From assembly GCA_029817715.1 (NCBI GenBank), contig JARUPY010000189.1:3472001-3536000 (forward strand): 64,000 nucleotides of DNA. Reading direction: 5' to 3'. Below, piece by piece: positions 1 through 64,000 of the stretch (positions are counted from its first letter, which is position 1; each line of letters starts with the position of its first letter). The translations under genes were made by a program, and so were the position numbers. Under the pieces are notes generated by a model. It saw nothing but the letters and a program-made list of their open reading frames with translations. It did no database searches and was not told the DNA's origin. Source of the stretch: Melastoma dodecandrum (taxonomy: Eukaryota > Streptophyta > Magnoliopsida > Myrtales > Melastomataceae).

Positions 1-2
1 TT

Positions 3-401
3 CTTGAGACAATAATAAATCACCCTGAGATTTTAGCAGAGGGAATTCTAGATTACTTTTGACCTTTTCGCCATGCTCAATCGCTTCCGAGAAGGAAATT
101 CAGGTGAGACTTATAAAATCTTTTATCTTAGATTGAACCCTTTCATTTATTTTGAACATCTGTTTTTTGTTTAAGTAATTGTGCTTTTTTTATATGTTTA
201 GGATTTATGTAGAAATTAGGGATGAACATCAACTTGTGCTTTTTTTCTTTAAGTTCTACCTTGAGTCCACAAAAATCAATTACCAGGGATGCACAAATGT
301 CAATTGTCAAGCATGACTTCTTGCAGTTATTTGAAGATAACAAAATTGTGTCGGATGCAAAAATCATTAAAAGAAGTGCTCCAATGGACTCAAGCAAGTG
401 A
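3..401 (+). pseudogene. 3' end of an unrecognised plant gene (last two exons, one frame slip)
   Basis: Two coding stretches read on the plus strand. The first (3-113) reads LETIINHPEILAEG and continues to an acidic/aromatic segment ending at an AG|GTGAG donor. The second starts after a TTTAAG acceptor near 250 and reads to a TGA at 399-401, ending KRSAPMDSSK. In the first exon a run of four T near 57 shifts the frame by one base (TGA appears at once), so the copy is broken or the base is an error. I do not recognise the family. The gene continues to the left of the window. Confidence in coding is moderate and in function is nil. Confidence 0.4.
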
Positions 402-1067
402 GAAGGAGCATATTATTCTTATCTTTGCAGTTTCAGTTTCAAGTCTATAGCTAGTAGTTATGTACATCTAAGAAAAAAAATAAACAAGCGAACGCCAATG
501 TCTCCCTTGGTCTTTGCTAAGGTATCCTTCATTTGTCAATCCATTGACAAACATGTTGTAACTTTCGGGGATTAAACAAATGTTATCAAATCGAGTTTCA
601 GGTCGGAAATGACATGTTTTAACGGTGAATTGGAAGGTTCAAAATAAAATTATGAAATTACTACAAACAAACTTTCTTATTTAGAAAAAAGTATAGATAA
701 AGGGTTTAAATTAGAAAATAATTGAAAAAAAATTGAAAAAAAATTTAAAGTCTAAAATAGATGAGTGGTCATCTGATATATGTTAACATACACCTGAGTT
801 CAATGTCGTGACCGGTTAATAACTTATTGAACCATTCCATCAAAACATTCATATTGTTATTTTCTTAATCATATTCACCTTGATATTGTTGGACTTTATT
901 GGAAAACTATAATCTCGCGGACAAAATATCATCGTACAAATTGTCGTATGAAAATTATAGCGGTTCTGTCTCTAGTCACGGACGATGCACATTCGAAGAA
1001 TAATGGTTGATAGGATGATCCCAACCTCTGACGGAATATCAACAGAACCTTGGGATGAACTATTAAC
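402..1067. other. AT-rich intergenic DNA
   Basis: This is the 3' flank of the preceding gene remnant. I see no sustained reading frame, structural RNA or transposon terminus here. Confidence 0.5.
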
Positions 1068-1210
1068 GAAGTTGTCGGGGCTTATGAGTGTAATTTGGTA
1101 GCACTTCGGTAGCTTGGCGAAGTCGTCGGGGCCTATGGACATGATCCGGCCGCACTTTGATGGCATGATGAAGTTGTCGGGCCTTTAGGCATGATTCGGC
1201 TGAATCTTGA
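1068..1210. repeat. 51-bp tandem repeat, about 2.8 copies
   Basis: Copies start at 1068, 1119 and 1170, each opening with GAAGTYGTCGGG and containing a GGCC/GATCCGGC-like core. The first two are exactly 51 bp apart and the third is partial (41 bp). The period is a multiple of three, so the minus strand reads through all copies, but there is no other sign of coding. Confidence 0.7.
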
Positions 1211-1826
1211 TTCGCGTTGTAGAAGAACACCGGGGCGATGGGCGTCAATAGTGCTTCAGCGAGTGGAAGGCGGCGAGAATCCGTGGGAGCTTATCCAAAA
1301 GTGTTAGTGTGTATGTTTGAGGAGGAATCTAATTATAGGGTTCCAGGGCAATTTCTATTAGGAAGTTGATTATATCATATTATTCAGCTCTCAATGGACC
1401 AAGCCGAGGGCCGAGCTTAAACTTGGGGCTTAGTTTAGTCCCAAAAGTTGTAGTTTGGGTTGGGCTTATGGACCTTTATTTATGATCAAATATATGTCTC
1501 TTTATGAAGTCGAGTTTATAGCCCATCAAATTTAAGGCCGTTTTTTATGAGTTGGGTTTATAGCTCATTTACATACCATACAAATTGGATTATACCCACT
1601 AGGCTTAATATGAAGCCTATGTTGTAACAATATTATAAACAAAATTTTAATTTCTACACTTTATTTTACAAAAGGAGCCTTAAGCCCATGACCCACTTGG
1701 CCCATGTTCACTTGTCCCACTTCTGATGGAAAAGTCAACCTGAGTATCCCAACTCATATACAAAGGAGCTCCCCTCCCATATACCAATTCTTCTCCTGAC
1801 TCTCTCTCTTAAATTGTTTTGGGTTA
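1211..1826. other. Non-coding flank left of the inverted-repeat element
   Basis: AT-rich sequence with scattered TTGGGCTTA/GCCCA words and no open frame of note. It ends at the 9-bp target duplication at 1827. Confidence 0.5.
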
Positions 1827-1835
1827 TAAAAATAT

Positions 1836-1965
1836 GGCTTAATTATCAAATATACCCTCAACTTTACTAGTTTTTTCAGATTTACCCAGAAGTTTAAATT
1901 GTATCTCTAGGTAGCCTGTACTCTTGACTTGTTTCAAATTTACCCTATTTATTTCAGTCTCTTAG
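1836..1965 (+). repeat. Left terminal inverted repeat
   Basis: It begins GGCTTAATTATCAAATATAC and pairs with the reverse complement of 10363-10492. Similarity is strongest in the first 52 bp and fades toward the shared TTTCAAA and CAGTCTC/AAGTCTC words near the inner end. The viral primer site lies about 45 bp further in. Confidence 0.7.
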
Positions 1966-2008
1966 GTAAACTTTCCCAGACAATAAGAAAATTAATTCTT
2001 CTTAAGCG

Positions 2009-2020
2009 GCTCTGATACCA
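2009..2020 (-). promoter_or_regulatory. tRNA-iMet primer-binding site (pararetroviral nucleotide 1)
   Basis: The minus strand reads TGGTATCAGAGC, the exact complement of the plant initiator tRNA-Met 3' end, which primes reverse transcription in caulimovirids and many LTR elements. No LTRs flank this block, so the pararetroviral reading fits. By convention this site is position 1 of the circular viral genome, so the integrated copy is opened close to its natural discontinuity. Confidence 0.75.
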
Positions 2021-2043
2021 ATAAAGAAATTAAGGAATCGGAC

Positions 2044-2352
2044 TTAAGAAGATTTTCTCAGTTGTCTCTGTCGCCGGCGTTCTGCCAACCTCAAATACTC
2101 GTTAGAATATCTCGAACTTGCCGCAAACCCAAGATTGGATTTACCCTCAAGGAAATATTCCTCAAATTCACTCTGCAAGAGAGTCAGCTCTTCTAATTTC
2201 TTAGAGTAGCTATCCACAAGCTCAAAAAGCTGCTGTATTTGCGCTGAGAGGCCTGCCAGTCGATCTACTACCATGTTGAGAAGTCCAGTAGCAGAATCCT
2301 TGCCCACACCGTGATCCAAATGTAGGAGCTCGGGGTTTGGACAATCAGTCAT
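2044..2352 (-). CDS. Small coiled-coil ORF in the viral leader/intergenic region
   Basis: A 102-residue frame from the first ATG (2352); the open frame extends upstream to 2412 without another ATG. It is rich in Leu/Gln/Glu with heptad-like spacing (VDRLAGLSAQIQQLFELV) and has a basic tail (RRRQRQLRKSS). It lies between the TATA-like box at 2606-2614 and the primer site. Small coiled-coil proteins are known from several caulimovirid genera (for example ORF products needed for virion or vector interactions), but I see no specific match. It may also be a fortuitous leader frame. Confidence 0.35.
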   Translation of the reverse strand: MTDCPNPELLHLDHGVGKDSATGLLNMVVDRLAGLSAQIQQLFELVDSYSKKLEELTLLQSEFEEYFLEGKSNLGFAASSRYSNEYLRLAERRRQRQLRKSS

Positions 2353-2605
2353 AAGACTCTTGCTTTCGCAACTGTCGTGCTTTTGCACCACCTTCACAAT
2401 CTTATTAGATTATGAAGATTATCATAAACTACACAGCGGAAAGTTTATCATACCTTAACTCAGTGGGCTACTCAGAGGGTTCACCAAGCTTCCGCAACAA
2501 TGGAGATCCAAGAGTAGCACAATTCTCAAACTAGAGAATTCAGCGAACGCATCCGCAAACTGGAGAGGCTCTTCTGTGTCGTTCCAATGCCCTTACACTG
2601 AGGGT

Positions 2606-2614
2606 CTTATATAG
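2606..2614 (-). promoter_or_regulatory. TATA box, candidate pararetroviral pregenomic promoter
   Basis: The minus strand reads CTATATAAG, the TATA form typical of caulimovirid pregenomic-RNA promoters, about 590 nt upstream of the primer site. That distance fits a long viral leader. It lies in the gap between the last accessory ORF (ending 2945) and the leader ORF. Confidence 0.5.
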
Positions 2615-2831
2615 ACACTCCTCATCCAAGGTTTCAGCCTAAGGCTATACTCCCTGCAAGGTTCTTGATCTTTCGATCTGACCTTCCGTTAGTCTTAACC
2701 AATGTTAATTCCAACCACCTTACTCTTGGTTCCTTAAGGTATTCGGAGAGCGATTCAGAGATTTCTTACTCAGAGTTTTTGAGAGAGAATTTCTCTATTC
2801 GATTCGCCTCCCCAAATGAGGTAGAGGGCTT

Positions 2832-2843
2832 GTGAATATATAC
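2832..2843 (-). promoter_or_regulatory. Second TATA-like box
   Basis: The minus strand reads TGTATATATTCA followed by a C/T-rich stretch and GAGGCG. It is about 225 bp upstream of the stronger TATA at 2606 and could be an alternative promoter, or chance in AT-rich DNA. Confidence 0.25.
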
Positions 2844-2944
2844 ACAAAGGAGCTGGTGCCTATGCACTATTTGCCAGCTCAAAAGTAAAAGGAATCTAGA
2901 CTGTTGCAAAAGTTAGTGGGGTCCTAATGACCGACAGAAATGTC

Positions 2945-3499
2945 CTAGTCTAACTCTATGCAGTTGTCTTCTCCCGTCTGCATTGGAGCGCTGTCTTGGG
3001 AGACTCCTTCCTTGTTGTTGGCGTTTGAAGTTTCGCCAACTCCCTCTTTCTCTGAGAGTCCCGATGGGTCTTGGACCGCATTAAGAATTTGTTGGGCTCT
3101 CTCATCATGCTCGATTTGCTGATTTAAGGTCTTGTTTGTAAAATCAGCAATCTTACTCCAAACCTCGAAGGTGTCGGTTCGGAGGTGCAACTCAGAGTTC
3201 TCTCGCCTCCAGAAGCTATCCAGAAGGTCGAGCATTCTCTGCCATCCCCGGTCTCCCGCTTGTTCGTCTATAAGGCTCAGATTTGACCGAAGAATCGTGA
3301 CGGTAATTATACCATCACAGAGCACGTAGTATTCGTCCTTGCGGGCTAACACATGCTCCAGCACATCTTTAAGGAACTCAACCTTTATGGCCTTCCGGAC
3401 AGTTTTGTCCTTGTAGTATTTCCGCCATAAACCTCTCTGATCGAGGTCTTGTCGTTGAGGTTCCACCAGACGCCTACTTTCACGGGGTGGATATCCCAT
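2945..3499 (-). CDS. Pararetroviral accessory ORF, C-terminal part (unknown function)
   Basis: 184 residues from an ATG at 3499. The start is basic and Arg/Gln-rich, the middle (FLKDVLEHVLARKDEYYVLC and following) looks like a folded alpha/beta or helical domain, and the tail is acidic and low in complexity (EKEGVGETSNANNKEG). It overlaps the preceding frame (3385-3816) by about 115 bp in another phase, so the two are probably one protein split by a frameshift between about 3430 and 3490, or two overlapping viral genes. The position after RNase H is where transactivator/inclusion-body proteins sit in several caulimovirid genera. I see no recognisable viroplasmin motif. Confidence 0.5.
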   Translation of the reverse strand: MGYPPRESRRLVEPQRQDLDQRGLWRKYYKDKTVRKAIKVEFLKDVLEHVLARKDEYYVLCDGIITVTILRSNLSLIDEQAGDRGWQRMLDLLDSFWRRENSELHLRTDTFEVWSKIADFTNKTLNQQIEHDERAQQILNAVQDPSGLSEKEGVGETSNANNKEGVSQDSAPMQTGEDNCIELD

Positions 3500-3816
3500 A
3501 CTTGCAGATTTTGAAGTATCACCTTCCCATACTGCGGATGGTCTTCTTCCTCCCTCATTGTGCTAGTAATCAACGTCGTGGCATACTTTGGTCCGTAGCC
3601 TAGGCATCCGAGTACAAACCTTACCAACGTAGGCAGGGGTTCCATACATTCTGGTTCGGATCTGTCGATTTCCAGTATGTCTACAAACCCAGCATAGACG
3701 TAAGGCGCTGCTACTCCCACCATATCTGAGTGAATTCTCAGAGACGGCCACTTCCCCGATATCCAGTGTAGATACGGCTGAAGTACAGTGTTCTCCTCAA
3801 GCGAGGATTCACTCAT
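3385..3816 (-). CDS. Pararetroviral accessory ORF, N-terminal part (unknown function)
   Basis: The first ATG is at 3816, only 8 nt beyond the stop (3825-3827) of the preceding zinc-knuckle ORF. Such tight packing of ORFs is typical of caulimovirid polycistronic RNA. The frame starts MSESSLEENTVLQPYLHW and continues with a globular Trp/Tyr/Pro-rich domain that breaks down after about 3440, where the other frame (2945-3499) takes over. No family was recognised. An inclusion-body/transactivator role would fit the position but is only inference. Confidence 0.5.
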   Translation of the reverse strand: MSESSLEENTVLQPYLHWISGKWPSLRIHSDMVGVAAPYVYAGFVDILEIDRSEPECMEPLPTLVRFVLGCLGYGPKYATTLITSTMREEEDHPQYGKVILQNLQVWDIHPVKVGVWWNLNDKTSIREVYGGNTTRTKLSGRP

Positions 3817-3824
3817 GTCCACTA

Positions 3825-5213
3825 CTACCTTGGGACGTCATAGTCTTTGATTTCCCCCGGTATTATAGACATCGATGTGGAGAATATCTGCTGTCTTTCC
3901 TTTTCAACTCGAGACAGCTCCTCCTCACATGAAGCCATAATCGATAGCTTATACTCCAGATCTTTGATGTACTCGGCGGTTTTTCTTGCAAAAAACTCAA
4001 TCTGGCGCTTGTCATCATGTTTGATGCCACCCATGAGTCCTCCACAGACCATAGCCGCATCCCAACTTAGGAATTCGTCCTTAGATGAGTCTTCATCAAA
4101 AAACCAGGATCCTCCCAGATCCTCTTGGGTTTTCCCAACATGGCTCTTGCCATCGTGACCTCTGTCACCGTGAGAAGTCTCACCAGACTCTTTGATCGAG
4201 TCTCTTACAGGAATTGATTCCTCAAGGCTTTCTTTCTTTTCAAGATTACCTTCCAATGCTGCGTAAGCACTTCCGAAGTCGAAGTATTGCTCACACTCCA
4301 TTGCAGCCGCTTCTTCTGGTTCTCCCCTTGGTTCAGGGTCTACCACCTGAATTGGCTCGCCAATTATGGCCTTAAACTTAGCCTCCTCCTCAGCATATTG
4401 TGTTTCCATTTCCTCCTTCTGTTCTTCCTTGCTTTGTAACAAAGCTTTGTAGGATTTCACAGCTTGATTAATGGACATTTTCTGCTCTTTGGCTAAGTGG
4501 TTTCTGCAGTAGTTAAACTGCTCCATGGTCAAAGGAGACCACCAAGGTTCTTCAACCTTTCCGTCCTTCTTAGGACCATCCTTTGCAGAATCATCCCCTT
4601 TGGGACCAGAAGACCCAAGCCTCTTGGCTTTCCTCTTCTTCCTGGCTTTCTCCTCTGACTCGGCTTTTGCCTTGTCTTTCAGATCTGCCATTTTCACATC
4701 TCTTCTGGAGCTTTCCTCCTTCGGATCTGTCATCTTCTTTTGAAGATCTTTCTTCACATCTCTTTCAGAGTTGGTGTTACCCTTCTCCTTCAGATCTGTC
4801 TTCCCCTCCTGGGAAACTCTCGCTTTCTCCTTGGGATTGGTTATTACCTTTCCCTTAGATCCAGCCATCCCCTTCTGGGATTCTTTCGCCTTTCCCTTAG
4901 ATCTGGCCTCAGCCTCCTTGGGATTAGCCATCTCCTTCTGGAGATCTGGTTTCGCTTCACTCTTGGAGTCAGCTTTTGCTTTCTCCTTAAGTTCAGCCTT
5001 CCCCTTCTGGGAATCCGCAGTTTTCAGCTTCTTGGGACATTCGTAAGAACGATGTCCTAGTTGCTTGCACTGCCAGCAGAGCACTGCCGCCTTCGTTCCT
5101 GAAACGGAACCAGCATCACTATGCTCACTTTCTCCCTTGTTAGGACATACCTTTCGGGAGTGTCCCTCCTTCTTGCATCCCCAGCATATCTTTCTCTTTG
5201 CAGCAGGATCCAT
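3825..5213 (-). CDS. Lysine-rich double zinc-knuckle protein of the pararetrovirus
   Basis: 462 residues from the ATG at 5213, intact. Two CCHC knuckles lie at the N terminus (C10-C13-H18-C23 and C46-C49-H54-C59). Residues about 60-210 are a degenerate K/E/D-rich repeat built on KEKA/KGK/LQKEM words, predicted to be highly charged and coiled. The C-terminal half has an acidic section and a final coiled-coil-like segment (KDLEYKLSIMASCEEELSRV). It overlaps the end of the RNase H frame by about 75 bp in another phase. A separate nucleic-acid-binding ORF after RNase H is unusual for the family; the coat protein further upstream has its own knuckle. The function is unknown. It stayed open while the pol frame decayed. 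Confidence 0.6.
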   Translation of the reverse strand: MDPAAKRKICWGCKKEGHSRKVCPNKGESEHSDAGSVSGTKAAVLCWQCKQLGHRSYECPKKLKTADSQKGKAELKEKAKADSKSEAKPDLQKEMANPKEAEARSKGKAKESQKGMAGSKGKVITNPKEKARVSQEGKTDLKEKGNTNSERDVKKDLQKKMTDPKEESSRRDVKMADLKDKAKAESEEKARKKRKAKRLGSSGPKGDDSAKDGPKKDGKVEEPWWSPLTMEQFNYCRNHLAKEQKMSINQAVKSYKALLQSKEEQKEEMETQYAEEEAKFKAIIGEPIQVVDPEPRGEPEEAAAMECEQYFDFGSAYAALEGNLEKKESLEESIPVRDSIKESGETSHGDRGHDGKSHVGKTQEDLGGSWFFDEDSSKDEFLSWDAAMVCGGLMGGIKHDDKRQIEFFARKTAEYIKDLEYKLSIMASCEEELSRVEKERQQIFSTSMSIIPGEIKDYDVPR

Positions 5214-6943
5214 CTGCAGAGTTTTTAGAAAGAGAGGTGTTTGCAAGTTCTCTAGAGAGAGAGTCAGCTATTATGTTGTGGTCGGACTTAATGTATTCGA
5301 CCTCATATTTATAATAGCTTAATTGTTCCTGCAACCTTAAGAGTCTAGTTTGCCTAGCTTCCTTAAGGTTCAGTCTCATAAACCTTTTTACATTGGTCGA
5401 GTCAGAGCGCACTAAAAATTCTTTTGGTGCCAAAAAGATGTAAAAGGCCTTTATTCCGTTTTTTAAGGCCAATACCTCCTTTTCATGTATCGGGTATCTT
5501 AATTCATACCCCTTGAAGCTTCCCGACCAGTATTTACACACCGGTTCTGGTTTTCGTCCTCTAATTTTGAGGACTGCTCCCCATATCCTTCAGAAGCATC
5601 AACTTCCAAGACTAACTCGTCCTTGTCAGAAGGTAGAGCAAGTTGTGGCAAATTTTTCACCTTTGCTTTAATCCTTCTAATGGATTGAGTGTCTTCATCT
5701 TCCCATTTCCAAGGATTTGTAGAAGAGGTTTTCTTCGCAATCCTACTTAGATCTCGGGAAAGATCTTTCACAAACTTTCTTGCATAGTTAGCGCATCCAC
5801 AAAATCTTTGGACTTGCTTTCTATCCTCAAGTCAGTCAGGAAAATTAATTATTTTCTCAGCAATATGATTTTGCAGTTTAATTTTTCCCTGCTCAATCTC
5901 CATGCCTAGAAAATTAACTGATTCCCTAAACCGCTCTATCTTTTTCTTTGATAGAATCATGCATTCTCGTCGGAAAACATCAGTCACCTCATCAAGGTGT
6001 CTCATGTGTTCATCTTCAGTCTGACTGTAGATTAGCACATCGTCAATATAAACCGCACAAAATTTTCGGACCTACTTGAAAGCATTATCCATTTTGCGCT
6101 GAATACGCCTGGAGCATTTTTCAGGCTGAACGGCATTACCAACCATTCAAACATTCCTTGCGGAGCATTGAAGGCAGTTAGAGGAACCGATCCTTCCTCC
6201 ATCTTGACTTGCCAGTATCCACTTTTCAAGTCAAATTTAGAGAAGAACTTTGGTTGGCTCAGACTTATCCTATCAATTAAATCTCCCGCAGTGGGAATCT
6301 TATAGCCATCGTCTTTTGTAGCTTTGTTAAGCTGACGATAATCTATAACCATTCGTGCTTTACCTCGCACCTTCTCGGCATGATTAATAACCATAAAGGC
6401 AGGACTAGAATGTGGACTGCAACTGTCCTTAATCAAGCATTTCCCAAGCAACTCAGGAATTTGTTTGTCAAACTCCTCAACCATCTCAGCCGTATACGTA
6501 ATGTTTCTGGCTCTCATAATTGTTCCGGGATCTTTCAACTCTAATCTAGCCTTTAGGCCATTTCGAGTCCATAACTTTAGTGGATCTTCACTAAAATTAT
6601 CGGCTAGTTTTATTAGGAACTTATCCCATTTCGTTCCTGTTAACTTGACAGCCATACACACTTCTTGTTTTGGAAACAAGTCGTCATACCAGCTAGAATT
6701 TCTGGTATTCGTTGGAGAAAACAGGGTTTGTTCCCATGAATCGTTCTCATCCAACCGTATATCACCACGTTGAGCTCGCACTCTGAAAGCTCTTTCACAT
6801 GGGATATCTCCACAGTATTCTGTCCGTTTTACTGGATAAAAGCCAAATTTTAACCGAAGTCTAGGCTCTTGTAGAATACTTATCTTTACCCCACCGATGG
6901 AAACATCATTTTCATTCTGCACAAAAGGAAGGTTTTCCTTCTG
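5140..6943 (-). pseudogene. Pararetroviral reverse transcriptase - RNase H, broken
   Basis: Reads from 6943 downward. The RT thumb/palm/fingers region is at about 6700-6100 (motifs MVIDYRQLNKAT, FDLKSGYWQV, GMFEWLVMPF) and the catalytic YIDD is at 6039-6050. The connection and RNase H follow: VLEVDASEGYG at about 5590-5620, and the DEDD-type second half to 5140. Breaks: a frame change between about 6075 and 6115, an in-frame TAG at 6072-6074, TGA at 5832-5834, and another frame change near 5499-5541. The upstream TGA at 6944-6946 separates it from the protease in the same frame. The enzyme would replicate the viral genome by reverse transcription. This copy cannot encode it. Confidence 0.8.
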
Positions 6944-7834
6944 TCATTTCAAAAAGGCGTTACCAATAATGATGTCGGCCTCTAGTAAAGGATGTGCAAG
7001 AATCTCCTTAATGATGAACTTTTGTCCACCAATAAAGACAGGCACGTTGCTTGCCTTATGACAAACAATTGTGGCCATACCATCGACGTTAACCATGTGG
7101 ATGGGTTTCTGCAATGGTTTCCACCACTCATCTGGCAGAGTATTGAGTCTAGCACAAGTTATGCTACACCCAGTGTCTATCAAAGTATCCAGAGAATACT
7201 CATAGTATCCAGGAAATTTGAAAGTTAGAGCCACATATGTGCTCATGTCTTCCTTCCTAACACTAATCCCAATATTCTCAGGTACCTTCTGGGATGGTTC
7301 TATCATCCTCCAGATATCGTCTATCGGTATAGACCTTTGCTCGGCTATTTGCTCAATAACCTTACAAACTTCAGGAATCCCAGATAAAGAGTTTTCCATA
7401 TTGGTAACTCTTAACATCCTTATGGATTCTTCTCTCGTTTGGTCTACCGGGTCTTCATAGACTGGTAATGATACATGTCTATACCCTACGATTCTACCCG
7501 TATGTTGCGACGGGGCTCTCGAATCAACAGACCTTCGAGACATTTCTTCTATTAGTGGTGGAGCAGATGCCTCTGCTGGTCGGGACACTATTATGTCCTC
7601 TCCCACATCACTAGCTCTAGAAGAAACATCAGAGGGCGTTCTATTGAACGGCTCTCTCAGGATTGGCTTCCTCATAGGCAAATGCCTGTCAGCCCTTTCG
7701 CTAAGCATAGGCAAATGCCTATCAGTCCTTTCATTGACCCTTGACGGATCTCCTAACATGAGAGTAATTTCATTACCCCTTTGTCGGATGTTTGCCGCAC
7801 TAATGGGTCTAGAACTACTACCAGGTTCAGTCAT
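6944..7834 (-). pseudogene. Pararetroviral aspartic protease segment
   Basis: 296 open residues ending at TGA 6944-6946. The N-terminal 150 residues are Ser/Arg/Pro-rich and disordered, with a short duplicated unit (two nearly identical ERADRHLPM-type copies). The C-terminal part is a retropepsin-like domain with active-site LIDTGCS at about 7160-7180 and the late motif ADIIIGNAFLK. It is in the same frame as the coat/movement segment upstream and the RT downstream, so all were once one polyprotein that this protease would have cut. The ATG at 7834 is probably not a natural start, because the frame continues upstream past a TAG at 7850-7852. Confidence 0.75.
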
Positions 7835-8011
7835 AACCCAGTTTCTTGGCTAGGTTAACTCCAATGGGTTTACCTCCCGCCTGTGAAACTGTTGGTAGTT
7901 ATTATGACCTTCTTCGAACAACTCAGTAAGTCTTGAGATGTTCCTCACACCAGGACTAGTGGTATTTACCAATCGGTAAATTACTCTAGTGTGATACGCC
8001 AAATATTTGGC

Positions 8012-10354
8012 CTAGGGATTCATACGATCCATATTCATCGACTTGATTCTTAAGGTTAATGAAGTCCCCAAACAGCGATCGTTCAAAGCCATCATAAAGT
8101 TTGGATGGACTTGGAACCATACAGGGCCATGTGCTAGGTTGGCCTGTACTCCTGATATCAGCTGATCTCTAAACTCTCGCCATCGTTTATCGATCACTGC
8201 TGCTACCACAGGACTATCCGCTGGTAAATGAAACAGCGGGACTAATCCTATCTGGATCAACCCAATGTGTATATAGTTATATACACCTCTCGTGTTACGC
8301 ATGGTATCTCTTATGCGTTGTACATTTAAGAGTGGGATATCCAAAGTCTCAAGCTCTGTGCTTGTGACTTGAGCCGTCGCTTCTATTTGCGAGATATCTT
8401 TGGTGGATCGAAACCTAAATCTCGATACTTCATAAACCTCCCTCGCATTGACATTTGGCAACCTCCATTCCAGAACTGACTGGGATGGATCTTCGTACTG
8501 GTGGGTTTCCTCCAGTACCTGATTCGATGCTTCCAATGGAACCATCTCATCACCATCTCCGTTTTGCTCTGCTCTCATCATGAACAGATGCATTTTCCAG
8601 AGATCAGAGTCATCTTCTGAGTCTGTATCGTAATCTGACACTATCTCATATATCGACTCTACTTCCGAGTCTAAGTCGGAAATTTCTTGCTCATCTATTG
8701 GTTCATAAGCAAGGACTTCTTTCTCATGACTCCTGTCATCTAGGAAGACCATACGGAGTCTTTCTCTCCTTTGGTTCTTCTTTGGACAACTATCCGCTTT
8801 GTGATCTTTTGAACCACAAAACCAGCAGCAATTACAACTGCTTAAAGGTTTCCCTTTAGGACATTTAGGCTCTCTGCCATGCTTTCTTTTGAAGGCATCG
8901 ATCCTATCTTTATCCTTCAGGTTATCCCTTCTCCTCACAAACCTTCTTGGTTTGTAAGCATGACCTCCCCTTTGCTTACGCTGGACGTCCTTCTTGGGCC
9001 AAACTTTCTTTTTATTGTACCCAACAAACTTCCTCTTACGAGGAAAGTTCCTTCTCTTCAAAGAGTCCCCTGGATTACTGCGAGTATCGCATCCGTATCT
9101 TCCAGGCACATACTCTATCGGAGAACAACAGCTCTTGTTCAGGTAAGGTAGCTTCTTAGCTGCCTCTTTCACCTGGAGCTCAGTACATGCTTTACGCATT
9201 GCGTACTTCACCGCCTGAATTTTACCTCCGAGTCCAGAGACAATCTTTTCCTCACTCAGAAGTAATTCATAGGCCTTTTGCGCAACTTCCGGCCAAGGTT
9301 CGGGAAGTTTTGCAAAAAAGGTTCCTAATATGAACTGTTGTGATACTACATCCAGATTGTAATAATACTTCTGGAATTCACACACGTAGCTATCAAACCA
9401 GCACATATCACAGATCTGTAGTTTAACTAGAGCGGTCAATGACTGCTCTTTCTCCACAGTCTCAGTGGATAATGAGAAACCACAGAACTCTCGTTTCAGG
9501 GCATCAGCGATTATTGCCAATACTCCATCAACCGTCAGCGCCTGATCTATTTTTTCCTTAATGTCTGTGTGCGCCACTAAGGTTTTCCAATATTTTTGCG
9601 CTGTACCCATGAGGGCCGCTACACATAATTCGTAGACTGCTCCAGGAGGTACTCCTCCTGCAGATGCCGTCATCCGAATAAGTGATAACCACTCATCTAT
9701 CTTTTCAGATACGTGCTTCTCACAGTCGATATCTAGAAAAGCACCAGGGGTTATTATCGGCTTTAAAATATTATCCCTTGGGACAAACTCTTGTTTAGTC
9801 CTATGAGGATAATCGGGCCTGTAAATTTCCCTCTTCGCAGTTACCAGTTCGTTAAACGTTCTATTGTCTAAATGAACTGGGGTATCCTCTGCCAGACCTA
9901 AGGCTTTCCTTAAGTCTTTTGCCAACTCCCCACTCTGGGAGTTCAAGTTTGCACTTCGCTTTTGTGAGTCTAAAATGAAAGGAGCCACTGACTCCCTATA
10001 CATTTCATCCACACTCTTGCCTTGATTCTGTTTGAAATTTCTTCCTCTCACATTCAATCTTTCGACTGGTTTTTCTGTTGTACTTTCCAGTCCAGAGGTC
10101 GCCTCGTCTTCAGGCCTTTTTAAACCTCTTTCTCTTTCCAGAGCGTCTAACATTGTATTTACAATGGAGCCTACTTCCTTTGCCATTTGGTTTCGGCTTT
10201 CTAGACTTTCATTGCTCCCTTGAATGGTTAGCTGAGTTAAAATATCATTTATACTCTTGCTAACTCCAAAAGGAGACAATCTAGCATCTGGAACGAACTC
10301 CAACCTTGATGGAGTCCCGGAAGGATTTCCCGAAGATTTTCCTCCTCCAGCCAT
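8012..10354 (-). CDS. Pararetroviral coat protein - zinc knuckle - movement protein polyprotein segment
   Basis: 780 residues from an ATG at 10352-10354, about ten bases inside the right inverted repeat. Residues about 180-420 form the capsid-type helical core. Residues 430-500 are strongly basic. A CCHC knuckle (CWFCGSKDHKADSC) is near 510-523 and a Ser/Asp/Glu-rich acidic stretch near 550-590. Residues about 640-780 resemble the C-terminal half of the 30K movement-protein superfamily (IHIGLIQIG, then HGPVWFQVHPN). TAG at 8012-8014 ends the frame inside the movement domain. The same frame continues for another 53 codons, still movement-protein-like, to a TAG at 7850-7852. Coat before movement is the order known from cavemovirus-like genomes. 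Placing both in frame with pol is less usual. Confidence 0.75.
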   Translation of the reverse strand: MAGGGKSSGNPSGTPSRLEFVPDARLSPFGVSKSINDILTQLTIQGSNESLESRNQMAKEVGSIVNTMLDALERERGLKRPEDEATSGLESTTEKPVERLNVRGRNFKQNQGKSVDEMYRESVAPFILDSQKRSANLNSQSGELAKDLRKALGLAEDTPVHLDNRTFNELVTAKREIYRPDYPHRTKQEFVPRDNILKPIITPGAFLDIDCEKHVSEKIDEWLSLIRMTASAGGVPPGAVYELCVAALMGTAQKYWKTLVAHTDIKEKIDQALTVDGVLAIIADALKREFCGFSLSTETVEKEQSLTALVKLQICDMCWFDSYVCEFQKYYYNLDVVSQQFILGTFFAKLPEPWPEVAQKAYELLLSEEKIVSGLGGKIQAVKYAMRKACTELQVKEAAKKLPYLNKSCCSPIEYVPGRYGCDTRSNPGDSLKRRNFPRKRKFVGYNKKKVWPKKDVQRKQRGGHAYKPRRFVRRRDNLKDKDRIDAFKRKHGREPKCPKGKPLSSCNCCWFCGSKDHKADSCPKKNQRRERLRMVFLDDRSHEKEVLAYEPIDEQEISDLDSEVESIYEIVSDYDTDSEDDSDLWKMHLFMMRAEQNGDGDEMVPLEASNQVLEETHQYEDPSQSVLEWRLPNVNAREVYEVSRFRFRSTKDISQIEATAQVTSTELETLDIPLLNVQRIRDTMRNTRGVYNYIHIGLIQIGLVPLFHLPADSPVVAAVIDKRWREFRDQLISGVQANLAHGPVWFQVHPNFMMALNDRCLGTSLTLRIKSMNMDRMNP

Positions 10355-10362
10355 TCAGAAAA

Positions 10363-10492
10363 TCTGACCTTGAGACTTCAATGGATATTTTTGAAACTAG
10401 GTCTAAGTTCTGGATACGGAGAGATATTTCTTAAACCTTAGGGTAGATTGGAAAAACTTTGTAAATATGGGGGTATTTTTGATAAAGCGGCC
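10363..10492 (-). repeat. Right terminal inverted repeat
   Basis: Read on the minus strand it begins GGCCGCTTTATCAAAAATAC and matches the left repeat (1836-1965). The coat-protein ATG follows immediately inside. Confidence 0.7.
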
Positions 10493-10501
10493 TAAAAATA
10501 T

Positions 10502-11574
10502 TAAACTTCTTAGTTTTTATTCATGACTCGTGAATTGTTGCATTCATAATAATTTCCTATTATAGATGATTTCTACACTTCGACTTTTGAGGCTCGATTC
10601 TTCAGCTTTTGAAACAAAGTACTTTCGCTTTTATTCTTAAATTATTATTATTATTATTATTATTATATATTTTTTTTTTTTTTTACTCACTTAGCTTTCA
10701 TTTTTCCTCCCACATTCAATTTATTTTTTAAATTCTTACACACAAAATAAACATAATTTAATATATCAAATAGTTAAATTTTTGAACCATACAATTATAT
10801 GAATGGAAACGAGTAGGAAATAAGTTGTAGACTTGAAATCTAATTTAAGAACACACAAACCACTTCATAATTCAAATCGTTTAGCTTTTGAGTCGTGTCG
10901 ATTAGAGAATCATAAATTTTTTATAACAGTGGATTGAACCCTTTCTAGGATTGTGAACCCAATGAGTTTCTTTTTAGTTCATTTAATGTGTCGTTAAAAA
11001 TTTTCATATTTTTTAATAATTTTATAATTAGATAACAATTAATGATTCACAAAAGCTTTTTATAACTATAGGATTAATTCATTGTTTCAGACTTTGTTGC
11101 CGATGAAAGTTATTTGATTTTAAATATCTTTTATTGACCAAAAAATTCAAGTTAGCAGTTACATTACGCCAAGGTTTTCAATTTTGGTCTTAATCCGTTT
11201 GCAATAAATATATAAAGAAAAGCTCGACCATATTCTTTTACTTTGACTGTATATAATTTTGTCATTTAACAAAAATTCCTGATAAACAAAGTTTTGCCAT
11301 GGTAATGTGAATTGGTAAAGTTCGATGATGATTATTGTATATATTAGGGACTTACTGAAACATCCTCGAATTTATTCATTTTTAAAACACCGAAACAACT
11401 TAGAACGAATTATATGTGTAGGTAACAGAAATAGTTACTCTTTTAACTTTCTTTAGTCTTCACCTGAATGCGAATGTCAAGTGCAGCTTTTCTAGTCTTC
11501 ACTTAAATGAATGGGCAATCAAGAAAGTCTAGGAGGAAATTTGTCAGCAAAACGCTAAGTACGAATACATATCC
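10502..11574. other. AT-rich non-coding DNA
   Basis: No coding frame is visible. It contains an (ATT)n microsatellite plus T-tract at 10640-10684. The rest is unclassified AT-rich sequence. Confidence 0.5.
10640..10684. repeat. (ATT)n microsatellite followed by poly-T
   Basis: About eight ATT units run into TATATA and then about 17 T. Confidence 0.85.
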
Positions 11575-11704
11575 TTCTTAAATCTACGACGGGCATACCA
11601 ACCTTAAGTTAATGAGGGACAATCACACCTTAAGTCTACGATAGACAATCACGCCCCATATCTATAAGGGACAAATTCACTTCAAGTATGTGAGGGAGAC
11701 TAGC
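11575..11704. repeat. 26-bp minisatellite, five copies
   Basis: Units start at 11575, 11601, 11627, 11653 and 11679, each exactly 26 bp. The consensus is roughly ACCTTAAGTCTACGAGGGAC followed by AATCAC. No protein meaning is apparent because the period is not a multiple of three. Confidence 0.75.
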
Positions 11705-14032
11705 CCGAATCTCATTAGCCAGTTTCCAAATATTTAGAAGGATTTACTGTAACATCCTTTTTAGGTCCATATCATATCCATTTCAATGGCAACATGCCAG
11801 CCTTACAATGGTCAATTCTATCACAAAACAATTTAACTTCTTTGTGGCTCGACCAACTCCCTCGCTTCTTTAGCACAAGGACAACAATCATTGCCCATCG
11901 ATGCATTTTTTGTTCATTTTCATCGCCCTTTTGGATATAAGGATCGTTCACATCAGTTCTCGACCAACCCTTCGCTAGCATTCAGGCCAGCCACATCGGT
12001 CACAACAGGCGATAATCAAATGGATTCCCTCAGCCACATTATTGAGGATGACATATATCGACAAACGTATGATTCCCGTCGTCCCTCCACATACAAGAGT
12101 AGATACCACATTAATTTTCATTGACCGTCCCTCAACTCGTGGGTCAGCATCACACATCTCGTAACTCCTCATCCATGTACATTCTCACAAAATGAATGTC
12201 GTTTGAATCACTTATTTTTAGCAACGATGACATTATTCAATTTCACATCCGAGCTCTTTCATTTTTCAGCCTCTCCCTCTTTCAGATCCACAATACATCC
12301 ATGAACTCATCTCTTTCTGGTGCTCATTTTACACACATGGGACTCATCTCGCTACTCCACCCATCTGGTTTACCAAAGCACTCCCGTAGACCTCAGAGAA
12401 CCGCCCATACACAATCATGACTTCCGTCGCAAATGATCAAATTATCAGCAACTACAATGGCTGCCCCTTAGTCCTTTCTATTTCACATTCATTTCACCAT
12501 CAAAACACCTTCCACACGTTCTTATATCATAGAAAATCACAACCAATTCAAATCCTAAGGTGAAAAAATCATATGGCCACTTTAATCTGTGAAACTGCGA
12601 GTAAAGAGGGGAGAAAGGGGATAGTGTGTTCGTACCTCACTTCCATCACATTTCCATTCGTCCTCCTCTTTCTCTCTCTTATTAACTCCAAGGATCTTCC
12701 TTTATGTCCTTAAAGTGCTCAGTCCCTTGTTCGAACCACCAAGAGTTCGCGGTCAAGTTTGTCTTTGAACATACTCGTCACTTCTCTTTTTAATTTTCTT
12801 CCTCCCCCTGTGGCACGAATTGTGTGCCCTCATATCTCATTGGGGAAGAAGCTTCCTAAAGAAGCTTGATGGAGGAGGCTTCCTCAAGAAGCTTCAACCT
12901 TATCCCAAGATGTAAGTTGCACTTTGCCAACATCATCACCCGGCCACCTCATACTTGGTTCAAGTCGACCTTAAGAACCTTAAGCTATTAATCTTGTTCC
13001 ATCGGCCATGTCAGAGAAAGAGTTACAGCCATATTTTGGTTGGTATGTACAATGATCAAGTGATGGATCTTCGGTTAAGTAGGATCAAGTGTAGGTTGTG
13101 GTATCTCCTAACTTTCTTCATAGATAATGCGGAAATAAATAGTTGAGTAAAAATATTCGACTCCGAGGTCTTCATATTCAAGAAATATTTGGCAAACCAC
13201 CATTTTATTCAATTCATTGCCAAGGCATGTATGGCTTAGACTGAATTTGGGATATCTACATGCATGATCATGTGCGCTTTATTTGCTCTCATGATTTGTT
13301 TCTAGTTATCGCTTACTAGGCATATCTATGTATGCCTAAACCTGAGGTTAGGATTTTTAGTGGGTCGCTGTACAATCGGCCTCCTGCTCTTTGCGGCGCG
13401 TAAGCTAAGACTAGGTCCACTTCCCTTAGTCCAAGGGATGTCGTAGAAACTTTCAAACTAAGTCTAGCCTTGCTTACTCACTATAGACACAAGATGTCGC
13501 ATGTGCATTTGTTTGTTACTGAGTGACTACTACATCAATAGGGATAGGTGTGAGGTACGCTTGTCTGTGATGAACTGTAAAACTAATATTGGTCATTTTA
13601 TAGTAGTTTGAGTTGATTACAAAGAGCTTCAAAAACCCTCTTCTCTCCCTTCCCTTATAATTTTATTGCTTACTATATTCAATGCATTTACGCAACCACA
13701 TGAATGTCTGTCTGATTGCTATAGTCACATTATCACATCATTTACATTAATTGCTTTATCTCATTATTACATTTCAATTCTGATCGCATACCCATAATGC
13801 ATGCTTCAAGACATACAAGAATGGGATTAGACATTATCACAAATTTATCATGTATCGATCATGTTTTCACACGAACAGGAACAACACACCTGGACTTATC
13901 CAACAATCGCTCCAAAGAAGTAGAAGCAATCCCGCTACATCACCAAATGCCACACTTTCGGCGTCAACAGGAACATCATTCCTGACTTCTCTCTCCGAGG
14001 AGATTAAGATTATATTCCTTCGCTCATTTGAA
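11705..14032. other. Unclassified repeat-derived DNA
   Basis: Only short chance frames are present. Base composition and the flanking gypsy integrase remnant suggest the non-coding part of an old LTR element, but I could not identify LTR ends. Confidence 0.35.
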
Positions 14033-14250
14033 GTCTCGATCATCAATATCGAGCAATTCAAATAAGGGGTAACCCTTCAATTTACCATTCAAGCTCTGGT
14101 CCTCAACATCGAGCAATCCAGCAAAGAGCCAATCCTTCCGCTTACTACTCGAGCCTCGATCCTCAACATCTAGCAATCAAGCAGTTGGGCAATCATTTGG
14201 TCCGCACTCAAGCCCTAATCTTCGGCATCATACAATCCAACACAAGAGGC
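14033..14250. repeat. 60-bp minisatellite, about 3.7 copies
   Basis: Copies begin at 14033, 14093, 14153 and 14212. Each opens G(C/T)CTCGATCCTCAACATC followed by (G/T)AGCAATC. Tandem repeats of this kind are common in the untranslated parts of Tat-type gypsy elements, which would agree with the integrase remnant just downstream. Confidence 0.75.
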
Positions 14251-14399
14251 AAGCTATGATCTTAAATACGACCTTGCAAGATTAGGCCTCCTCCAAGGAA
14301 TCGACTTCCAAGTACGAACATTTCATGTCTACGAAGATTCAGCATTCATTGTCCCCCAAGCAACAAGATTTTGGTGTACACAACATCCAAAATATTTTC

Positions 14400-15145
14400 A
14401 TAACAAGAACAAGAACATAAAGGAGACTCTTCAAAAGACGAAAATTACTCATTGTTAAGGTGCATTAAAAGCTCCAATTTACGTTACATGCCTTCAAACA
14501 ATTCAAAAAATGTTTGATGAAGCCACCAATATTCAAGTTGTCAATATCAGGGCATCAATTAAACATTTTACGTCACTAGCAAGATGAATCGTCTAGAACA
14601 ACGCTGACAGAGCATCCTCCCGACGCTAAAGAACATGTAGTCTATGAAAAGACGACGCACATTTCGACCGGGATAACTCCCTTCGAACACGTCCATGGTA
14701 CCCAAGCGGTTAATCTAGTAGAAGTTTGACTACCAATTCTCACGATGTCGTCCTAACAAGGAGAGGAAAAGGTCAATCACCACCTCGCACACTGACGAGA
14801 AACGAGCCAACTAAGCCACCACATGAGTGGCTAATTATCCATCCCGATCCACTACATGAGCAGCCAATTACCTAACCCGGCCTGCCACATGAGAGGTGAT
14901 TTACCCACCCAGGCCCACCACGAAGTGTTATCCACCAAGCACATTCAGGTCATTCAATCGGGTGACCACATATCAAACGAATCTTGTTGAACGTTACCGA
15001 TCTTAGAAGACAATTCCCTCCAAAATATGAAGGACTGTTTGTTGTCAAATACGCCTTCTCAAGGGAGTAACCAAATTGACAGAGAAGAACAGCCACAAGC
15101 AATTAACATATATGCACTTCGAATCACTTTCGTCGACAAAATTCT
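14400..15145 (+). pseudogene. Decayed Ty3/gypsy integrase remnant
   Basis: A plus-strand segment near 14665-14745 reads TGITPFEHVHGTQAVNLVEV, matching the conserved integrase C-terminal TTPF-x-L-V-Y-G-x-EAV-x-P-x-E motif. About 280 bp further on, a KYEGPFVVK-like stretch (near 15030) matches the segment after the integrase core in Tat/Athila-type pol. Many stops and frame changes intervene. It includes a roughly 34-bp CCACATGAG-type triplication (14817-14925). Confidence 0.45.
14817..14925. repeat. About 34-bp imperfect triplication
   Basis: Three copies of CCAC(C/T)ACATGAG(T/C)(G/A)GC(T/C)AATTA-like sequence followed by CCCGG/CCCAG. Confidence 0.55.
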
Positions 15146-16146
15146 TTAAGATTCTTTGAGGAGTAGCAACCCAGGATGTATACACACCGACAGGCCCATG
15201 TACGAGCGTGGCGGTTCAAATGACATGAGAATCTGATGTATGCTCCCCCAATGCTCTCTCCGGTCAGCACCTCGACTAGGGCATGGAGGTGTTGGGGAAA
15301 ACGAGGGCAAAAGGCGGGGCATGCCCAATTAGGAACTTGTTTACATGAGTAAATTATTCTAGGTCTATTTGGGTTCGTAGTCGATGACTATATCTTTAGG
15401 CTGAAGGATCGGCCGAAGGATGTTAAACAAGTGTTGGAGGAAAAGGGAACATTTGAAGGATAGTAATCGAGTGAGCCAATCATTGCATTCAGTCGAATGA
15501 AGACGATGTAATCGAGTGAAGTACGTGATGGAATGCACACGACGGTTACTTAGCGATTATTTGTCTTTTGTCAATATATAGGGATAATTCGAATTGAAAT
15601 AAGGGACAGACAATCACTTCAGAACCATACAGGCATTTGGTTGTGTTATTTTGGCTTTCAGTCATGTGTTATAACCAATATACATTTAATGACAGTAAGT
15701 GTTTTGTTCTTTTACAGTTTTATTCTCATTTAATTCTACGGCAGCAACAGTTTATTTTCATTTTCTGTTTATATCGCACGTGATGGTTTCTTTTAAATAA
15801 ACAAGACAAATGGAAGATTCACCCTGGTTTCCTTTGTAATACCTCGACGCTCGAGTCGGGGAGCCGACCGAAGGGCGTATCAGGGAAGCTAGACCACAGA
15901 TCCTCGTGTTGTACTGCCACGTGCGTGGGAGGACACGACGGCCCACGTACATCCCGATTTGTCATAGTTAGTTGTTCATTTTAAGGTTTGTCTTTTCTCT
16001 GTAAAGAGAACGGAAAAATTCCTAGAAAACTATAGTTCTTTTTTCTTCCGCATTCGTTCCCTTCCTTTCAAGTTGTCAAAGGGAAAGTCAAAGAAAGCTT
16101 TCAAAGTTAAAGAAAAAAACAAGAATTAGAATTTCTTTGGTTAGTA
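15146..16146. other. Unclassified DNA between gypsy and copia remnants
   Basis: No sustained frame. The stretch probably belongs to the 3' untranslated part or LTR of the preceding gypsy remnant, but neither end is recognisable. Confidence 0.35.
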
Positions 16147-18131
16147 TGGTTTTGATGATGCCATACAGAAGGTAAGCTTCTACTACTTTGCAGAAGGTTA
16201 ACCAACAGGGAGAGTCTGTTTCGTACCTTCTATCACCTAATCATTACCAACAAATTACTTAATTAATCATCTGATTATTTAATACTTAAAATGGTTTTAA
16301 ATCATTTCGATTACGATTTATTTCCATATGAGTTGATCTACTCTCTTTAAGGGAAGAAATCACTCTGTATATAGAGTTAATCACTGATGCAAGGTTCTGC
16401 AGATTGATCTGGAACTACCAACGGTCAATTAATCCTTCCTGTTGCATCTAAACACGTTCATATTCTCAATGAATCATAGCAAAGGACAACACATCTGAAT
16501 ATGGACGCACTTCACATGTGTCTATATCCAGAAGGTCTGCCAACCAATTATGCAAACAAAGATTATCTTATTTCCATTTACAGAACCCTGACGGATCTTA
16601 TCTGTCTGAACCCTCTACAAGCCCTATCTCTTATGATCGTGAACACAATCATGACCAGATGGCATGATTGATCTTTAAGTAATACGAAACATCTCTCCCA
16701 ATGGGAGAATGTTTTATTTGGCTGATATTTTGTTTTCTTGTCTTGTAGAGACTTCCATTAGCTATTGTACCTTCTGTAAATATGTATTTCGATTTTGTAT
16801 AAGATATGGTCATTTGTTAGACAGAAAATAGTGGAGGACTTACGTGTAGAGTGAGTGTATTGTAGCCTGAGAGACTTGTGAGTTTTCGTTTTCTTTGGAT
16901 TGAGCATTCGGTTGCAGAAGGCTGGTGCCCAAGGTACAAGCTAGATCAGACATGAGTGAGGCTGCGAAGGATATGGCTACATTGTGGGTGGCGGGCCGCG
17001 TCTGGAGATTCACGGTGAGGCACTGACATTTGTGTTTCTGTAGAAGGGAAGTACCTGCTGAAGGCTTTGGAGAAGCCCCACGGGTGTTGTTTGCTTCCGG
17101 AAATCTTGGTGAGGAGCCAAGCATCACCCTTGGATAGAGGGGTTGTCGACCTACGTAGGACCGCTACGTGCTTGCGTGGAGCTGCAACGTTCTGCAAAAC
17201 TGCAACTACAAGGTTTGTGGAGTTAGTCACTGTCTTCAGTGAACCTCAACCAGAGAGTTTTTGGAGTTAGTCACAGATATCTGTGTACGACCCAATGAGT
17301 TATTGATCACAACCCATAGGGTTTCTGTGAGTAGAAAAGTCGAAGGGCTATCTGCATCACCTTCTACACTATAGAAGTGTTTTAGTACCTTTTGCTAATA
17401 CATTCTTTGTGGAAAAACGGAAGGGTTATCTACAATACCCTTTGCAGAAGTGTTTTATTTCTTCTATCGGTCTTGTAATCATTATAAGTGTCCAATAGTG
17501 AATTTCATCCTATAAGGGTGAAGAGTGGAATAGGTAATTACCGAACCACTATAAATCTTCTGTGTCTCATTTACTTTCTGCACAAATGGTTATATCACCG
17601 GGCATTCAGCGAAAACTTAAACAGAAAAGCAAATTAACATACATAACACGAACGTCTGAGCAGAGACTCCAAAGGTCTTGCATCAAACATCTTACGCTAT
17701 AGAAACCAATCAGGTTCTGGAGTTGTTTTCTCCGATCTAGTTCTCACGGATCATCTCTCGGTAGTGCAGAAACCTACAAGGTTTTGTGAAAACCTTCTGC
17801 TACTACAAGTATCTTTCAGATCTTAGAGTAGACCTTGTTGATCACACTTAAGATGGTCAGATCCGTAAAACCTTGATAGCAGAAGCATCAACCTTCTGCA
17901 TCAACTTTCTACTACTGCTGAAACCTTATCAGGACTGCATAATCACATTCTAGATAAGACTTTGGCTAGTCATTCTCTCATTAAGTAGTTCACTTTGGGA
18001 TCTGCTGTGTACAAGGGTTCTGTAACCTACAGAAACCTAACATTTCGCTGTTGGGTTCTTCTCGTTGTAAAAAGAGTGAAAAGGCCATTACACTTATTCA
18101 CCCCCCTCTTAGTGCCATTGTTACACAAACA
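16147..18131 (+). mobile_element. Probable 5' LTR of a truncated Ty1/copia element
   Basis: It starts near TGGTTTTGATGATGCCATAC, a common opening of copia LTRs, and ends ACAAACA just before a primer-binding site. It is about 2 kb long and full of CAGAAGG/CTTCTG words. There is no second LTR in the window, so the boundaries are inferred only from the start motif and the primer site. Confidence 0.45.
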
Positions 18132-18133
18132 AT

Positions 18134-18145
18134 TGGTATCAAAGC
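18134..18145 (+). promoter_or_regulatory. Copia primer-binding site
   Basis: TGGTATCAAAGC has one mismatch to the initiator tRNA-Met complement. It is placed between the putative LTR end and the gag remnant. Confidence 0.6.
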
Positions 18146-18251
18146 CCAACTCAACGTACGCCTAATAGCTAGTTGAGGAACGATCTTCATTCGACAAAAG
18201 CTTTTAGCTCTTCGTGTTTCTACATAAAGTTTGTAGAAGCTCTGCACTCTG

Positions 18252-18600
18252 CCAGAACTTAACAATTGCTGATTTTGGTGGACGCACATTTAGGTAATCC
18301 TCTCAAATTCGATGGCCAAAACTTCTCTTACTGGAGAACCTTAATGAGATCTTACATGGAAGCGGTTGATGAGGATACGTGCAACATTGTTGAAAATGGT
18401 CTACCCTCTACTCCAATCGAAAATCGACTCGACTCACAAGGACGTCCTACTAGAGAATTTTAGAGACTTACGAGACTCAACTCAAAGGCAAGGCAAAGTA
18501 TTTGCTATTTAATGCGATGTCGCCGAGTGAGTTCGCAAAAGTTTCTACGTGCAATACTGTACAAGCTTGTCACAATGTATGTTGAGACAATTCAAATTCG
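18252..18600 (+). pseudogene. Copia gag N-terminal fragment
   Basis: Reads LKFDGQNFSYWRTLMRSYME then DTCNIVENG, the typical start of copia gag (DUF4219/UBN2 region). A TAG follows REF near 18461, then LNSKARQ and SPSEFAKVSTCNT, again gag-like, after which similarity stops. The element is truncated here; the rest of gag-pol and the 3' LTR are absent. Confidence 0.6.
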
Positions 18601-19437
18601 TGAAACAAAAATGAACGCGCACCTTACCCAGATCTACTCTGGAGAGAGAACAAAGATGATTTAAGAGAGAGAACAAAGAAGAATAAGCAAAGAATTGAGA
18701 GGGGGAGCTCCTATTTATAGAGTTAGGAAACCCTCAACATGCTTTTCCTATACCCGATGTAGGATAAGAGGCACTTGAGCCAATTGGCATGTTGGGCCCC
18801 GAACATGTCGCAAAAGGCTCATTTGTTATTAAGTGCTTCTCATCTACCGTGGTCACGAGTTATAATAAATTTGATTGATATCGCCCCCTCTCCCTCTTTT
18901 TGTGTAGAATTTTCCATCCGCCGCCCTCTACCTCCTTGTCGCCGTCCTCCAATAGAGATATAGCTACCAAGGCCCACACAGAAGAAGGCTTAACGAGTAC
19001 CACGATCGTCGGTCAAGAGGATCTATCCCCAACCGGCTTTTCCCGAAAGGTCTTAGAGGATGAAGCATCCTGAGAGTGAAACGATTATCTCTATAAGAGT
19101 AGTCGACCTTGAGCCTCTCCCATATTTTTCTGCTATTTTAGATTATGAAAGGGAAAAACAGAAGATATTAATTTCAAGATGTTTATAAATATTATGGTGC
19201 CAAATGAAACAAAATCTTGTTATCCGATAACATATGACAACATTAGCATTAAATAAAATTAGTGCTGTAATAATTTCTAACAACAGACATATAACATTAT
19301 AATTAGTGTAACTAAAGGAACAAATGCACTTGAGGTACAAGGGGTGCCTTGCGCCTTAGTGTGTGGCACAAGGCGATGCAAACACCTTACCATTTAAGGC
19401 TATTGTATTCGTATAATTTGGCCAAATTAGCAAATCT
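18601..19437. other. Non-coding DNA with GCGCC-type hAT-like debris
   Basis: No coding frame. At about 19335-19385 there is an AGGGGTGCCTTGCGCC ... GGCACAAGGCG patch resembling the subterminal GC-rich repeats of plant hAT elements, probably the end of a small non-autonomous copy. Confidence 0.35.
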
Positions 19438-20294
19438 ATCATGTATTATATCCATTTTTTTCGATCTATTCGTTATTTGAAACACTTTGAAACCATGTAT
19501 GTATTTACTCCGTTATATCAAATACATCCTCCATTGGTGTTGTAAATAACGGCGTCCTACGTGTCATCCTTGTTGGCACAAACGGTGTTACGTATCCGTC
19601 TTCTCCAAGGCCAAATTAGCAAATTTATCTTGTACTATACTCATTTTTTCGATTTAAAACCATATATGTACTTACTCTGTTATATTAAATCAATCATCAG
19701 TTCATATATGTACTTACTCTGTTATATTAAATCAATCATTAGTTAGTATTGCAACTGATGATGGCACAAACGACGTTAATACACGTCCGTTTATACAACA
19801 TGGCAGAAACGACACACATGAAGCCCTAATTCCCTCAACACCAGGTAATCGTATTTTCGTTGTATTCAGAAAACTGCACTTCAGTTCGAGACCAGGGGAA
19901 ATGACCTACTTTTGACGAGCTAATAAGGGGAATTAGGGCTTTTGGGTCAATTCTCATGGAGTAATAATAGGAGTGACCTACTTTTGACACCCTGACTCCA
20001 CATCAGACTTTTTTTTACCACGTCGGCTTCACGTGTGTCGTTTCTGCCATGTGACACGTAGGACACCGTTATTTGCAACACTAACTGATGATGGATTTAA
20101 TATAACGGAGTAAGCATATATATAGTTTCAAAGCGTTTCAAAGAACAGGATAAATCGGAAAAAATTAGCCTTGGAAAAAACGGACGCGTAACGCCGTTTA
20201 TGCCAACAAGGGTGACACTAGGACGCCGTAGTACAGATATTGTTCAAAGTGTTTCAACAAGGGTAAATCGAAAAAAATGAATATAATACATGAT
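19438..20294. repeat. About 860-bp foldback (inverted-repeat) element
   Basis: The first bases (ATCATGTATTATAT) are the reverse complement of the last ones (ATATAATACATGAT). Successive blocks also pair: the GAAACACTTTGAA region, the GGCGTCCTA(C)GTGTCA block (19550/20210), and the GTTATAT-TAAAT block. A 43-bp direct duplication (CATATATGTACTTACTCTGT) sits in the left arm near 19665-19745. The loop is around 19850-20000. This looks like a foldback MITE or a nested pair of related MITEs. I found no clear target duplication. Confidence 0.65.
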
Positions 20295-20319
20295 TAAGAA
20301 AAGACGCAAACCTTCGGGG

Positions 20320-20596
20320 ATCTGGGCACTACCAACATCCAAAATCTATAAGAACAAAAAATTGCAGTCTCCGAAAATCCGCCAGATTCATTCCAAAGAT
20401 CCTCTGCAAACCGGGAACTAGAGTTAAAGGGATGATGATGATATGAGTCCCCTGAACAAAATAACACCGAGCTAATGATGACGAATAACCCCAGACAACC
20501 CCCCACCGGGAACAAAGGAGACGAACATTTTGCCGCCTCCGTCTCCTTTTCCTGCTTCTGGGTAAGGATAATGTGTAAGCAGTAACCGGCTCTCAA
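20320..20596 (-). pseudogene. Orphan exon-like fragment with a membrane segment
   Basis: About 90 open codons on the minus strand: a charged start (QKQEKETEAAKCSS), a hydrophobic stretch (GGCLGLFVIISSVLFC), then a polar segment with Asn-Ser glycosylation-like sites (NSS, NES). This is the layout of the N terminus of a type II membrane protein such as a Golgi transferase. There is no ATG at a convincing place and no downstream exon, because the foldback element starts at once. I do not recognise the family. It could be a captured or stranded gene piece, or chance. Confidence 0.3.
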
Positions 20597-21299
20597 TCAG
20601 GTGAGGCGAGAAAGGCGCTCGCCTTGTCGCCTTGTGGCCTTTCTTCGAAGCGCAGTCAAGACGTGCGCCTCACTATTTTCACCTAGCCTTGGCAGATTTG
20701 AGGGGCTAAACCTGCCCTCGCACTGTACTCCATAGTAGGGAACATGTTATTGTGTATCCCATGTTACATCTACTACCATCAAAGACACATCAATTCTCGC
20801 AAGGCGTCCCTGTTGTGTTAAGGAGTCAGAGGGGGTCAAGGGGTGGTTTTATAAAATAAACCATTACATATTTTTCAAAAAGAATTATACCCACAAAATC
20901 TAAAACTTTATCGACAAATGTTTTCAGTAGTCCCCAAACACCTCCAGATTCCCTCATCCCACCAAATCCCATCTAACCAAACAAAATGTAACTGCTCATC
21001 AAAGATAGTTTTGACAGCGGCTACAGGTACTAACAAAAGTGACAGTTCTTGTACATATAATGGTGCAATGGTATCACATTAAGCAATTCTCACTTCAATC
21101 TGATCGGTGATCTGTAAATCAACAGTTTAAAACTAGGTTCCTTTACGCACTAATATTACATTAGACATCATCAATACAATCTCTGACCAACAGCTGATCC
21201 CTCAGCACTAATGAAAACGCGACACGGGAGATCTAAGTACCTTACAGTATCATCATCATTATCAAACTGCAGCACCTTCAAGCTGGATATAAGAATGAG
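20597..21299. other. Intergenic region 3' of MED7
   Basis: It begins with a GAGGCGAGAAAGGCGCTCGCC-like hAT subterminal patch (about 20600-20690). The rest is ordinary non-coding DNA, including the presumed 3' UTR of MED7 (minus strand) next to 21300. Confidence 0.45.
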
Positions 21300-22445
21300 T
21301 TAGCATCCATCCAAGATCCTGAGGGACTCCTTGAGCTGCATCTGCACCTCCTCTCTCCTCCTACAAAAAGATGGGCTCAGGATGTGTTTGAAGTTCAATA
21401 AACTTAATCGTCCTGCACAGTTCTCTTAGAGATTCTATTCAATCGGCTACTTCAAGATAATATCAACTTCCGATTATAATGCTAATTTGTCTAAACTTCT
21501 GCAGTAAGCTTATGGCAGGGCCAACCTTAGCATGTCATTATAGTGTTGCTAAAGGCAATCAGCCTAGGCGAGTGCCTGAAAGAGGAGGCATGATTTCATC
21601 TAAACAAAGTGAATAATGCGAGATAAAAGATTAATCGAAAGGTCGTGTCTTCATAAAAAAAAAGTGACACTTTCCTCGTATAAAACCAAGAGGGCAACAC
21701 TATGAGTGGTAAATCGTTCAAACACTGAAGAGTCAATAGGATGCAAACCTCTTAATGTCCTCAACAGCTTCCTTTCGGCGCTGTATCTGGAGTTCGAGGA
21801 CGTGAATCAACGTAGCTCTGGCCTGAGAAGAAAAAAGAACCATCCCGATGAAGATATTTCCAAAGCCGGATGACATGGCTCACAATCAACTTTCATTCCG
21901 ATTTCACATGCCTGATGAGGACGCAATGAATTCAGGAGATGATGCAAGTTCTTGAAAATGAGGGATATTTCTTCGATTCTCCTGGCATACTGAGAGGGTC
22001 GCTCGACAAGGACATCGGCAAGCTCCAACAGGTGGAGCTGCAGCTCCCTGTTAAGGGATCTAAGTTCTTTCTTGAAATCTGAGGTGGTTAAGTAACAACA
22101 AATAATCAAACAAGGGGATGAATGATTCATCGCAGCAGCGGGAGCAGGGAGCGTACCGAGGTTGGGTCCTTTAGGGTAAAGCTGGCGGACACCTTGGTCT
22201 TCCAAGCTAGGAAGAACATCATCAGTCTGCACAACCACAAACTCCAATTCAGTTAATCATCCATCACTTTTTCGCGAGAACTGGAGAGCGCAGGAGGAAC
22301 AGGGGATTACGATGTAATGGCCGCCAAAGCAGACGTAGGTGCCGTCGATGGGAGGGGGAGGCTCTGGGGCGGAGGAAGGGTTGGTGGCGTAGTCCTTGTA
22401 GAGTTTGTAATAGGGCGGGGGCGGAGGGTAAGTTGCCGTCGCCAT
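21300..22445 (-). CDS. MED7: Mediator complex subunit 7 (MED7), five exons
   Basis: Exons on the minus strand are 22445-22311, 22226-22157, 22078-21912, 21822-21749 and 21360-21300, giving 168 residues, the usual plant MED7 length. It starts MATATYPPPPPYYKLYKDY, has the conserved GVRQLYPKGPN segment in exon 2, DFKKELRSLNRELQLHLLEL and the NLHHLLNSLRPHQ motif in exon 3, and ends ESLRILDGC. MED7 with MED21 forms the hinge of the Mediator middle module that links transcription factors to RNA polymerase II in the nucleus. All junctions keep the frame. Three introns are GT-AG, but intron 3 starts GC (CAG|GCATGT), a regular though rare donor class. No damage was seen, so it is probably functional. 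Confidence 0.93.
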
Positions 22446-22690
22446 CTTCTTCACGTATGAAATAAAAAATAAAAAAAAAAACCCTAAAACCAACAACTCC
22501 CAAGACAGAGAAGATCAGCGACACGAATCGAATCCAGAAACGTAGAAATGATGACGGCAGACGGAGAAGAGAGGGGGAACCTGAGGTCGAGGTGACACCG
22601 TCGGAGACGATCGCCGGGGAGACACACACAGTGAGAGAGAGAGAGAGAGAGAGAGAGTTTATGTCGAACCTCCAAAACTAAAATTATCAA
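22446..22690 (-). promoter_or_regulatory. MED7 5' UTR and proximal promoter with (GA)n tract
   Basis: Directly upstream of the MED7 ATG. It contains an A/T-rich tract (22465-22480), a GAGA/CTCT microsatellite at 22633-22657 (CT-rich in the sense direction, common in plant core promoters and 5' UTRs) and CCCTAAAACC near 22490. There is no clear TATA box. Confidence 0.5.
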
Positions 22691-24048
22691 TTACTCACGA
22701 CTTCTGATTGAAATTAGTTGGCTTCTTCTTCTTCTTCTTCTTTTTATTTTTATTTTTTTTTTTAAAAAGCGTTCCTATGTAAATCATATTTGAGTAAACT
22801 TCATGACTTGCTCAGCATCGTTCCATACAAGGGACGGTTCCTAATTGAAATATAAATGTATAATTTAAACCAAAAAATAATAATTAAGTATTCACCCCAT
22901 CCCTTTCTTTTTACCTCAGTCAAAAACATTCAGTCAAAACTTTCACAACATTCATCTCTTATCATTACGCATCCAACAGCCGAGACAAGATATAAAAAGG
23001 ACTCTAGCCCCAGATTTTTTCAAACCCCGGCCCTCCTAACCAAGCAGAGTTTGTGCCAGCGAGTTCAAACGCCCAGGACGAGGAATTTAACCCCGTCACA
23101 TAACAATTAAATCCTTTGCTCGACCTTTTCGTTATGCTGTACGACTCTGTCCTCGATTGTTTTGCCTCAAAGAAAAAACAAAAGGTGCGGAGAGTGTTGG
23201 CCAGAGTAATTTGTTCAGCAGTGTGAGAAAACCAAGGTTCTGGGAAATGAAGTAGCTCACATGCCTCCAGGTCATGATACAGAGAAGGTCCATCTCGAGA
23301 CATCATCCGAGCCGAGTCGAAAAGGGGTTATCCTGCTCATAGTTGACTGATCCAACAAAAAGGAAGTCAGTCGAGTATGTTAATTGTTCGAATGGGTTTT
23401 ATTTGATCGCCCAAAATCAAAAGCGAGGAAATCCATTCGATTGATATGGTTTAATCAAGAAGCCTTCATCACGCGAGCCGAAGTTGCACTAGTCTATTAT
23501 GAGTTCAATCAATTTTGTCAAAAAGAAAAAACCAACTAGGTTGAGTGGAAGTCAAATCCTATATTTCCTTTTTTACAATCATTTCTTTCCTTAAGTGCGT
23601 GCATGTAGACATGGTAGTGCATGTCGCTAATTTTTAGGCAAATTTTAATTTTCTTGTTTGCGCGACCTCTATATTACACCTTGTAATTGTTATGATCGAA
23701 GATTATTTAGCACTTTAAGAAACCCAATTGTCGGACAAGATTGACTTTTAATCATATTTCTTCATTTGGTGGATTACTAGTGCAATCTAAGTCAAGAGTG
23801 TCAACCAATATTGGTGTATTTGTATTCTCTGCATTATCCCTCACGCTATCCTCGTCCACATTGGTGCATGTATATACATAAACATGGTGGTGAATATATA
23901 TCCATGGTGGTTGACCTCAACTTTATTCCTTTACCTTAGCCTAGCTCATGTTTTCCATTATTTTTTTCGTTTCATCTTTTGCCCGCCTGTCACCCATAAC
24001 ACCGTTCTGACTAGATTCGTCACCCATTCACATTATAATCACGTCACC
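22691..24048. other. Intergenic DNA upstream of MED7 leading into a gypsy element
   Basis: It opens with (CTT)n and T/A tracts. From about 22800 the sequence may be the 5' LTR of the gypsy element whose primer site is at 24049, but the LTR start cannot be placed without its partner. Confidence 0.35.
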
Positions 24049-24467
24049 TTGGTATTAGAGTGCATGATTATTCAATGGTCGGAAGATACCGCACTAGAGC
24101 GTCTTTGGATGAAGCGCACGTTATTCGTTCAGAGTAGTAGATTGAGGACCTCCAGAATTAGCAATAGACTGTAGAATTTCTTTGTCCCACAATCGAGTAG
24201 ACAATGACGATGGAGAGAACCCAAGCGAGAAGAGACTAGAAGTGGGTCGCCACCAACCTATCATCAACTGGAACGAAAAGCCCTATCAATGACTATTTAG
24301 ATTTGATAGTTTGAGGGAAATATTGACCATGAGGAGTTCCTCGACTGGATGCACACAGTTGAACGCATTTGGATTACGAGGAGGTGCCGGAAGATCAAAT
24401 TGTAAAGTTGGTTGCATTGAGGATGTGAAAGTATGCCAGCATATGGTGGGATAACGTCAATCAACAT

Positions 24468-26520
24468 TGTAACGCCCCGCTTTTCTGAGCACGTCACGGT
24501 AGTACAAAATCACATCAGTACAGCGAAATTTATTAAATCATTGTAAGATCACATTGACACGAGTGTCACAAACAGAACATGCATATGTCATGACATCATA
24601 TAGGACATGTATAGAACAAGCCGCACATATCATATTTCCAGACCCGACAATTGTCATACCACAGAGCATACAAATCCTGACACTTGACATATTCCTCGAA
24701 AAGGTTTTTCATACGCTTATGTTTGACATGTCATCGATCCTAATCCCTTCGACATACACTCAACTAGCCTTGTTATGCTTCCAACCACACTTACACGCAT
24801 TCTCAATATCAAGACATGATTAATCTCACTCATCACCATCCTTCATTTAACAACCCAAGTACGTATACAACACACAAGACACAAACATATGTGATGCACA
24901 AACACAAACATATGTAATGTGTGTCATGATATGTAATGCAACTTCAATCATGCTCTCCTCCTTCTCATTGTACGAACTCCTCAACGGTAGGTCAATGCGT
25001 CAGTGGATCAAACCGGACGCAATCGTCATCTCAATGCCGGAAATAATATCTTTCAAAGTTGGACACCCCATCATACTCCTTAATAGCACGATCACCCTCC
25101 CCACCGTGGTAGGCTTAGAACGGGCTCTCCCGGCCTTCATCAGGCATCATATGCATAACCTAAGCCACGGAGTCCACGCTCAATATGACCATGCTTGGTT
25201 CACACCATCATGTATGCATCTCGTCCAAGTCACGAGGCTCACACTTATTTCGGCCCGTACTCGGTTCACACGTTGTGCGCATGCCACTGGATGATGCAAC
25301 TCGCATATATTTCGCATGTGTACAATTCACAAGGTTTAGACATGTCGATATAATTTCACACTTGACGTCTGACACTCATCCGTACTTATCAAGTCCGATT
25401 CACGAGTCATTCGACTCACATCCGTACATGTCAAGAGCAACTGCACATGTCAAAACTTATTACGCACATTTCCAGACCAATATTCGTACATGTCTTCAGA
25501 TTCGCACATATCTAAACACACATCCTTATATGTTCACGAAGCTCAACACATAACGACAAGTTCTCATACTGCACGACTCACTTTACACACAACAACAAAC
25601 CAACATCGCACAAGATACCAACAGAACACATTTGACACCCATCAACAAGTCATCATTCATATGTGACAATAATATGGCCGATTCTAACTAAAAGATGCCT
25701 CCGAACCGTCTCGCTCGATATAAGATGCCTTCGTCGACTTCCTTCTTCTCATCCCTTTTTCTTTCTCCAATCTTTTTTCCCCGATGCTCCTCTTTTCTTC
25801 CTAGAATGGGTATATTTTTATTTTGGAGATTTGGGGAAATAGGGATGCCGCGACCCCTTCCCCTTCTACGTAATAACATTTCTTATTATTAATTAATCTC
25901 GAAGCTTCCTCAATAAGTTTTGAACAGTGTTCATACATGTCACCCCTCGAGATCGTACATGTCAACCCTACGACTTGCTCAGCACGTTTTGACTGTTCCT
26001 TTTTGGTCAACTCTAGTATATCACTTTTGACATCATACATGACAACTTCCTCTAAAATCTCAAGGCTTTTCTACTCGTCGGTGAAATTCCTTTCATGAAT
26101 CTGACCTCATTCCAATTACTCATCTTTCCTCCACCTATCACTTGTTTCATAATTCTTTAACTCCTAATCTCGTTCTTACGCTACCACGAACTGTCGATTA
26201 GTATTTCTTTGGCCATAAGCTTAGTCACTAACATACACCTACACATTCTCGTCCAATATATTAAATGCTCTTTGAAGTCAAATACTGCTGTGAATGAGTC
26301 CGGGCATCCCCTTTCCCTCGCCTCGGTATTTAACATCAATAGCAGTTCACGTACATCATCCAACAATGCATCCACACAGTCAACCACTGTAACACATGAC
26401 ACTCAACACTCGGCACACAAACAAGCAGCACACTACATCACATCCTCACGCATAATACTCCTCATGCTCATACATCACATCTTCGACTCATACACGAGAC
26501 CTAAGTTTTGGATCGTTACA
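24468..26520. mobile_element. 2.05-kb solo LTR with 5-bp target duplication
   Basis: It begins TGTAACGCCCCGCTTTTCTG and ends GGATCGTTACA, that is TG...CA with a short TGTAACG/CGTTACA inverted tip. AACAT flanks it on both sides (24463-24467 and 26521-26525). It contains no gag or pol frame. The TGTAACGCCCCG start is common in long-LTR gypsy elements of plants. It has inserted into the gag region of the surrounding gypsy copy. Confidence 0.75.
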
Positions 26521-26549
26521 AACATTGACGGGGAGGCAAAGACTAAATT

Positions 26550-27085
26550 AGGGGCATAAACGAGGCGAGCAAGGCTGAACACTCCTCAGCTCGAGCTCGG
26601 CTCAATAACAAAAATGCACAACTCGAATTCGAACTCGGGCTCGATGTGCCAAAAGAATTGAATTTGTGCTCTGCTCGATTCCACTATGGGGAGCTCGAGC
26701 TCAGCTCGAATGACTCAAAAACAAACTAAGCCTAAACTCGACTTGATAACTTAAATATAGCTTGAACTCGACTCAATAGTTCTGAACTCGAATCAGCATT
26801 CTCAAAAAAATAAGGCAATCTCAACTCGAAAAAAATATGTAGCCTGAACCCAAATGAGTATTGAGGTTCTGAACCGCAAAACTAGAGCTGAGGTCCCTAA
26901 CATTTACACTAGTGTCGAGTTTTATTTTTACTAATAAAATATTGATATGTACTATATAATATGTACGAATCCCGAGCCTCTGAGCCATAAGATTTAAAGC
27001 TCAAGATCTATCAAAATCAAATTTGAGCCAAACTTTGATTGAGCCGGCTCTAAGCAGCTCGAAAGCGACTCAAGATCATTTTAAC
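26550..27085. mobile_element. GAGCTCG-rich non-autonomous element
   Basis: A stretch dominated by CTCGAGCTCGGCTC-type words, opening near GGGGCATAAACGAGGCGAGC and closing near CATTTTAACCCC, with weak inverted similarity between its ends. The surrounding gypsy gag frame resumes right after it. The superfamily is uncertain because no perfect target duplication was found. Confidence 0.45.
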
Positions 27086-29379
27086 CCCAGATAAGATCAA
27101 AGCTTGGTGAAATATGAAGAGTTTCCTGACAAAGAGGTTCTTACTATAGCATTATCGTCAACACCTGTTCGTAAACCTAAAGGAGGTTTACAGTGTTCCC
27201 GAGTACATGCTAGAATTCAACAAGTTGTTACTATAGTGTGACGTCTTGGTAGCACCTGAACCGACTATTGCACAATACATTCGAGGTTTAAAACCTAAGT
27301 CTTCTAAAGTAGCAAAAAATTAATAGTATTGGACATATGGTGAGGTTCGAGCACTAGCCCACAAGAATTGAGCATCGACAGGTGAGGAGATCGAGTTCTC
27401 GTCAGTTTATGAAGGCTCCGCCTTTCATCAAGGGGAGTAACTCATAGTCAAGAACCAAGGGAGTGGCAGATGTACTAATGTTGTCTCGAGAACGGTGATC
27501 GAGAAACTCAAGATGTCAGTCACCCCTCACCACATCCATATCAACATTGCTGGCAGCAATGAGAGTGATGATGTTCAAGTGGCACATCAAGCTCAAGTAT
27601 CGTCTTCAACTGGAAAGAGCTACAAGGATACAGTCCTCTATGATTTCATCTCTATGCCACTTATTACTTAGGAGACCCTAGCAGTATCATCTACGAGCAC
27701 ATCATGAGGAATTTCTCAACACTTACTCCATCGGAGTTAATGATAAGAAGATCATCATGATGCCTTTGACTTCTCGATCAGTCGAAACGTCCATAAACTA
27801 GAAGCCTATTCAAGCTCTAAGGGTGTGGAGTTTATTCGAGTTACATAAGAGTGTGAAGAGGTCTATCGAGTCGTCCTAGGACCAATCAAAGAAGTATCCT
27901 CGAGTTGAAACAATAACGAAAGAGTCCAAGGGTGTTTTCTCCTTATGAGATACTAGTCTGGTTGCCCCTACAAAGAGAGATCAAGCATTAGATTGACTTG
28001 ATTCCAGGAACTTCTTTACTGAATCGACCAGTCTATGACTACAATCATGATGAAGCTAAAGAGATACAGAAGTAAGTCGAAGAGCTCCTTAATAAAGGCT
28101 TTCAAGAGAGTATGAGTACATCTCTTATTCCAACTATCTTTGTACCTAAGAAGGATGGATAATGTGCATGGATAATCGAACTATCAATAAGATACCAATT
28201 TATCATACCTCGACTTGACACTACAAGAAAGGGGAGCTTTTGCCGCACTTTTATTTGCAAGTATTTATGTAGGTAATTGATGGTATAGCTAAAATTTCCC
28301 AACATTTTTTAAAATTATGGGTAAATAAAATTTTCATGTTTTCCAAATTTCTACGTCCTTATAAGGGTCGGGATCAAAATAAAAAAAATAATAATAATAA
28401 TTAAAAGAAACAAATGCTAATCAAAATTAGTACAAATATTTCAAAATAAAATGTAACTAATTACATTCAAATTCAAATTGTTTAAAATATTCAAATAATT
28501 CACAATTCATGCATAAAATCAATATGAAGACTCAACTGCTACTATAATGACTTTCAAAATTGTTGTCATGATCAAAATAATCAATTATCTCGCAAGGTGT
28601 ACAATTAACCCAAATATCACAAATTTAAAGCAAAAGTCTAATGTCATTTCTTCCAACTCTTGCATTTTGTTTTAAATGCCTTGAGCTCTTTCTTGTGCTT
28701 CTAATTTCTCCCAGGCAGAAGTTTGGTCTTGGTCTTATTAACCTATAATAAGATTGAAGCAAATATTAAAATCATTCAAAGAGCACAATAACAACGCAAA
28801 GGATAAGATAAACAACAAAATTCGTTACTGAGAATAACATATAATAACTTTTTTCTACTTAATCTAAATGAGGATAACTTAGAACATGTATTTGGGATAA
28901 GTTAGGAAAAAATTCTAATCAATGTAAAAAAAGAAGAAATTGATATCGAAAGTGAACAAATGAATAAAGGAAGCGAACTTTACTTTTACTAATGAAATGA
29001 ATATAATGATAAAAATCAGACATAAAGTTACAATCGTCGATAAGAAAATTCAGTAGACCAACGCTATGTTTTATAAAAATTCAAAATGCAAGAAATAAAA
29101 ATGCTAGAATCATACTTATCAAAAGAGCATATGATGGAAACCCCGTATTGACTTGGAGAATAACCATTTAGCATGGAAAAAGATAATAAAATTAATTAGG
29201 ATGGTGTTGTTACCCAATTTTTTACCAAGACAAAAAATCACCAAAATAAAAAGGGATCAAATCAAAATCGCAAAAATATATTTTGGTTCCAAATCTAAAA
29301 AAAAAAATAAATCAAATGTGAGACAAGAAGGGAACAAATAATCAAAAAGGGGGAAACAAAAAAATAACGTAAAAGTCAT

Positions 29380-30230
29380 AAGAATGGGTGAAGTTCTACT
29401 GATAAGGGGGCAGCAGAGAAGAGTTTTTCTGAGGAACATTCGGACGGTTTTCTGATCATCTAGCACAAAGGTATTCAATTAGCTTGAGGTTTCTTCAATG
29501 GCTTTGTCTATCGTTTCTCTCCCTCTGTTACGGGAAAGTCGAAGCAAATAATAATACTTTCCCAGATCCATTGCCCATCCGCATCTGAATGAGGGAATAT
29601 CGTCGGGGCGGTATGAGTCAGAGGAAAGTCACGCCATGCTCTGACAGTGGTGTTCCTTCTCCAAAGATCCCCAACAACTCAGACGTTGTCGCATACGAAA
29701 AAAAGCCACGGTGCCCGACCAGATCTAAGATCACAATGGCCAAATTTATGCGCTGAACAACCAGGATCGAACAACCAGCCCCGCCCTCAACTCGTCGGCG
29801 TGCGCCTCTCCACAGTGCAGCCGAGGCCTAATCTGATGTTGCATCCTCTCCATCTCCCGGTCACCACCGCCAACCCACTCCCAGGACATCTCTGGATCTA
29901 ATCAGCCAGGTTTCGCGACGCTGATGGAGAGTGGGTTGTGGTTCCCTCTCCTAGCACCGCATGTCTTTGTCTGCTTAGACCAGGCCTTCAGAAGCACTCC
30001 TTCGTTCATTCGGCTGCGATATCTCCGGGCAGCCGACACCAACTTGCTCCAGATGAGCTTCCTTTCAATTGGTCGAAACAATCAGTCCCCGTCATCACAG
30101 ACCCATGCTCACCAGCTTCAATTTCTACACCAGCCTGTAGTAGCCACTCGACAGCATCTTGATTTGACGTCCCCAAGGTTCTGACCTTGGAAGAGCCATG
30201 GCAGCCAAGAATCGTCGTCATTAGCGACCA
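29380..30230 (+). other. GC-richer island inside the CACTA 3' region, possible captured host sequence
   Basis: Base composition changes from AT-rich to balanced. Several plus-strand frames overlap, and a good donor (GCGACCAG|GTAAAT) lies at about 30230. No domain was recognised. CACTA elements often carry gene fragments, so this is a plausible captured piece, but it could be the element's own transcript leader. Confidence 0.25.
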
Positions 30231-31096
30231 GGTAAATTTTTTATTTAAAATTTCAATGGTTTTGTGGAATGCTTTGTGGGCATTCATTTTATAGTGCCTA
30301 CTTATTTTTAAATGATTGATTGTATTTTGTGAACTACGTCCCGTGTTCATTTTAATGCTTTTACAATGGTGGTGGCCAATGTGTTTCGACATATTAAGAT
30401 ACGTGCATTGATGAAATCTTATTATTATTTTTTTAATTTGTTTCGTGGTTTCAAATTGCTAATCCACAGGGCATGACTATTCGAAAATGATGCACGCGAT
30501 TTCATTTTTTTAGAATGATTTATTGATTATGCATTTTTATGCCTTTGGAGTTTTCGATCATTGACATGCCTTGAATAATTTACTTCTTTGTTTTGATATT
30601 TATGCAGATATTCCAGGGGCGTGCCTTGTGACGTGCCTCTTGAACAACCAAGACACGCACCCGGGACAATAATCAAGGAGGATATATATTCGAGAGATTA
30701 TTTGGATTCTCGAAGATCAGCGGCTCGGCTCGCCAGATTCACCGTAAACCTATTTTAAAACAGCATCGAAAGGTACAACGCTAACAGGAAGGAGACGAGA
30801 AATGGTACCAATCTCGCTCATCCCATACCCGGTTCTCCCTCGAACTCAATTCGGCTTAAAAATTGTCAAGGGCATTAATCGATTTATGTTTCTTGCGTTT
30901 TGCCCAAATAAAACATTTTTAACGACAAAACCTTTTTTTCTAAAAATGATTCACATAGACTTGCAAGCATTAATGAACTTGAGGTCATATTTAACGTCAA
31001 GTGTTTTTCCTTTTCCAAAACCGAACTCAAACAAATCCAGGAGGTTAGAAACACATTGTTAATGTCAACACATTTTCAAAATCCGAAGCCTTATCG

Positions 31097-34000
31097 TCAA
31101 GAGAGTATATCTATTTTAGATGAAACCGGAAATGGGATCCACCACAAACTTAGTTCAATAGATAACTTACAAGAAATATCAACAAACCATGTCGCCCTCG
31201 TGTGATTTATGGTCCAAGTTGTCACTTGATCAATCTCATCACCCATCAATGGAGAATTATGCATACACTTTGGATACAAATACTCATCATGTTCTCCGTT
31301 TGGAGTTCCTATGACATACAAGTCTACAACTTGGAACCAATCCTTCTTGATCGGATCTTGAACGTCGAAAACTTGCTTGGCTTGAGAAGAAAACACATTT
31401 GGGTCATCCTTCAACATAACACCAGTATGAATCAAATTGCTAAAATTAACTAAAACTTTTCTATTTGCGTCTTTTTTCAATCCTCGTGATGACCTAATAT
31501 TTGCCCATTCATAACGAAACAAGACTACTTTAAAGTTACCATAGTAATCTAGCTCAATAATTTCGTTAGGCACTCCATAATAATCTTTTCCATCAGCCTC
31601 TACCATAATACCACTGTTTTGGGATTTGAATAACCTTTCTCGTTTCTTCATGTGAAACCTATAACCACCTATTGTAAATCCATCGAATCTTCTAACAAGG
31701 TTATTAGGTCCGCGAGCAAGTACAACTATTTTCACTGAACATTTATTCTCAACCATATGAGAAACCAAGAAATTTTATGAAAATAAAGATGGGTCACTAA
31801 AAGTAAAAGTTACATAAGGAAAATGATGTTGAAAGTCAAACCTTAGAATGGTTACTTTTGCAATAAGCCATCTACTGTACATCTCCACAATCCATTTATT
31901 CTCAGTAGCTTGACTAGGATGATCAAAATATTGAAGTCACCTTTGTTCGGCCAAAAATCACTGCGCATGCAAGTTACAAAGAAATTGTTGAGTAATCAAA
32001 ATAAATGCTACTAAGCGCATCGTTGTAGGAGTACCTGCTGTAAATATCCAAGGCATCACAATGAAGAAGCACATAACGGTGTGCTTGATCATGCATTTTA
32101 TCTTCAAGAATAATTCTATCGATTTTGCCGAGAATACGCCCCCGATGAAAATTTATAACATTCATCATTCACATTATTATCATTTCAAGGGGCAATTAAA
32201 TCTCGTCTTAATTGCTTCCAGATATCTTGAACAAAAGTTGAGACATTCTTCAGTCATATATCCTTCCACAATCGATCCCTCTGGAGTGCTTTATTACGAA
32301 CATGAGATTTCAGCCGCATTAACATCCTACACAAATTTTAAAAGGATTAAAAATAATCATGATTTTAAAGAAGGTAAATTATAAAAGATCAAAATAATAA
32401 CTAACCTATCCGCAAAGTACATTCATCTACACACAACTGGGCCACCGAGTTTTGCTTCTAACAGGAAATGTATCATAATTATCGTAAAGAAATCAGGAGC
32501 AAATATTTTCTCCATTTGACAGAGCAATACGATGATCTTAGATCTCAACTCGTCAATTTTATGCGTGTCAAGTTCTTTGCTGCATAATTCTTTAAAGAAC
32601 GCAAATACTTAACAAACAACTCTCACAACATCTTTTGGTAGAACTCCTCTCAAAGCTACATGAAGAATATCTTGCATCAAAATATGTCCATCGTGACTTT
32701 TTAAATTTTTAAGCTTCCAATCTTTCAAGTTAACACATCTCGAACCATTTGACGCGTAGCCATCGGGAACTTTAAGAGCTTTCAGAATTCCTAAAAAGGT
32801 GTCCTTTTCCTTAGTAGACATGGAATTACAAGCATGAGGCAAATAATATCTATTATTAGGAAGAGACATTGGATGAAGGCCCGGTCGACCACCCATATCT
32901 TCCAAGTCACACCGCGCATTCAAATTATCTTTACTTTTGCCTTCTAAATTTAACAAAGTTCCAACAATATTATCACAAACATTTTATTCTATATCCATCA
33001 CATCCAAGTTATAAAGAAGTAAATTATACTCCCAATAAGGAAGAATAAAAAAATGTACTGCATTTTTTCCAAGAAGAATGTGTTTCCCCACCTGTCAAAT
33101 TTTCACCGTTGCGAAACTCGTCATAAGCTTCTGAAGTAAAGTCATCTGCATCTACAAATAATTTTGATTTTTCATTACTTCTTTCACTTAGTACATCATC
33201 ACTCATGTTGATAATAGGATTTAGTACATCAACACTCATGTTGATAATAGGATTTCTTTGTTTACCTCTCTTCCTTGTACTACTTATTGACTTTCCTTAT
33301 ATATGTTGTAAATGATCAACTTGTCTATGAACCTCCATGTCAGAAAGAGGAATAAGAGCAGCCCTTATTTCAATTTCCCCATCAAATTGATATTTCTGAT
33401 ATCGAAAAATATGTTTCTCATCCAACCGCCATCTATGACCCATATAATAGAACTTCTTTCCATATTTTAACCATCTAGAATGAGTTCCATCACCACAAAA
33501 TGGACACGCCATGCGACCTTTGGTACTCCATCTAGATAAATTAGCATAGGCAGGGAAGTCATTAATGGTCCAAAAAAGTGTAGCACGCATTTTAAACAAT
33601 TCATTTCTTGAGACATCAAATGTATGTACTCCTTCCCACAATGTCTTCAACTCTTCGATCAATGGGCTAAGGTAAACATCTATATCATTTCCTGGACCTT
33701 TCTCAGTGGGAATAACCATGGAAAGAAAGATGGTTGAAGGTTTCATGCAATTCTAAGGCTCCATATTATAAGGAAATAAAACAATTGGCCCAAGTACTAA
33801 GTTGTGCTCTTAGTCCGAAAGGGATTAAATCCATCACTAGCTAAGGCCAAACGAACATTTCTAGCATTTGCTACAAAGCTAGGATATCGTTCATCAAATG
33901 TTTTCCTTGCTAATGCATCAGCAAGATGCCTTAAGATATCATCCTCAGTTCTCTTTTCCTTATGCAACCTCATTGGCTCTGCAGTTTTACTACATAAATA

Positions 34001-34894
34001 AAGTTGTTTCAGTCTTGGGATAAGAGGAAAGTACCTCAACAATTTGGCTGGCCTTTGCTTTTTCAATAATTCACTGACAACATTGATGTCCCCATCCTCG
34101 TTTTTCTTCGAATCAATATATCGTGAAAGGCCACAAAAGTCGCATGATTCCAAGTGTATCTTGTCTCCCACATATAACATACAATTATTGGGACAAGCGT
34201 CAATTTTTTCATACCCTAGACCTAAATCTTTGACTGTTTTTATTCATAATAAGATTCTGGCAATTTCACCCCTTTAGGAAATACTCAAGTCAATAACTTT
34301 AATAACGCTGTGAAGAATATCACAAACCAGCCATGCACTTTCAGATGATAAAGATTTACAATAAAAGAGAGTACTGAAAAATTGGAACAACCCGGATACA
34401 ATGGCACTTCACAATCCTGAAATAATCGATGTGCATTAGTTGTATCAGCTTGTTGATGCGTAGCTTTCACTTTCGTCGTTATCATTAACTGCATGATTAA
34501 ACTCAGAATTCTGACCAAACGCATCCCCAACATCATCTTCAAATTTCCCTCAAATAAAATGCTATTTTCCATACTTGAGGTTTCTGAAACCGGAGGATTA
34601 TTTATTATATGAGAAACTTCTATCACATCTTCTACATTAGACGAAGTGATCCCAAAAGGTCTTATATGTTCTCCATGCAAGAGGTGTATCCCATGACAAA
34701 ACCATTCACAATTAAGTGAGTATGAACAACGGAAGATTAGATTATTTATTAGGAGGTCTATTACGACACCTTTTGCAAAGGTATAAAATCAATCTATTCA
34801 CACTGCCATTTTTCAAAGCGAACGCAATAAAATTTGCAACGCTTTCTTTATATTCTTGACTTATCCTCGGCAAATTAATCCAACTCTTATCCAT
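31097..34894 (-). pseudogene. CACTA TNP2-type transposase, decayed
   Basis: It starts at the ATG at 34894 with MDKSWINLPRISQEY, the Transpos_assoc N-terminal domain. Then come a TNP2 core in pieces (LALASDGFNPF at about 33830, DVYLSPLIEELKTLW at about 33680, PAYANLSRWSTKG at about 33540), the DUF4218 part (LKNLKSHDGHILMQD at about 32690 and a MEKIFAPDFF segment near 32500), and a DUF4216 domain (about 31640-31300, YYGVPNEIIELDYYGNFKVV). Stops and frame changes separate the pieces, and some breaks may be introns. The protein would cut and paste the element by binding its CACTA ends. It is not intact. Confidence 0.75.
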
Positions 34895-35040
34895 TTTACA
34901 CTTCTATATCTGTTAAATGAAAGAACATTAACATAAGACCTGCAAATATAAGCTTAAGAATATGATGCAAAGAGATTTACCTTAAAAGATGTAACTTTAA
35001 ATAATGAACCAATAACAGTAGCAGGGAAAGTAAATCTGTC

Positions 35041-35640
35041 CACCGCCCTTGTCACGGAGCCGTACGCGGACTTAGAGGTCGGGCCGGGGCTCTGCGCTCT
35101 TTCTTTCTGTGTGGGACGATGCATCAGTTGCTGATCAGCATAGAGAAGACAAGGTCATAGAAAACCAGTAAGAGCAGCCAAGAGTGAGCAATCGTAGGAG
35201 GAAATAGACAACAACGACTAATGACATATGAGTATCCTGCTCGAAGGGTCCCGCCAACAGGAAAAGGGAGGAGCCCATTCGATCGACACGACTGGCCACA
35301 TAGAGGAGGAGCCCATTCGAACGACCCGACTGACCACATAGAGAAGGAGTCTGTTCCAAGAATGCAACTAACCGGATAGAGGAGGAGCCCGCTCGAAGAA
35401 TGCATCTGGATAGAGGAGTCCGCTCGAAGGATACGACTGATCGGATAAAGGAGCACCCCGCTCGAAAGATGCGACAGTCTGGATGGGCTGAAGTGGAGTC
35501 GCTGCAACCAATCGTCAAGGAAATGGGAAGAAATTGGGGGTTTAGCAGACTGAAGCAACGGAGAGACAATAAGCATTCAAATTGGGAATTGGGTTTTGGA
35601 GCCAGGAATCGGTACCCTCCTGTGTTAAAATAAAATACTA
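35041..35640 (-). other. CACTA internal region between the two genes, probable leader/intron
   Basis: A GC-richer insert-like stretch with a minisatellite (35230-35490). Two overlapping minus-strand frames of about 145 codons exist only because of the repeat. No protein family was recognised. Confidence 0.35.
35230..35490. repeat. 35-38-bp minisatellite, about seven copies
   Basis: Repeated GAGGAGCCC(A/G)(T/C)TCGAA...ACGACTG...GGATA units, length 34-38 bp, increasingly diverged to the right. Confidence 0.7.
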
Positions 35641-36550
35641 ATTAGTGAGGTATTTATTTATTTTATGTATCAAAATTTTGTTAAGTAATTCATATCATAA
35701 TTTTTAGTAATTTCGGCATTAAAACTTCTAGATTTAAAAAATTAGTACTTTTAAATAATAATAATAAGGTGTAATGTAATTTCGTAAAAACAAATATAAA
35801 GAACTTTAACTTATTTATGAAAAAGTACTCTCTAATTATAATATAAAACATAATATTTTTCATTTTTCACTTAATAGATCTTAATTCTCGTAAGATATAT
35901 GTCTTTGAAAAAATTTAAAAAGATTCACTAGAATTATGTTTTGCGTTGTCATAGTTAATCAAGATAGTTAAGATTTTGCATTATATAAAGGCATTTTTTT
36001 ATAAAATATTATATATATTTTTTAATTATGAGATATGGCTTGGCTATTTTTTGTGTTGAAAAAGCTGAATATATTCATATGTCTGATAAATTTAATATAT
36101 AATACTTTTGATATATAATACTGAAGATAAAAAATATATATATAACAGATCAACCGATGTTTAATAATTAAAATTGTATTCACCAGCGTAAAAAAGAGTG
36201 ATAATGCAAAAGTTAAGTACAATTATAAATATAACAACAATAACTAATAAGCAATTAAATACATTCAAAAACATAACAATAATTCATGGACAATCTCATT
36301 GTTGACGGGTAGATCTTGGACTCCACATGTTTATCTCCTGCATATTTTAGAAAATTAATCAAAATTTTATATTTTTTTCAAAAAAAAGGTAACTTTTTAA
36401 TAAAAAAAAGAGTATATGCTTACTATTTGCATTAGGTTGAGCATAGGTTAACAAGTTAATCTGACACCGGATCATCTTATCATTGAATGCATCAAATCAA
36501 TATCTTTCTAGTGTTTTTCCTCGAGGGCTATCAATTTAGATTGATGATTT
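35641..36550. other. AT-rich non-coding part of the CACTA element
   Basis: Very AT-rich, with no frame or repeat terminus recognised. Confidence 0.45.
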
Positions 36551-36969
36551 ACCTCCATTGCACGTATCTGATCCTGCATAGCAATAAACTTATACTCTAC
36601 CTTTTGGTAATATCGTGGGACTTGTTGAGGATTCAGTTGTCTTTGATTAACACCAACTCCATTGCACATATCAGATCCGGCATATCAATAAACTTATACT
36701 CTACCTTTCGTAATGTCGTGGGACTTGTTGCGGATTCAGTTGTCTTTGATTAACACCAACTCCATTGCACATGTCTGATCCTGCATAGCAATAAACTTAT
36801 ACTCTACCTTTTCGTAATATCGTGGGACTTGTTGCGGATTCAATTGTCTTTGATTAACACCAACTCCATTGCACATATCTGATCTTGCGTAGAAATAAAC
36901 TTATACTCTACCTTTTCATAATATCGTGGGACTTGTTGCGGATTAAGTTGTCTTTGATTAACACCAAGA
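36551..36969. repeat. 104-bp tandem repeat, about four copies
   Basis: Units start at 36583, 36687, 36790 and 36894 with a partial unit before them. They are 103-104 bp long and over 90 percent alike by eye (AATAAACTTATACTCTACCT, CGTGGGACTTGTTG). On the minus strand each unit carries a Gln-rich peptide (QRQLNPQQVPRYYEKVEYKF), so the repeat amplified a piece of the Transposase_24-like gene. The 104-bp period breaks the frame between units. Confidence 0.8.
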
Positions 36970-38262
36970 CCGTTAACTCTTCTATATAAGTCCTCTCCTA
37001 CTGTCTCAATGAAAGCCTTTTTTTTCTAATAACCTTAAATCTGTGGAGGTGTTCGATTCAGACAGATGTAAAAGCCGTGCACGAGCTTGATCCTTCGCAA
37101 GTAAAAACCAACTTTAATAAATAAAAAATAGATTAAATTGCCTAATATGATTTACTAACACTTATAATAGAGAAAAAATTTAACTTTTATAATACATACC
37201 ACAATTTCTCTCGCACTTTTGTTCACAAAAGAGTTATTCTTTTAATACATAATCTAATAGAATTCAACATCTCCAGGCTCTCTTCTATGTCTTTTTACCT
37301 GCACATTATAGCTAATAAATTTTACACTAATAAATTGTATTATAATTAAAATAGAGTAAACAAGTTTGCGAATCATACGAATTCTTTCCTTTTTCTAGTA
37401 ACACTCATAGATCCGAGAGTATGTGGAGTTTTACAATTGGCACGAGCTGTTTTGTTAATTTGCGAAAGTAACCGAAAAGTAAATATAAGTGTAAACATGA
37501 TATACAATTGATAAAAACACATTTATCTATATCACCTCGGCCTTGGGTTGAAACCAATAACGGACAAAATCGATCCAATGATCTACTTCAACTCCCGGAG
37601 GAACTTTGTTCATTACTTCATCCACGGTCATTTCAGGTTTTTTAGTATTTTCTTTTCGACTCGCTTTTGTAGTCTCTCCATTTCTGATTAGTTGACTCTA
37701 ATAGCCATTTGTTCATTGCTTCACCATCTAAAAGGATAAATTTTGACTGCAAAAAAAAAAAAATTATTGTCTATTGTAAATAAGTGTGATATATATTAAA
37801 AATACACAGAACGGAACACTTACTCGAGCAAGATCAATAATCCTTGTCTTATATACTTTTGAAATTTTCCTCCAATTAGTATATCTAATTGGGCACAAAT
37901 TTGATCGTCGTGCAACCGTACCCAACCAGCCACTAAAGATCCTTCCACTCGTATTCGTAGGTTGCATAAAGTTGTTACATTCAACAACAATTCTTTGTCC
38001 TTCAAGAAGATGACAAACATCACGAGCCCGTGTTCGTCCTCGTCTTACTCTACTACCATCTAAACCTGCAACTCAAATAATTAATATAAGAGATAATTAA
38101 TTCTTCATAATTTTCCACTTCTTGTTCATGATCTAAGGGAACAATTCTTTCGATTTCTTCATCATTTGATACAGAAATAGAATCACCATATTTGATTTCT
38201 CTAACTTCAACATCTTCAAACCTTCTAAATCTAGATTTCATTTTAAAATCTACATAGTACAA
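36970..38262 (-). pseudogene. CACTA second gene, Transposase_24 (Ptta/En/Spm)-like
   Basis: Minus-strand pieces: an acidic N-terminal stretch (38262-38053, DHEQEVENYEEL), then GRIFSGWLGTVARRSNLCPI followed by a W-R-K-I-S-K segment (37960-37860), matching the conserved core of plant Ptta/En/Spm proteins (phage-like GxxxGxLxRxxVPxxxxxW pattern). The C-terminal part runs into the 104-bp repeat. Several frame changes and probable introns are present. These proteins are the DNA-binding partner (TNPA-like) of TNP2. Confidence 0.55.
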
Positions 38263-38836
38263 TGGTTACATTTAAGAAATCAAAGACAACAAAACGTAAC
38301 TACATAAAGAAAAAAAAGTCATTGCCCCAACGATAAGAAGCAAGACAAGATCCATTACCTCCAGAAGAGAATCGGGTGGAATTGAAGATGCAGGGAGAGA
38401 GTGTAGATCTTTTTAAGTGATTTAGACACGAAGGGAATGGAAGAAAGATCTCAACAGAATGCGTACCTGGGTTGTTAAATGCGCGCTTAAAGCGGAAAGC
38501 GCAGCGAGGCGCACGGTAAGGGCTTCGCTCCCAAGCGATGGAGCGGCCCACATGAAGCGCGTGCCTAGGATCCGCTTCGGGCTTTAAGCGCGAGGCGCTG
38601 GGCGTAGGGGAAGCACCAGAGCGTAACGGTTCCTTTTCTCTGCCCTATCTCCTTTCTCTCTTAACGTTTGTTGTCCCTTTTCTCTGCCCTAACACTCATC
38701 CTCCCTCTCAGAAGCCCGCCGGAGAGCCTCCCTCCCATACGCCATGCCGGAGAGCCTCCCACCCAGTAGCCCCGTCGAACGCACTCCCTCCTGGAAGCCC
38801 TGCCGGAGAGCCTTCCTCCCTGTCAGACCTAGATGC

Positions 38837-38990
38837 TCACTATGGATTGTTGTGACTGGAAACGATTGTTGTTGTGATTTCTTAGATTTCATCTCACTAT
38901 GGGTTGTTGTGACTGGAAGCGATTGTTGTTGTGATTTCTTAGATTTCATTATTATCGTTCACTGTGATTTCTTAGATTTCAGTTCACCGT
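38837..38990. repeat. 56-bp tandem duplication in the hAT 5' region
   Basis: Two near-identical units (TCACTATGG(A/G)TTGTTGTGAC) and partial third and fourth copies sharing GTGATTTCTTAGATTTCA. Confidence 0.65.
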
Positions 38991-39071
38991 TGTTGATCTC
39001 TTGCTGTGATTTTTTCGATTTCTGATCAATTGTTGCTGTGACTATTGTGTTTGTCATGACTGATATTAAGA

Positions 39072-40862
39072 ATGGATTCATCGGATAAATCTTCGGAAAG
39101 AGATATTGGCTGAAGGTACAATTACGTGAAAAATCCAAAACAGCCAAATGCGGTGACTTGCAATTTCTGTGGCTATACTATTTACAGTGCAAAGCAACAC
39201 CAAATAGGATCCTTTAGGAATGCTAGACATGTACAAAATGTCCTCAAGTGATGAAGGATGAGTTATGAAGTAAGATGGATGAGGCAAAGATATTACGTTT
39301 AGAAGCGATTGGAAGTACTACATTCATCCCAATCGACGACAGACATCTAAATAGAAGTGGATGATCCCCTTGTACGATCGAAAAGAGCAGCATCATCGAG
39401 TGGGGAAGTATCTCAGAAAAGAATTAAGGGAAAGGGTCCTATGGATCTATTCTTAATGGAAAAGGGCAAGTTGAGGCAGCGAAGTGTGGTGGATGCAAGT
39501 GACAAAGAGGTGCGAAGAAGGACCATATGGAGCATTGCTAGATTGTTTTATCAAGCTGGCTTTTCTTTTAATGCTGTGAAATTACCGACTTTTGGTAAGA
39601 TGTTGGAGGATATTGGAAGATATGGTCCTAATTTGAAGCCGCCGAGTTACTATGAGATGCGAGTTCCGCTTCTCAAGGATGAGGTTGTTACACGAATGAA
39701 TTGATGAAAGATCATGTGTTAGTTGGTCCGATAGTGGTTGTTCGATAATGTCTGATGGATGGACAGACAGAAGAGGTAAAAGTTTGATCAACTTCTTGGT
39801 GTATTCTTGGAAGGGAAGCATGTTCATTAAATCCGTTGATGCATCGGCTTGTGATGGGTCCACTTGTGATGGTTCTTCAGCTTGTGGATAATGAGAAGAA
39901 CCCCGCCATGGGATATATTTATGAAGCAATGGATAGAGCCAAAGAGACAACTCAAAGGTCTTTTAATTGAAAAAGAAGAAATGTATGCAGATATCTTCGA
40001 AATGATTGATGATGGATGGAATTGTCAATTTCATCATTCATTGCATGTAGCGGGACATTACTTGAATCCTATTCATTGTGATCCGAACTCCACATATCTC
40101 AGCGATTCAAAAGTCACTACTGGATTACATGCTTGCATAAAGAGGTTGAATCCGATTATAGCGGTTCAAGAAGCGCTGAAAATTTTGGAACGCCTTTGAC
40201 AAACCGAAGTAGGACTCAACGATCACCAGGTACATTCCTCTTAGCTATTTAAATTAACATTTTCAACGTTATAGTTGTTTAACGAACCACTAACATATAT
40301 ATAATTCTCATGACAGCGGAGTGGTGGTTTTTGTTTGGTGGTGATACCCCACTCTTCAAAAATTTGCTATTCGAATACCAAGTTTAACGTGTAGCGAAAT
40401 TGGTTGTGAGCGAAATTGGAATACTTTTGAGCATGTAAGCCCCTTCTTCATCCATTAACATGGATTATTTCTTATTTCTATTATGACCATTTCACATTTA
40501 CATTTCCAATGTAGATTCATTCTAAGAAGAGGAATTGACTTGAACATCAAAAGTTACTAGACCTTGTATTTGTGAAGTAAAACCAAAATCTCAAAGCAAG
40601 ATATGATGTATGAGATACCATTGATCCTCTTTGTATGGATGATATTGATTATTGTAATGAGTGGCTAGTCGGTGAGATGGAAGAAGAGCAAGATGAATCG
40701 CTACTAGTCGGTGAGGGGGTGTTGGATGTTCATCACGTTGTGAGGAACGCACGGGGTTCAAGTAGTTCGAGAATGTTTGATGGTGATGATGAAGTCCATA
40801 CCGACGTCGAGGAGGAGATTGATGGAGATGCGTATAAAGACAACGCTGGATTGCGAATATGA
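39072..40862 (+). pseudogene. hAT transposase copy 2, truncated and full of stops
   Basis: A BED-type zinc finger segment (39100-39250, NAVTCNFCGY with a later H) is preceded by a TGA where Trp is usual. Then PMDLFLMEKGKLRQ, IARLFYQAGFSFNAVKLPTF and GPNLKPPSYYEMR follow. The DUF659 region is partly deleted (39720-39830), and MGPLVMVLQLVDNEK, then AMGYIYEAMDRAKE come after it. The C-terminal dimerisation part is damaged (about 40320-40600), and the acidic tail ends at TGA 40860-40862. It cannot make active transposase. Confidence 0.75.
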
Positions 40863-41138
40863 TGATGAGAGCCTGAATAACGACATAGATTTAGATGTTT
40901 ACTGTTGTGTTTTCATGTCCTTTTGTCATGAACTTATCCATTGGTCACATTTGAAAACGTTGTTTTTATGACATTAAAAGTTGAATTGATCTTATCTTAA
41001 AGTTCATTAGTTGAATTATATTTTTCCTTTAACATTGGCGCCTACATGTCAAAAGCGCACCTTACGCTTTGCGCTTAAAGCGATTCGAGAGGTTTGCGCT
41101 TTTTGTGCGCTTTGCGCTTTAACAACTCTGATGCGTAC

Positions 41139-41280
41139 TACGTACAAATATTATCCTAACATTTCTGAGTTGGTTTAAAGGCGCGAGATTTATTGTTTTA
41201 GGAATATTATTAATCTTAATTTGCTACTGGCAGAAAGTGTAGGTAGTTAATTAATTTTGTCGATGCCTAATTTGGTATTG

Positions 41281-41311
<31 letters not shown>

Positions 41312-42029
41312 AAGTACTAATTGAGTATGACGAACATTTGTCATTATGACATTGTTATGAACATCATTATTATAATTTATAAAAAAAAAGACTGAAAATT
41401 AGCGACGTAAACGTTAAATTCGGTAATGAGGGTGGTAATAAGGAGAATACAAATGTTAGACCAAATTGCATATAAACCCTTGAATTTCATGCGTTACGGA
41501 TGGGGAATAGTGATGGAAGCCAGTTTAAGGAAGCACGAGGTGGCCGAAACTGCAACGCGGACGGAAGCAAGAGCTCAAGGTGACATCACCAGCTTCATGG
41601 GACTTGAGGAAGCTGGTGATGCAGCTCCTTGAGTAACCCCCTCAAGGAGGTAAAGGGGGCGAATGGGGCAAAGAGAGGAGAAATCGCCACCCACCTCCTT
41701 GTGAACCCGTCCGACTTGTTATTAGGTGAAGGGGCGGCGGATGAGTGGTGTTAAGTCCTAATTAGACCATCCCTTTGATTAAACCTCCACTCACGAACGT
41801 TTCCGTGAATACGAAACGTTTCGTATTGTACGAATATCAAACCTGTATTGGTTGGCGATGATGCCTAACAGAATTTTAAGTCATAATTGAACAAATGCTG
41901 TCTTTGATTTTCTAGTGCTTGATTGCAAGTGCATGTCCCTCTCCAAAACCACGGGGAGAAATAATCTCTAACCCTTTTCCATTTCCCGTCGTAATGGTGA
42001 GAAAGAGAGCGAGATTCCACTTTTACACA
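41139..42029. other. Distal upstream region of the RPS5 gene
   Basis: Contains an (AT)n microsatellite at 41281-41308 and no convincing gene. The short frame at about 41426-41632 has no recognisable content. The sequence passes into the RPS5 promoter at its right end. Confidence 0.45.
41281..41308. repeat. (AT)14 microsatellite
   Basis: Uninterrupted AT dinucleotides. Confidence 0.9.
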
Positions 42030-42215
42030 TTTGGGCCTGTCAAGATACTGTTTGGGCTTAATTCGTTAACGGGCATATAAGGCCCATTATCCTATGATTT
42101 GCGTCTCATTTGTCCATGTCATCATCCTAAGAAAACCCTAATCAGGCAAAATTCAAGCGAAAGGGAGAGGCAAAGCCTTTAACGAACGACGCCACCGCCG
42201 CGTCCTCCTCCGAAG
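42030..42215 (+). promoter_or_regulatory. RPS5 promoter and 5' leader, cut off from its ATG by a hAT insertion
   Basis: Three site II words (TGGGCC 42032, TGGGCT 42053, GGCCCA 42081) and a telo-box AAACCCTAA (42133-42141) lie in the order typical of plant ribosomal-protein genes, with a CATATAAGG TATA-like box between. The leader runs to CTCCGAAG (42208-42215), which is repeated at 51225-51232 on the other side of the hAT, directly before the sequence leading to the RPS5 ATG at 51254. The empty-site order is therefore promoter - leader - RPS5. Confidence 0.8.
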
Positions 42216-44387
42216 CATAGTTGTTAATGGCGATAGGCGGGGCGAGGCGACAAGCCATCGCCCGCCAGAGGCGAGAGGCGAGGCGAAAGGCGTTCAAAAG
42301 GCGATTTGTGTATAAATAATAAAATGATTTCAAATAAAAAAGATGAAATGGATTTATAATATTAATCATCATCATTCATCATGTAAAATATTCTAATCAA
42401 GCATCCATAAGATCGAGATTATCATCCGAATCATCCGAAGCTGATAAAGCCACACTATCATTCCCACTAGAACTTTTGTAGCCTTCCGGGTTTTGCTCTT
42501 CCTCCTCATTTTCATCCAATTCTTCAAAATATTCTTCATCTACCACATCAACTTTTTTCTTCCCTCGAAGCTCAACGACATCTTTAGTCCTTGCTACGAA
42601 AGTTCCTTTCGCTACTCGTTTTTCCTTTCCTGCAGCATACCGCTTTAAAGTAATTGAGGGTTGAGAAGTTCTAGTGACATACTCCGGTTCATTAGCCTCG
42701 CTTGCCCATGTGAAGTCTTCATCATCACTGAATACACGTTCGTTCTCCTCATCATCATCAACGTCTTCCATAATTCCTGTCTTCCATTCCGACGTTTCAA
42801 TTCCACCAACTTCCGGTAAGATGATTGGATCGAGATTCTCGCGCTTTAGATATCGACGCCTCAAAGCCCTATTGTACTTCACATAAACCAGCATACTCAA
42901 TCTTTGATGCTCCAAACGATTCCTCCTTTTGGAGTGAAGCTGCATACATGAAAACATGTGCATTACACATATAATAATTAAAATTACGTTGAAGGAGCTA
43001 AATTTAAGAATTTAATTTACTCACATGCTCAAACACACTCCAGTTTCTCTCACAACCGGAAGAACAACAAGTAAGATTGAGAACTTTTATAGCAAAGTTT
43101 TGCAAATTCGGCGTCGAAGATCCATATGATGGCCACCACTGAGCTGTAAAATGATAAAGTAGCAAAATATAAGTAATGAGCAATAAGTTATGATAAGTTT
43201 TCGAAAAAGAATGTAACCTGGTGATTTTAGTTCGCAAGTTCGGTGTCTGATAGCAGTGGGAATTCCAAACATCCGTTCAGCCTTGGTATACACATCCATT
43301 TCACTACAAATGGCATCTTGAACTTTAAAATCCATCACCAATCGTTGAACCGCATGATGAAATCCTGTCATGATATCTTCATCTTGTAATATATTCGGAT
43401 TTGAATAAAAGAATTGAGGATGAGGAAATGGCCTGCTGCACGAAGAGTTCCATGGACTGAACATTCCATCGATTATCGATGATTTGAAACACATGTCGAT
43501 ATTTTTCTTCTTTGTGAGAGAAAGATGCAGCGATTTCCTCCTTTGCTCGATCCATTGCCTCATAAATGTATCCCATGGCTGGTCTTTTCTCACCATCAAC
43601 CAATCGAAGCACATGCACTAAGGGACCAGTAACCTTCACCGCATATCTCACATTATTCCAAAAGGTAGTTGATAAAATCATCTGTTCCATTCTTTTCCCC
43701 AATGCCTCTTTTGAAATCTTCGTGACATTCCACTTATCGGATGTAAATATCTTCTTCAAATTTGCCCTTTGCTCCAAGAACCTCTTCAATGTTAGGAACA
43801 CTGTAGCAAATCGTGTTTTTCCTGGCCTCAACATTTCAGCTTTCTTTGTGAAATCTCTTAACATGTTCAAGAGAAAAGCCCGATTGTATGTAAAGCCATT
43901 AAAAGCTACTCCTTGCTCGTGTACTTTCTTCAAATTGGGTAACTTGAAGATGTCTTCATACATCAAATCGATACAGTGGGCGGCGCATGGAGTCCAATAC
44001 AAATGTTGGTACTTCACCTCCAATAATCTTCCTGTAAAAAAAATTAAGTCTAGAACATGTTAAGAAAAAGTAGAAAGTCAATAACACTTAAAGATTCTCA
44101 CCTGCAAGAACATTTGAACTTGCACTATCCGTCACCACTTGAACTACATGTTCTTCTCCAACATCTTGGAAAAATTTATCAAGTAACTCGAACATTTTTT
44201 CACCAGTGTGAACAAATCTTGATGCATCCATCGATTTCATAAACATGCTTCCTTTCGGAGTGTTCATCAAAAAGTTTATTAAAGATCTACCTTTTCTATC
44301 TTTCCATCCATCTATCATCAAGCTACAACCATACTTCTCCTTTTCTTCAATGTTACCTTTCATCAGCTCCTTTGTCCGTTCCACTTC

Positions 44388-44754
44388 TGTGAGCTTGGCA
44401 AGTAAAAGCTGAGTTGGTACAAGAAGAAGTGAGCAGGAAGGAGTGCTCGGAGCAGGATTGATAAACATGGGCTGAGCTATGATCAAGATAAAGGGGGCTG
44501 GATCTGAAGCAGAGCCTAAAGCATTTTATTGTAGTAGCAAGGGCAAATGTGTAATAGCGCCTTATTTTTAGTTAGTTGGTTGAGTGAGTGCAGTGTAGCA
44601 GGGAGGTGCAGACACGGGTACAAATGATTCGTTTTGTTGGCCTGTGTATGGGTGCGCGGTTGTTAGAAAGTTTTTGGGAAATCGAATGGATAAGTTTTTC
44701 TGGGTTGAGCTGAGGAAGACGATGGAGTCTATCATCGCGTTTGCCTAACCTTCA
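44388..44754 (+). repeat. 5' LTR of the copia element
   Basis: Begins TGTGAGCTTGGCAAG and ends GCCTAACCTTCA. It matches 49341-49707 except for four substitutions in its first 150 bp. Confidence 0.97.
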
Positions 44755-44766
44755 TGGTATCAGAGC
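44755..44766 (+). promoter_or_regulatory. Copia primer-binding site
   Basis: TGGTATCAGAGC, an exact initiator tRNA-Met complement, abuts the LTR with no spacer. Confidence 0.95.
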
Positions 44767-44801
44767 GCGGCTGCTAGCCGGAGGTGAGGCAAAGGCGACA
44801 G

Positions 44802-47800
44802 ATGGCGCTGGAGATGGTGGACAACCCTCACTCACCATTTTTTGTCAATTCCAGCGACTTGCAGGTGGTGAGTATAGTATCTCCCGAGCTATCTGAGGGT
44901 AACTATCCTTCCTGGAGAAGATCGATGGAATTGGCATTATCAATCAGGAATAAAGTTGGGTTTGTAGATGGGACGTTAGAGAAACCGGCAGTTAGTAGTC
45001 CTCTGTTTTCTGCCTGGGTCCGATGTGATAACTTGGTGAAAGCTTGGCTCCAAAAGTCAGTGTCAGTCACGATTGCTTCAACTATCTTCTACCTCAACAC
45101 TGCCAAGGAAATATGGGAGGAGTTGAAGGAGAGATATGGGGAGCCAGACGATTCCAAAATATGTCAGCTACAGTCGGAATATCATGGGCTGGTGCAGGGG
45201 ACCAAAACTATTGCAGGTTTTTATAATGAAATGCTTTCAATATTACGAGAACTGAGAGTCTATCGACCAACCCCGCATTGTGATTGCGGGAAGTGTGAAT
45301 GCGGTTGGCAGCGTATGTATGTGGAACAACAGCAAAAAGATATGGTATACAAATTCTTGAATGGTCTCAGCAAGGAATATGAGGGGCTGAGGACACAAAT
45401 TTTGCTACGGAAGCCTTTTCCTACCTTAGGAGAGGCATATAATATAGTGCAGCGAGAAGAACTCCAAAGAGGGGTGAGAAAAGAGGAGGCAGGACTAATC
45501 TCACATCCCATGGCAGCAACTGCAGTTGGGAAAGCAGAACATGTAGAACAAAGCCATGTGAATTTTGCTGGGAAGAAGAGATTTGGACAGGAGATTGTTT
45601 GTGATCACTGTGGGAAGAAAGGGCACATCAAGCGGGAATGCTTCTTTCTGGTTGGGTTTCCACCCAGCGTTAGAGGAGGAAGAGGTCGAGGAAGAAGCTC
45701 GATGCGTTATCAAGGTGGAGACAACAGAAGGTCTGTCAATTTCATCAAGAATGGAGGAGAGGCTGATGTGCAGCAGCTGTCACAGTTAAACTTGACTGGG
45801 AATCAAGTCCAAAAGCTATTGTCATTGCTTAATGTGGAAGAAAGCAGTCGATCTACTGCCTTGGCTAACCAAAGTCAATCTGGTCAGACACCTATGCCCC
45901 TTGTTACTTCTGTTCCTTCTACAAGCTTTTCAGGTGAGTTGTCTACTCATAGCAAAGCCATTCGGGCAAACCATGAAACCTGGATCTTAGACACAGGGGC
46001 AACAGATCATGTTGTCTCTGACCTAACCAGCTTTGACAAATATCAAAAATTGCAACCTCCTTTACAGATCCATTTACCAAATAAATCCACAGTCCTAGCT
46101 ACCCATATAGGAGTGGTGCGTTTGAACTCAAATCTTATTCTGGAAGATGCGTTATTTGTACCAGACTTCCAGTTTAATCTTGTTTCAGCTAGTAAGATCA
46201 CTACAAAGCCATACATTTGCCTCATTTTTTCTCACGACTCATGTTTCATTCAGGACTTGCGCAATTGGATGACGATTGGGCTTGCTAAGAGGAGAGGAGG
46301 CTTGTATGTGGTCGAGAAGATGATTGGGAACTTGCAGTCTACACAACCTTTTGTGCAGAGTCATCCATCACTTCAGTCATGTGCACAAGACACATTACAT
46401 GCATTTACTACAGCTAGACATTGCACTAGTTTAGACAGCTTTGATCTTTGGCACTTAAGACTATGACATGTTTCACACAGTAAAATTCCTGTTTTGAAGT
46501 CTTTGGAACCAGCTATCACAGTATTACAGAATAATGCATGTACAGTTTGTCATCAAGCTAAACAAACACGTTTGATGTTTCCAGTTAGCAGAATACAAAG
46601 TGCATCTGCTTTTGATCTTTTACATTGTGATATATGGGGTCCCTGTGCAATCACAGCTTTAGGAGGCTATCGCTTCTTTCTGACAATTGTTGATGATTTC
46701 ACACGGGTCACTTGGGTGTTTCTGTTGAAAACAAAGGCAGAAGTTAGAGGGTTGCTGCAGGACTTTTACTGCTTTGTAGAAACACGGTTTAAAGCAAAAA
46801 TAAAAGGTATTAGAAGTGACAATGTTAGTGAATTTCTCATGACAGATTTTTATAAAAAACATGGCATCATACATCAAACTTCTTGTGTGGAAACACCACA
46901 GCAAAATGGTGTTGCGGAACGCAAGCATCGACATTTGCTAGAAGTAACTAGGTCACAGTTGTTTCAAGCAAACATGCCTCTATACTTTTGGGGTTATGCA
47001 TTGCTAGCTGCAACACACATAATTAACAGGTTACCAAGCACAGCTTTGCAACATAAAACACCATATGAGAAGCTTTTTCATAAGGTGCCTGCATATCACA
47101 ACCTGAGAGTGTTTGGATCCCTTTGTTTTGCTTGCACACACTCTCATGATAGGAAAAAACTTGACAGAAGAGCTAGGACATGCATCTTTCTGGGCTACCC
47201 CACTGGAGTCAAAGGGTATTATTTGTTTGATGTCCAAAAACAAACAGTTTTTATATCCCGAGATGTCATTTTTCATGAATCAATTTTTCCCTTTCAATCA
47301 CAGCAAGACATGCATTCATTCTCAGAGTCATTAGTCTTACCTGCATTTCCATCTGAGATTTCTGGTGGTTCATCCTTTCATGATACCGATCTGCATGCTA
47401 CACCAAGTGGCAATCATTCATCCAGCACAGATTCTGCAGAATCAACAAGCACCGCTTCTGCAGATTCTGCAGCAGCATTAGAGCATTCACACAGTTCTGA
47501 ATTGCATGATCATACAAACACTGCATCTCCCACAGACTCATTTTTAAGAAGGAGTACAAGAGACAGGCGAGTACCTGGTTATCTTCGAGACTATCATCAT
47601 AGCCTTGCCTTACTCCACGCAAGCCCTGACTCATCTGATTTGCATAACAGGTCAGTCAACTCCATACCTTCTTCTTCTACTACTTCTTCTTCTGTTCTTT
47701 ATCCGATTGAACCATTTATTTCCTATTCACGACTGTCCAAACCGTATAAAACTTACCTGTTGGCTTTGGAGCATTTTTCTGAGCCGCATGGCTATAGAGA

Positions 47801-49358
47801 GGCTAGTAGTATTCCACATTGGCAAGAGGCAATGGCTGCTGAACTTAAAGCCCTTCAAGAGAATGAAACTTGGGAGATAGTTCCTCTACCTTCTGGTCAG
47901 AGGCCGATTGGATGCAAGTGGGTTTTTAAAACGAAACTCCAAGCTGATGGATCAGTAGAGCGGCATAAGGCCCGATTGGTTGCCAAAGGCTACACACAGA
48001 GAGAGGGGTTTGATTTTCAAGAAACTTTCAGCCCAGTAGCCAAGCACACCTCTATCCGCACATTCTTAGCACTTGCATCCATGCAGAATTGGTATCTTCG
48101 TCAATTTGATATTCACAATGCCTTCTTGCATGGAGACCTTTTAGAAGAAGTTTACATGGAAGTGCCTCAGGGTTTGGACATTCAGGGGGAGAAGCACAGT
48201 GGGGCACCATTGGTCTGCAGGCTTAGGAAGGCACTATATGGTCTAAAGCAGGCATCACGGCAATGGAATGATAAATTGTCAGCTTGCTTACTGGCTGATG
48301 GATTTCAACAGTCAAAGTCGGACTACACACTATTCACCAAACAAGGGGAAAAGGGATTCATAGCAGTGTTAGTATATGTGGACGACATGGCAATTGCAGC
48401 CTCATGTGATGTGCTTATTGATGAGCTCAGGAGATATTTACTGCAATTCTTTAAAGTACGAGATCTTGGAGTGTTAAGGTACTTTTTAGGACTGGAAATA
48501 GCAAGATCCAAGGAGGGTATTCTGGTTTCACAGAGGAATTATGCCCTGAGGTTGTTGGAAGATATGGGGAAACTAGGAGTGAAGCCCTGCAGCATTCCAA
48601 TGACTCCTAATCTAAAATTGGGGCGTGATGAAGATCAGGAAGTTGTTGAAGCAAGTGCGTACAGAAAACTAGTAGGGAGGCTTATATACCTGGGAATCAC
48701 AAGGCCGGATTTGGCTTTCACAGTGCATATGCTTGCCCAGTTCATGGATAGGCCAACCAAGAAGCACTGGGATTCTGTAAATCAAGTTCTCAGGTACTTG
48801 AAGAATACTCCTGGGAAGGGACTGTTCTTCTCGAGTAGAGAAGCGCCACGGCTTGAGGCATATTCGGACAGTGATTGGGGTGGATGCATCGACACACGCA
48901 AATCAACCACTGGGCTAGCCGTGTTTCTGGGGAGTTCACTGGTGAGCTGGAAGTCGAAAAAACAAACAACGGTGTCCAGAAGCTCAACGGAGGCGGAATA
49001 CAGAGCAATTGCAACCACTACAGCAGAGGTTCTGTGGCTGATATCATTGCTGAAGGACTTTGGGATTGAAACCAAGCTGCCAATACCGCTTCATTGTGAC
49101 AATAGATCAGCAATATACATAAGCAGAAATCCAGTGTTTCATGAGCGCACGAAGCACTTGGAATTGGATCTGCACTTTGTTAGAGAGAAGGTGGAGCAGG
49201 GTGTTGTTGATCTGCTGCACCTCAGAACACATCAACAATTGGCAGACCTATTTACAAAGGCACTGCACCCTGGGAGACAGAGCCAGCTCCTGAGCAAGAT
49301 GGGAATGAGGGATATTTATAATTCCCATCTTGAGGGGGAGTGTGAGCTTGGCAAGTAA
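44802..49358 (+). pseudogene. Copia gag-pol polyprotein with a single TGA
   Basis: Read from ATG 44802 (the frame is open a little further upstream, without an ATG). Gag core at residues 1-230; CCHC knuckle CDHCGKKGHIKREC near 267; protease ILDTGATDHVV near 394; gag-pre-integrase; integrase with CTVCHQAK zinc half, D-D-E residues in LLHCDIWG, RSDN and ETPQQNGVAERK; RT with WVFKTKLQADG, FDIHNAFLHGDL and YVDD (48373-48384); RNase H with AYSDSDWGG, STEAEYRA, HCDN. TGA at 46464-46466 replaces one codon in the pre-integrase motif between LWHLRL and HVSH. Everything else stays in one frame to TAA 49356-49358, 18 bases inside the 3' LTR. Translation beyond residue 554 would require readthrough. Confidence 0.93.
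49331..49340 (+). promoter_or_regulatory. Copia polypurine tract
   Basis: TGAGGGGGAG directly before the 3' LTR, the usual plus-strand primer. Confidence 0.85.
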
Positions 49359-49707
49359 AAGCTGAGTTGGTACAAGAAGAAGTGAGGAGGAAGGAGTGCT
49401 CAAAGCAGGATTGATAAACATGGGCTGAGCTATGATCAAGATAAAGGGGGCTGGATCTGAAGCAGAGCCTAAAGCCTTTTATTGTAGTAGCAAGGGCAAA
49501 TGTGTAATAGCGCCTTATTTTTAGTTAGTTGGTTGAGTGAGTGCAGTGTAGCAGGGAGGTGCAGACACGGGTACAAATGATTCGTTTTGTTGGCCTGTGT
49601 ATGGGTGCGCGGTTGTTAGAAAGTTTTTGGGAAATCGAATGGATAAGTTTTTCTGGGTTGAGCTGAGGAAGACGATGGAGTCTATCATCGCGTTTGCCTA
49701 ACCTTCA
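49341..49707 (+). repeat. 3' LTR of the copia element
   Basis: Same length as the 5' LTR. It contains the last codons of pol at its start and is followed by the ACTTC duplication. Confidence 0.97.
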
Positions 49708-50345
49708 ACTTCCTTGTTTAAATAAGTAACTCTAACCTCATGATAGGAAGGAGGCTTCATATTTCTCCCATAGTCTCCCATTGCATGTATCATAGTGGTG
49801 AAACTATCATAGTTGACGGCATTAAAAGGAATTCCAGCATCATACATCCATCTACTAAATGCCTGAACTGCGTCATCTCTCATCTTCTTCTGGTACGCAT
49901 CAAGCTCCTTTGAGTCTTGTTTCTTTTTCTGAATGACAACATCATCACCCTGATCTTGACACTCACGATAGAAATAATCAATAGGGCCTCTTGATCTTTT
50001 TGCACTTGAGCCAGATTCAATAGTGCGATTTGATGCTGCGTGACTCGAAGCATTGAACATTCCTTCATCATCTAATTTATCCAAATGGGGAATTGCATCC
50101 ATTTTGTGCTTAGATTCCTTCTTATTGGCCATGTACTGCTTCAATTCTTCCATAACAGGAGGAAGGCAATCACGACAAGCCTTCACTTCTTTATAACCTC
50201 CAACAAGATGTTTCTTAAATCGACTAATTCCACCATTTGTTACTTTTCCGTAATAATTGCACTTCACTTTATTCATATTATTGGGATTTATTAGAGTTCC
50301 ATGACACCATGCAGGATCCTTTCGGTTTTGATTTGAAGAAGACAT

Positions 50346-51224
50346 CGTCTAATTTCTGCGTAAAATCAAAAAATGCTAGCATAATTAGTTTATAACTTCA
50401 AGCAGATTAAAATTTGAGTTAGTTTATTGAATAAACTAATGAGAAAGACAAATCTAATCGCAAACAAATCAACAAAAAGAACCAGCATTGCTCTCTTCCT
50501 TTTTTTTCTTTCGTAAAAGAAAAGTCAGTCAACTTATCACCGAAATAGAATTAGTTAAAAGGCAAAGGTAGTCTTAACTTCAAATATTGTCGTCCAATAC
50601 AATTGAGAATCACAATTTTCAAGTCCTGACCACGACTTGTCCAAGTCTCCAGTTAAATTTTGGCCTAAAAATAACAGCACGAGTACACGTTCGGACTCAA
50701 CAAATTCAGACGAGCTACACTACGAATTTAGTTCTTGAGAGCTACAAATTCAGCAACAGAGGGAACACCGATTCTTAAGAGCTAAACACAATTAAAGAAA
50801 TCTGCTTTACCCAACACTGGTGAGCTGGACGATGAAGAAAGGATCCTGCTTGAGAGGGAGGAGGGGAGGCCGACGGAGGGGAGGCAAACGGAGGAGGGGA
50901 GGCAGGAGGAGGAGACGGAAGGGATCGCTCGTGTGGGGAATTGTTCGTGTCTTGGCCGAAGACAATATGTTTTCAAAGTTTTTATTTATTCAATTTAATC
51001 CCCAAATTATTATAATTATTACAACTTAGTCCAAAATTACACAATTCGGCCGAAATCCAAAGGCGAGCCTTTTTGTTGCCTTTCCCTGAGAAAAAGGCGA
51101 TGAAAGGCGAGGAAAGGCGTTGCCTTTGGATCACGCCTCGTCCGGAGGGGAGGAAAGGCGAAATCGCCTCGCCTGCCTCACCCCTCGCCGTAGGCGTTGC
51201 TTTTCCTCGCCTTTTACAACACTG
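50346..51224 (-). other. 5' non-coding end of hAT copy 1
   Basis: Lies upstream of the transposase ATG (minus strand). It includes a GGGAGG-rich low-complexity stretch at 50840-50930 and the GGCGAGG subterminal cluster at 51060-51212 that is expected to bind transposase. Confidence 0.6.
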
Positions 51225-51253
51225 CTCCGAAGCCCTAGCTTCTCCTTGTGGAC

Positions 51254-52390
51254 ATGGCCTCCGACGCCGTCGAGTTGCTCCAGCCCGTCTCCGACGTCAA
51301 ACTCTTCAACCATTGGACCTTTGACGATGTCCAGGTGCGTTGCTTGTCCTAAGATAGTAGTTGCTATGAAGGTCCGTGGAGTGTTTGAGAGATCGTAGCA
51401 GGACTCTCGGATCTTAGCTAGTGAGTATATCCGTCCGATGAATAAGCTTGACTACATTGTCTCGTGGAATTGTTGGTATAGTAGGTGACGGACGTGAATG
51501 GATTGCTCGGCCTCTCATTTCATGTTGTTCATTGGGTGGTGGTTTTGGGTTTTCCTTTTGTTTGATTACCAGAACTATTTTCGATATCTATAGTAGTTTG
51601 CATGGTGGTGAATAAACAAACTGTGGCCCTGGAAGTTTCGATTCATTGTCTTTGATTTTTTTGTTTGAAAGGTGAACGACCTGTCATTGCATGATTATAT
51701 TGCCGTTCAACCCGCCAAGCACGCCACTTATGTCCCCCACACTGCTGGCCGAGACTCAGTCAAGCGTTTCAGGAAAGCCCAGTGCCCAATCGTGGAGAGG
51801 CTCGCCAACTCTCTCATGATTCACGGGAGGAATAATGGGAAGAAGCTTATGGCTGTCAGGATTGTGAAGCATGCGATGGAATCATCCATTTGCTCACTGA
51901 TCAAAACCCAATCCAAGTCATCGTCGATGCTGTCATCAACAGGTAAAAGTCAGATTGTGTCTCTCAGAACAATGAATTATTTGGATCTATGGATATGCCT
52001 ATGTTACTTTTTTCCCTTTTCCATAACCGTAGTGGGCCTCGTGAAGATGCCACGCGAATTGGGTCTGCTGGTGTCGTTAGGCATCAGGCCGTGGATATCT
52101 CTTCGCTTCGTCGCGTGAACCAGGCAATCTATCTGCTTACCACTGGCGCGAGGGAATCTGCCTTCAGGAACATCAAGACAATCGCAGAGTGCTTGGCCGA
52201 CGAGCTCATCAATGCTGCCAAGGGTTCTTCAAACAGGTACGATCGACGCTACCCCTTGACCTTGTATCACCTCCTACGCACCTTTGGGGATCACATTTCA
52301 TCAATTGGGATCAAAACCGCCGTTTATCTATGCAGTTACGCAATCAAGAAGAAGGACGAGATCGAGAGAGTTGCCAAGGCCAACCGCTGA
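51254..52390 (+). pseudogene. RPS5: Ribosomal protein S5 (uS7), four exons, one-base deletion
   Basis: Exons are 51254-51334, 51672-51942, 52033-52236 and 52336-52390, all with GT-AG introns. Exon 1 encodes MASDAVELLQPVSDVKLFNH, exon 2 [20 protein letters not shown] and [13 protein letters not shown], exon 3 [20 protein letters not shown] and [16 protein letters not shown], exon 4 [17 protein letters not shown]. uS7 binds 18S rRNA in the head of the 40S subunit. At about 51880 one base is missing (HAME is followed by a shifted frame; [10 protein letters not shown] continues in the next frame), so the full protein cannot be made unless this is a sequencing error. Together with the hAT in the 5' leader and substitutions in usually fixed positions (RDSVK, ERLANSL), this looks like a decaying paralogue. 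Confidence 0.9.
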
Positions 52391-53030
52391 GGGGGGGGGG
52401 GGGTTCAGACCAGATTTTGCTTTTGTTTTTTAACCTCCAAGTTGTTGGGCTGATTGGATGGGTATCTGAGGAGATGCTTTGTCTTGGAAATTTTGGAATG
52501 ATGAGCTTGCATGTTACTTTGATTTGCATGCAATGTTTCAAATTGTTGATTTGTGTCTTAAGACGGGTCGGGAGTTTTGGACGTGTTTTTCAGACTGTCC
52601 ATATTTTCCGACGAACCTTAAAAAGAAAGGGGGTTGGGGTGAAAACCCATCGCATCAAATTCAAATGGTTCGGACATGGAATTACCAAGCTACCGGGACA
52701 GATGCGAAGGCTTGTCAATTGAAGGGTTGTCCATTAAAGCGAATAATTGTACGGAAATATGGATGGTTTTGCCCGTGACGCGGGACCGCTACCAACTTCG
52801 ACACTGCTACATTTTGTGAAATTACTCGAAAAATTTCTAAACTTGCTGTCCAAAATCTAAAAACAATGCCTTAGTGATTAAGGCGTAAAGGGAAATATAG
52901 ACTACACCTTGCTTTGTAATCCCAATACTTAATGAAAAGTTAAATGCCATTAAATTCAAATCCAAGTTCAAAAGATTTACCAATGTATGGGTGATAATAA
53001 AATGACATAAAAACGTAACAAACTAATACT
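52391..53030. other. RPS5 3' UTR and flank
   Basis: It starts with a G homopolymer of about 12 after the stop, then T-rich UTR-like sequence to about 52560. The remainder is non-coding and merges into hAT remnant 3. CGTGACGCGGGACCGC near 52775 may be subterminal hAT sequence. Confidence 0.45.
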
Positions 53031-55480
53031 GAAAGTATGTTCTGGTATCATCAGTCTCATCAACATAAGCACAATCATCGAAACCATTATCTCCATTCAC
53101 ATCCCTTTCAATCTCCTCATCAACGTCGTTATGGGTTTCATCATCATCAAGCTACCTCAAACTATTTGAACCTCTAGTTATCCTCACAACTTCATCAACA
53201 GCCGATGCTCTATCAGCAGCACCCTATGTCAATGATTTTCCGCTGAAAACTAAGTAAGCACATGCATCTTATTCCATCTCACAAACCAATCATTCATTAC
53301 AATAATCAATAAAATCTATATAGAGAGGATCAATTGCATCTCTTGCATCATATCTTGCTTTCAGCTTCTGGTTGTATTTGACAAAGACAAGGTCAAACAA
53401 CCTTTCATGCTCAAGTCGATTCCTTTTCTTTGTATGAATCTGTATAAGGATAAAAGGAATGTTGAAATGCTCATAATAATAACAAATGAGAAATCTTTCA
53501 CGTTAGTGGTATGAATAGTAACTGACTTGCATGTTCAAATTTACTCGAATTACGCTCACAACCAGTTTTACTACACGAAACTTAAAATTCGAATGAGAAG
53601 TCGTTGAAGATTGGTGGTATCACCACCAAATAAATTCCACCTCTTCACTGTCCAGAAAATTATTTATATGTTGAAGTTTCATAAAACAACAATAACATCA
53701 AACTTGTCAATTGAAATAGCTATGAAGAAAGTGCCTGATGATCGTTGAGTTCTCATTCAAGTGGCAATGGGTTCCAATCACATCTCATATAATATGCTAA
53801 TTCCCAGTGATTCTTTCTTGAACATCTAATGACGGAGTCAATATGTCTATGCAAGCAAACAATCCGCTAGTGATCTTTGGATCGTCTAGATAAGTAGGAT
53901 TTGTATCATAGTAAGGAGGATTCGAGAACTGTCCCGCTGCATGCAATGGATGGTAAAGCTCTCAGTTCCACCTCTCATCAATAATCTTGAAGATATCATA
54001 ATACTTGTCTTCTTTTCCAATGAAAAGCTTTTGAATGGTCTCCTTGGCCTTATCCATTGCCTCATAAATGTACCACATGGTTAGTTTCTTCTCATTATCC
54101 ATGAGACGAAGAACCATCACCACTGGGTCCATCACCTTGAGTGGATACAACACACTATTCCAAAATATTGTTCGCAACACAATTTCATGCGCCTTTTTCC
54201 CTTTACCCGTCTTTGACAACTTGTATTCATCCCATTCTTGTGATTCAAACATCTTTCTCAAGTTACTTTTCAATAAATGAAGCCTCTACAATGTAAGAAA
54301 CGTCGTTGTAAACCTGGCGATGCCACATCTGATCAATTTCTTCTTCTTTTTAAATGATCTCATGGTATTCAAGACACTACCATGATTATATATAAATCCC
54401 ACCAAGAATATGGCTTGCTCATCCGTTCTCTTTAGTTGCATAATTTTCCCAATGTCTTCCAACATCAAGTCAACACAATGTGTTGCACAAGGAGTCTAGT
54501 AAAAATGTTTTATGTTAGCCTGAAGTAACTTTCCTGCCATTAAAAATGAAGTTGCTTTAGTCATAGGAAAAATTTGATTAGTAAACAATAGTTTAAAACA
54601 CAAAAGTGCCTCACCAGCTAATACATAGTTACTTCTGCTGTCGGTAACAATCTGTATCACATTTTTCTCTCCAATCTCATACACAAAAGTGTCAAACAAT
54701 TCAAACAATTTCTCTCCCGTTTTCGAATATGCCGAAGCATTGACAGATTTGATGAACATAATACCATTCGATGAATTCACCAGTAGATTGATAAAAGATC
54801 TACCTTTTTTGTTTATGCATCCATCAAACATTATCAAGCAACCATATTTGGACCAATTATTAATGTGGTCTTTTATCAAGTCCTTGGTGTGTGCAACCTT
54901 TTTGTTGAGAAGTGTAACCTACATCTCATGTTAGCTCGTCGGCTTTAAGTTAGGGCCATGTCTTCCTATATCTTCCACCATCTTCCCGAAACACTTAGAC
55001 CTCATAGCATTGAAAGGAATGTGCTCCTGATAGAACCATCTAGCTATGCTTTGGATGGTCCTGCATCAACCACATTTTGTTGACCCATCTTCCCATTCTC
55101 CATTAAGTTCCGGCCCCACTCGATGACTTGCCTCTTTTCGAATGAAGAGAAGGACCGCCTTCTTCTATCTCGACATCATCACCAATCATGTATATGAGAT
55201 GGAAAGGATTCAATAATACCAATTGCTTCTATCTGCACTCGTTTTGCTTCATCCATCTTGTTTCGTAGTTCATCATTCATATCTTGAGGACATCTTTTAC
55301 ATGATCTTGCATTTCTGAATGATCATATTTGATGCTATTTGGCCCGATGAATACCGCCTTTGGATACATATCCACGGAAGTTACATGTGACCACATTCGA
55401 ATCTTTTGGATCATTCAAATAATTGTACTTTCATCAAATGTCCATTTTCACATATTTGGGAACTCCAGAAGAATCCATTC
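53031..55480 (-). pseudogene. hAT transposase copy 3, decayed
   Basis: Minus-strand pieces in the right order: BED-like segment (about 55420-55280, DSNVVTCNF), DUF659 region (54879-54600: MFDGCINKKGRSFINLLVNS, SYVL-type end), LVGFIYNHGSVLNTMRSF (about 54400), SGKGKKAHEIVLRTIFWNS-like block (about 54200), WYIYEAMDKAKETI (about 54060), IIDERWN (53970), and the acidic tail (53290-53040). It is closest in this window to copy 2: the tails share DVDEEI and GSNS/GSSS words. Many stops are present. Element ends and target duplication were not resolved. The right end may be near 56115. Confidence 0.7.
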
Positions 55481-56788
55481 CTGAAATATGAGCTTCAAGA
55501 ATCCTACTACATCAGCTATAAAATTTCAAGAGATTGAGAACACTCTACTAGAAAATGCAACATAATCCTAAAATGCAATATAATCTTAAACACTCTACCA
55601 ACATATTCTAAAATGCAACATCATCCTCAAATGCAACTGATCAAGAACACTCCATTGGCAAAAATTTTAAGAAACTATCCCACAATCTACTGCCAAGACC
55701 ACTGTCCAAGGCAAACTACCAAACTGATACCAGCAATACCGACGGAGAGGAGCAGGGGCGGCGTGGAAGAAGAGGAGGAAAGGGCGGTCCAAACAAAAAA
55801 GGATAGTGTGGGCTGAAATCCTCGGGGGGAGGAAAGTGCGGCCCCGAAGGGAGGAGGAAGGGCGACAGGGAAGAGAAGGAGGAAATGGAGAGTCGGGCGG
55901 GGAAAGAGGATGAGGGAGGAGAGATATGAAAGGGCGGCAGGGAAGAGAAGGAGAAAAAGGGGATAGACCCCAACTATGTATATGGGTTGCACCTTTTAGG
56001 GGCCTTAGCTCCTTAAGAGAGGCGCCCGCCCCGGGCGCACCTTAGTGATGGCACATGCCCGGGGTGGGTTAGGGCGCAACGATCGCGTCCCGCCACGGTA
56101 CGGCTTTAACTACACTAACTTGAAATTAACAAAGAAGAAAATTGGGAGAGTAACCCCTTTATATAGGAGATGAGCGACATCGTGATGTTCTTCCCATTCG
56201 TGGGACAAGTGCACATGGATCAATCCCATGAGCCAATATGACCCATATATGTTTGTCCCACGTCAAAAAAATTCCATGGGGTCTCTCATCTCCAAGGGGT
56301 TACCCCATTATATTTTCTTTCATTTTGTAAGTAAAAGTGGCATTTTGGACCACGACTTTAGTAATTTTGACTAATGTCGCAGTTCTATATCACATTGGTT
56401 AGAGGAATTTTTACTAAATGTTTAGTGTTGCAGCCTATTCTATCAGTGTTGAGACTGTGATTTTTTTATTTTGAGTGTCACTGTCAAGAAATGTGACATG
56501 TGGACAATATTTTGGACATTTTTTTAACTATATCGGTAATTCAATAAAGACATGAATCATGAATCAAATTATTCTTACATAAGTCATGAAGCGTAAGCGT
56601 ATTATTTTATTCCTCTACAAGGCGTAAGTAAAATCTACGCACTATATAAAGAAAGAAGAAATTTAGGCAATTTTATCACTAATTATGTTAAATGCTTATG
56701 AACAGATTCTATCACTAGTTAGGCTAAGTCGTGGACTAAACGAGTCCACTAAGTTGTAGATCTGCAACGAAGCAAATCACATAGAAAT
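55481..56788. other. Non-coding DNA right of hAT copy 3
   Basis: Contains a GGGAGGA-rich low-complexity tract (55740-55970), a GC-rich GGCGCCCGCCCCGGGCGCACC patch (56020-56100) that looks like hAT subterminal sequence, and AT-rich DNA up to the hairpin element. No gene was seen. Confidence 0.45.
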
Positions 56789-57748
56789 CGGAAGCGGTTA
56801 ACGGACGTAACCGTTACGTAGTTTACTAAATTCGACTTTTTTTTTAGTAATCTTTACTAAAAATCGACGTTTTTTAGTAAAATCGTTAGTAAACCATTGT
56901 AAAAATTTGTAAACCGTTACTAATTTTTTACTGTTTGAAAATCCGGAAAATTACTAAAACAACGTTTAGTAAATCGGATGACAAATTTACTAAAAAGTTT
57001 AGTAATCGATTACTAAAAATATCGGTGATTTTTACTTTCTTTTTGGAGACCGTTACTAAAGTTTCACTGTTCAAGTTTAGTAATCTGTTACTAAACTTTT
57101 TAGCAAAACTCACCTCCGATTTACTAAACGAAGTTTAGTAATCGATTACTAAATATTCAGCAAATTTTCTCAAAAAATAGTAAACGATTATGAAAAAAAT
57201 GACGACTTTAGTAATTTACTAACGATTTTATAATGTTACGAAGTGATTTACTAATTTCGCTTATAAAATTAGTAAAGCATTACTAAAATCGTTGGACGGC
57301 GAATCGAGAAAATTACTAAAAATGGAAATTTTACTAAAAAATTTGGTAACACGTTACTAATTTTTTTAGTGTTTGAGTTTTCGAAAAGTTACTAAACTTC
57401 GTTTAGTAAATCGGAGGTGAAATTTACTAAAAAGTTTAGTAACCGATTACTAAACTTGACCAGTGAATCTTTAGTAACGATTTCCTAAAAAAAACAAAAA
57501 TCACCAATATTTTTAGTAACCGGTTACTAAACTTTTTAGTAAATTTGTCCTCCGATTTACTAAACGTAGTTTTAGTAACTTTTCGAATTTTCAAACGGTA
57601 AAAAATTAGTAACGGTTTACAATTTTTTACAACAGTTTACTAACGATTTTACTAAAAAAACATCGATTTTTAGTAAAAATTACTAAAAAAAAGTCGATTT
57701 TAGTAAACTTCGTAACGGTTACGTGCACATACCGTTAGCCGCTTCCCG
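56789..57748. mobile_element. 960-bp near-palindromic hairpin element of TTTAGTAA words
   Basis: The ends are inverted copies (CGGAAGCGGTTAACGG and, from the right, CGGGAAGCGGCTAACGG), flanked by TAGAAAT on both sides (56782-56788 and 57749-57755). Pairing continues far inward: CGTAACCGTTACG against CGTAACGGTTACG, GTAATCGATTACTAAA against its complement near 57440, and CTCCGATTTACTAAACG against CGTTTAGTAAATCGGAGG. The whole body is a field of TTTAGTAA/TTACTAAA words with the centre near 57250. There is no open frame. A foldback or MITE of hAT/MULE type is likely. Confidence 0.8.
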
Positions 57749-57755
57749 TAGAAAT

Positions 57756-58003
57756 GGGTTTACTCCGATCATCACTTTAGAATATAAAGCCGTTCACTAT
57801 TGCCATTAAAAAAGGTAGAACCAATAGTTAGTAGAATAGTATAAGAAAAAGTTGATAATTTTCTTTCTTTAAAAAAATTAGAGTTTTAAAGGTATATTTT
57901 TCCTAAAATTTATATGGTAAAAAAGTCGCTTGAAATGCCATTATTTCCGGAGACCTAAAGCCTCCACAACACCCAGAGTCTCCCCCCTCACGTCGCAAAA
58001 AAA
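57756..58003 (+). promoter_or_regulatory. Upstream region of the EEF1A methyltransferase gene
   Basis: AT-rich proximal promoter and short leader. No strong TATA or known motif was identified. The hairpin element ends only about 255 bp from the ATG. Confidence 0.4.
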
Positions 58004-59082
58004 ATGGAAGATGGAGCAATTCACGGGAAGGAGGTCACCGATGACATCCCCTGCCATGAAGACGACGACCCTCCGACCTTGAGTTCTCACGCCCTGGCGG
58101 CTCTCCAAGAGTTCCTTCTCGAGCAGGAGGAGAACACACGGCCCGAGGATCGTCGTGATGATGAAGCTAATGACGAGGTGGCGCTCGTTACTGAGGACTG
58201 GAGGCTGAGCCAGTTCTGGTACGACCGTCAGACGGCCGAAACCGTCGCCCGCGAAGTCCTCACCCTCGTCGGCGGCTCCGCACGGGGATCTACCGTCGCC
58301 TGTATTGCTTGCCCTACTCTCTATGCTTACCTCAAGGTACTGTCGTTGGGCTGAAGAAGTAGCTAATTTGATTTTGCTAATCAGCTCGTTTTTTCCTGCA
58401 CCGATGATTCTTCGCCATGGTCTGCAGAAACTTGATCCTGATGCGGCCGCAAAGCTGCTCGAGTACGACAAACGATTCGAGCAATACGGCAGCGATTTCG
58501 TCTACTATGATTACAACTACCCAGATGGCTTGCCTCCCGAGTTGAAGCATTCCTTCCAAGTTATAGTTGCGGATCCTCCTTATCTGGTCAGTATGCCTAC
58601 CAAGAGGACCATTCGGTTCTTGTTTTTTTCCTTGTTTAATGCCCTCCTTATGGTTATGGTTTCAGAGTCAAGAGTGCCTGGAGAAGGTTGCCGAGGCAAT
58701 GTCTTTCCTTGCGGAATCTCAAACTTGCCGTTTTCTGTTACTCACTGGTACTGGACTGTTAGTTGACTATTTTTATCATCTTTAGGTTGGACTCGACGTT
58801 TCAGATAGCACACACGCATCTAGTTTTGCCAAAATGATGTTATATCAGGGTGCTTCTTGTAGGATTGTTGGTTTAATTACCATCCACGTTCGCTGCAAAA
58901 GTATAGCGTCTCTGTTGTGTATTTTCTCAGGAGAAGTGCAGAAGGATCAGGCAGCTCAGCTATTGGGCATGCGGCCGTGCGTTTTCCGGCCCAAGCACTC
59001 TAGCAAACTCGGGAATGAATTCCGTTTATTCACTAACTACAACCCCGGGATGAGATTGGGAGGATGGGAGCTAGAGAAGTAA
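58004..59082 (+). CDS. EEF1AKMT1: EEF1A lysine methyltransferase 1 (N6AMT2/Efm5 family), four exons
   Basis: Exons are 58004-58336, 58428-58586, 58666-58747 and 58931-59082, giving 241 residues, close to the usual family length. All introns are GT-AG and all junctions keep frame. The N terminus is acidic; [18 protein letters not shown] is the family hallmark. [16 protein letters not shown] is followed by the substrate/cofactor motif VADPPYL at the end of exon 2, then [12 protein letters not shown], and the C-terminal block [20 protein letters not shown] and [13 protein letters not shown]. The family is a seven-beta-strand SAM-dependent methyltransferase that modifies a lysine of translation elongation factor 1A in the cytoplasm, despite its older label as a DNA adenine methylase. 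No damage was seen. Confidence 0.9.
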
Positions 59083-59642
59083 GCAGAGCTTTGTATCCCT
59101 GTCGATGCTGAGATACACGAAGAATCAATAGTGAGCAGCGACGGCAGTAGAGGTAGCTTAGATTAGAGAGGTGCGTGTTTGTTATGCACCCAGTTTTCCG
59201 CATGCTGTGCTGGTTGGTTTGATACAATGCAGGTGTAGCACATCTTGGATTTGTTGCCTGCATGGCCAAACTAAATTGCGGGTTATCTTTTATCTTGATT
59301 AGATTGTTCTGCATTGTCATCCTCATAAAAGTTTAAACATTTGTTGTGCCAATTTTCCATGTTGATACCATCAATTGTCAGCTCAAATCATTTAACTTAA
59401 CAAATGACATAGACAAGGGGTAATTATGCAGCAAACAAAAGGACAATATATGGAACTTGTGTTCCATTCAGTACGATTCTTTTTAGCTTTTTCCATAAGA
59501 GGAAGATTCAGCTTGCAGAATGTCATCAACAAACTTGTACACATTGCTGGCTTTGCCTGGGTTTCATCTTATGGGTGCTTGCTCAGGAACTGGAAATGAG
59601 ATGAGATGTTCCTTCTTACAGTATGTAGAAGCAATATTGTGT
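59083..59642. other. Convergent 3' UTR region
   Basis: Lies between the ends of two convergent genes. It is T-rich and UTR-like, with no additional frame. Confidence 0.5.
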
Positions 59643-62148
59643 CTATATTGCCCTGTAGGCGACCAGTCCATCGATTGTCTCGACAACCAGCTTGTTCATG
59701 CGAACAAGTAGCAGTAGGTACGATCTTGTCTTTGGCCCTGTCATTACAAAAACCAGTTCAGAGTTCCGGTTAATGTTGTGCAAACAGATCTGAAGTAATT
59801 ATACTAGCAATGATACTAATACCAACTACCTCATCACGGTCACTGGTATTGACCATAAACACCATACATCAGTCTAAGGTCAAAAAGAAAATTGCAGAAA
59901 AATGCACTAGATGTGACAATTCACGATCAAGTTTCCCATCCGATGGAGAGACAGGAACGACCAGTTTCATTTAGACAGAATCTCTGCTAAATCTGGCTAC
60001 TGTTTTTTAATGCTTATTCTTTTGCCTAATCATTCCAGTATGTAGAATTCGCTGGAAACAGATATACAAACCAAGATCTAAGGAAGAAATTTCGTCCGGC
60101 AAGAAGTAGTTGTTCTCTTTCTGGTCGAGGCGTAAGCTGATCTTCTCCACCGCAGAGTGCAAATCCTACAATGTTACAACAAATGTATGGAGAGACTGCT
60201 GGACTTCTATTTGCAGTAAATCAGATCATCACTCAACTCTGAACTGTTGCATATAAATATCCACCTCTTCAAGATGCTGAAAATACAGCAGACAAATTCT
60301 ATACGCTTTAAGATGCTATCAAGAAAAAACAGCCTTATAAATAGTCTTAACGAAATAAGGCACTAGCACTGCAATTCTTTGGAAGTCAAGGATTTCCTCT
60401 ACGTAAAAACTTGCAACCCTAAAAAATACAAAGAATGAACCTCGATGTTGATCAGACAAACAAGCTGTCAAACAGAAAAGAAACAAGAAAGGAAAAGTTG
60501 AAGGAAAAAGATCAAAGCTGGAGTAGTTGATCCTTAACTTCAATCTATTCAATGGTTCTCAGAATTGCTAGAGAATGCAATACACATCGTAGTCACTGTA
60601 AACCTGTATCCATACCTCCCATGATGCTAAACTTCTCATGTAAGAAGGAAGACATTCATAGTCATCCACTGAAACTTGAACTGCTTTTGCATTTGGTTTA
60701 GGAATTGGGTCATCTTCTACAATTGTCATATCATGTGAAAATACATAATCAATTTCAGGAACGTTACACTCCCGAAGCTATGTAAATATTCAAAGTCACC
60801 TGTTGCAGAAAGCTTGCCACCTTCATTAATTGCAGTGTTTCCCGTAGAATATTGTGATGTGCCCCAGACATTAGAGACTCTTTGTTCAGTGTATGTTCTA
60901 GTGGTAAAAGCATAGGCAATCGAGGTGAAAGGAGAACATAAATGGTTGACAGAGCAAGGAAACAACACGAAGATAGACAGCTCACCTTGTTGTATTCAGG
61001 CTGAATTCTGGTTCACCTGCCTTTCCCTTCACTGTGAATGGATTTCCTAAAGCAAGAATGGAAAATAAACACAATTATACAGCGAACTGGAGGTATGCAG
61101 CTACTACCCAACTTCTAATTATGTGCTTTGGGACCTCTGGAAAGACAATGGAGCAATGCTACACGAGTTTTCTCTCGTGCATGCCATAAATAGTAGACAA
61201 GCTTGTGGTTTCCAGATGCACACTAATCTAACCTGGTGTTGGAGTAAAGTAGCAAGCAAAATGTTTAACTCGCCTGTGGAAGCTATTGAAGCCAGAGAAG
61301 CTTCTGATATGCCTAGCTTTTTCAAGGTTATTGAGTCATCTAATCTAGAAAGAGATTAAGAATTCCACGGTCAATTTGAGAGAAAACGGACGGAATGAGT
61401 TAATAAAACCATTCCAGGCTGGTATTTCTGGAAAATCAGTGTGCTTTCGAGCAGCATTGGAAATAGTGCAGCAGAAGATAACTGATTATGACTAAATTGT
61501 AAGTTTTTAACCAAAAAGGATACAATGGATCATCTTCAAGACTATTGAAAGCTGGAAACGGTGAAACATCCTGCAAGCCCTCCGTTCTATTCGGAACAAA
61601 GGAATCCAATCCAGAGGAAGTAGATTCCCAATCAAGACTACATTCTCCATCGATGTCAACCTCTGCAGGAAGCAACACATCAAAACTTCAGCCACTAACC
61701 CTAAAAAGGCCCTAAACACACAACGATTACCGGACGGCAAATATCCAGAGCTCCTGAGACTGTCCACAACATGAGAAATGTCTGCATCATTCTTCTTGAG
61801 CACCTCATTGCAGTGGCCTAACAGCTCCTCGAACGACACAGTCCCGAACGACATCAACTCCAACAGCTCGAGCTCAACACTGGTGCTCGTTAGGCGGTGG
61901 GTCAGCCGCTGTATGAACGAAGAGGAAGCCGAATCTGCCAAATCCAAAGCAAAAACAAGAATCCGAGAATTAGAAGAACACAATCATAACTCCATGAGGA
62001 CCAAGTTCGAGAAAGATTCTTCACCGAGGGGGATGGGACGGCGATCGACTGACTGCCGAAGGGCGTCGACACTGGTCTGCAACTGCCCGCAGAACGAACC
62101 TAAGGATCGATTCAACGCCGCGATGGCGGCCTCTATTTCTCTCGTCAT
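59643..62148 (-). CDS. Multi-exon plant gene, weakly SKA3-like; one apparent frame slip
   Basis: Exons by frame and splice sites: 62148-62025, 61934-61731, 61662-61524, 61344-61274, 61046-60986, 60879-60616, 60165-60072, 59737-59643 (TAG). The N terminus MTREIEAAIAALNRSLGSFC with FIQRLTHRLTSTSVELELLE looks like a helical coiled segment. The middle is acidic and disordered. The C-terminal part, VSVDDYECLPSYMRSLASWE, HSAVEKISLRLD and SYLLLLVRMNKLVVETIDGL, reminds me of the C-terminal domain of SKA3, which couples kinetochores to microtubules. This is recollection, not a search. Exon 4 is best joined with a GC donor (ACAG|GCGAGT). In exon 6 the frame must shift by one base near 60780, so the gene may be damaged or the base wrong. 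Confidence 0.55.
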
Positions 62149-62649
62149 GGATCGAAAATGATTCCCCTGTTTCGGATTTTCGTTTGGTTTGGTTTTTTTT
62201 TTTTGAAGGGGGGGAGCGGGAAATGGGAGTACAAAATGAAATTTTACCTTAAATGGGCCTGGCCTGTCAGGCCCGTTTATTGTGGCCCAAGTTTGATATT
62301 TTCCACGCGGCCGTCGCCGCCATTTTTGGGAGACGGAGGGAAGCTTTTGTTTCTCCTTTCTTTTTCTTTTTCTTTTTTTCTTTTTCCTCGAGGGAGGAAT
62401 TCATCTTTCCCCATCGCCGCCTGACCACGTAGGAAGCTCCTACAATCTTATCCAAGGTTAATCACTCAGCCAGATAAGGTCCTGATATGTTTTGTATGTC
62501 GATGATGGGTCGGTGTTATTTTTTTTTTGGTTGGTGTGGGGGGGGGGGGGAGAAAGATTGATGTTTGGAATGATTTTTATTTTTTAATTTTGATTTTTGG
62601 GTTTAGGTTGATTCGGATATATGATCGGTTTGGATTGAGGAGGAGGAGG
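62149..62649. promoter_or_regulatory. Shared (bidirectional) promoter region
   Basis: Only about 500 bp separate the two divergent ATGs (62148 minus, 62650 plus). Site II words TGGGCC (62254) and GGCCCA (62284) lie near the middle with GGCCTGTCAGGCC between them, typical of promoters of growth-linked plant genes. There are also T/C-rich tracts (62350-62390) and a G homopolymer of about 13 at 62538. Confidence 0.55.
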
Positions 62650-64000
62650 ATGAAGTTCGGCGAAACGTTTACGGAGTACCTGCGAGGGGATCGGGAGGGC
62701 TTCTTGGGGGATTGCTCCCACGTCGAGTATAAGAGGCTCAAGAAGGTCCTCAAGGGCTGTCGCAGCTGTAGGGGTCTCAACGGCGGTGGTTCCGCAGATG
62801 TGGCCGCTGTTCAAAGCGTGGATGATAAGGGGACAGCAGCGTTGTGCCGGTGGGATGCGTGCCCGAGTAATTCTTTCGACTCTTCTTTCGGTTATCGTGC
62901 CTAGCAATGTTTTTTTTTTTTTACAGGAGGATTCGTGCATGCGGATTCATTTATTTGTCCTAGTTTTCCGGCGTGAATTCTCGCGATCTTGCCTTGTTCA
63001 GTGGCAATGGATTATGCATGCTGGGCTTTCTTTGTACACAATGAAGTTTGTGGAGCAGTTGAGGGAGTGTTGGGCTATAATGCGCAAAAGATTGTATGAT
63101 TTGTACCTGTCTTTTTGTTCTGTATGATGTCTTCTTGGGCACCTCTATGCTTACTTCAATGAACCATATTGCAAGAGGTAAGTCAATTAAACTGGTGTCA
63201 GACCTTCTCGCACCCGTGCTTTTCTTGTATCGTCCTGCATGTCAGCTTGCATGCACCCAACGATTTCTAGAGAAGGATGAATCGCTGCGAGGTATAATCG
63301 AGTACTGACTTGTTTTCCGTGAGGTGCTTGTTTGTTCGTCGGAATAGGCTCTTTGTCAGAGTTTCGGGACCGCATTATCAGGAGTTTAACTAATGCTGTT
63401 TTTCGCTCTTTGCAGTATGTGATCAGATGTTCTTTTCGGAGCTCATGAAGGAAGCTTCAGATATAGCGGGATGTTTTGGTGCCAGGGTGAGACACCTCCT
63501 TGACCATCACGTTGCCACTGGAGTGCAAAGATACATATTGCGCCTACGGCAATGTTTTGGTGACGATCGGTACATCCTCCTGCAACAAGGAAGATTATTG
63601 ATGGAGTATGTGACGATGAATGCAATTGCTATTAGAAAGATCCTCAAGAAGTATGACAAAGTATGATGCATTGGATTTAGATTATGACCGTCCTATATCA
63701 AGAAAATTTGTTTCATTCCATGTTTTATTGTGGATTTAAATTTTGTTTTGTAGGTTCATGGCTCCGAGAGTGGAAAGAACTTCCGGTCTAAGTTGCGAGC
63801 AGAACATATTGAGCTTTTGCAATCACCTTGGTTGATGGAATTGGGGGCCTTCTATTTAAATCTTGATACAGAATATTTTGTGGAGTCTGATTCTGATGAC
63901 TTTTTTGGTCGCTTTTCATTCCATTTCAATGCCACTCAGCCTGTCATAAGGATGTCACTTCCCGATTCTGTAGAGCTTGAATACGATCTGGCTTGTGCAA
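62650..64000 (+). CDS. BAH1: BAH1/NLA-like SPX-RING E3 ubiquitin ligase, 5' part (runs off window)
   Basis: Exons are 62650-62866, 63416-63660 and 63754 to beyond the window end. Exon 1 starts MKFGETFTEYLRGDREGFL with CSHVEYKRLKKVLKGC, the SPX N-terminal helices; exon 2 reads CDQMFFSELMKEASDIAGCF and ends TMNAIAIRKILKKYDK, the classic end of an SPX domain with the Lys cluster that binds inositol pyrophosphates; exon 3 continues GKNFRSKLRAEHIELLQSPW. Junctions keep frame with GT-AG introns. In this family SPX is followed by a C-terminal RING domain, outside this window. The Arabidopsis member (BAH1/NLA) ubiquitinates phosphate transporters at the plasma membrane and tunes nitrogen, phosphate and salicylate responses. 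No damage was seen in the visible part. Confidence 0.92.

Follow-up and report, generated by a model that had tools for sequence, protein, structure and literature searches.

Ends and interior of the viral copy

Can a plant pararetrovirus move through its host genome by the ends of a DNA transposon? The question is raised by one locus in the window, a stretch of 64,000 nucleotides from Melastoma dodecandrum, where a viral genome lies between two inverted repeats. The first-pass annotation had described a perfect 9-bp target site duplication (TSD) around this copy, and we found TAAAAATAT both at 1827–1835 and at 10493–10501. The TSDs of Mutator-like elements (MULEs) are typically 9 bp long. The 38 matches in 52 ungapped positions reported for the tips of the two terminal inverted repeats (TIRs) proved exact, and with gaps the pair extends to 140 aligned columns at 70.7% identity (1836 to about 1980 as compared to 10358–10492). 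The primer binding site, which we take to be that of tRNA-Met from its motif, had been placed about 45 bp inside one repeat and the coat ATG about 10 bp inside the other; we found the site at 2024–2011 (minus strand, with the TIR taken as 1836–1965) and the ATG at 10354–10352, 8 bp inside the TIR at 10363–10492. The interior, which had been called viral, has Pfam matches to coat, movement protein, aspartic protease, reverse transcriptase and RNase H, and with the tRNA-Met primer site all of these features of the Caulimoviridae are present. The parts of the copy are as follows.

1827–1835, no strand: left TSD, 9 bp, TAAAAATAT (sequence read)
1836–1980, plus strand: left TIR, type A, tip GGCTTAATTATC (inverted-pair alignment; 40 scored genome matches, 89–100%)
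1978–2068, minus strand: RNA hairpin predicted around the primer site (z –2.8), its end at the TIR start (folding; inverted arms)
2011–2024, minus strand: putative viral primer binding site for tRNA-Met (motif in sequence; convention in PMC4241990, excerpt)
2945–5267, minus strand: ORF2 region, zinc knuckle at its N terminus, reading frame interrupted near 3.83 and 3.48 kb (profile search, frames)
5140–5831, minus strand: RNase H domain, frame broken (Pfam)
6032–6943, minus strand: reverse transcriptase, N-terminal part (Pfam; dN/dS over 200 codons, below)
6944–7849, minus strand: aspartic protease region, closed by an in-frame stop (Pfam)
8012–10354, minus strand: open frame of 780 codons for coat and movement protein, with a stop at 8012 that truncates the movement domain (Pfam; dN/dS over the first 135 codons, below)
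10358–10492, minus strand: right TIR, type A, with minus-strand tip GGCCGCTTTATC (inverted-pair alignment; 42 genome matches)
10493–10501, no strand: right TSD, 9 bp, TAAAAATAT (sequence read)

The frame from 10354 to 6032 is single and has in-frame stops, one alignment with the Melastoma gene model P0006 runs across it from 7981 to 6548, and ORF2 comes next. Named matches to the reverse transcriptase are mostly from land plants. A profile search of the interior ORFs found no MULE transposase (PF10551). No relative was found in the viral contigs collection by coat-movement ORF, reverse transcriptase piece, coat alignment or 27-base primer-site pattern, the phage collection gave no match, and neither Rfam nor a tRNA scan gave a hit in the window.

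The TIR pair has a local score of 95; for 2000 random pairs taken from positions 12000–63700 of the window, the highest score was 55. When the window was compared to itself, an in-register flanking 9-bp repeat was present in one of the eight inverted pairs of at least 30 nt that were retained, the one that brackets the virus; a perfect 9-mer within 12 bases occurred in 17 of 20,000 random position pairs, and at the exact registers tested in 1. Two further candidates were rejected: CAGA, a 4-bp repeat common to the two viral joints, lacks significance (at least 4 bp are shared by 1323 of 3000 position pairs taken at random), and we did not accept as a relative the element at 19609–20300, whose TIR match is weak (E 1.6e-4). 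Based on three in-frame stops, the age of the window copy is about 1% (95% range 0.2–3%), as compared to a TIR divergence of 0.37 (JC), which suggests that the ends already differed from each other when the copy inserted. In agreement with this, the left and right ends of the other genome copies are each close to the window's own.

Recurrence of virus and ends in the host genome

In the host assembly (373 Mb), whose nearest protein relatives are those of Melastoma candidum, we found 26 pairs of left and right ends at 22 distinct sites, with 21 of the 26 pairs spaced 8.5–8.8 kb apart. A perfect 9-bp TSD is present at a fixed position in 24 pairs (the exceptions are C234 and C89) and at 21 of the 22 sites. 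The first-pass annotation had proposed to look for further copies in which the same ends enclose virus and the 9-bp TSDs differ. Such copies do exist, and their flanks differ. When ends were combined with mismatched partners, identical 9-mers were seen in 7 of 650 combinations, and the list suggests that all seven are same-site contigs.

Each of the best-scored end matches, 40 left and 42 right, has the virus inside, and the joint between virus and TIR is identical at 81 of these 82; the end and coat searches scored the best 40 of 282, 175 and 562 candidates, and weaker virus-free TIR copies may exist. Because the virus is inside every one of these matches and the joint is constant but for one, virus plus ends is the unit of movement. 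The shared joint excludes for the family the competing reading of the first pass, a single virus that came to lie inside one small MULE. The window copy, taken by itself, would most simply be read as such a chance landing and a single oddity; however, the same joint recurs and 21 of the 22 distinct sites have a TSD of their own, which leaves this reading extremely improbable.

In favour of segmental or assembly duplicates of one locus, some contigs are duplicates or haplotigs: the 40 best-scored left ends represent 34 distinct sites. However, the TSDs differ, and the flanks of the 34 sites have no mutual match of at least 60 bases at E 1e-5, and we give duplication of one locus next to no credence.

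Among a further 19 coat-gene copies, both tips are present in 14, with a perfect TSD in 7 and 7–8 of 9 positions matching in the other 7. Tip matches genome-wide number 504, as compared to 0 and 1 for the reversed pattern. On contigs C13–C185, all 16 facing tip pairs are left-with-right and 8.29–8.80 kb apart; no short virus-free TIR pair was found among these 16, and 30 of the 62 tips there are partnerless in the list. With dozens of copies between matching ends, most with their own 9-bp TSD, the virus appears to have inserted repeatedly in the manner of a transposon.

Selection on the viral genes and possible exchange of ends

The coat and reverse transcriptase genes are under purifying selection between insertions. 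We found a dN/dS of 0.13 for the coat (51 copies, 1275 pairs, first 135 codons) and 0.16 for the reverse transcriptase (20 copies, 190 pairs, 200 codons), in both cases from pairs that are non-independent and with same-site contigs retained. In the coat, the ratio declines with distance, from 0.67 at dS below 0.03 (8 pairs) to 0.11 at dS above 0.15. Frames in both segments are mostly open, and stops fall at different codons between copies.

These data bear on a reading by transposition only, in which a Pack-MULE-like element took up the virus once and was copied by MULE transposase with the viral genes as idle passengers. The constant joint and the MULE-like TIRs and TSDs are consistent with it, as are the reported formation of animal Pack-TIRs by gap filling within the transposon, with breakpoints skewed to the interior (PMC8277862, excerpt), and the hairpin of 278 bp predicted when the two window ends are joined without the virus (z –7.5; 0 of 200 shuffles equally stable), which puts the virus near the loop. 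However, passengers are expected at a ratio near 1 with shared lesions, so the low dN/dS and the unshared stops count against transposition only. Purifying selection between copies argues against passive cargo, that is, a MULE with a dead virus, and we consider such a history unlikely.

We instead think it probable that an endogenous pararetrovirus lineage (Caulimoviridae, with florendovirus-like organisation) has Mutator-type TIRs in its genome and moves as one unit, with its own reverse transcriptase for replication and a MULE transposase of the host for insertion. When the genome is free and circular, the leader that separates the primer site from the coat gene would contain the two TIRs back to back. 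Acting on the tips in trans, a MULE transposase would open the circle there and insert it with a 9-bp duplication, and new circles may come from viral transcription and reverse transcription following excision of a copy or infection. Candidate MULE transposases are present in the host (the best 150 of 1241 were scored, all above the cut-off), with open frames up to 794 aa. Against this account stands the result that a transposase domain was not found in the element's ORFs searched.

The ends are of at least three types (A, B and C) on a nearly identical coat gene; copies of types B and C were picked by coat similarity, and their coat likeness to type A is partly a selection effect. Virus without these TIRs is one part of what the first-pass annotation had named as evidence against its proposal. 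Such virus was seen in 3 of the 40 best-scored coat matches; two of the three have another inverted end pair, one of these with its own perfect 9-bp TSD. For the third, the left end was not found, and C273, one of the three, has no recognisable TSD. Between copies, the distance in the TIRs shows no correlation with the synonymous distance in the coat (r = 0.007), in line with mixing.

Three end types within one virus family, together with an ORF2 that carries a zinc knuckle and to which no function is assigned, would fit ends owned by the virus, with a virus-encoded enzyme (for example in ORF2) making the 9-bp duplications and the Mutator likeness arising by convergence. However, at E up to 10 neither the ORF2 pieces nor P0004 matched a transposase or integrase profile (most weak matches above about 0.1 were filtered out), and long TIRs with TSDs of 7–12 bp are the pattern described for MULEs (PMC10741241, excerpt), which makes virus-owned ends a rather improbable account. 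We are evenly divided on whether the element is a class I–class II hybrid, in which a pararetrovirus replicating by reverse transcription would enter chromosomes via back-to-back DNA-transposon ends in its circular genome, resembling an attachment site. Lineages would then be able to exchange the end module (A, B and C) that separates primer site and coat gene, with one viral gene pool using several transposon-end sets.

Known systems and the entry of viruses into plant genomes

As compared to the MULE pattern, the TIRs of the element are long (about 140 bp, 71% between ends) and the TSDs fall within the described range (24 of 26 pairs, 9 bp). Judged from its sequence, the element would be at most a non-autonomous MULE member, with no PF10551 transposase in the ORFs searched. 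Like Pack-MULEs and Pack-TIRs (PMC8277862, excerpt), it has TIRs around foreign cargo. In contrast to their known cargo, which in that excerpt is host gene sequence, the cargo here is viral: a near complete virus with coat and reverse transcriptase under purifying selection.

The element resembles florendoviruses, as far as the excerpt of PMC4241990 describes them, in its putative coat-movement-protease-reverse transcriptase-RNase H polyprotein followed by a second ORF, its tRNA-Met primer site and its many copies per plant genome; its ORF2, however, is longer and has a zinc knuckle. Entry of florendoviruses is described there as break repair, often beside TA repeats, and the words 'inverted', 'transposon' and 'target site' do not occur in the main text of PMC4241990. 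A Ty3/Gypsy element flanks endogenous banana streak virus (excerpt of PMC10377300), likewise a caulimovirid for which entry via a mobile element was proposed. That proposal invokes recombination and a retrotransposon at a single locus that has two alleles, whereas in Melastoma the transposon ends recur around many copies. Teratorn (PMC10175614, excerpt) is a piggyBac-herpesvirus fusion of 180 kb in fish with its own piggyBac transposase; the Melastoma element is instead an 8.6-kb reverse-transcribing virus with Mutator-type ends, in which no transposase was found.

Entry and multiplication of endogenous pararetroviruses in plant genomes are called speculative or unknown in excerpts of PMC10377300 and PMC10175614. 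Such spreading via transposon ends was undescribed for pararetroviruses in the literature searched, which was covered in part, and within that literature the Melastoma element would be the first reverse-transcribing virus reported with cut-and-paste transposon ends. Because viral genes under selection and a regular, transposon-like mark of insertion at many sites come together in the Melastoma family, it makes the question of entry directly testable.

Ends and viral interior of the window copy

The element at 1827-10501 carries a 9-bp target-site duplication (TSD), TAAAAATAT, on both sides of a pair of terminal inverted repeats (TIRs; 1836-1980 and 10358-10492) that align at 70.7% over 140 columns. 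The viral domains found in the interior lie on the minus strand throughout:

8012-10354, minus strand: coat and movement protein
6944-7834, minus strand: protease
6032-6922, minus strand: RT
5140-5771, minus strand: RNase H
next after RNase H, minus strand: ORF2 region with zinc knuckle

A single reading frame runs from 10354 to 6032 and is interrupted by in-frame stops at positions 8012, 7850 and 6944. Those at 7850 and 6944 resemble lesions, because P0006, a gene model of Melastoma candidum, aligns without a break from 7981 to 6548; further frame breaks are present near 6.1, 5.5, 3.83 and 3.48 kb. The closest proteins are those of Melastoma candidum, with the coat query matching at 93% over 71% of its length, and by its organisation the element resembles described florendoviruses. 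The primer binding site lies within a predicted hairpin (1978-2068; z –2.8, equal stability in 2 of 200 shuffles) that ends where the TIR starts. In the left flank, a 51-bp tandem repeat is present in two copies (1101-1200).

Elsewhere in the window, we found a Copia-type LTR retrotransposon (44388-49640) that is probably young, since its 300-nt direct repeats are 99% identical and it has two long open frames. There are also Transposase_21 and DUF4216 pieces at 31097-33746, which we take to be CACTA-type, and an ORF at 49698-50345 with a BED zinc finger, a domain frequent in hAT elements. Nested inverted repeats read by eye at 19480-20300 match the left TIR weakly (E 1.6e-4) and are possibly another MULE-like element.

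Copies across the host assembly

We searched the host assembly with the left TIR (best 40 of 282 candidates scored), the right TIR (42 matches; best 40 of 175 candidates scored) and the coat start (best 40 of 562 candidates scored), and we paired left and right matches on the same strand no more than 40 kb apart. Of 40 left matches, 26 were paired, the other 14 being without a scored partner; the pair spans are 7.5-10.8 kb in 25 cases (8.55-8.75 kb in 21 of these) and 29.9 kb in the remaining one, and all pairs were read at their ends only. When the tips were fixed, identical 9-mers flanked 24/26 pairs as compared to 7/650 mismatched combinations. Because comparison of the flanks reveals duplicate contigs, the 40 left ends represent 34 sites and the 26 pairs represent 22, with a perfect TSD at 21 of the 22; the exception is on contig C234. 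The TSD on contig C89 matches at 8/9 positions and that on its partner contig at 9/9, and A or T makes up 95% of the 22 TSDs compared (21 sites, one entered twice). One insertion site is seen on two contigs, as 10.5 kb (G000:C601:3129376) and 8.6 kb (C89:118659), a difference that perhaps arose when one haplotype later received a nested insertion.

The viral primer side is found inside the TIR in all 40 left-end stretches, and the viral match begins at the query's first viral base in 39 of them; at the left end on contig C330 there is no match for the first 112 viral bases. The coat start is present in the stretches of all 42 right-end matches, two of which are second copies within a local tandem duplication. 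Such duplicated right ends are seen in the fetched stretches L071 (C602) and L098 (C307), at a spacing of ~175 bp, where the repeat unit is the TIR plus ~40 bases (a piece of flank and the coat start). In 19 further coat matches, the right TIR is present at 76-93% in 16 and is not found in three. Left-end stretches fetched for the 19 (three being loci already among the 40) gave both tips in 14, with seven perfect TSDs and seven at 7-8 of 9; at two the left end is not in the fetched stretch, and the remaining three have another end type.

A third kind of end is common to L113, L117 and L123, whose right ends stop at the same base ± one, and the left end was located for two of the three. On contig C273 the left and right ends form an inverted pair with an alignment score of 101, and no TSD is visible beside them; C129:1508377 has the same ends and a perfect 9-bp TSD, TGAAAACTA. 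At C495:3426503 we looked for a left end and found none.

With up to two mismatches, the tip pattern has 255 matches on one strand of the assembly and 249 on the other, and the same pattern read backwards has 0 and 1, so that the family would number ~250 copies if most tips belong to it. We listed 100 tip places, which cover contigs C13-C185 completely to one mismatch. These contigs hold 62 tips, 30 of them without a partner among the matches listed, and all 16 pairs facing within 40 kb join left with right at 8.29-8.80 kb; no short virus-free copy (facing tips less than 2 kb apart) was seen among the 62 tips.

Selection on the genes and exchange of ends

We compared the first 135 coat codons in 59 rows, keeping contigs of the same site and dropping two rows from stretches already counted. 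Relative to the window, 51 rows have no indel, and three have a stop, all at different codons. Over the 1275 pairs of the 51 rows, mean dS is 0.127, mean dN is 0.017 and the pooled ratio is 0.13; the ratio falls from 0.67 at dS <0.03 (8 pairs) to 0.11 at dS >0.15 (358 pairs), as expected if selected genes are ancestral and copies decay neutrally after insertion. In RT (200 codons; 19 fetched rows and the window), the 190 pairs give a dN/dS of 0.16; 14 of the 20 rows are free of both stop and indel, and the three stops each fall at a different codon. Since pairs are not independent, the coat and RT ratios are descriptions, not tests.

In 48 copies with right ends of type A (the window's own) or type B, the TIRs differ by a mean distance of 0.110 and the coat genes by a mean synonymous difference of 0.114, and the correlation of the two measures is 0.007. 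When we compared 38 A, 10 B and 3 C copies, TIR distance was 0.066 within A and 0.193 from A to B, whereas coat distance was 0.039 within A, 0.039 from A to B and 0.042 from A to C, values biased towards likeness, since coat similarity was how the B and C copies had been located. Together with the correlation, these distances suggest that ends and genes have been exchanged between copies, as by template switching. In the reverse case, L027-L029 (C354, C95, C87), the left TIR matches the window at 95% and the first 1020 viral bases at 71%, which makes these a divergent virus with nearly window-like ends.

A possible route of propagation

According to a review of Teratorn (PMC10175614), how endogenous pararetroviruses integrate and propagate is not known, and Teratorn is the first case in which a cut-and-paste transposon and a DNA virus have fused. 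Among the listed matches from open-licence papers, none described a pararetrovirus bearing transposon ends, which leaves the absence of such a description unproven.

The integrated copy is linear, and its map would place the primer site and any promoter before it at the left end, reading outwards. A lone copy should therefore be unable to yield full genomic RNA, and a circle would thus be needed, in which both TIRs would lie back to back, with the primer-site hairpin on one side and the coat ATG on the other. Domain and profile searches of the element's ORFs found no transposase; in the host, 150 candidate MULE transposases were scored of 1241 candidates, all above the Pfam cut-off. A MULE transposase acting in trans may make such circles and insert them.
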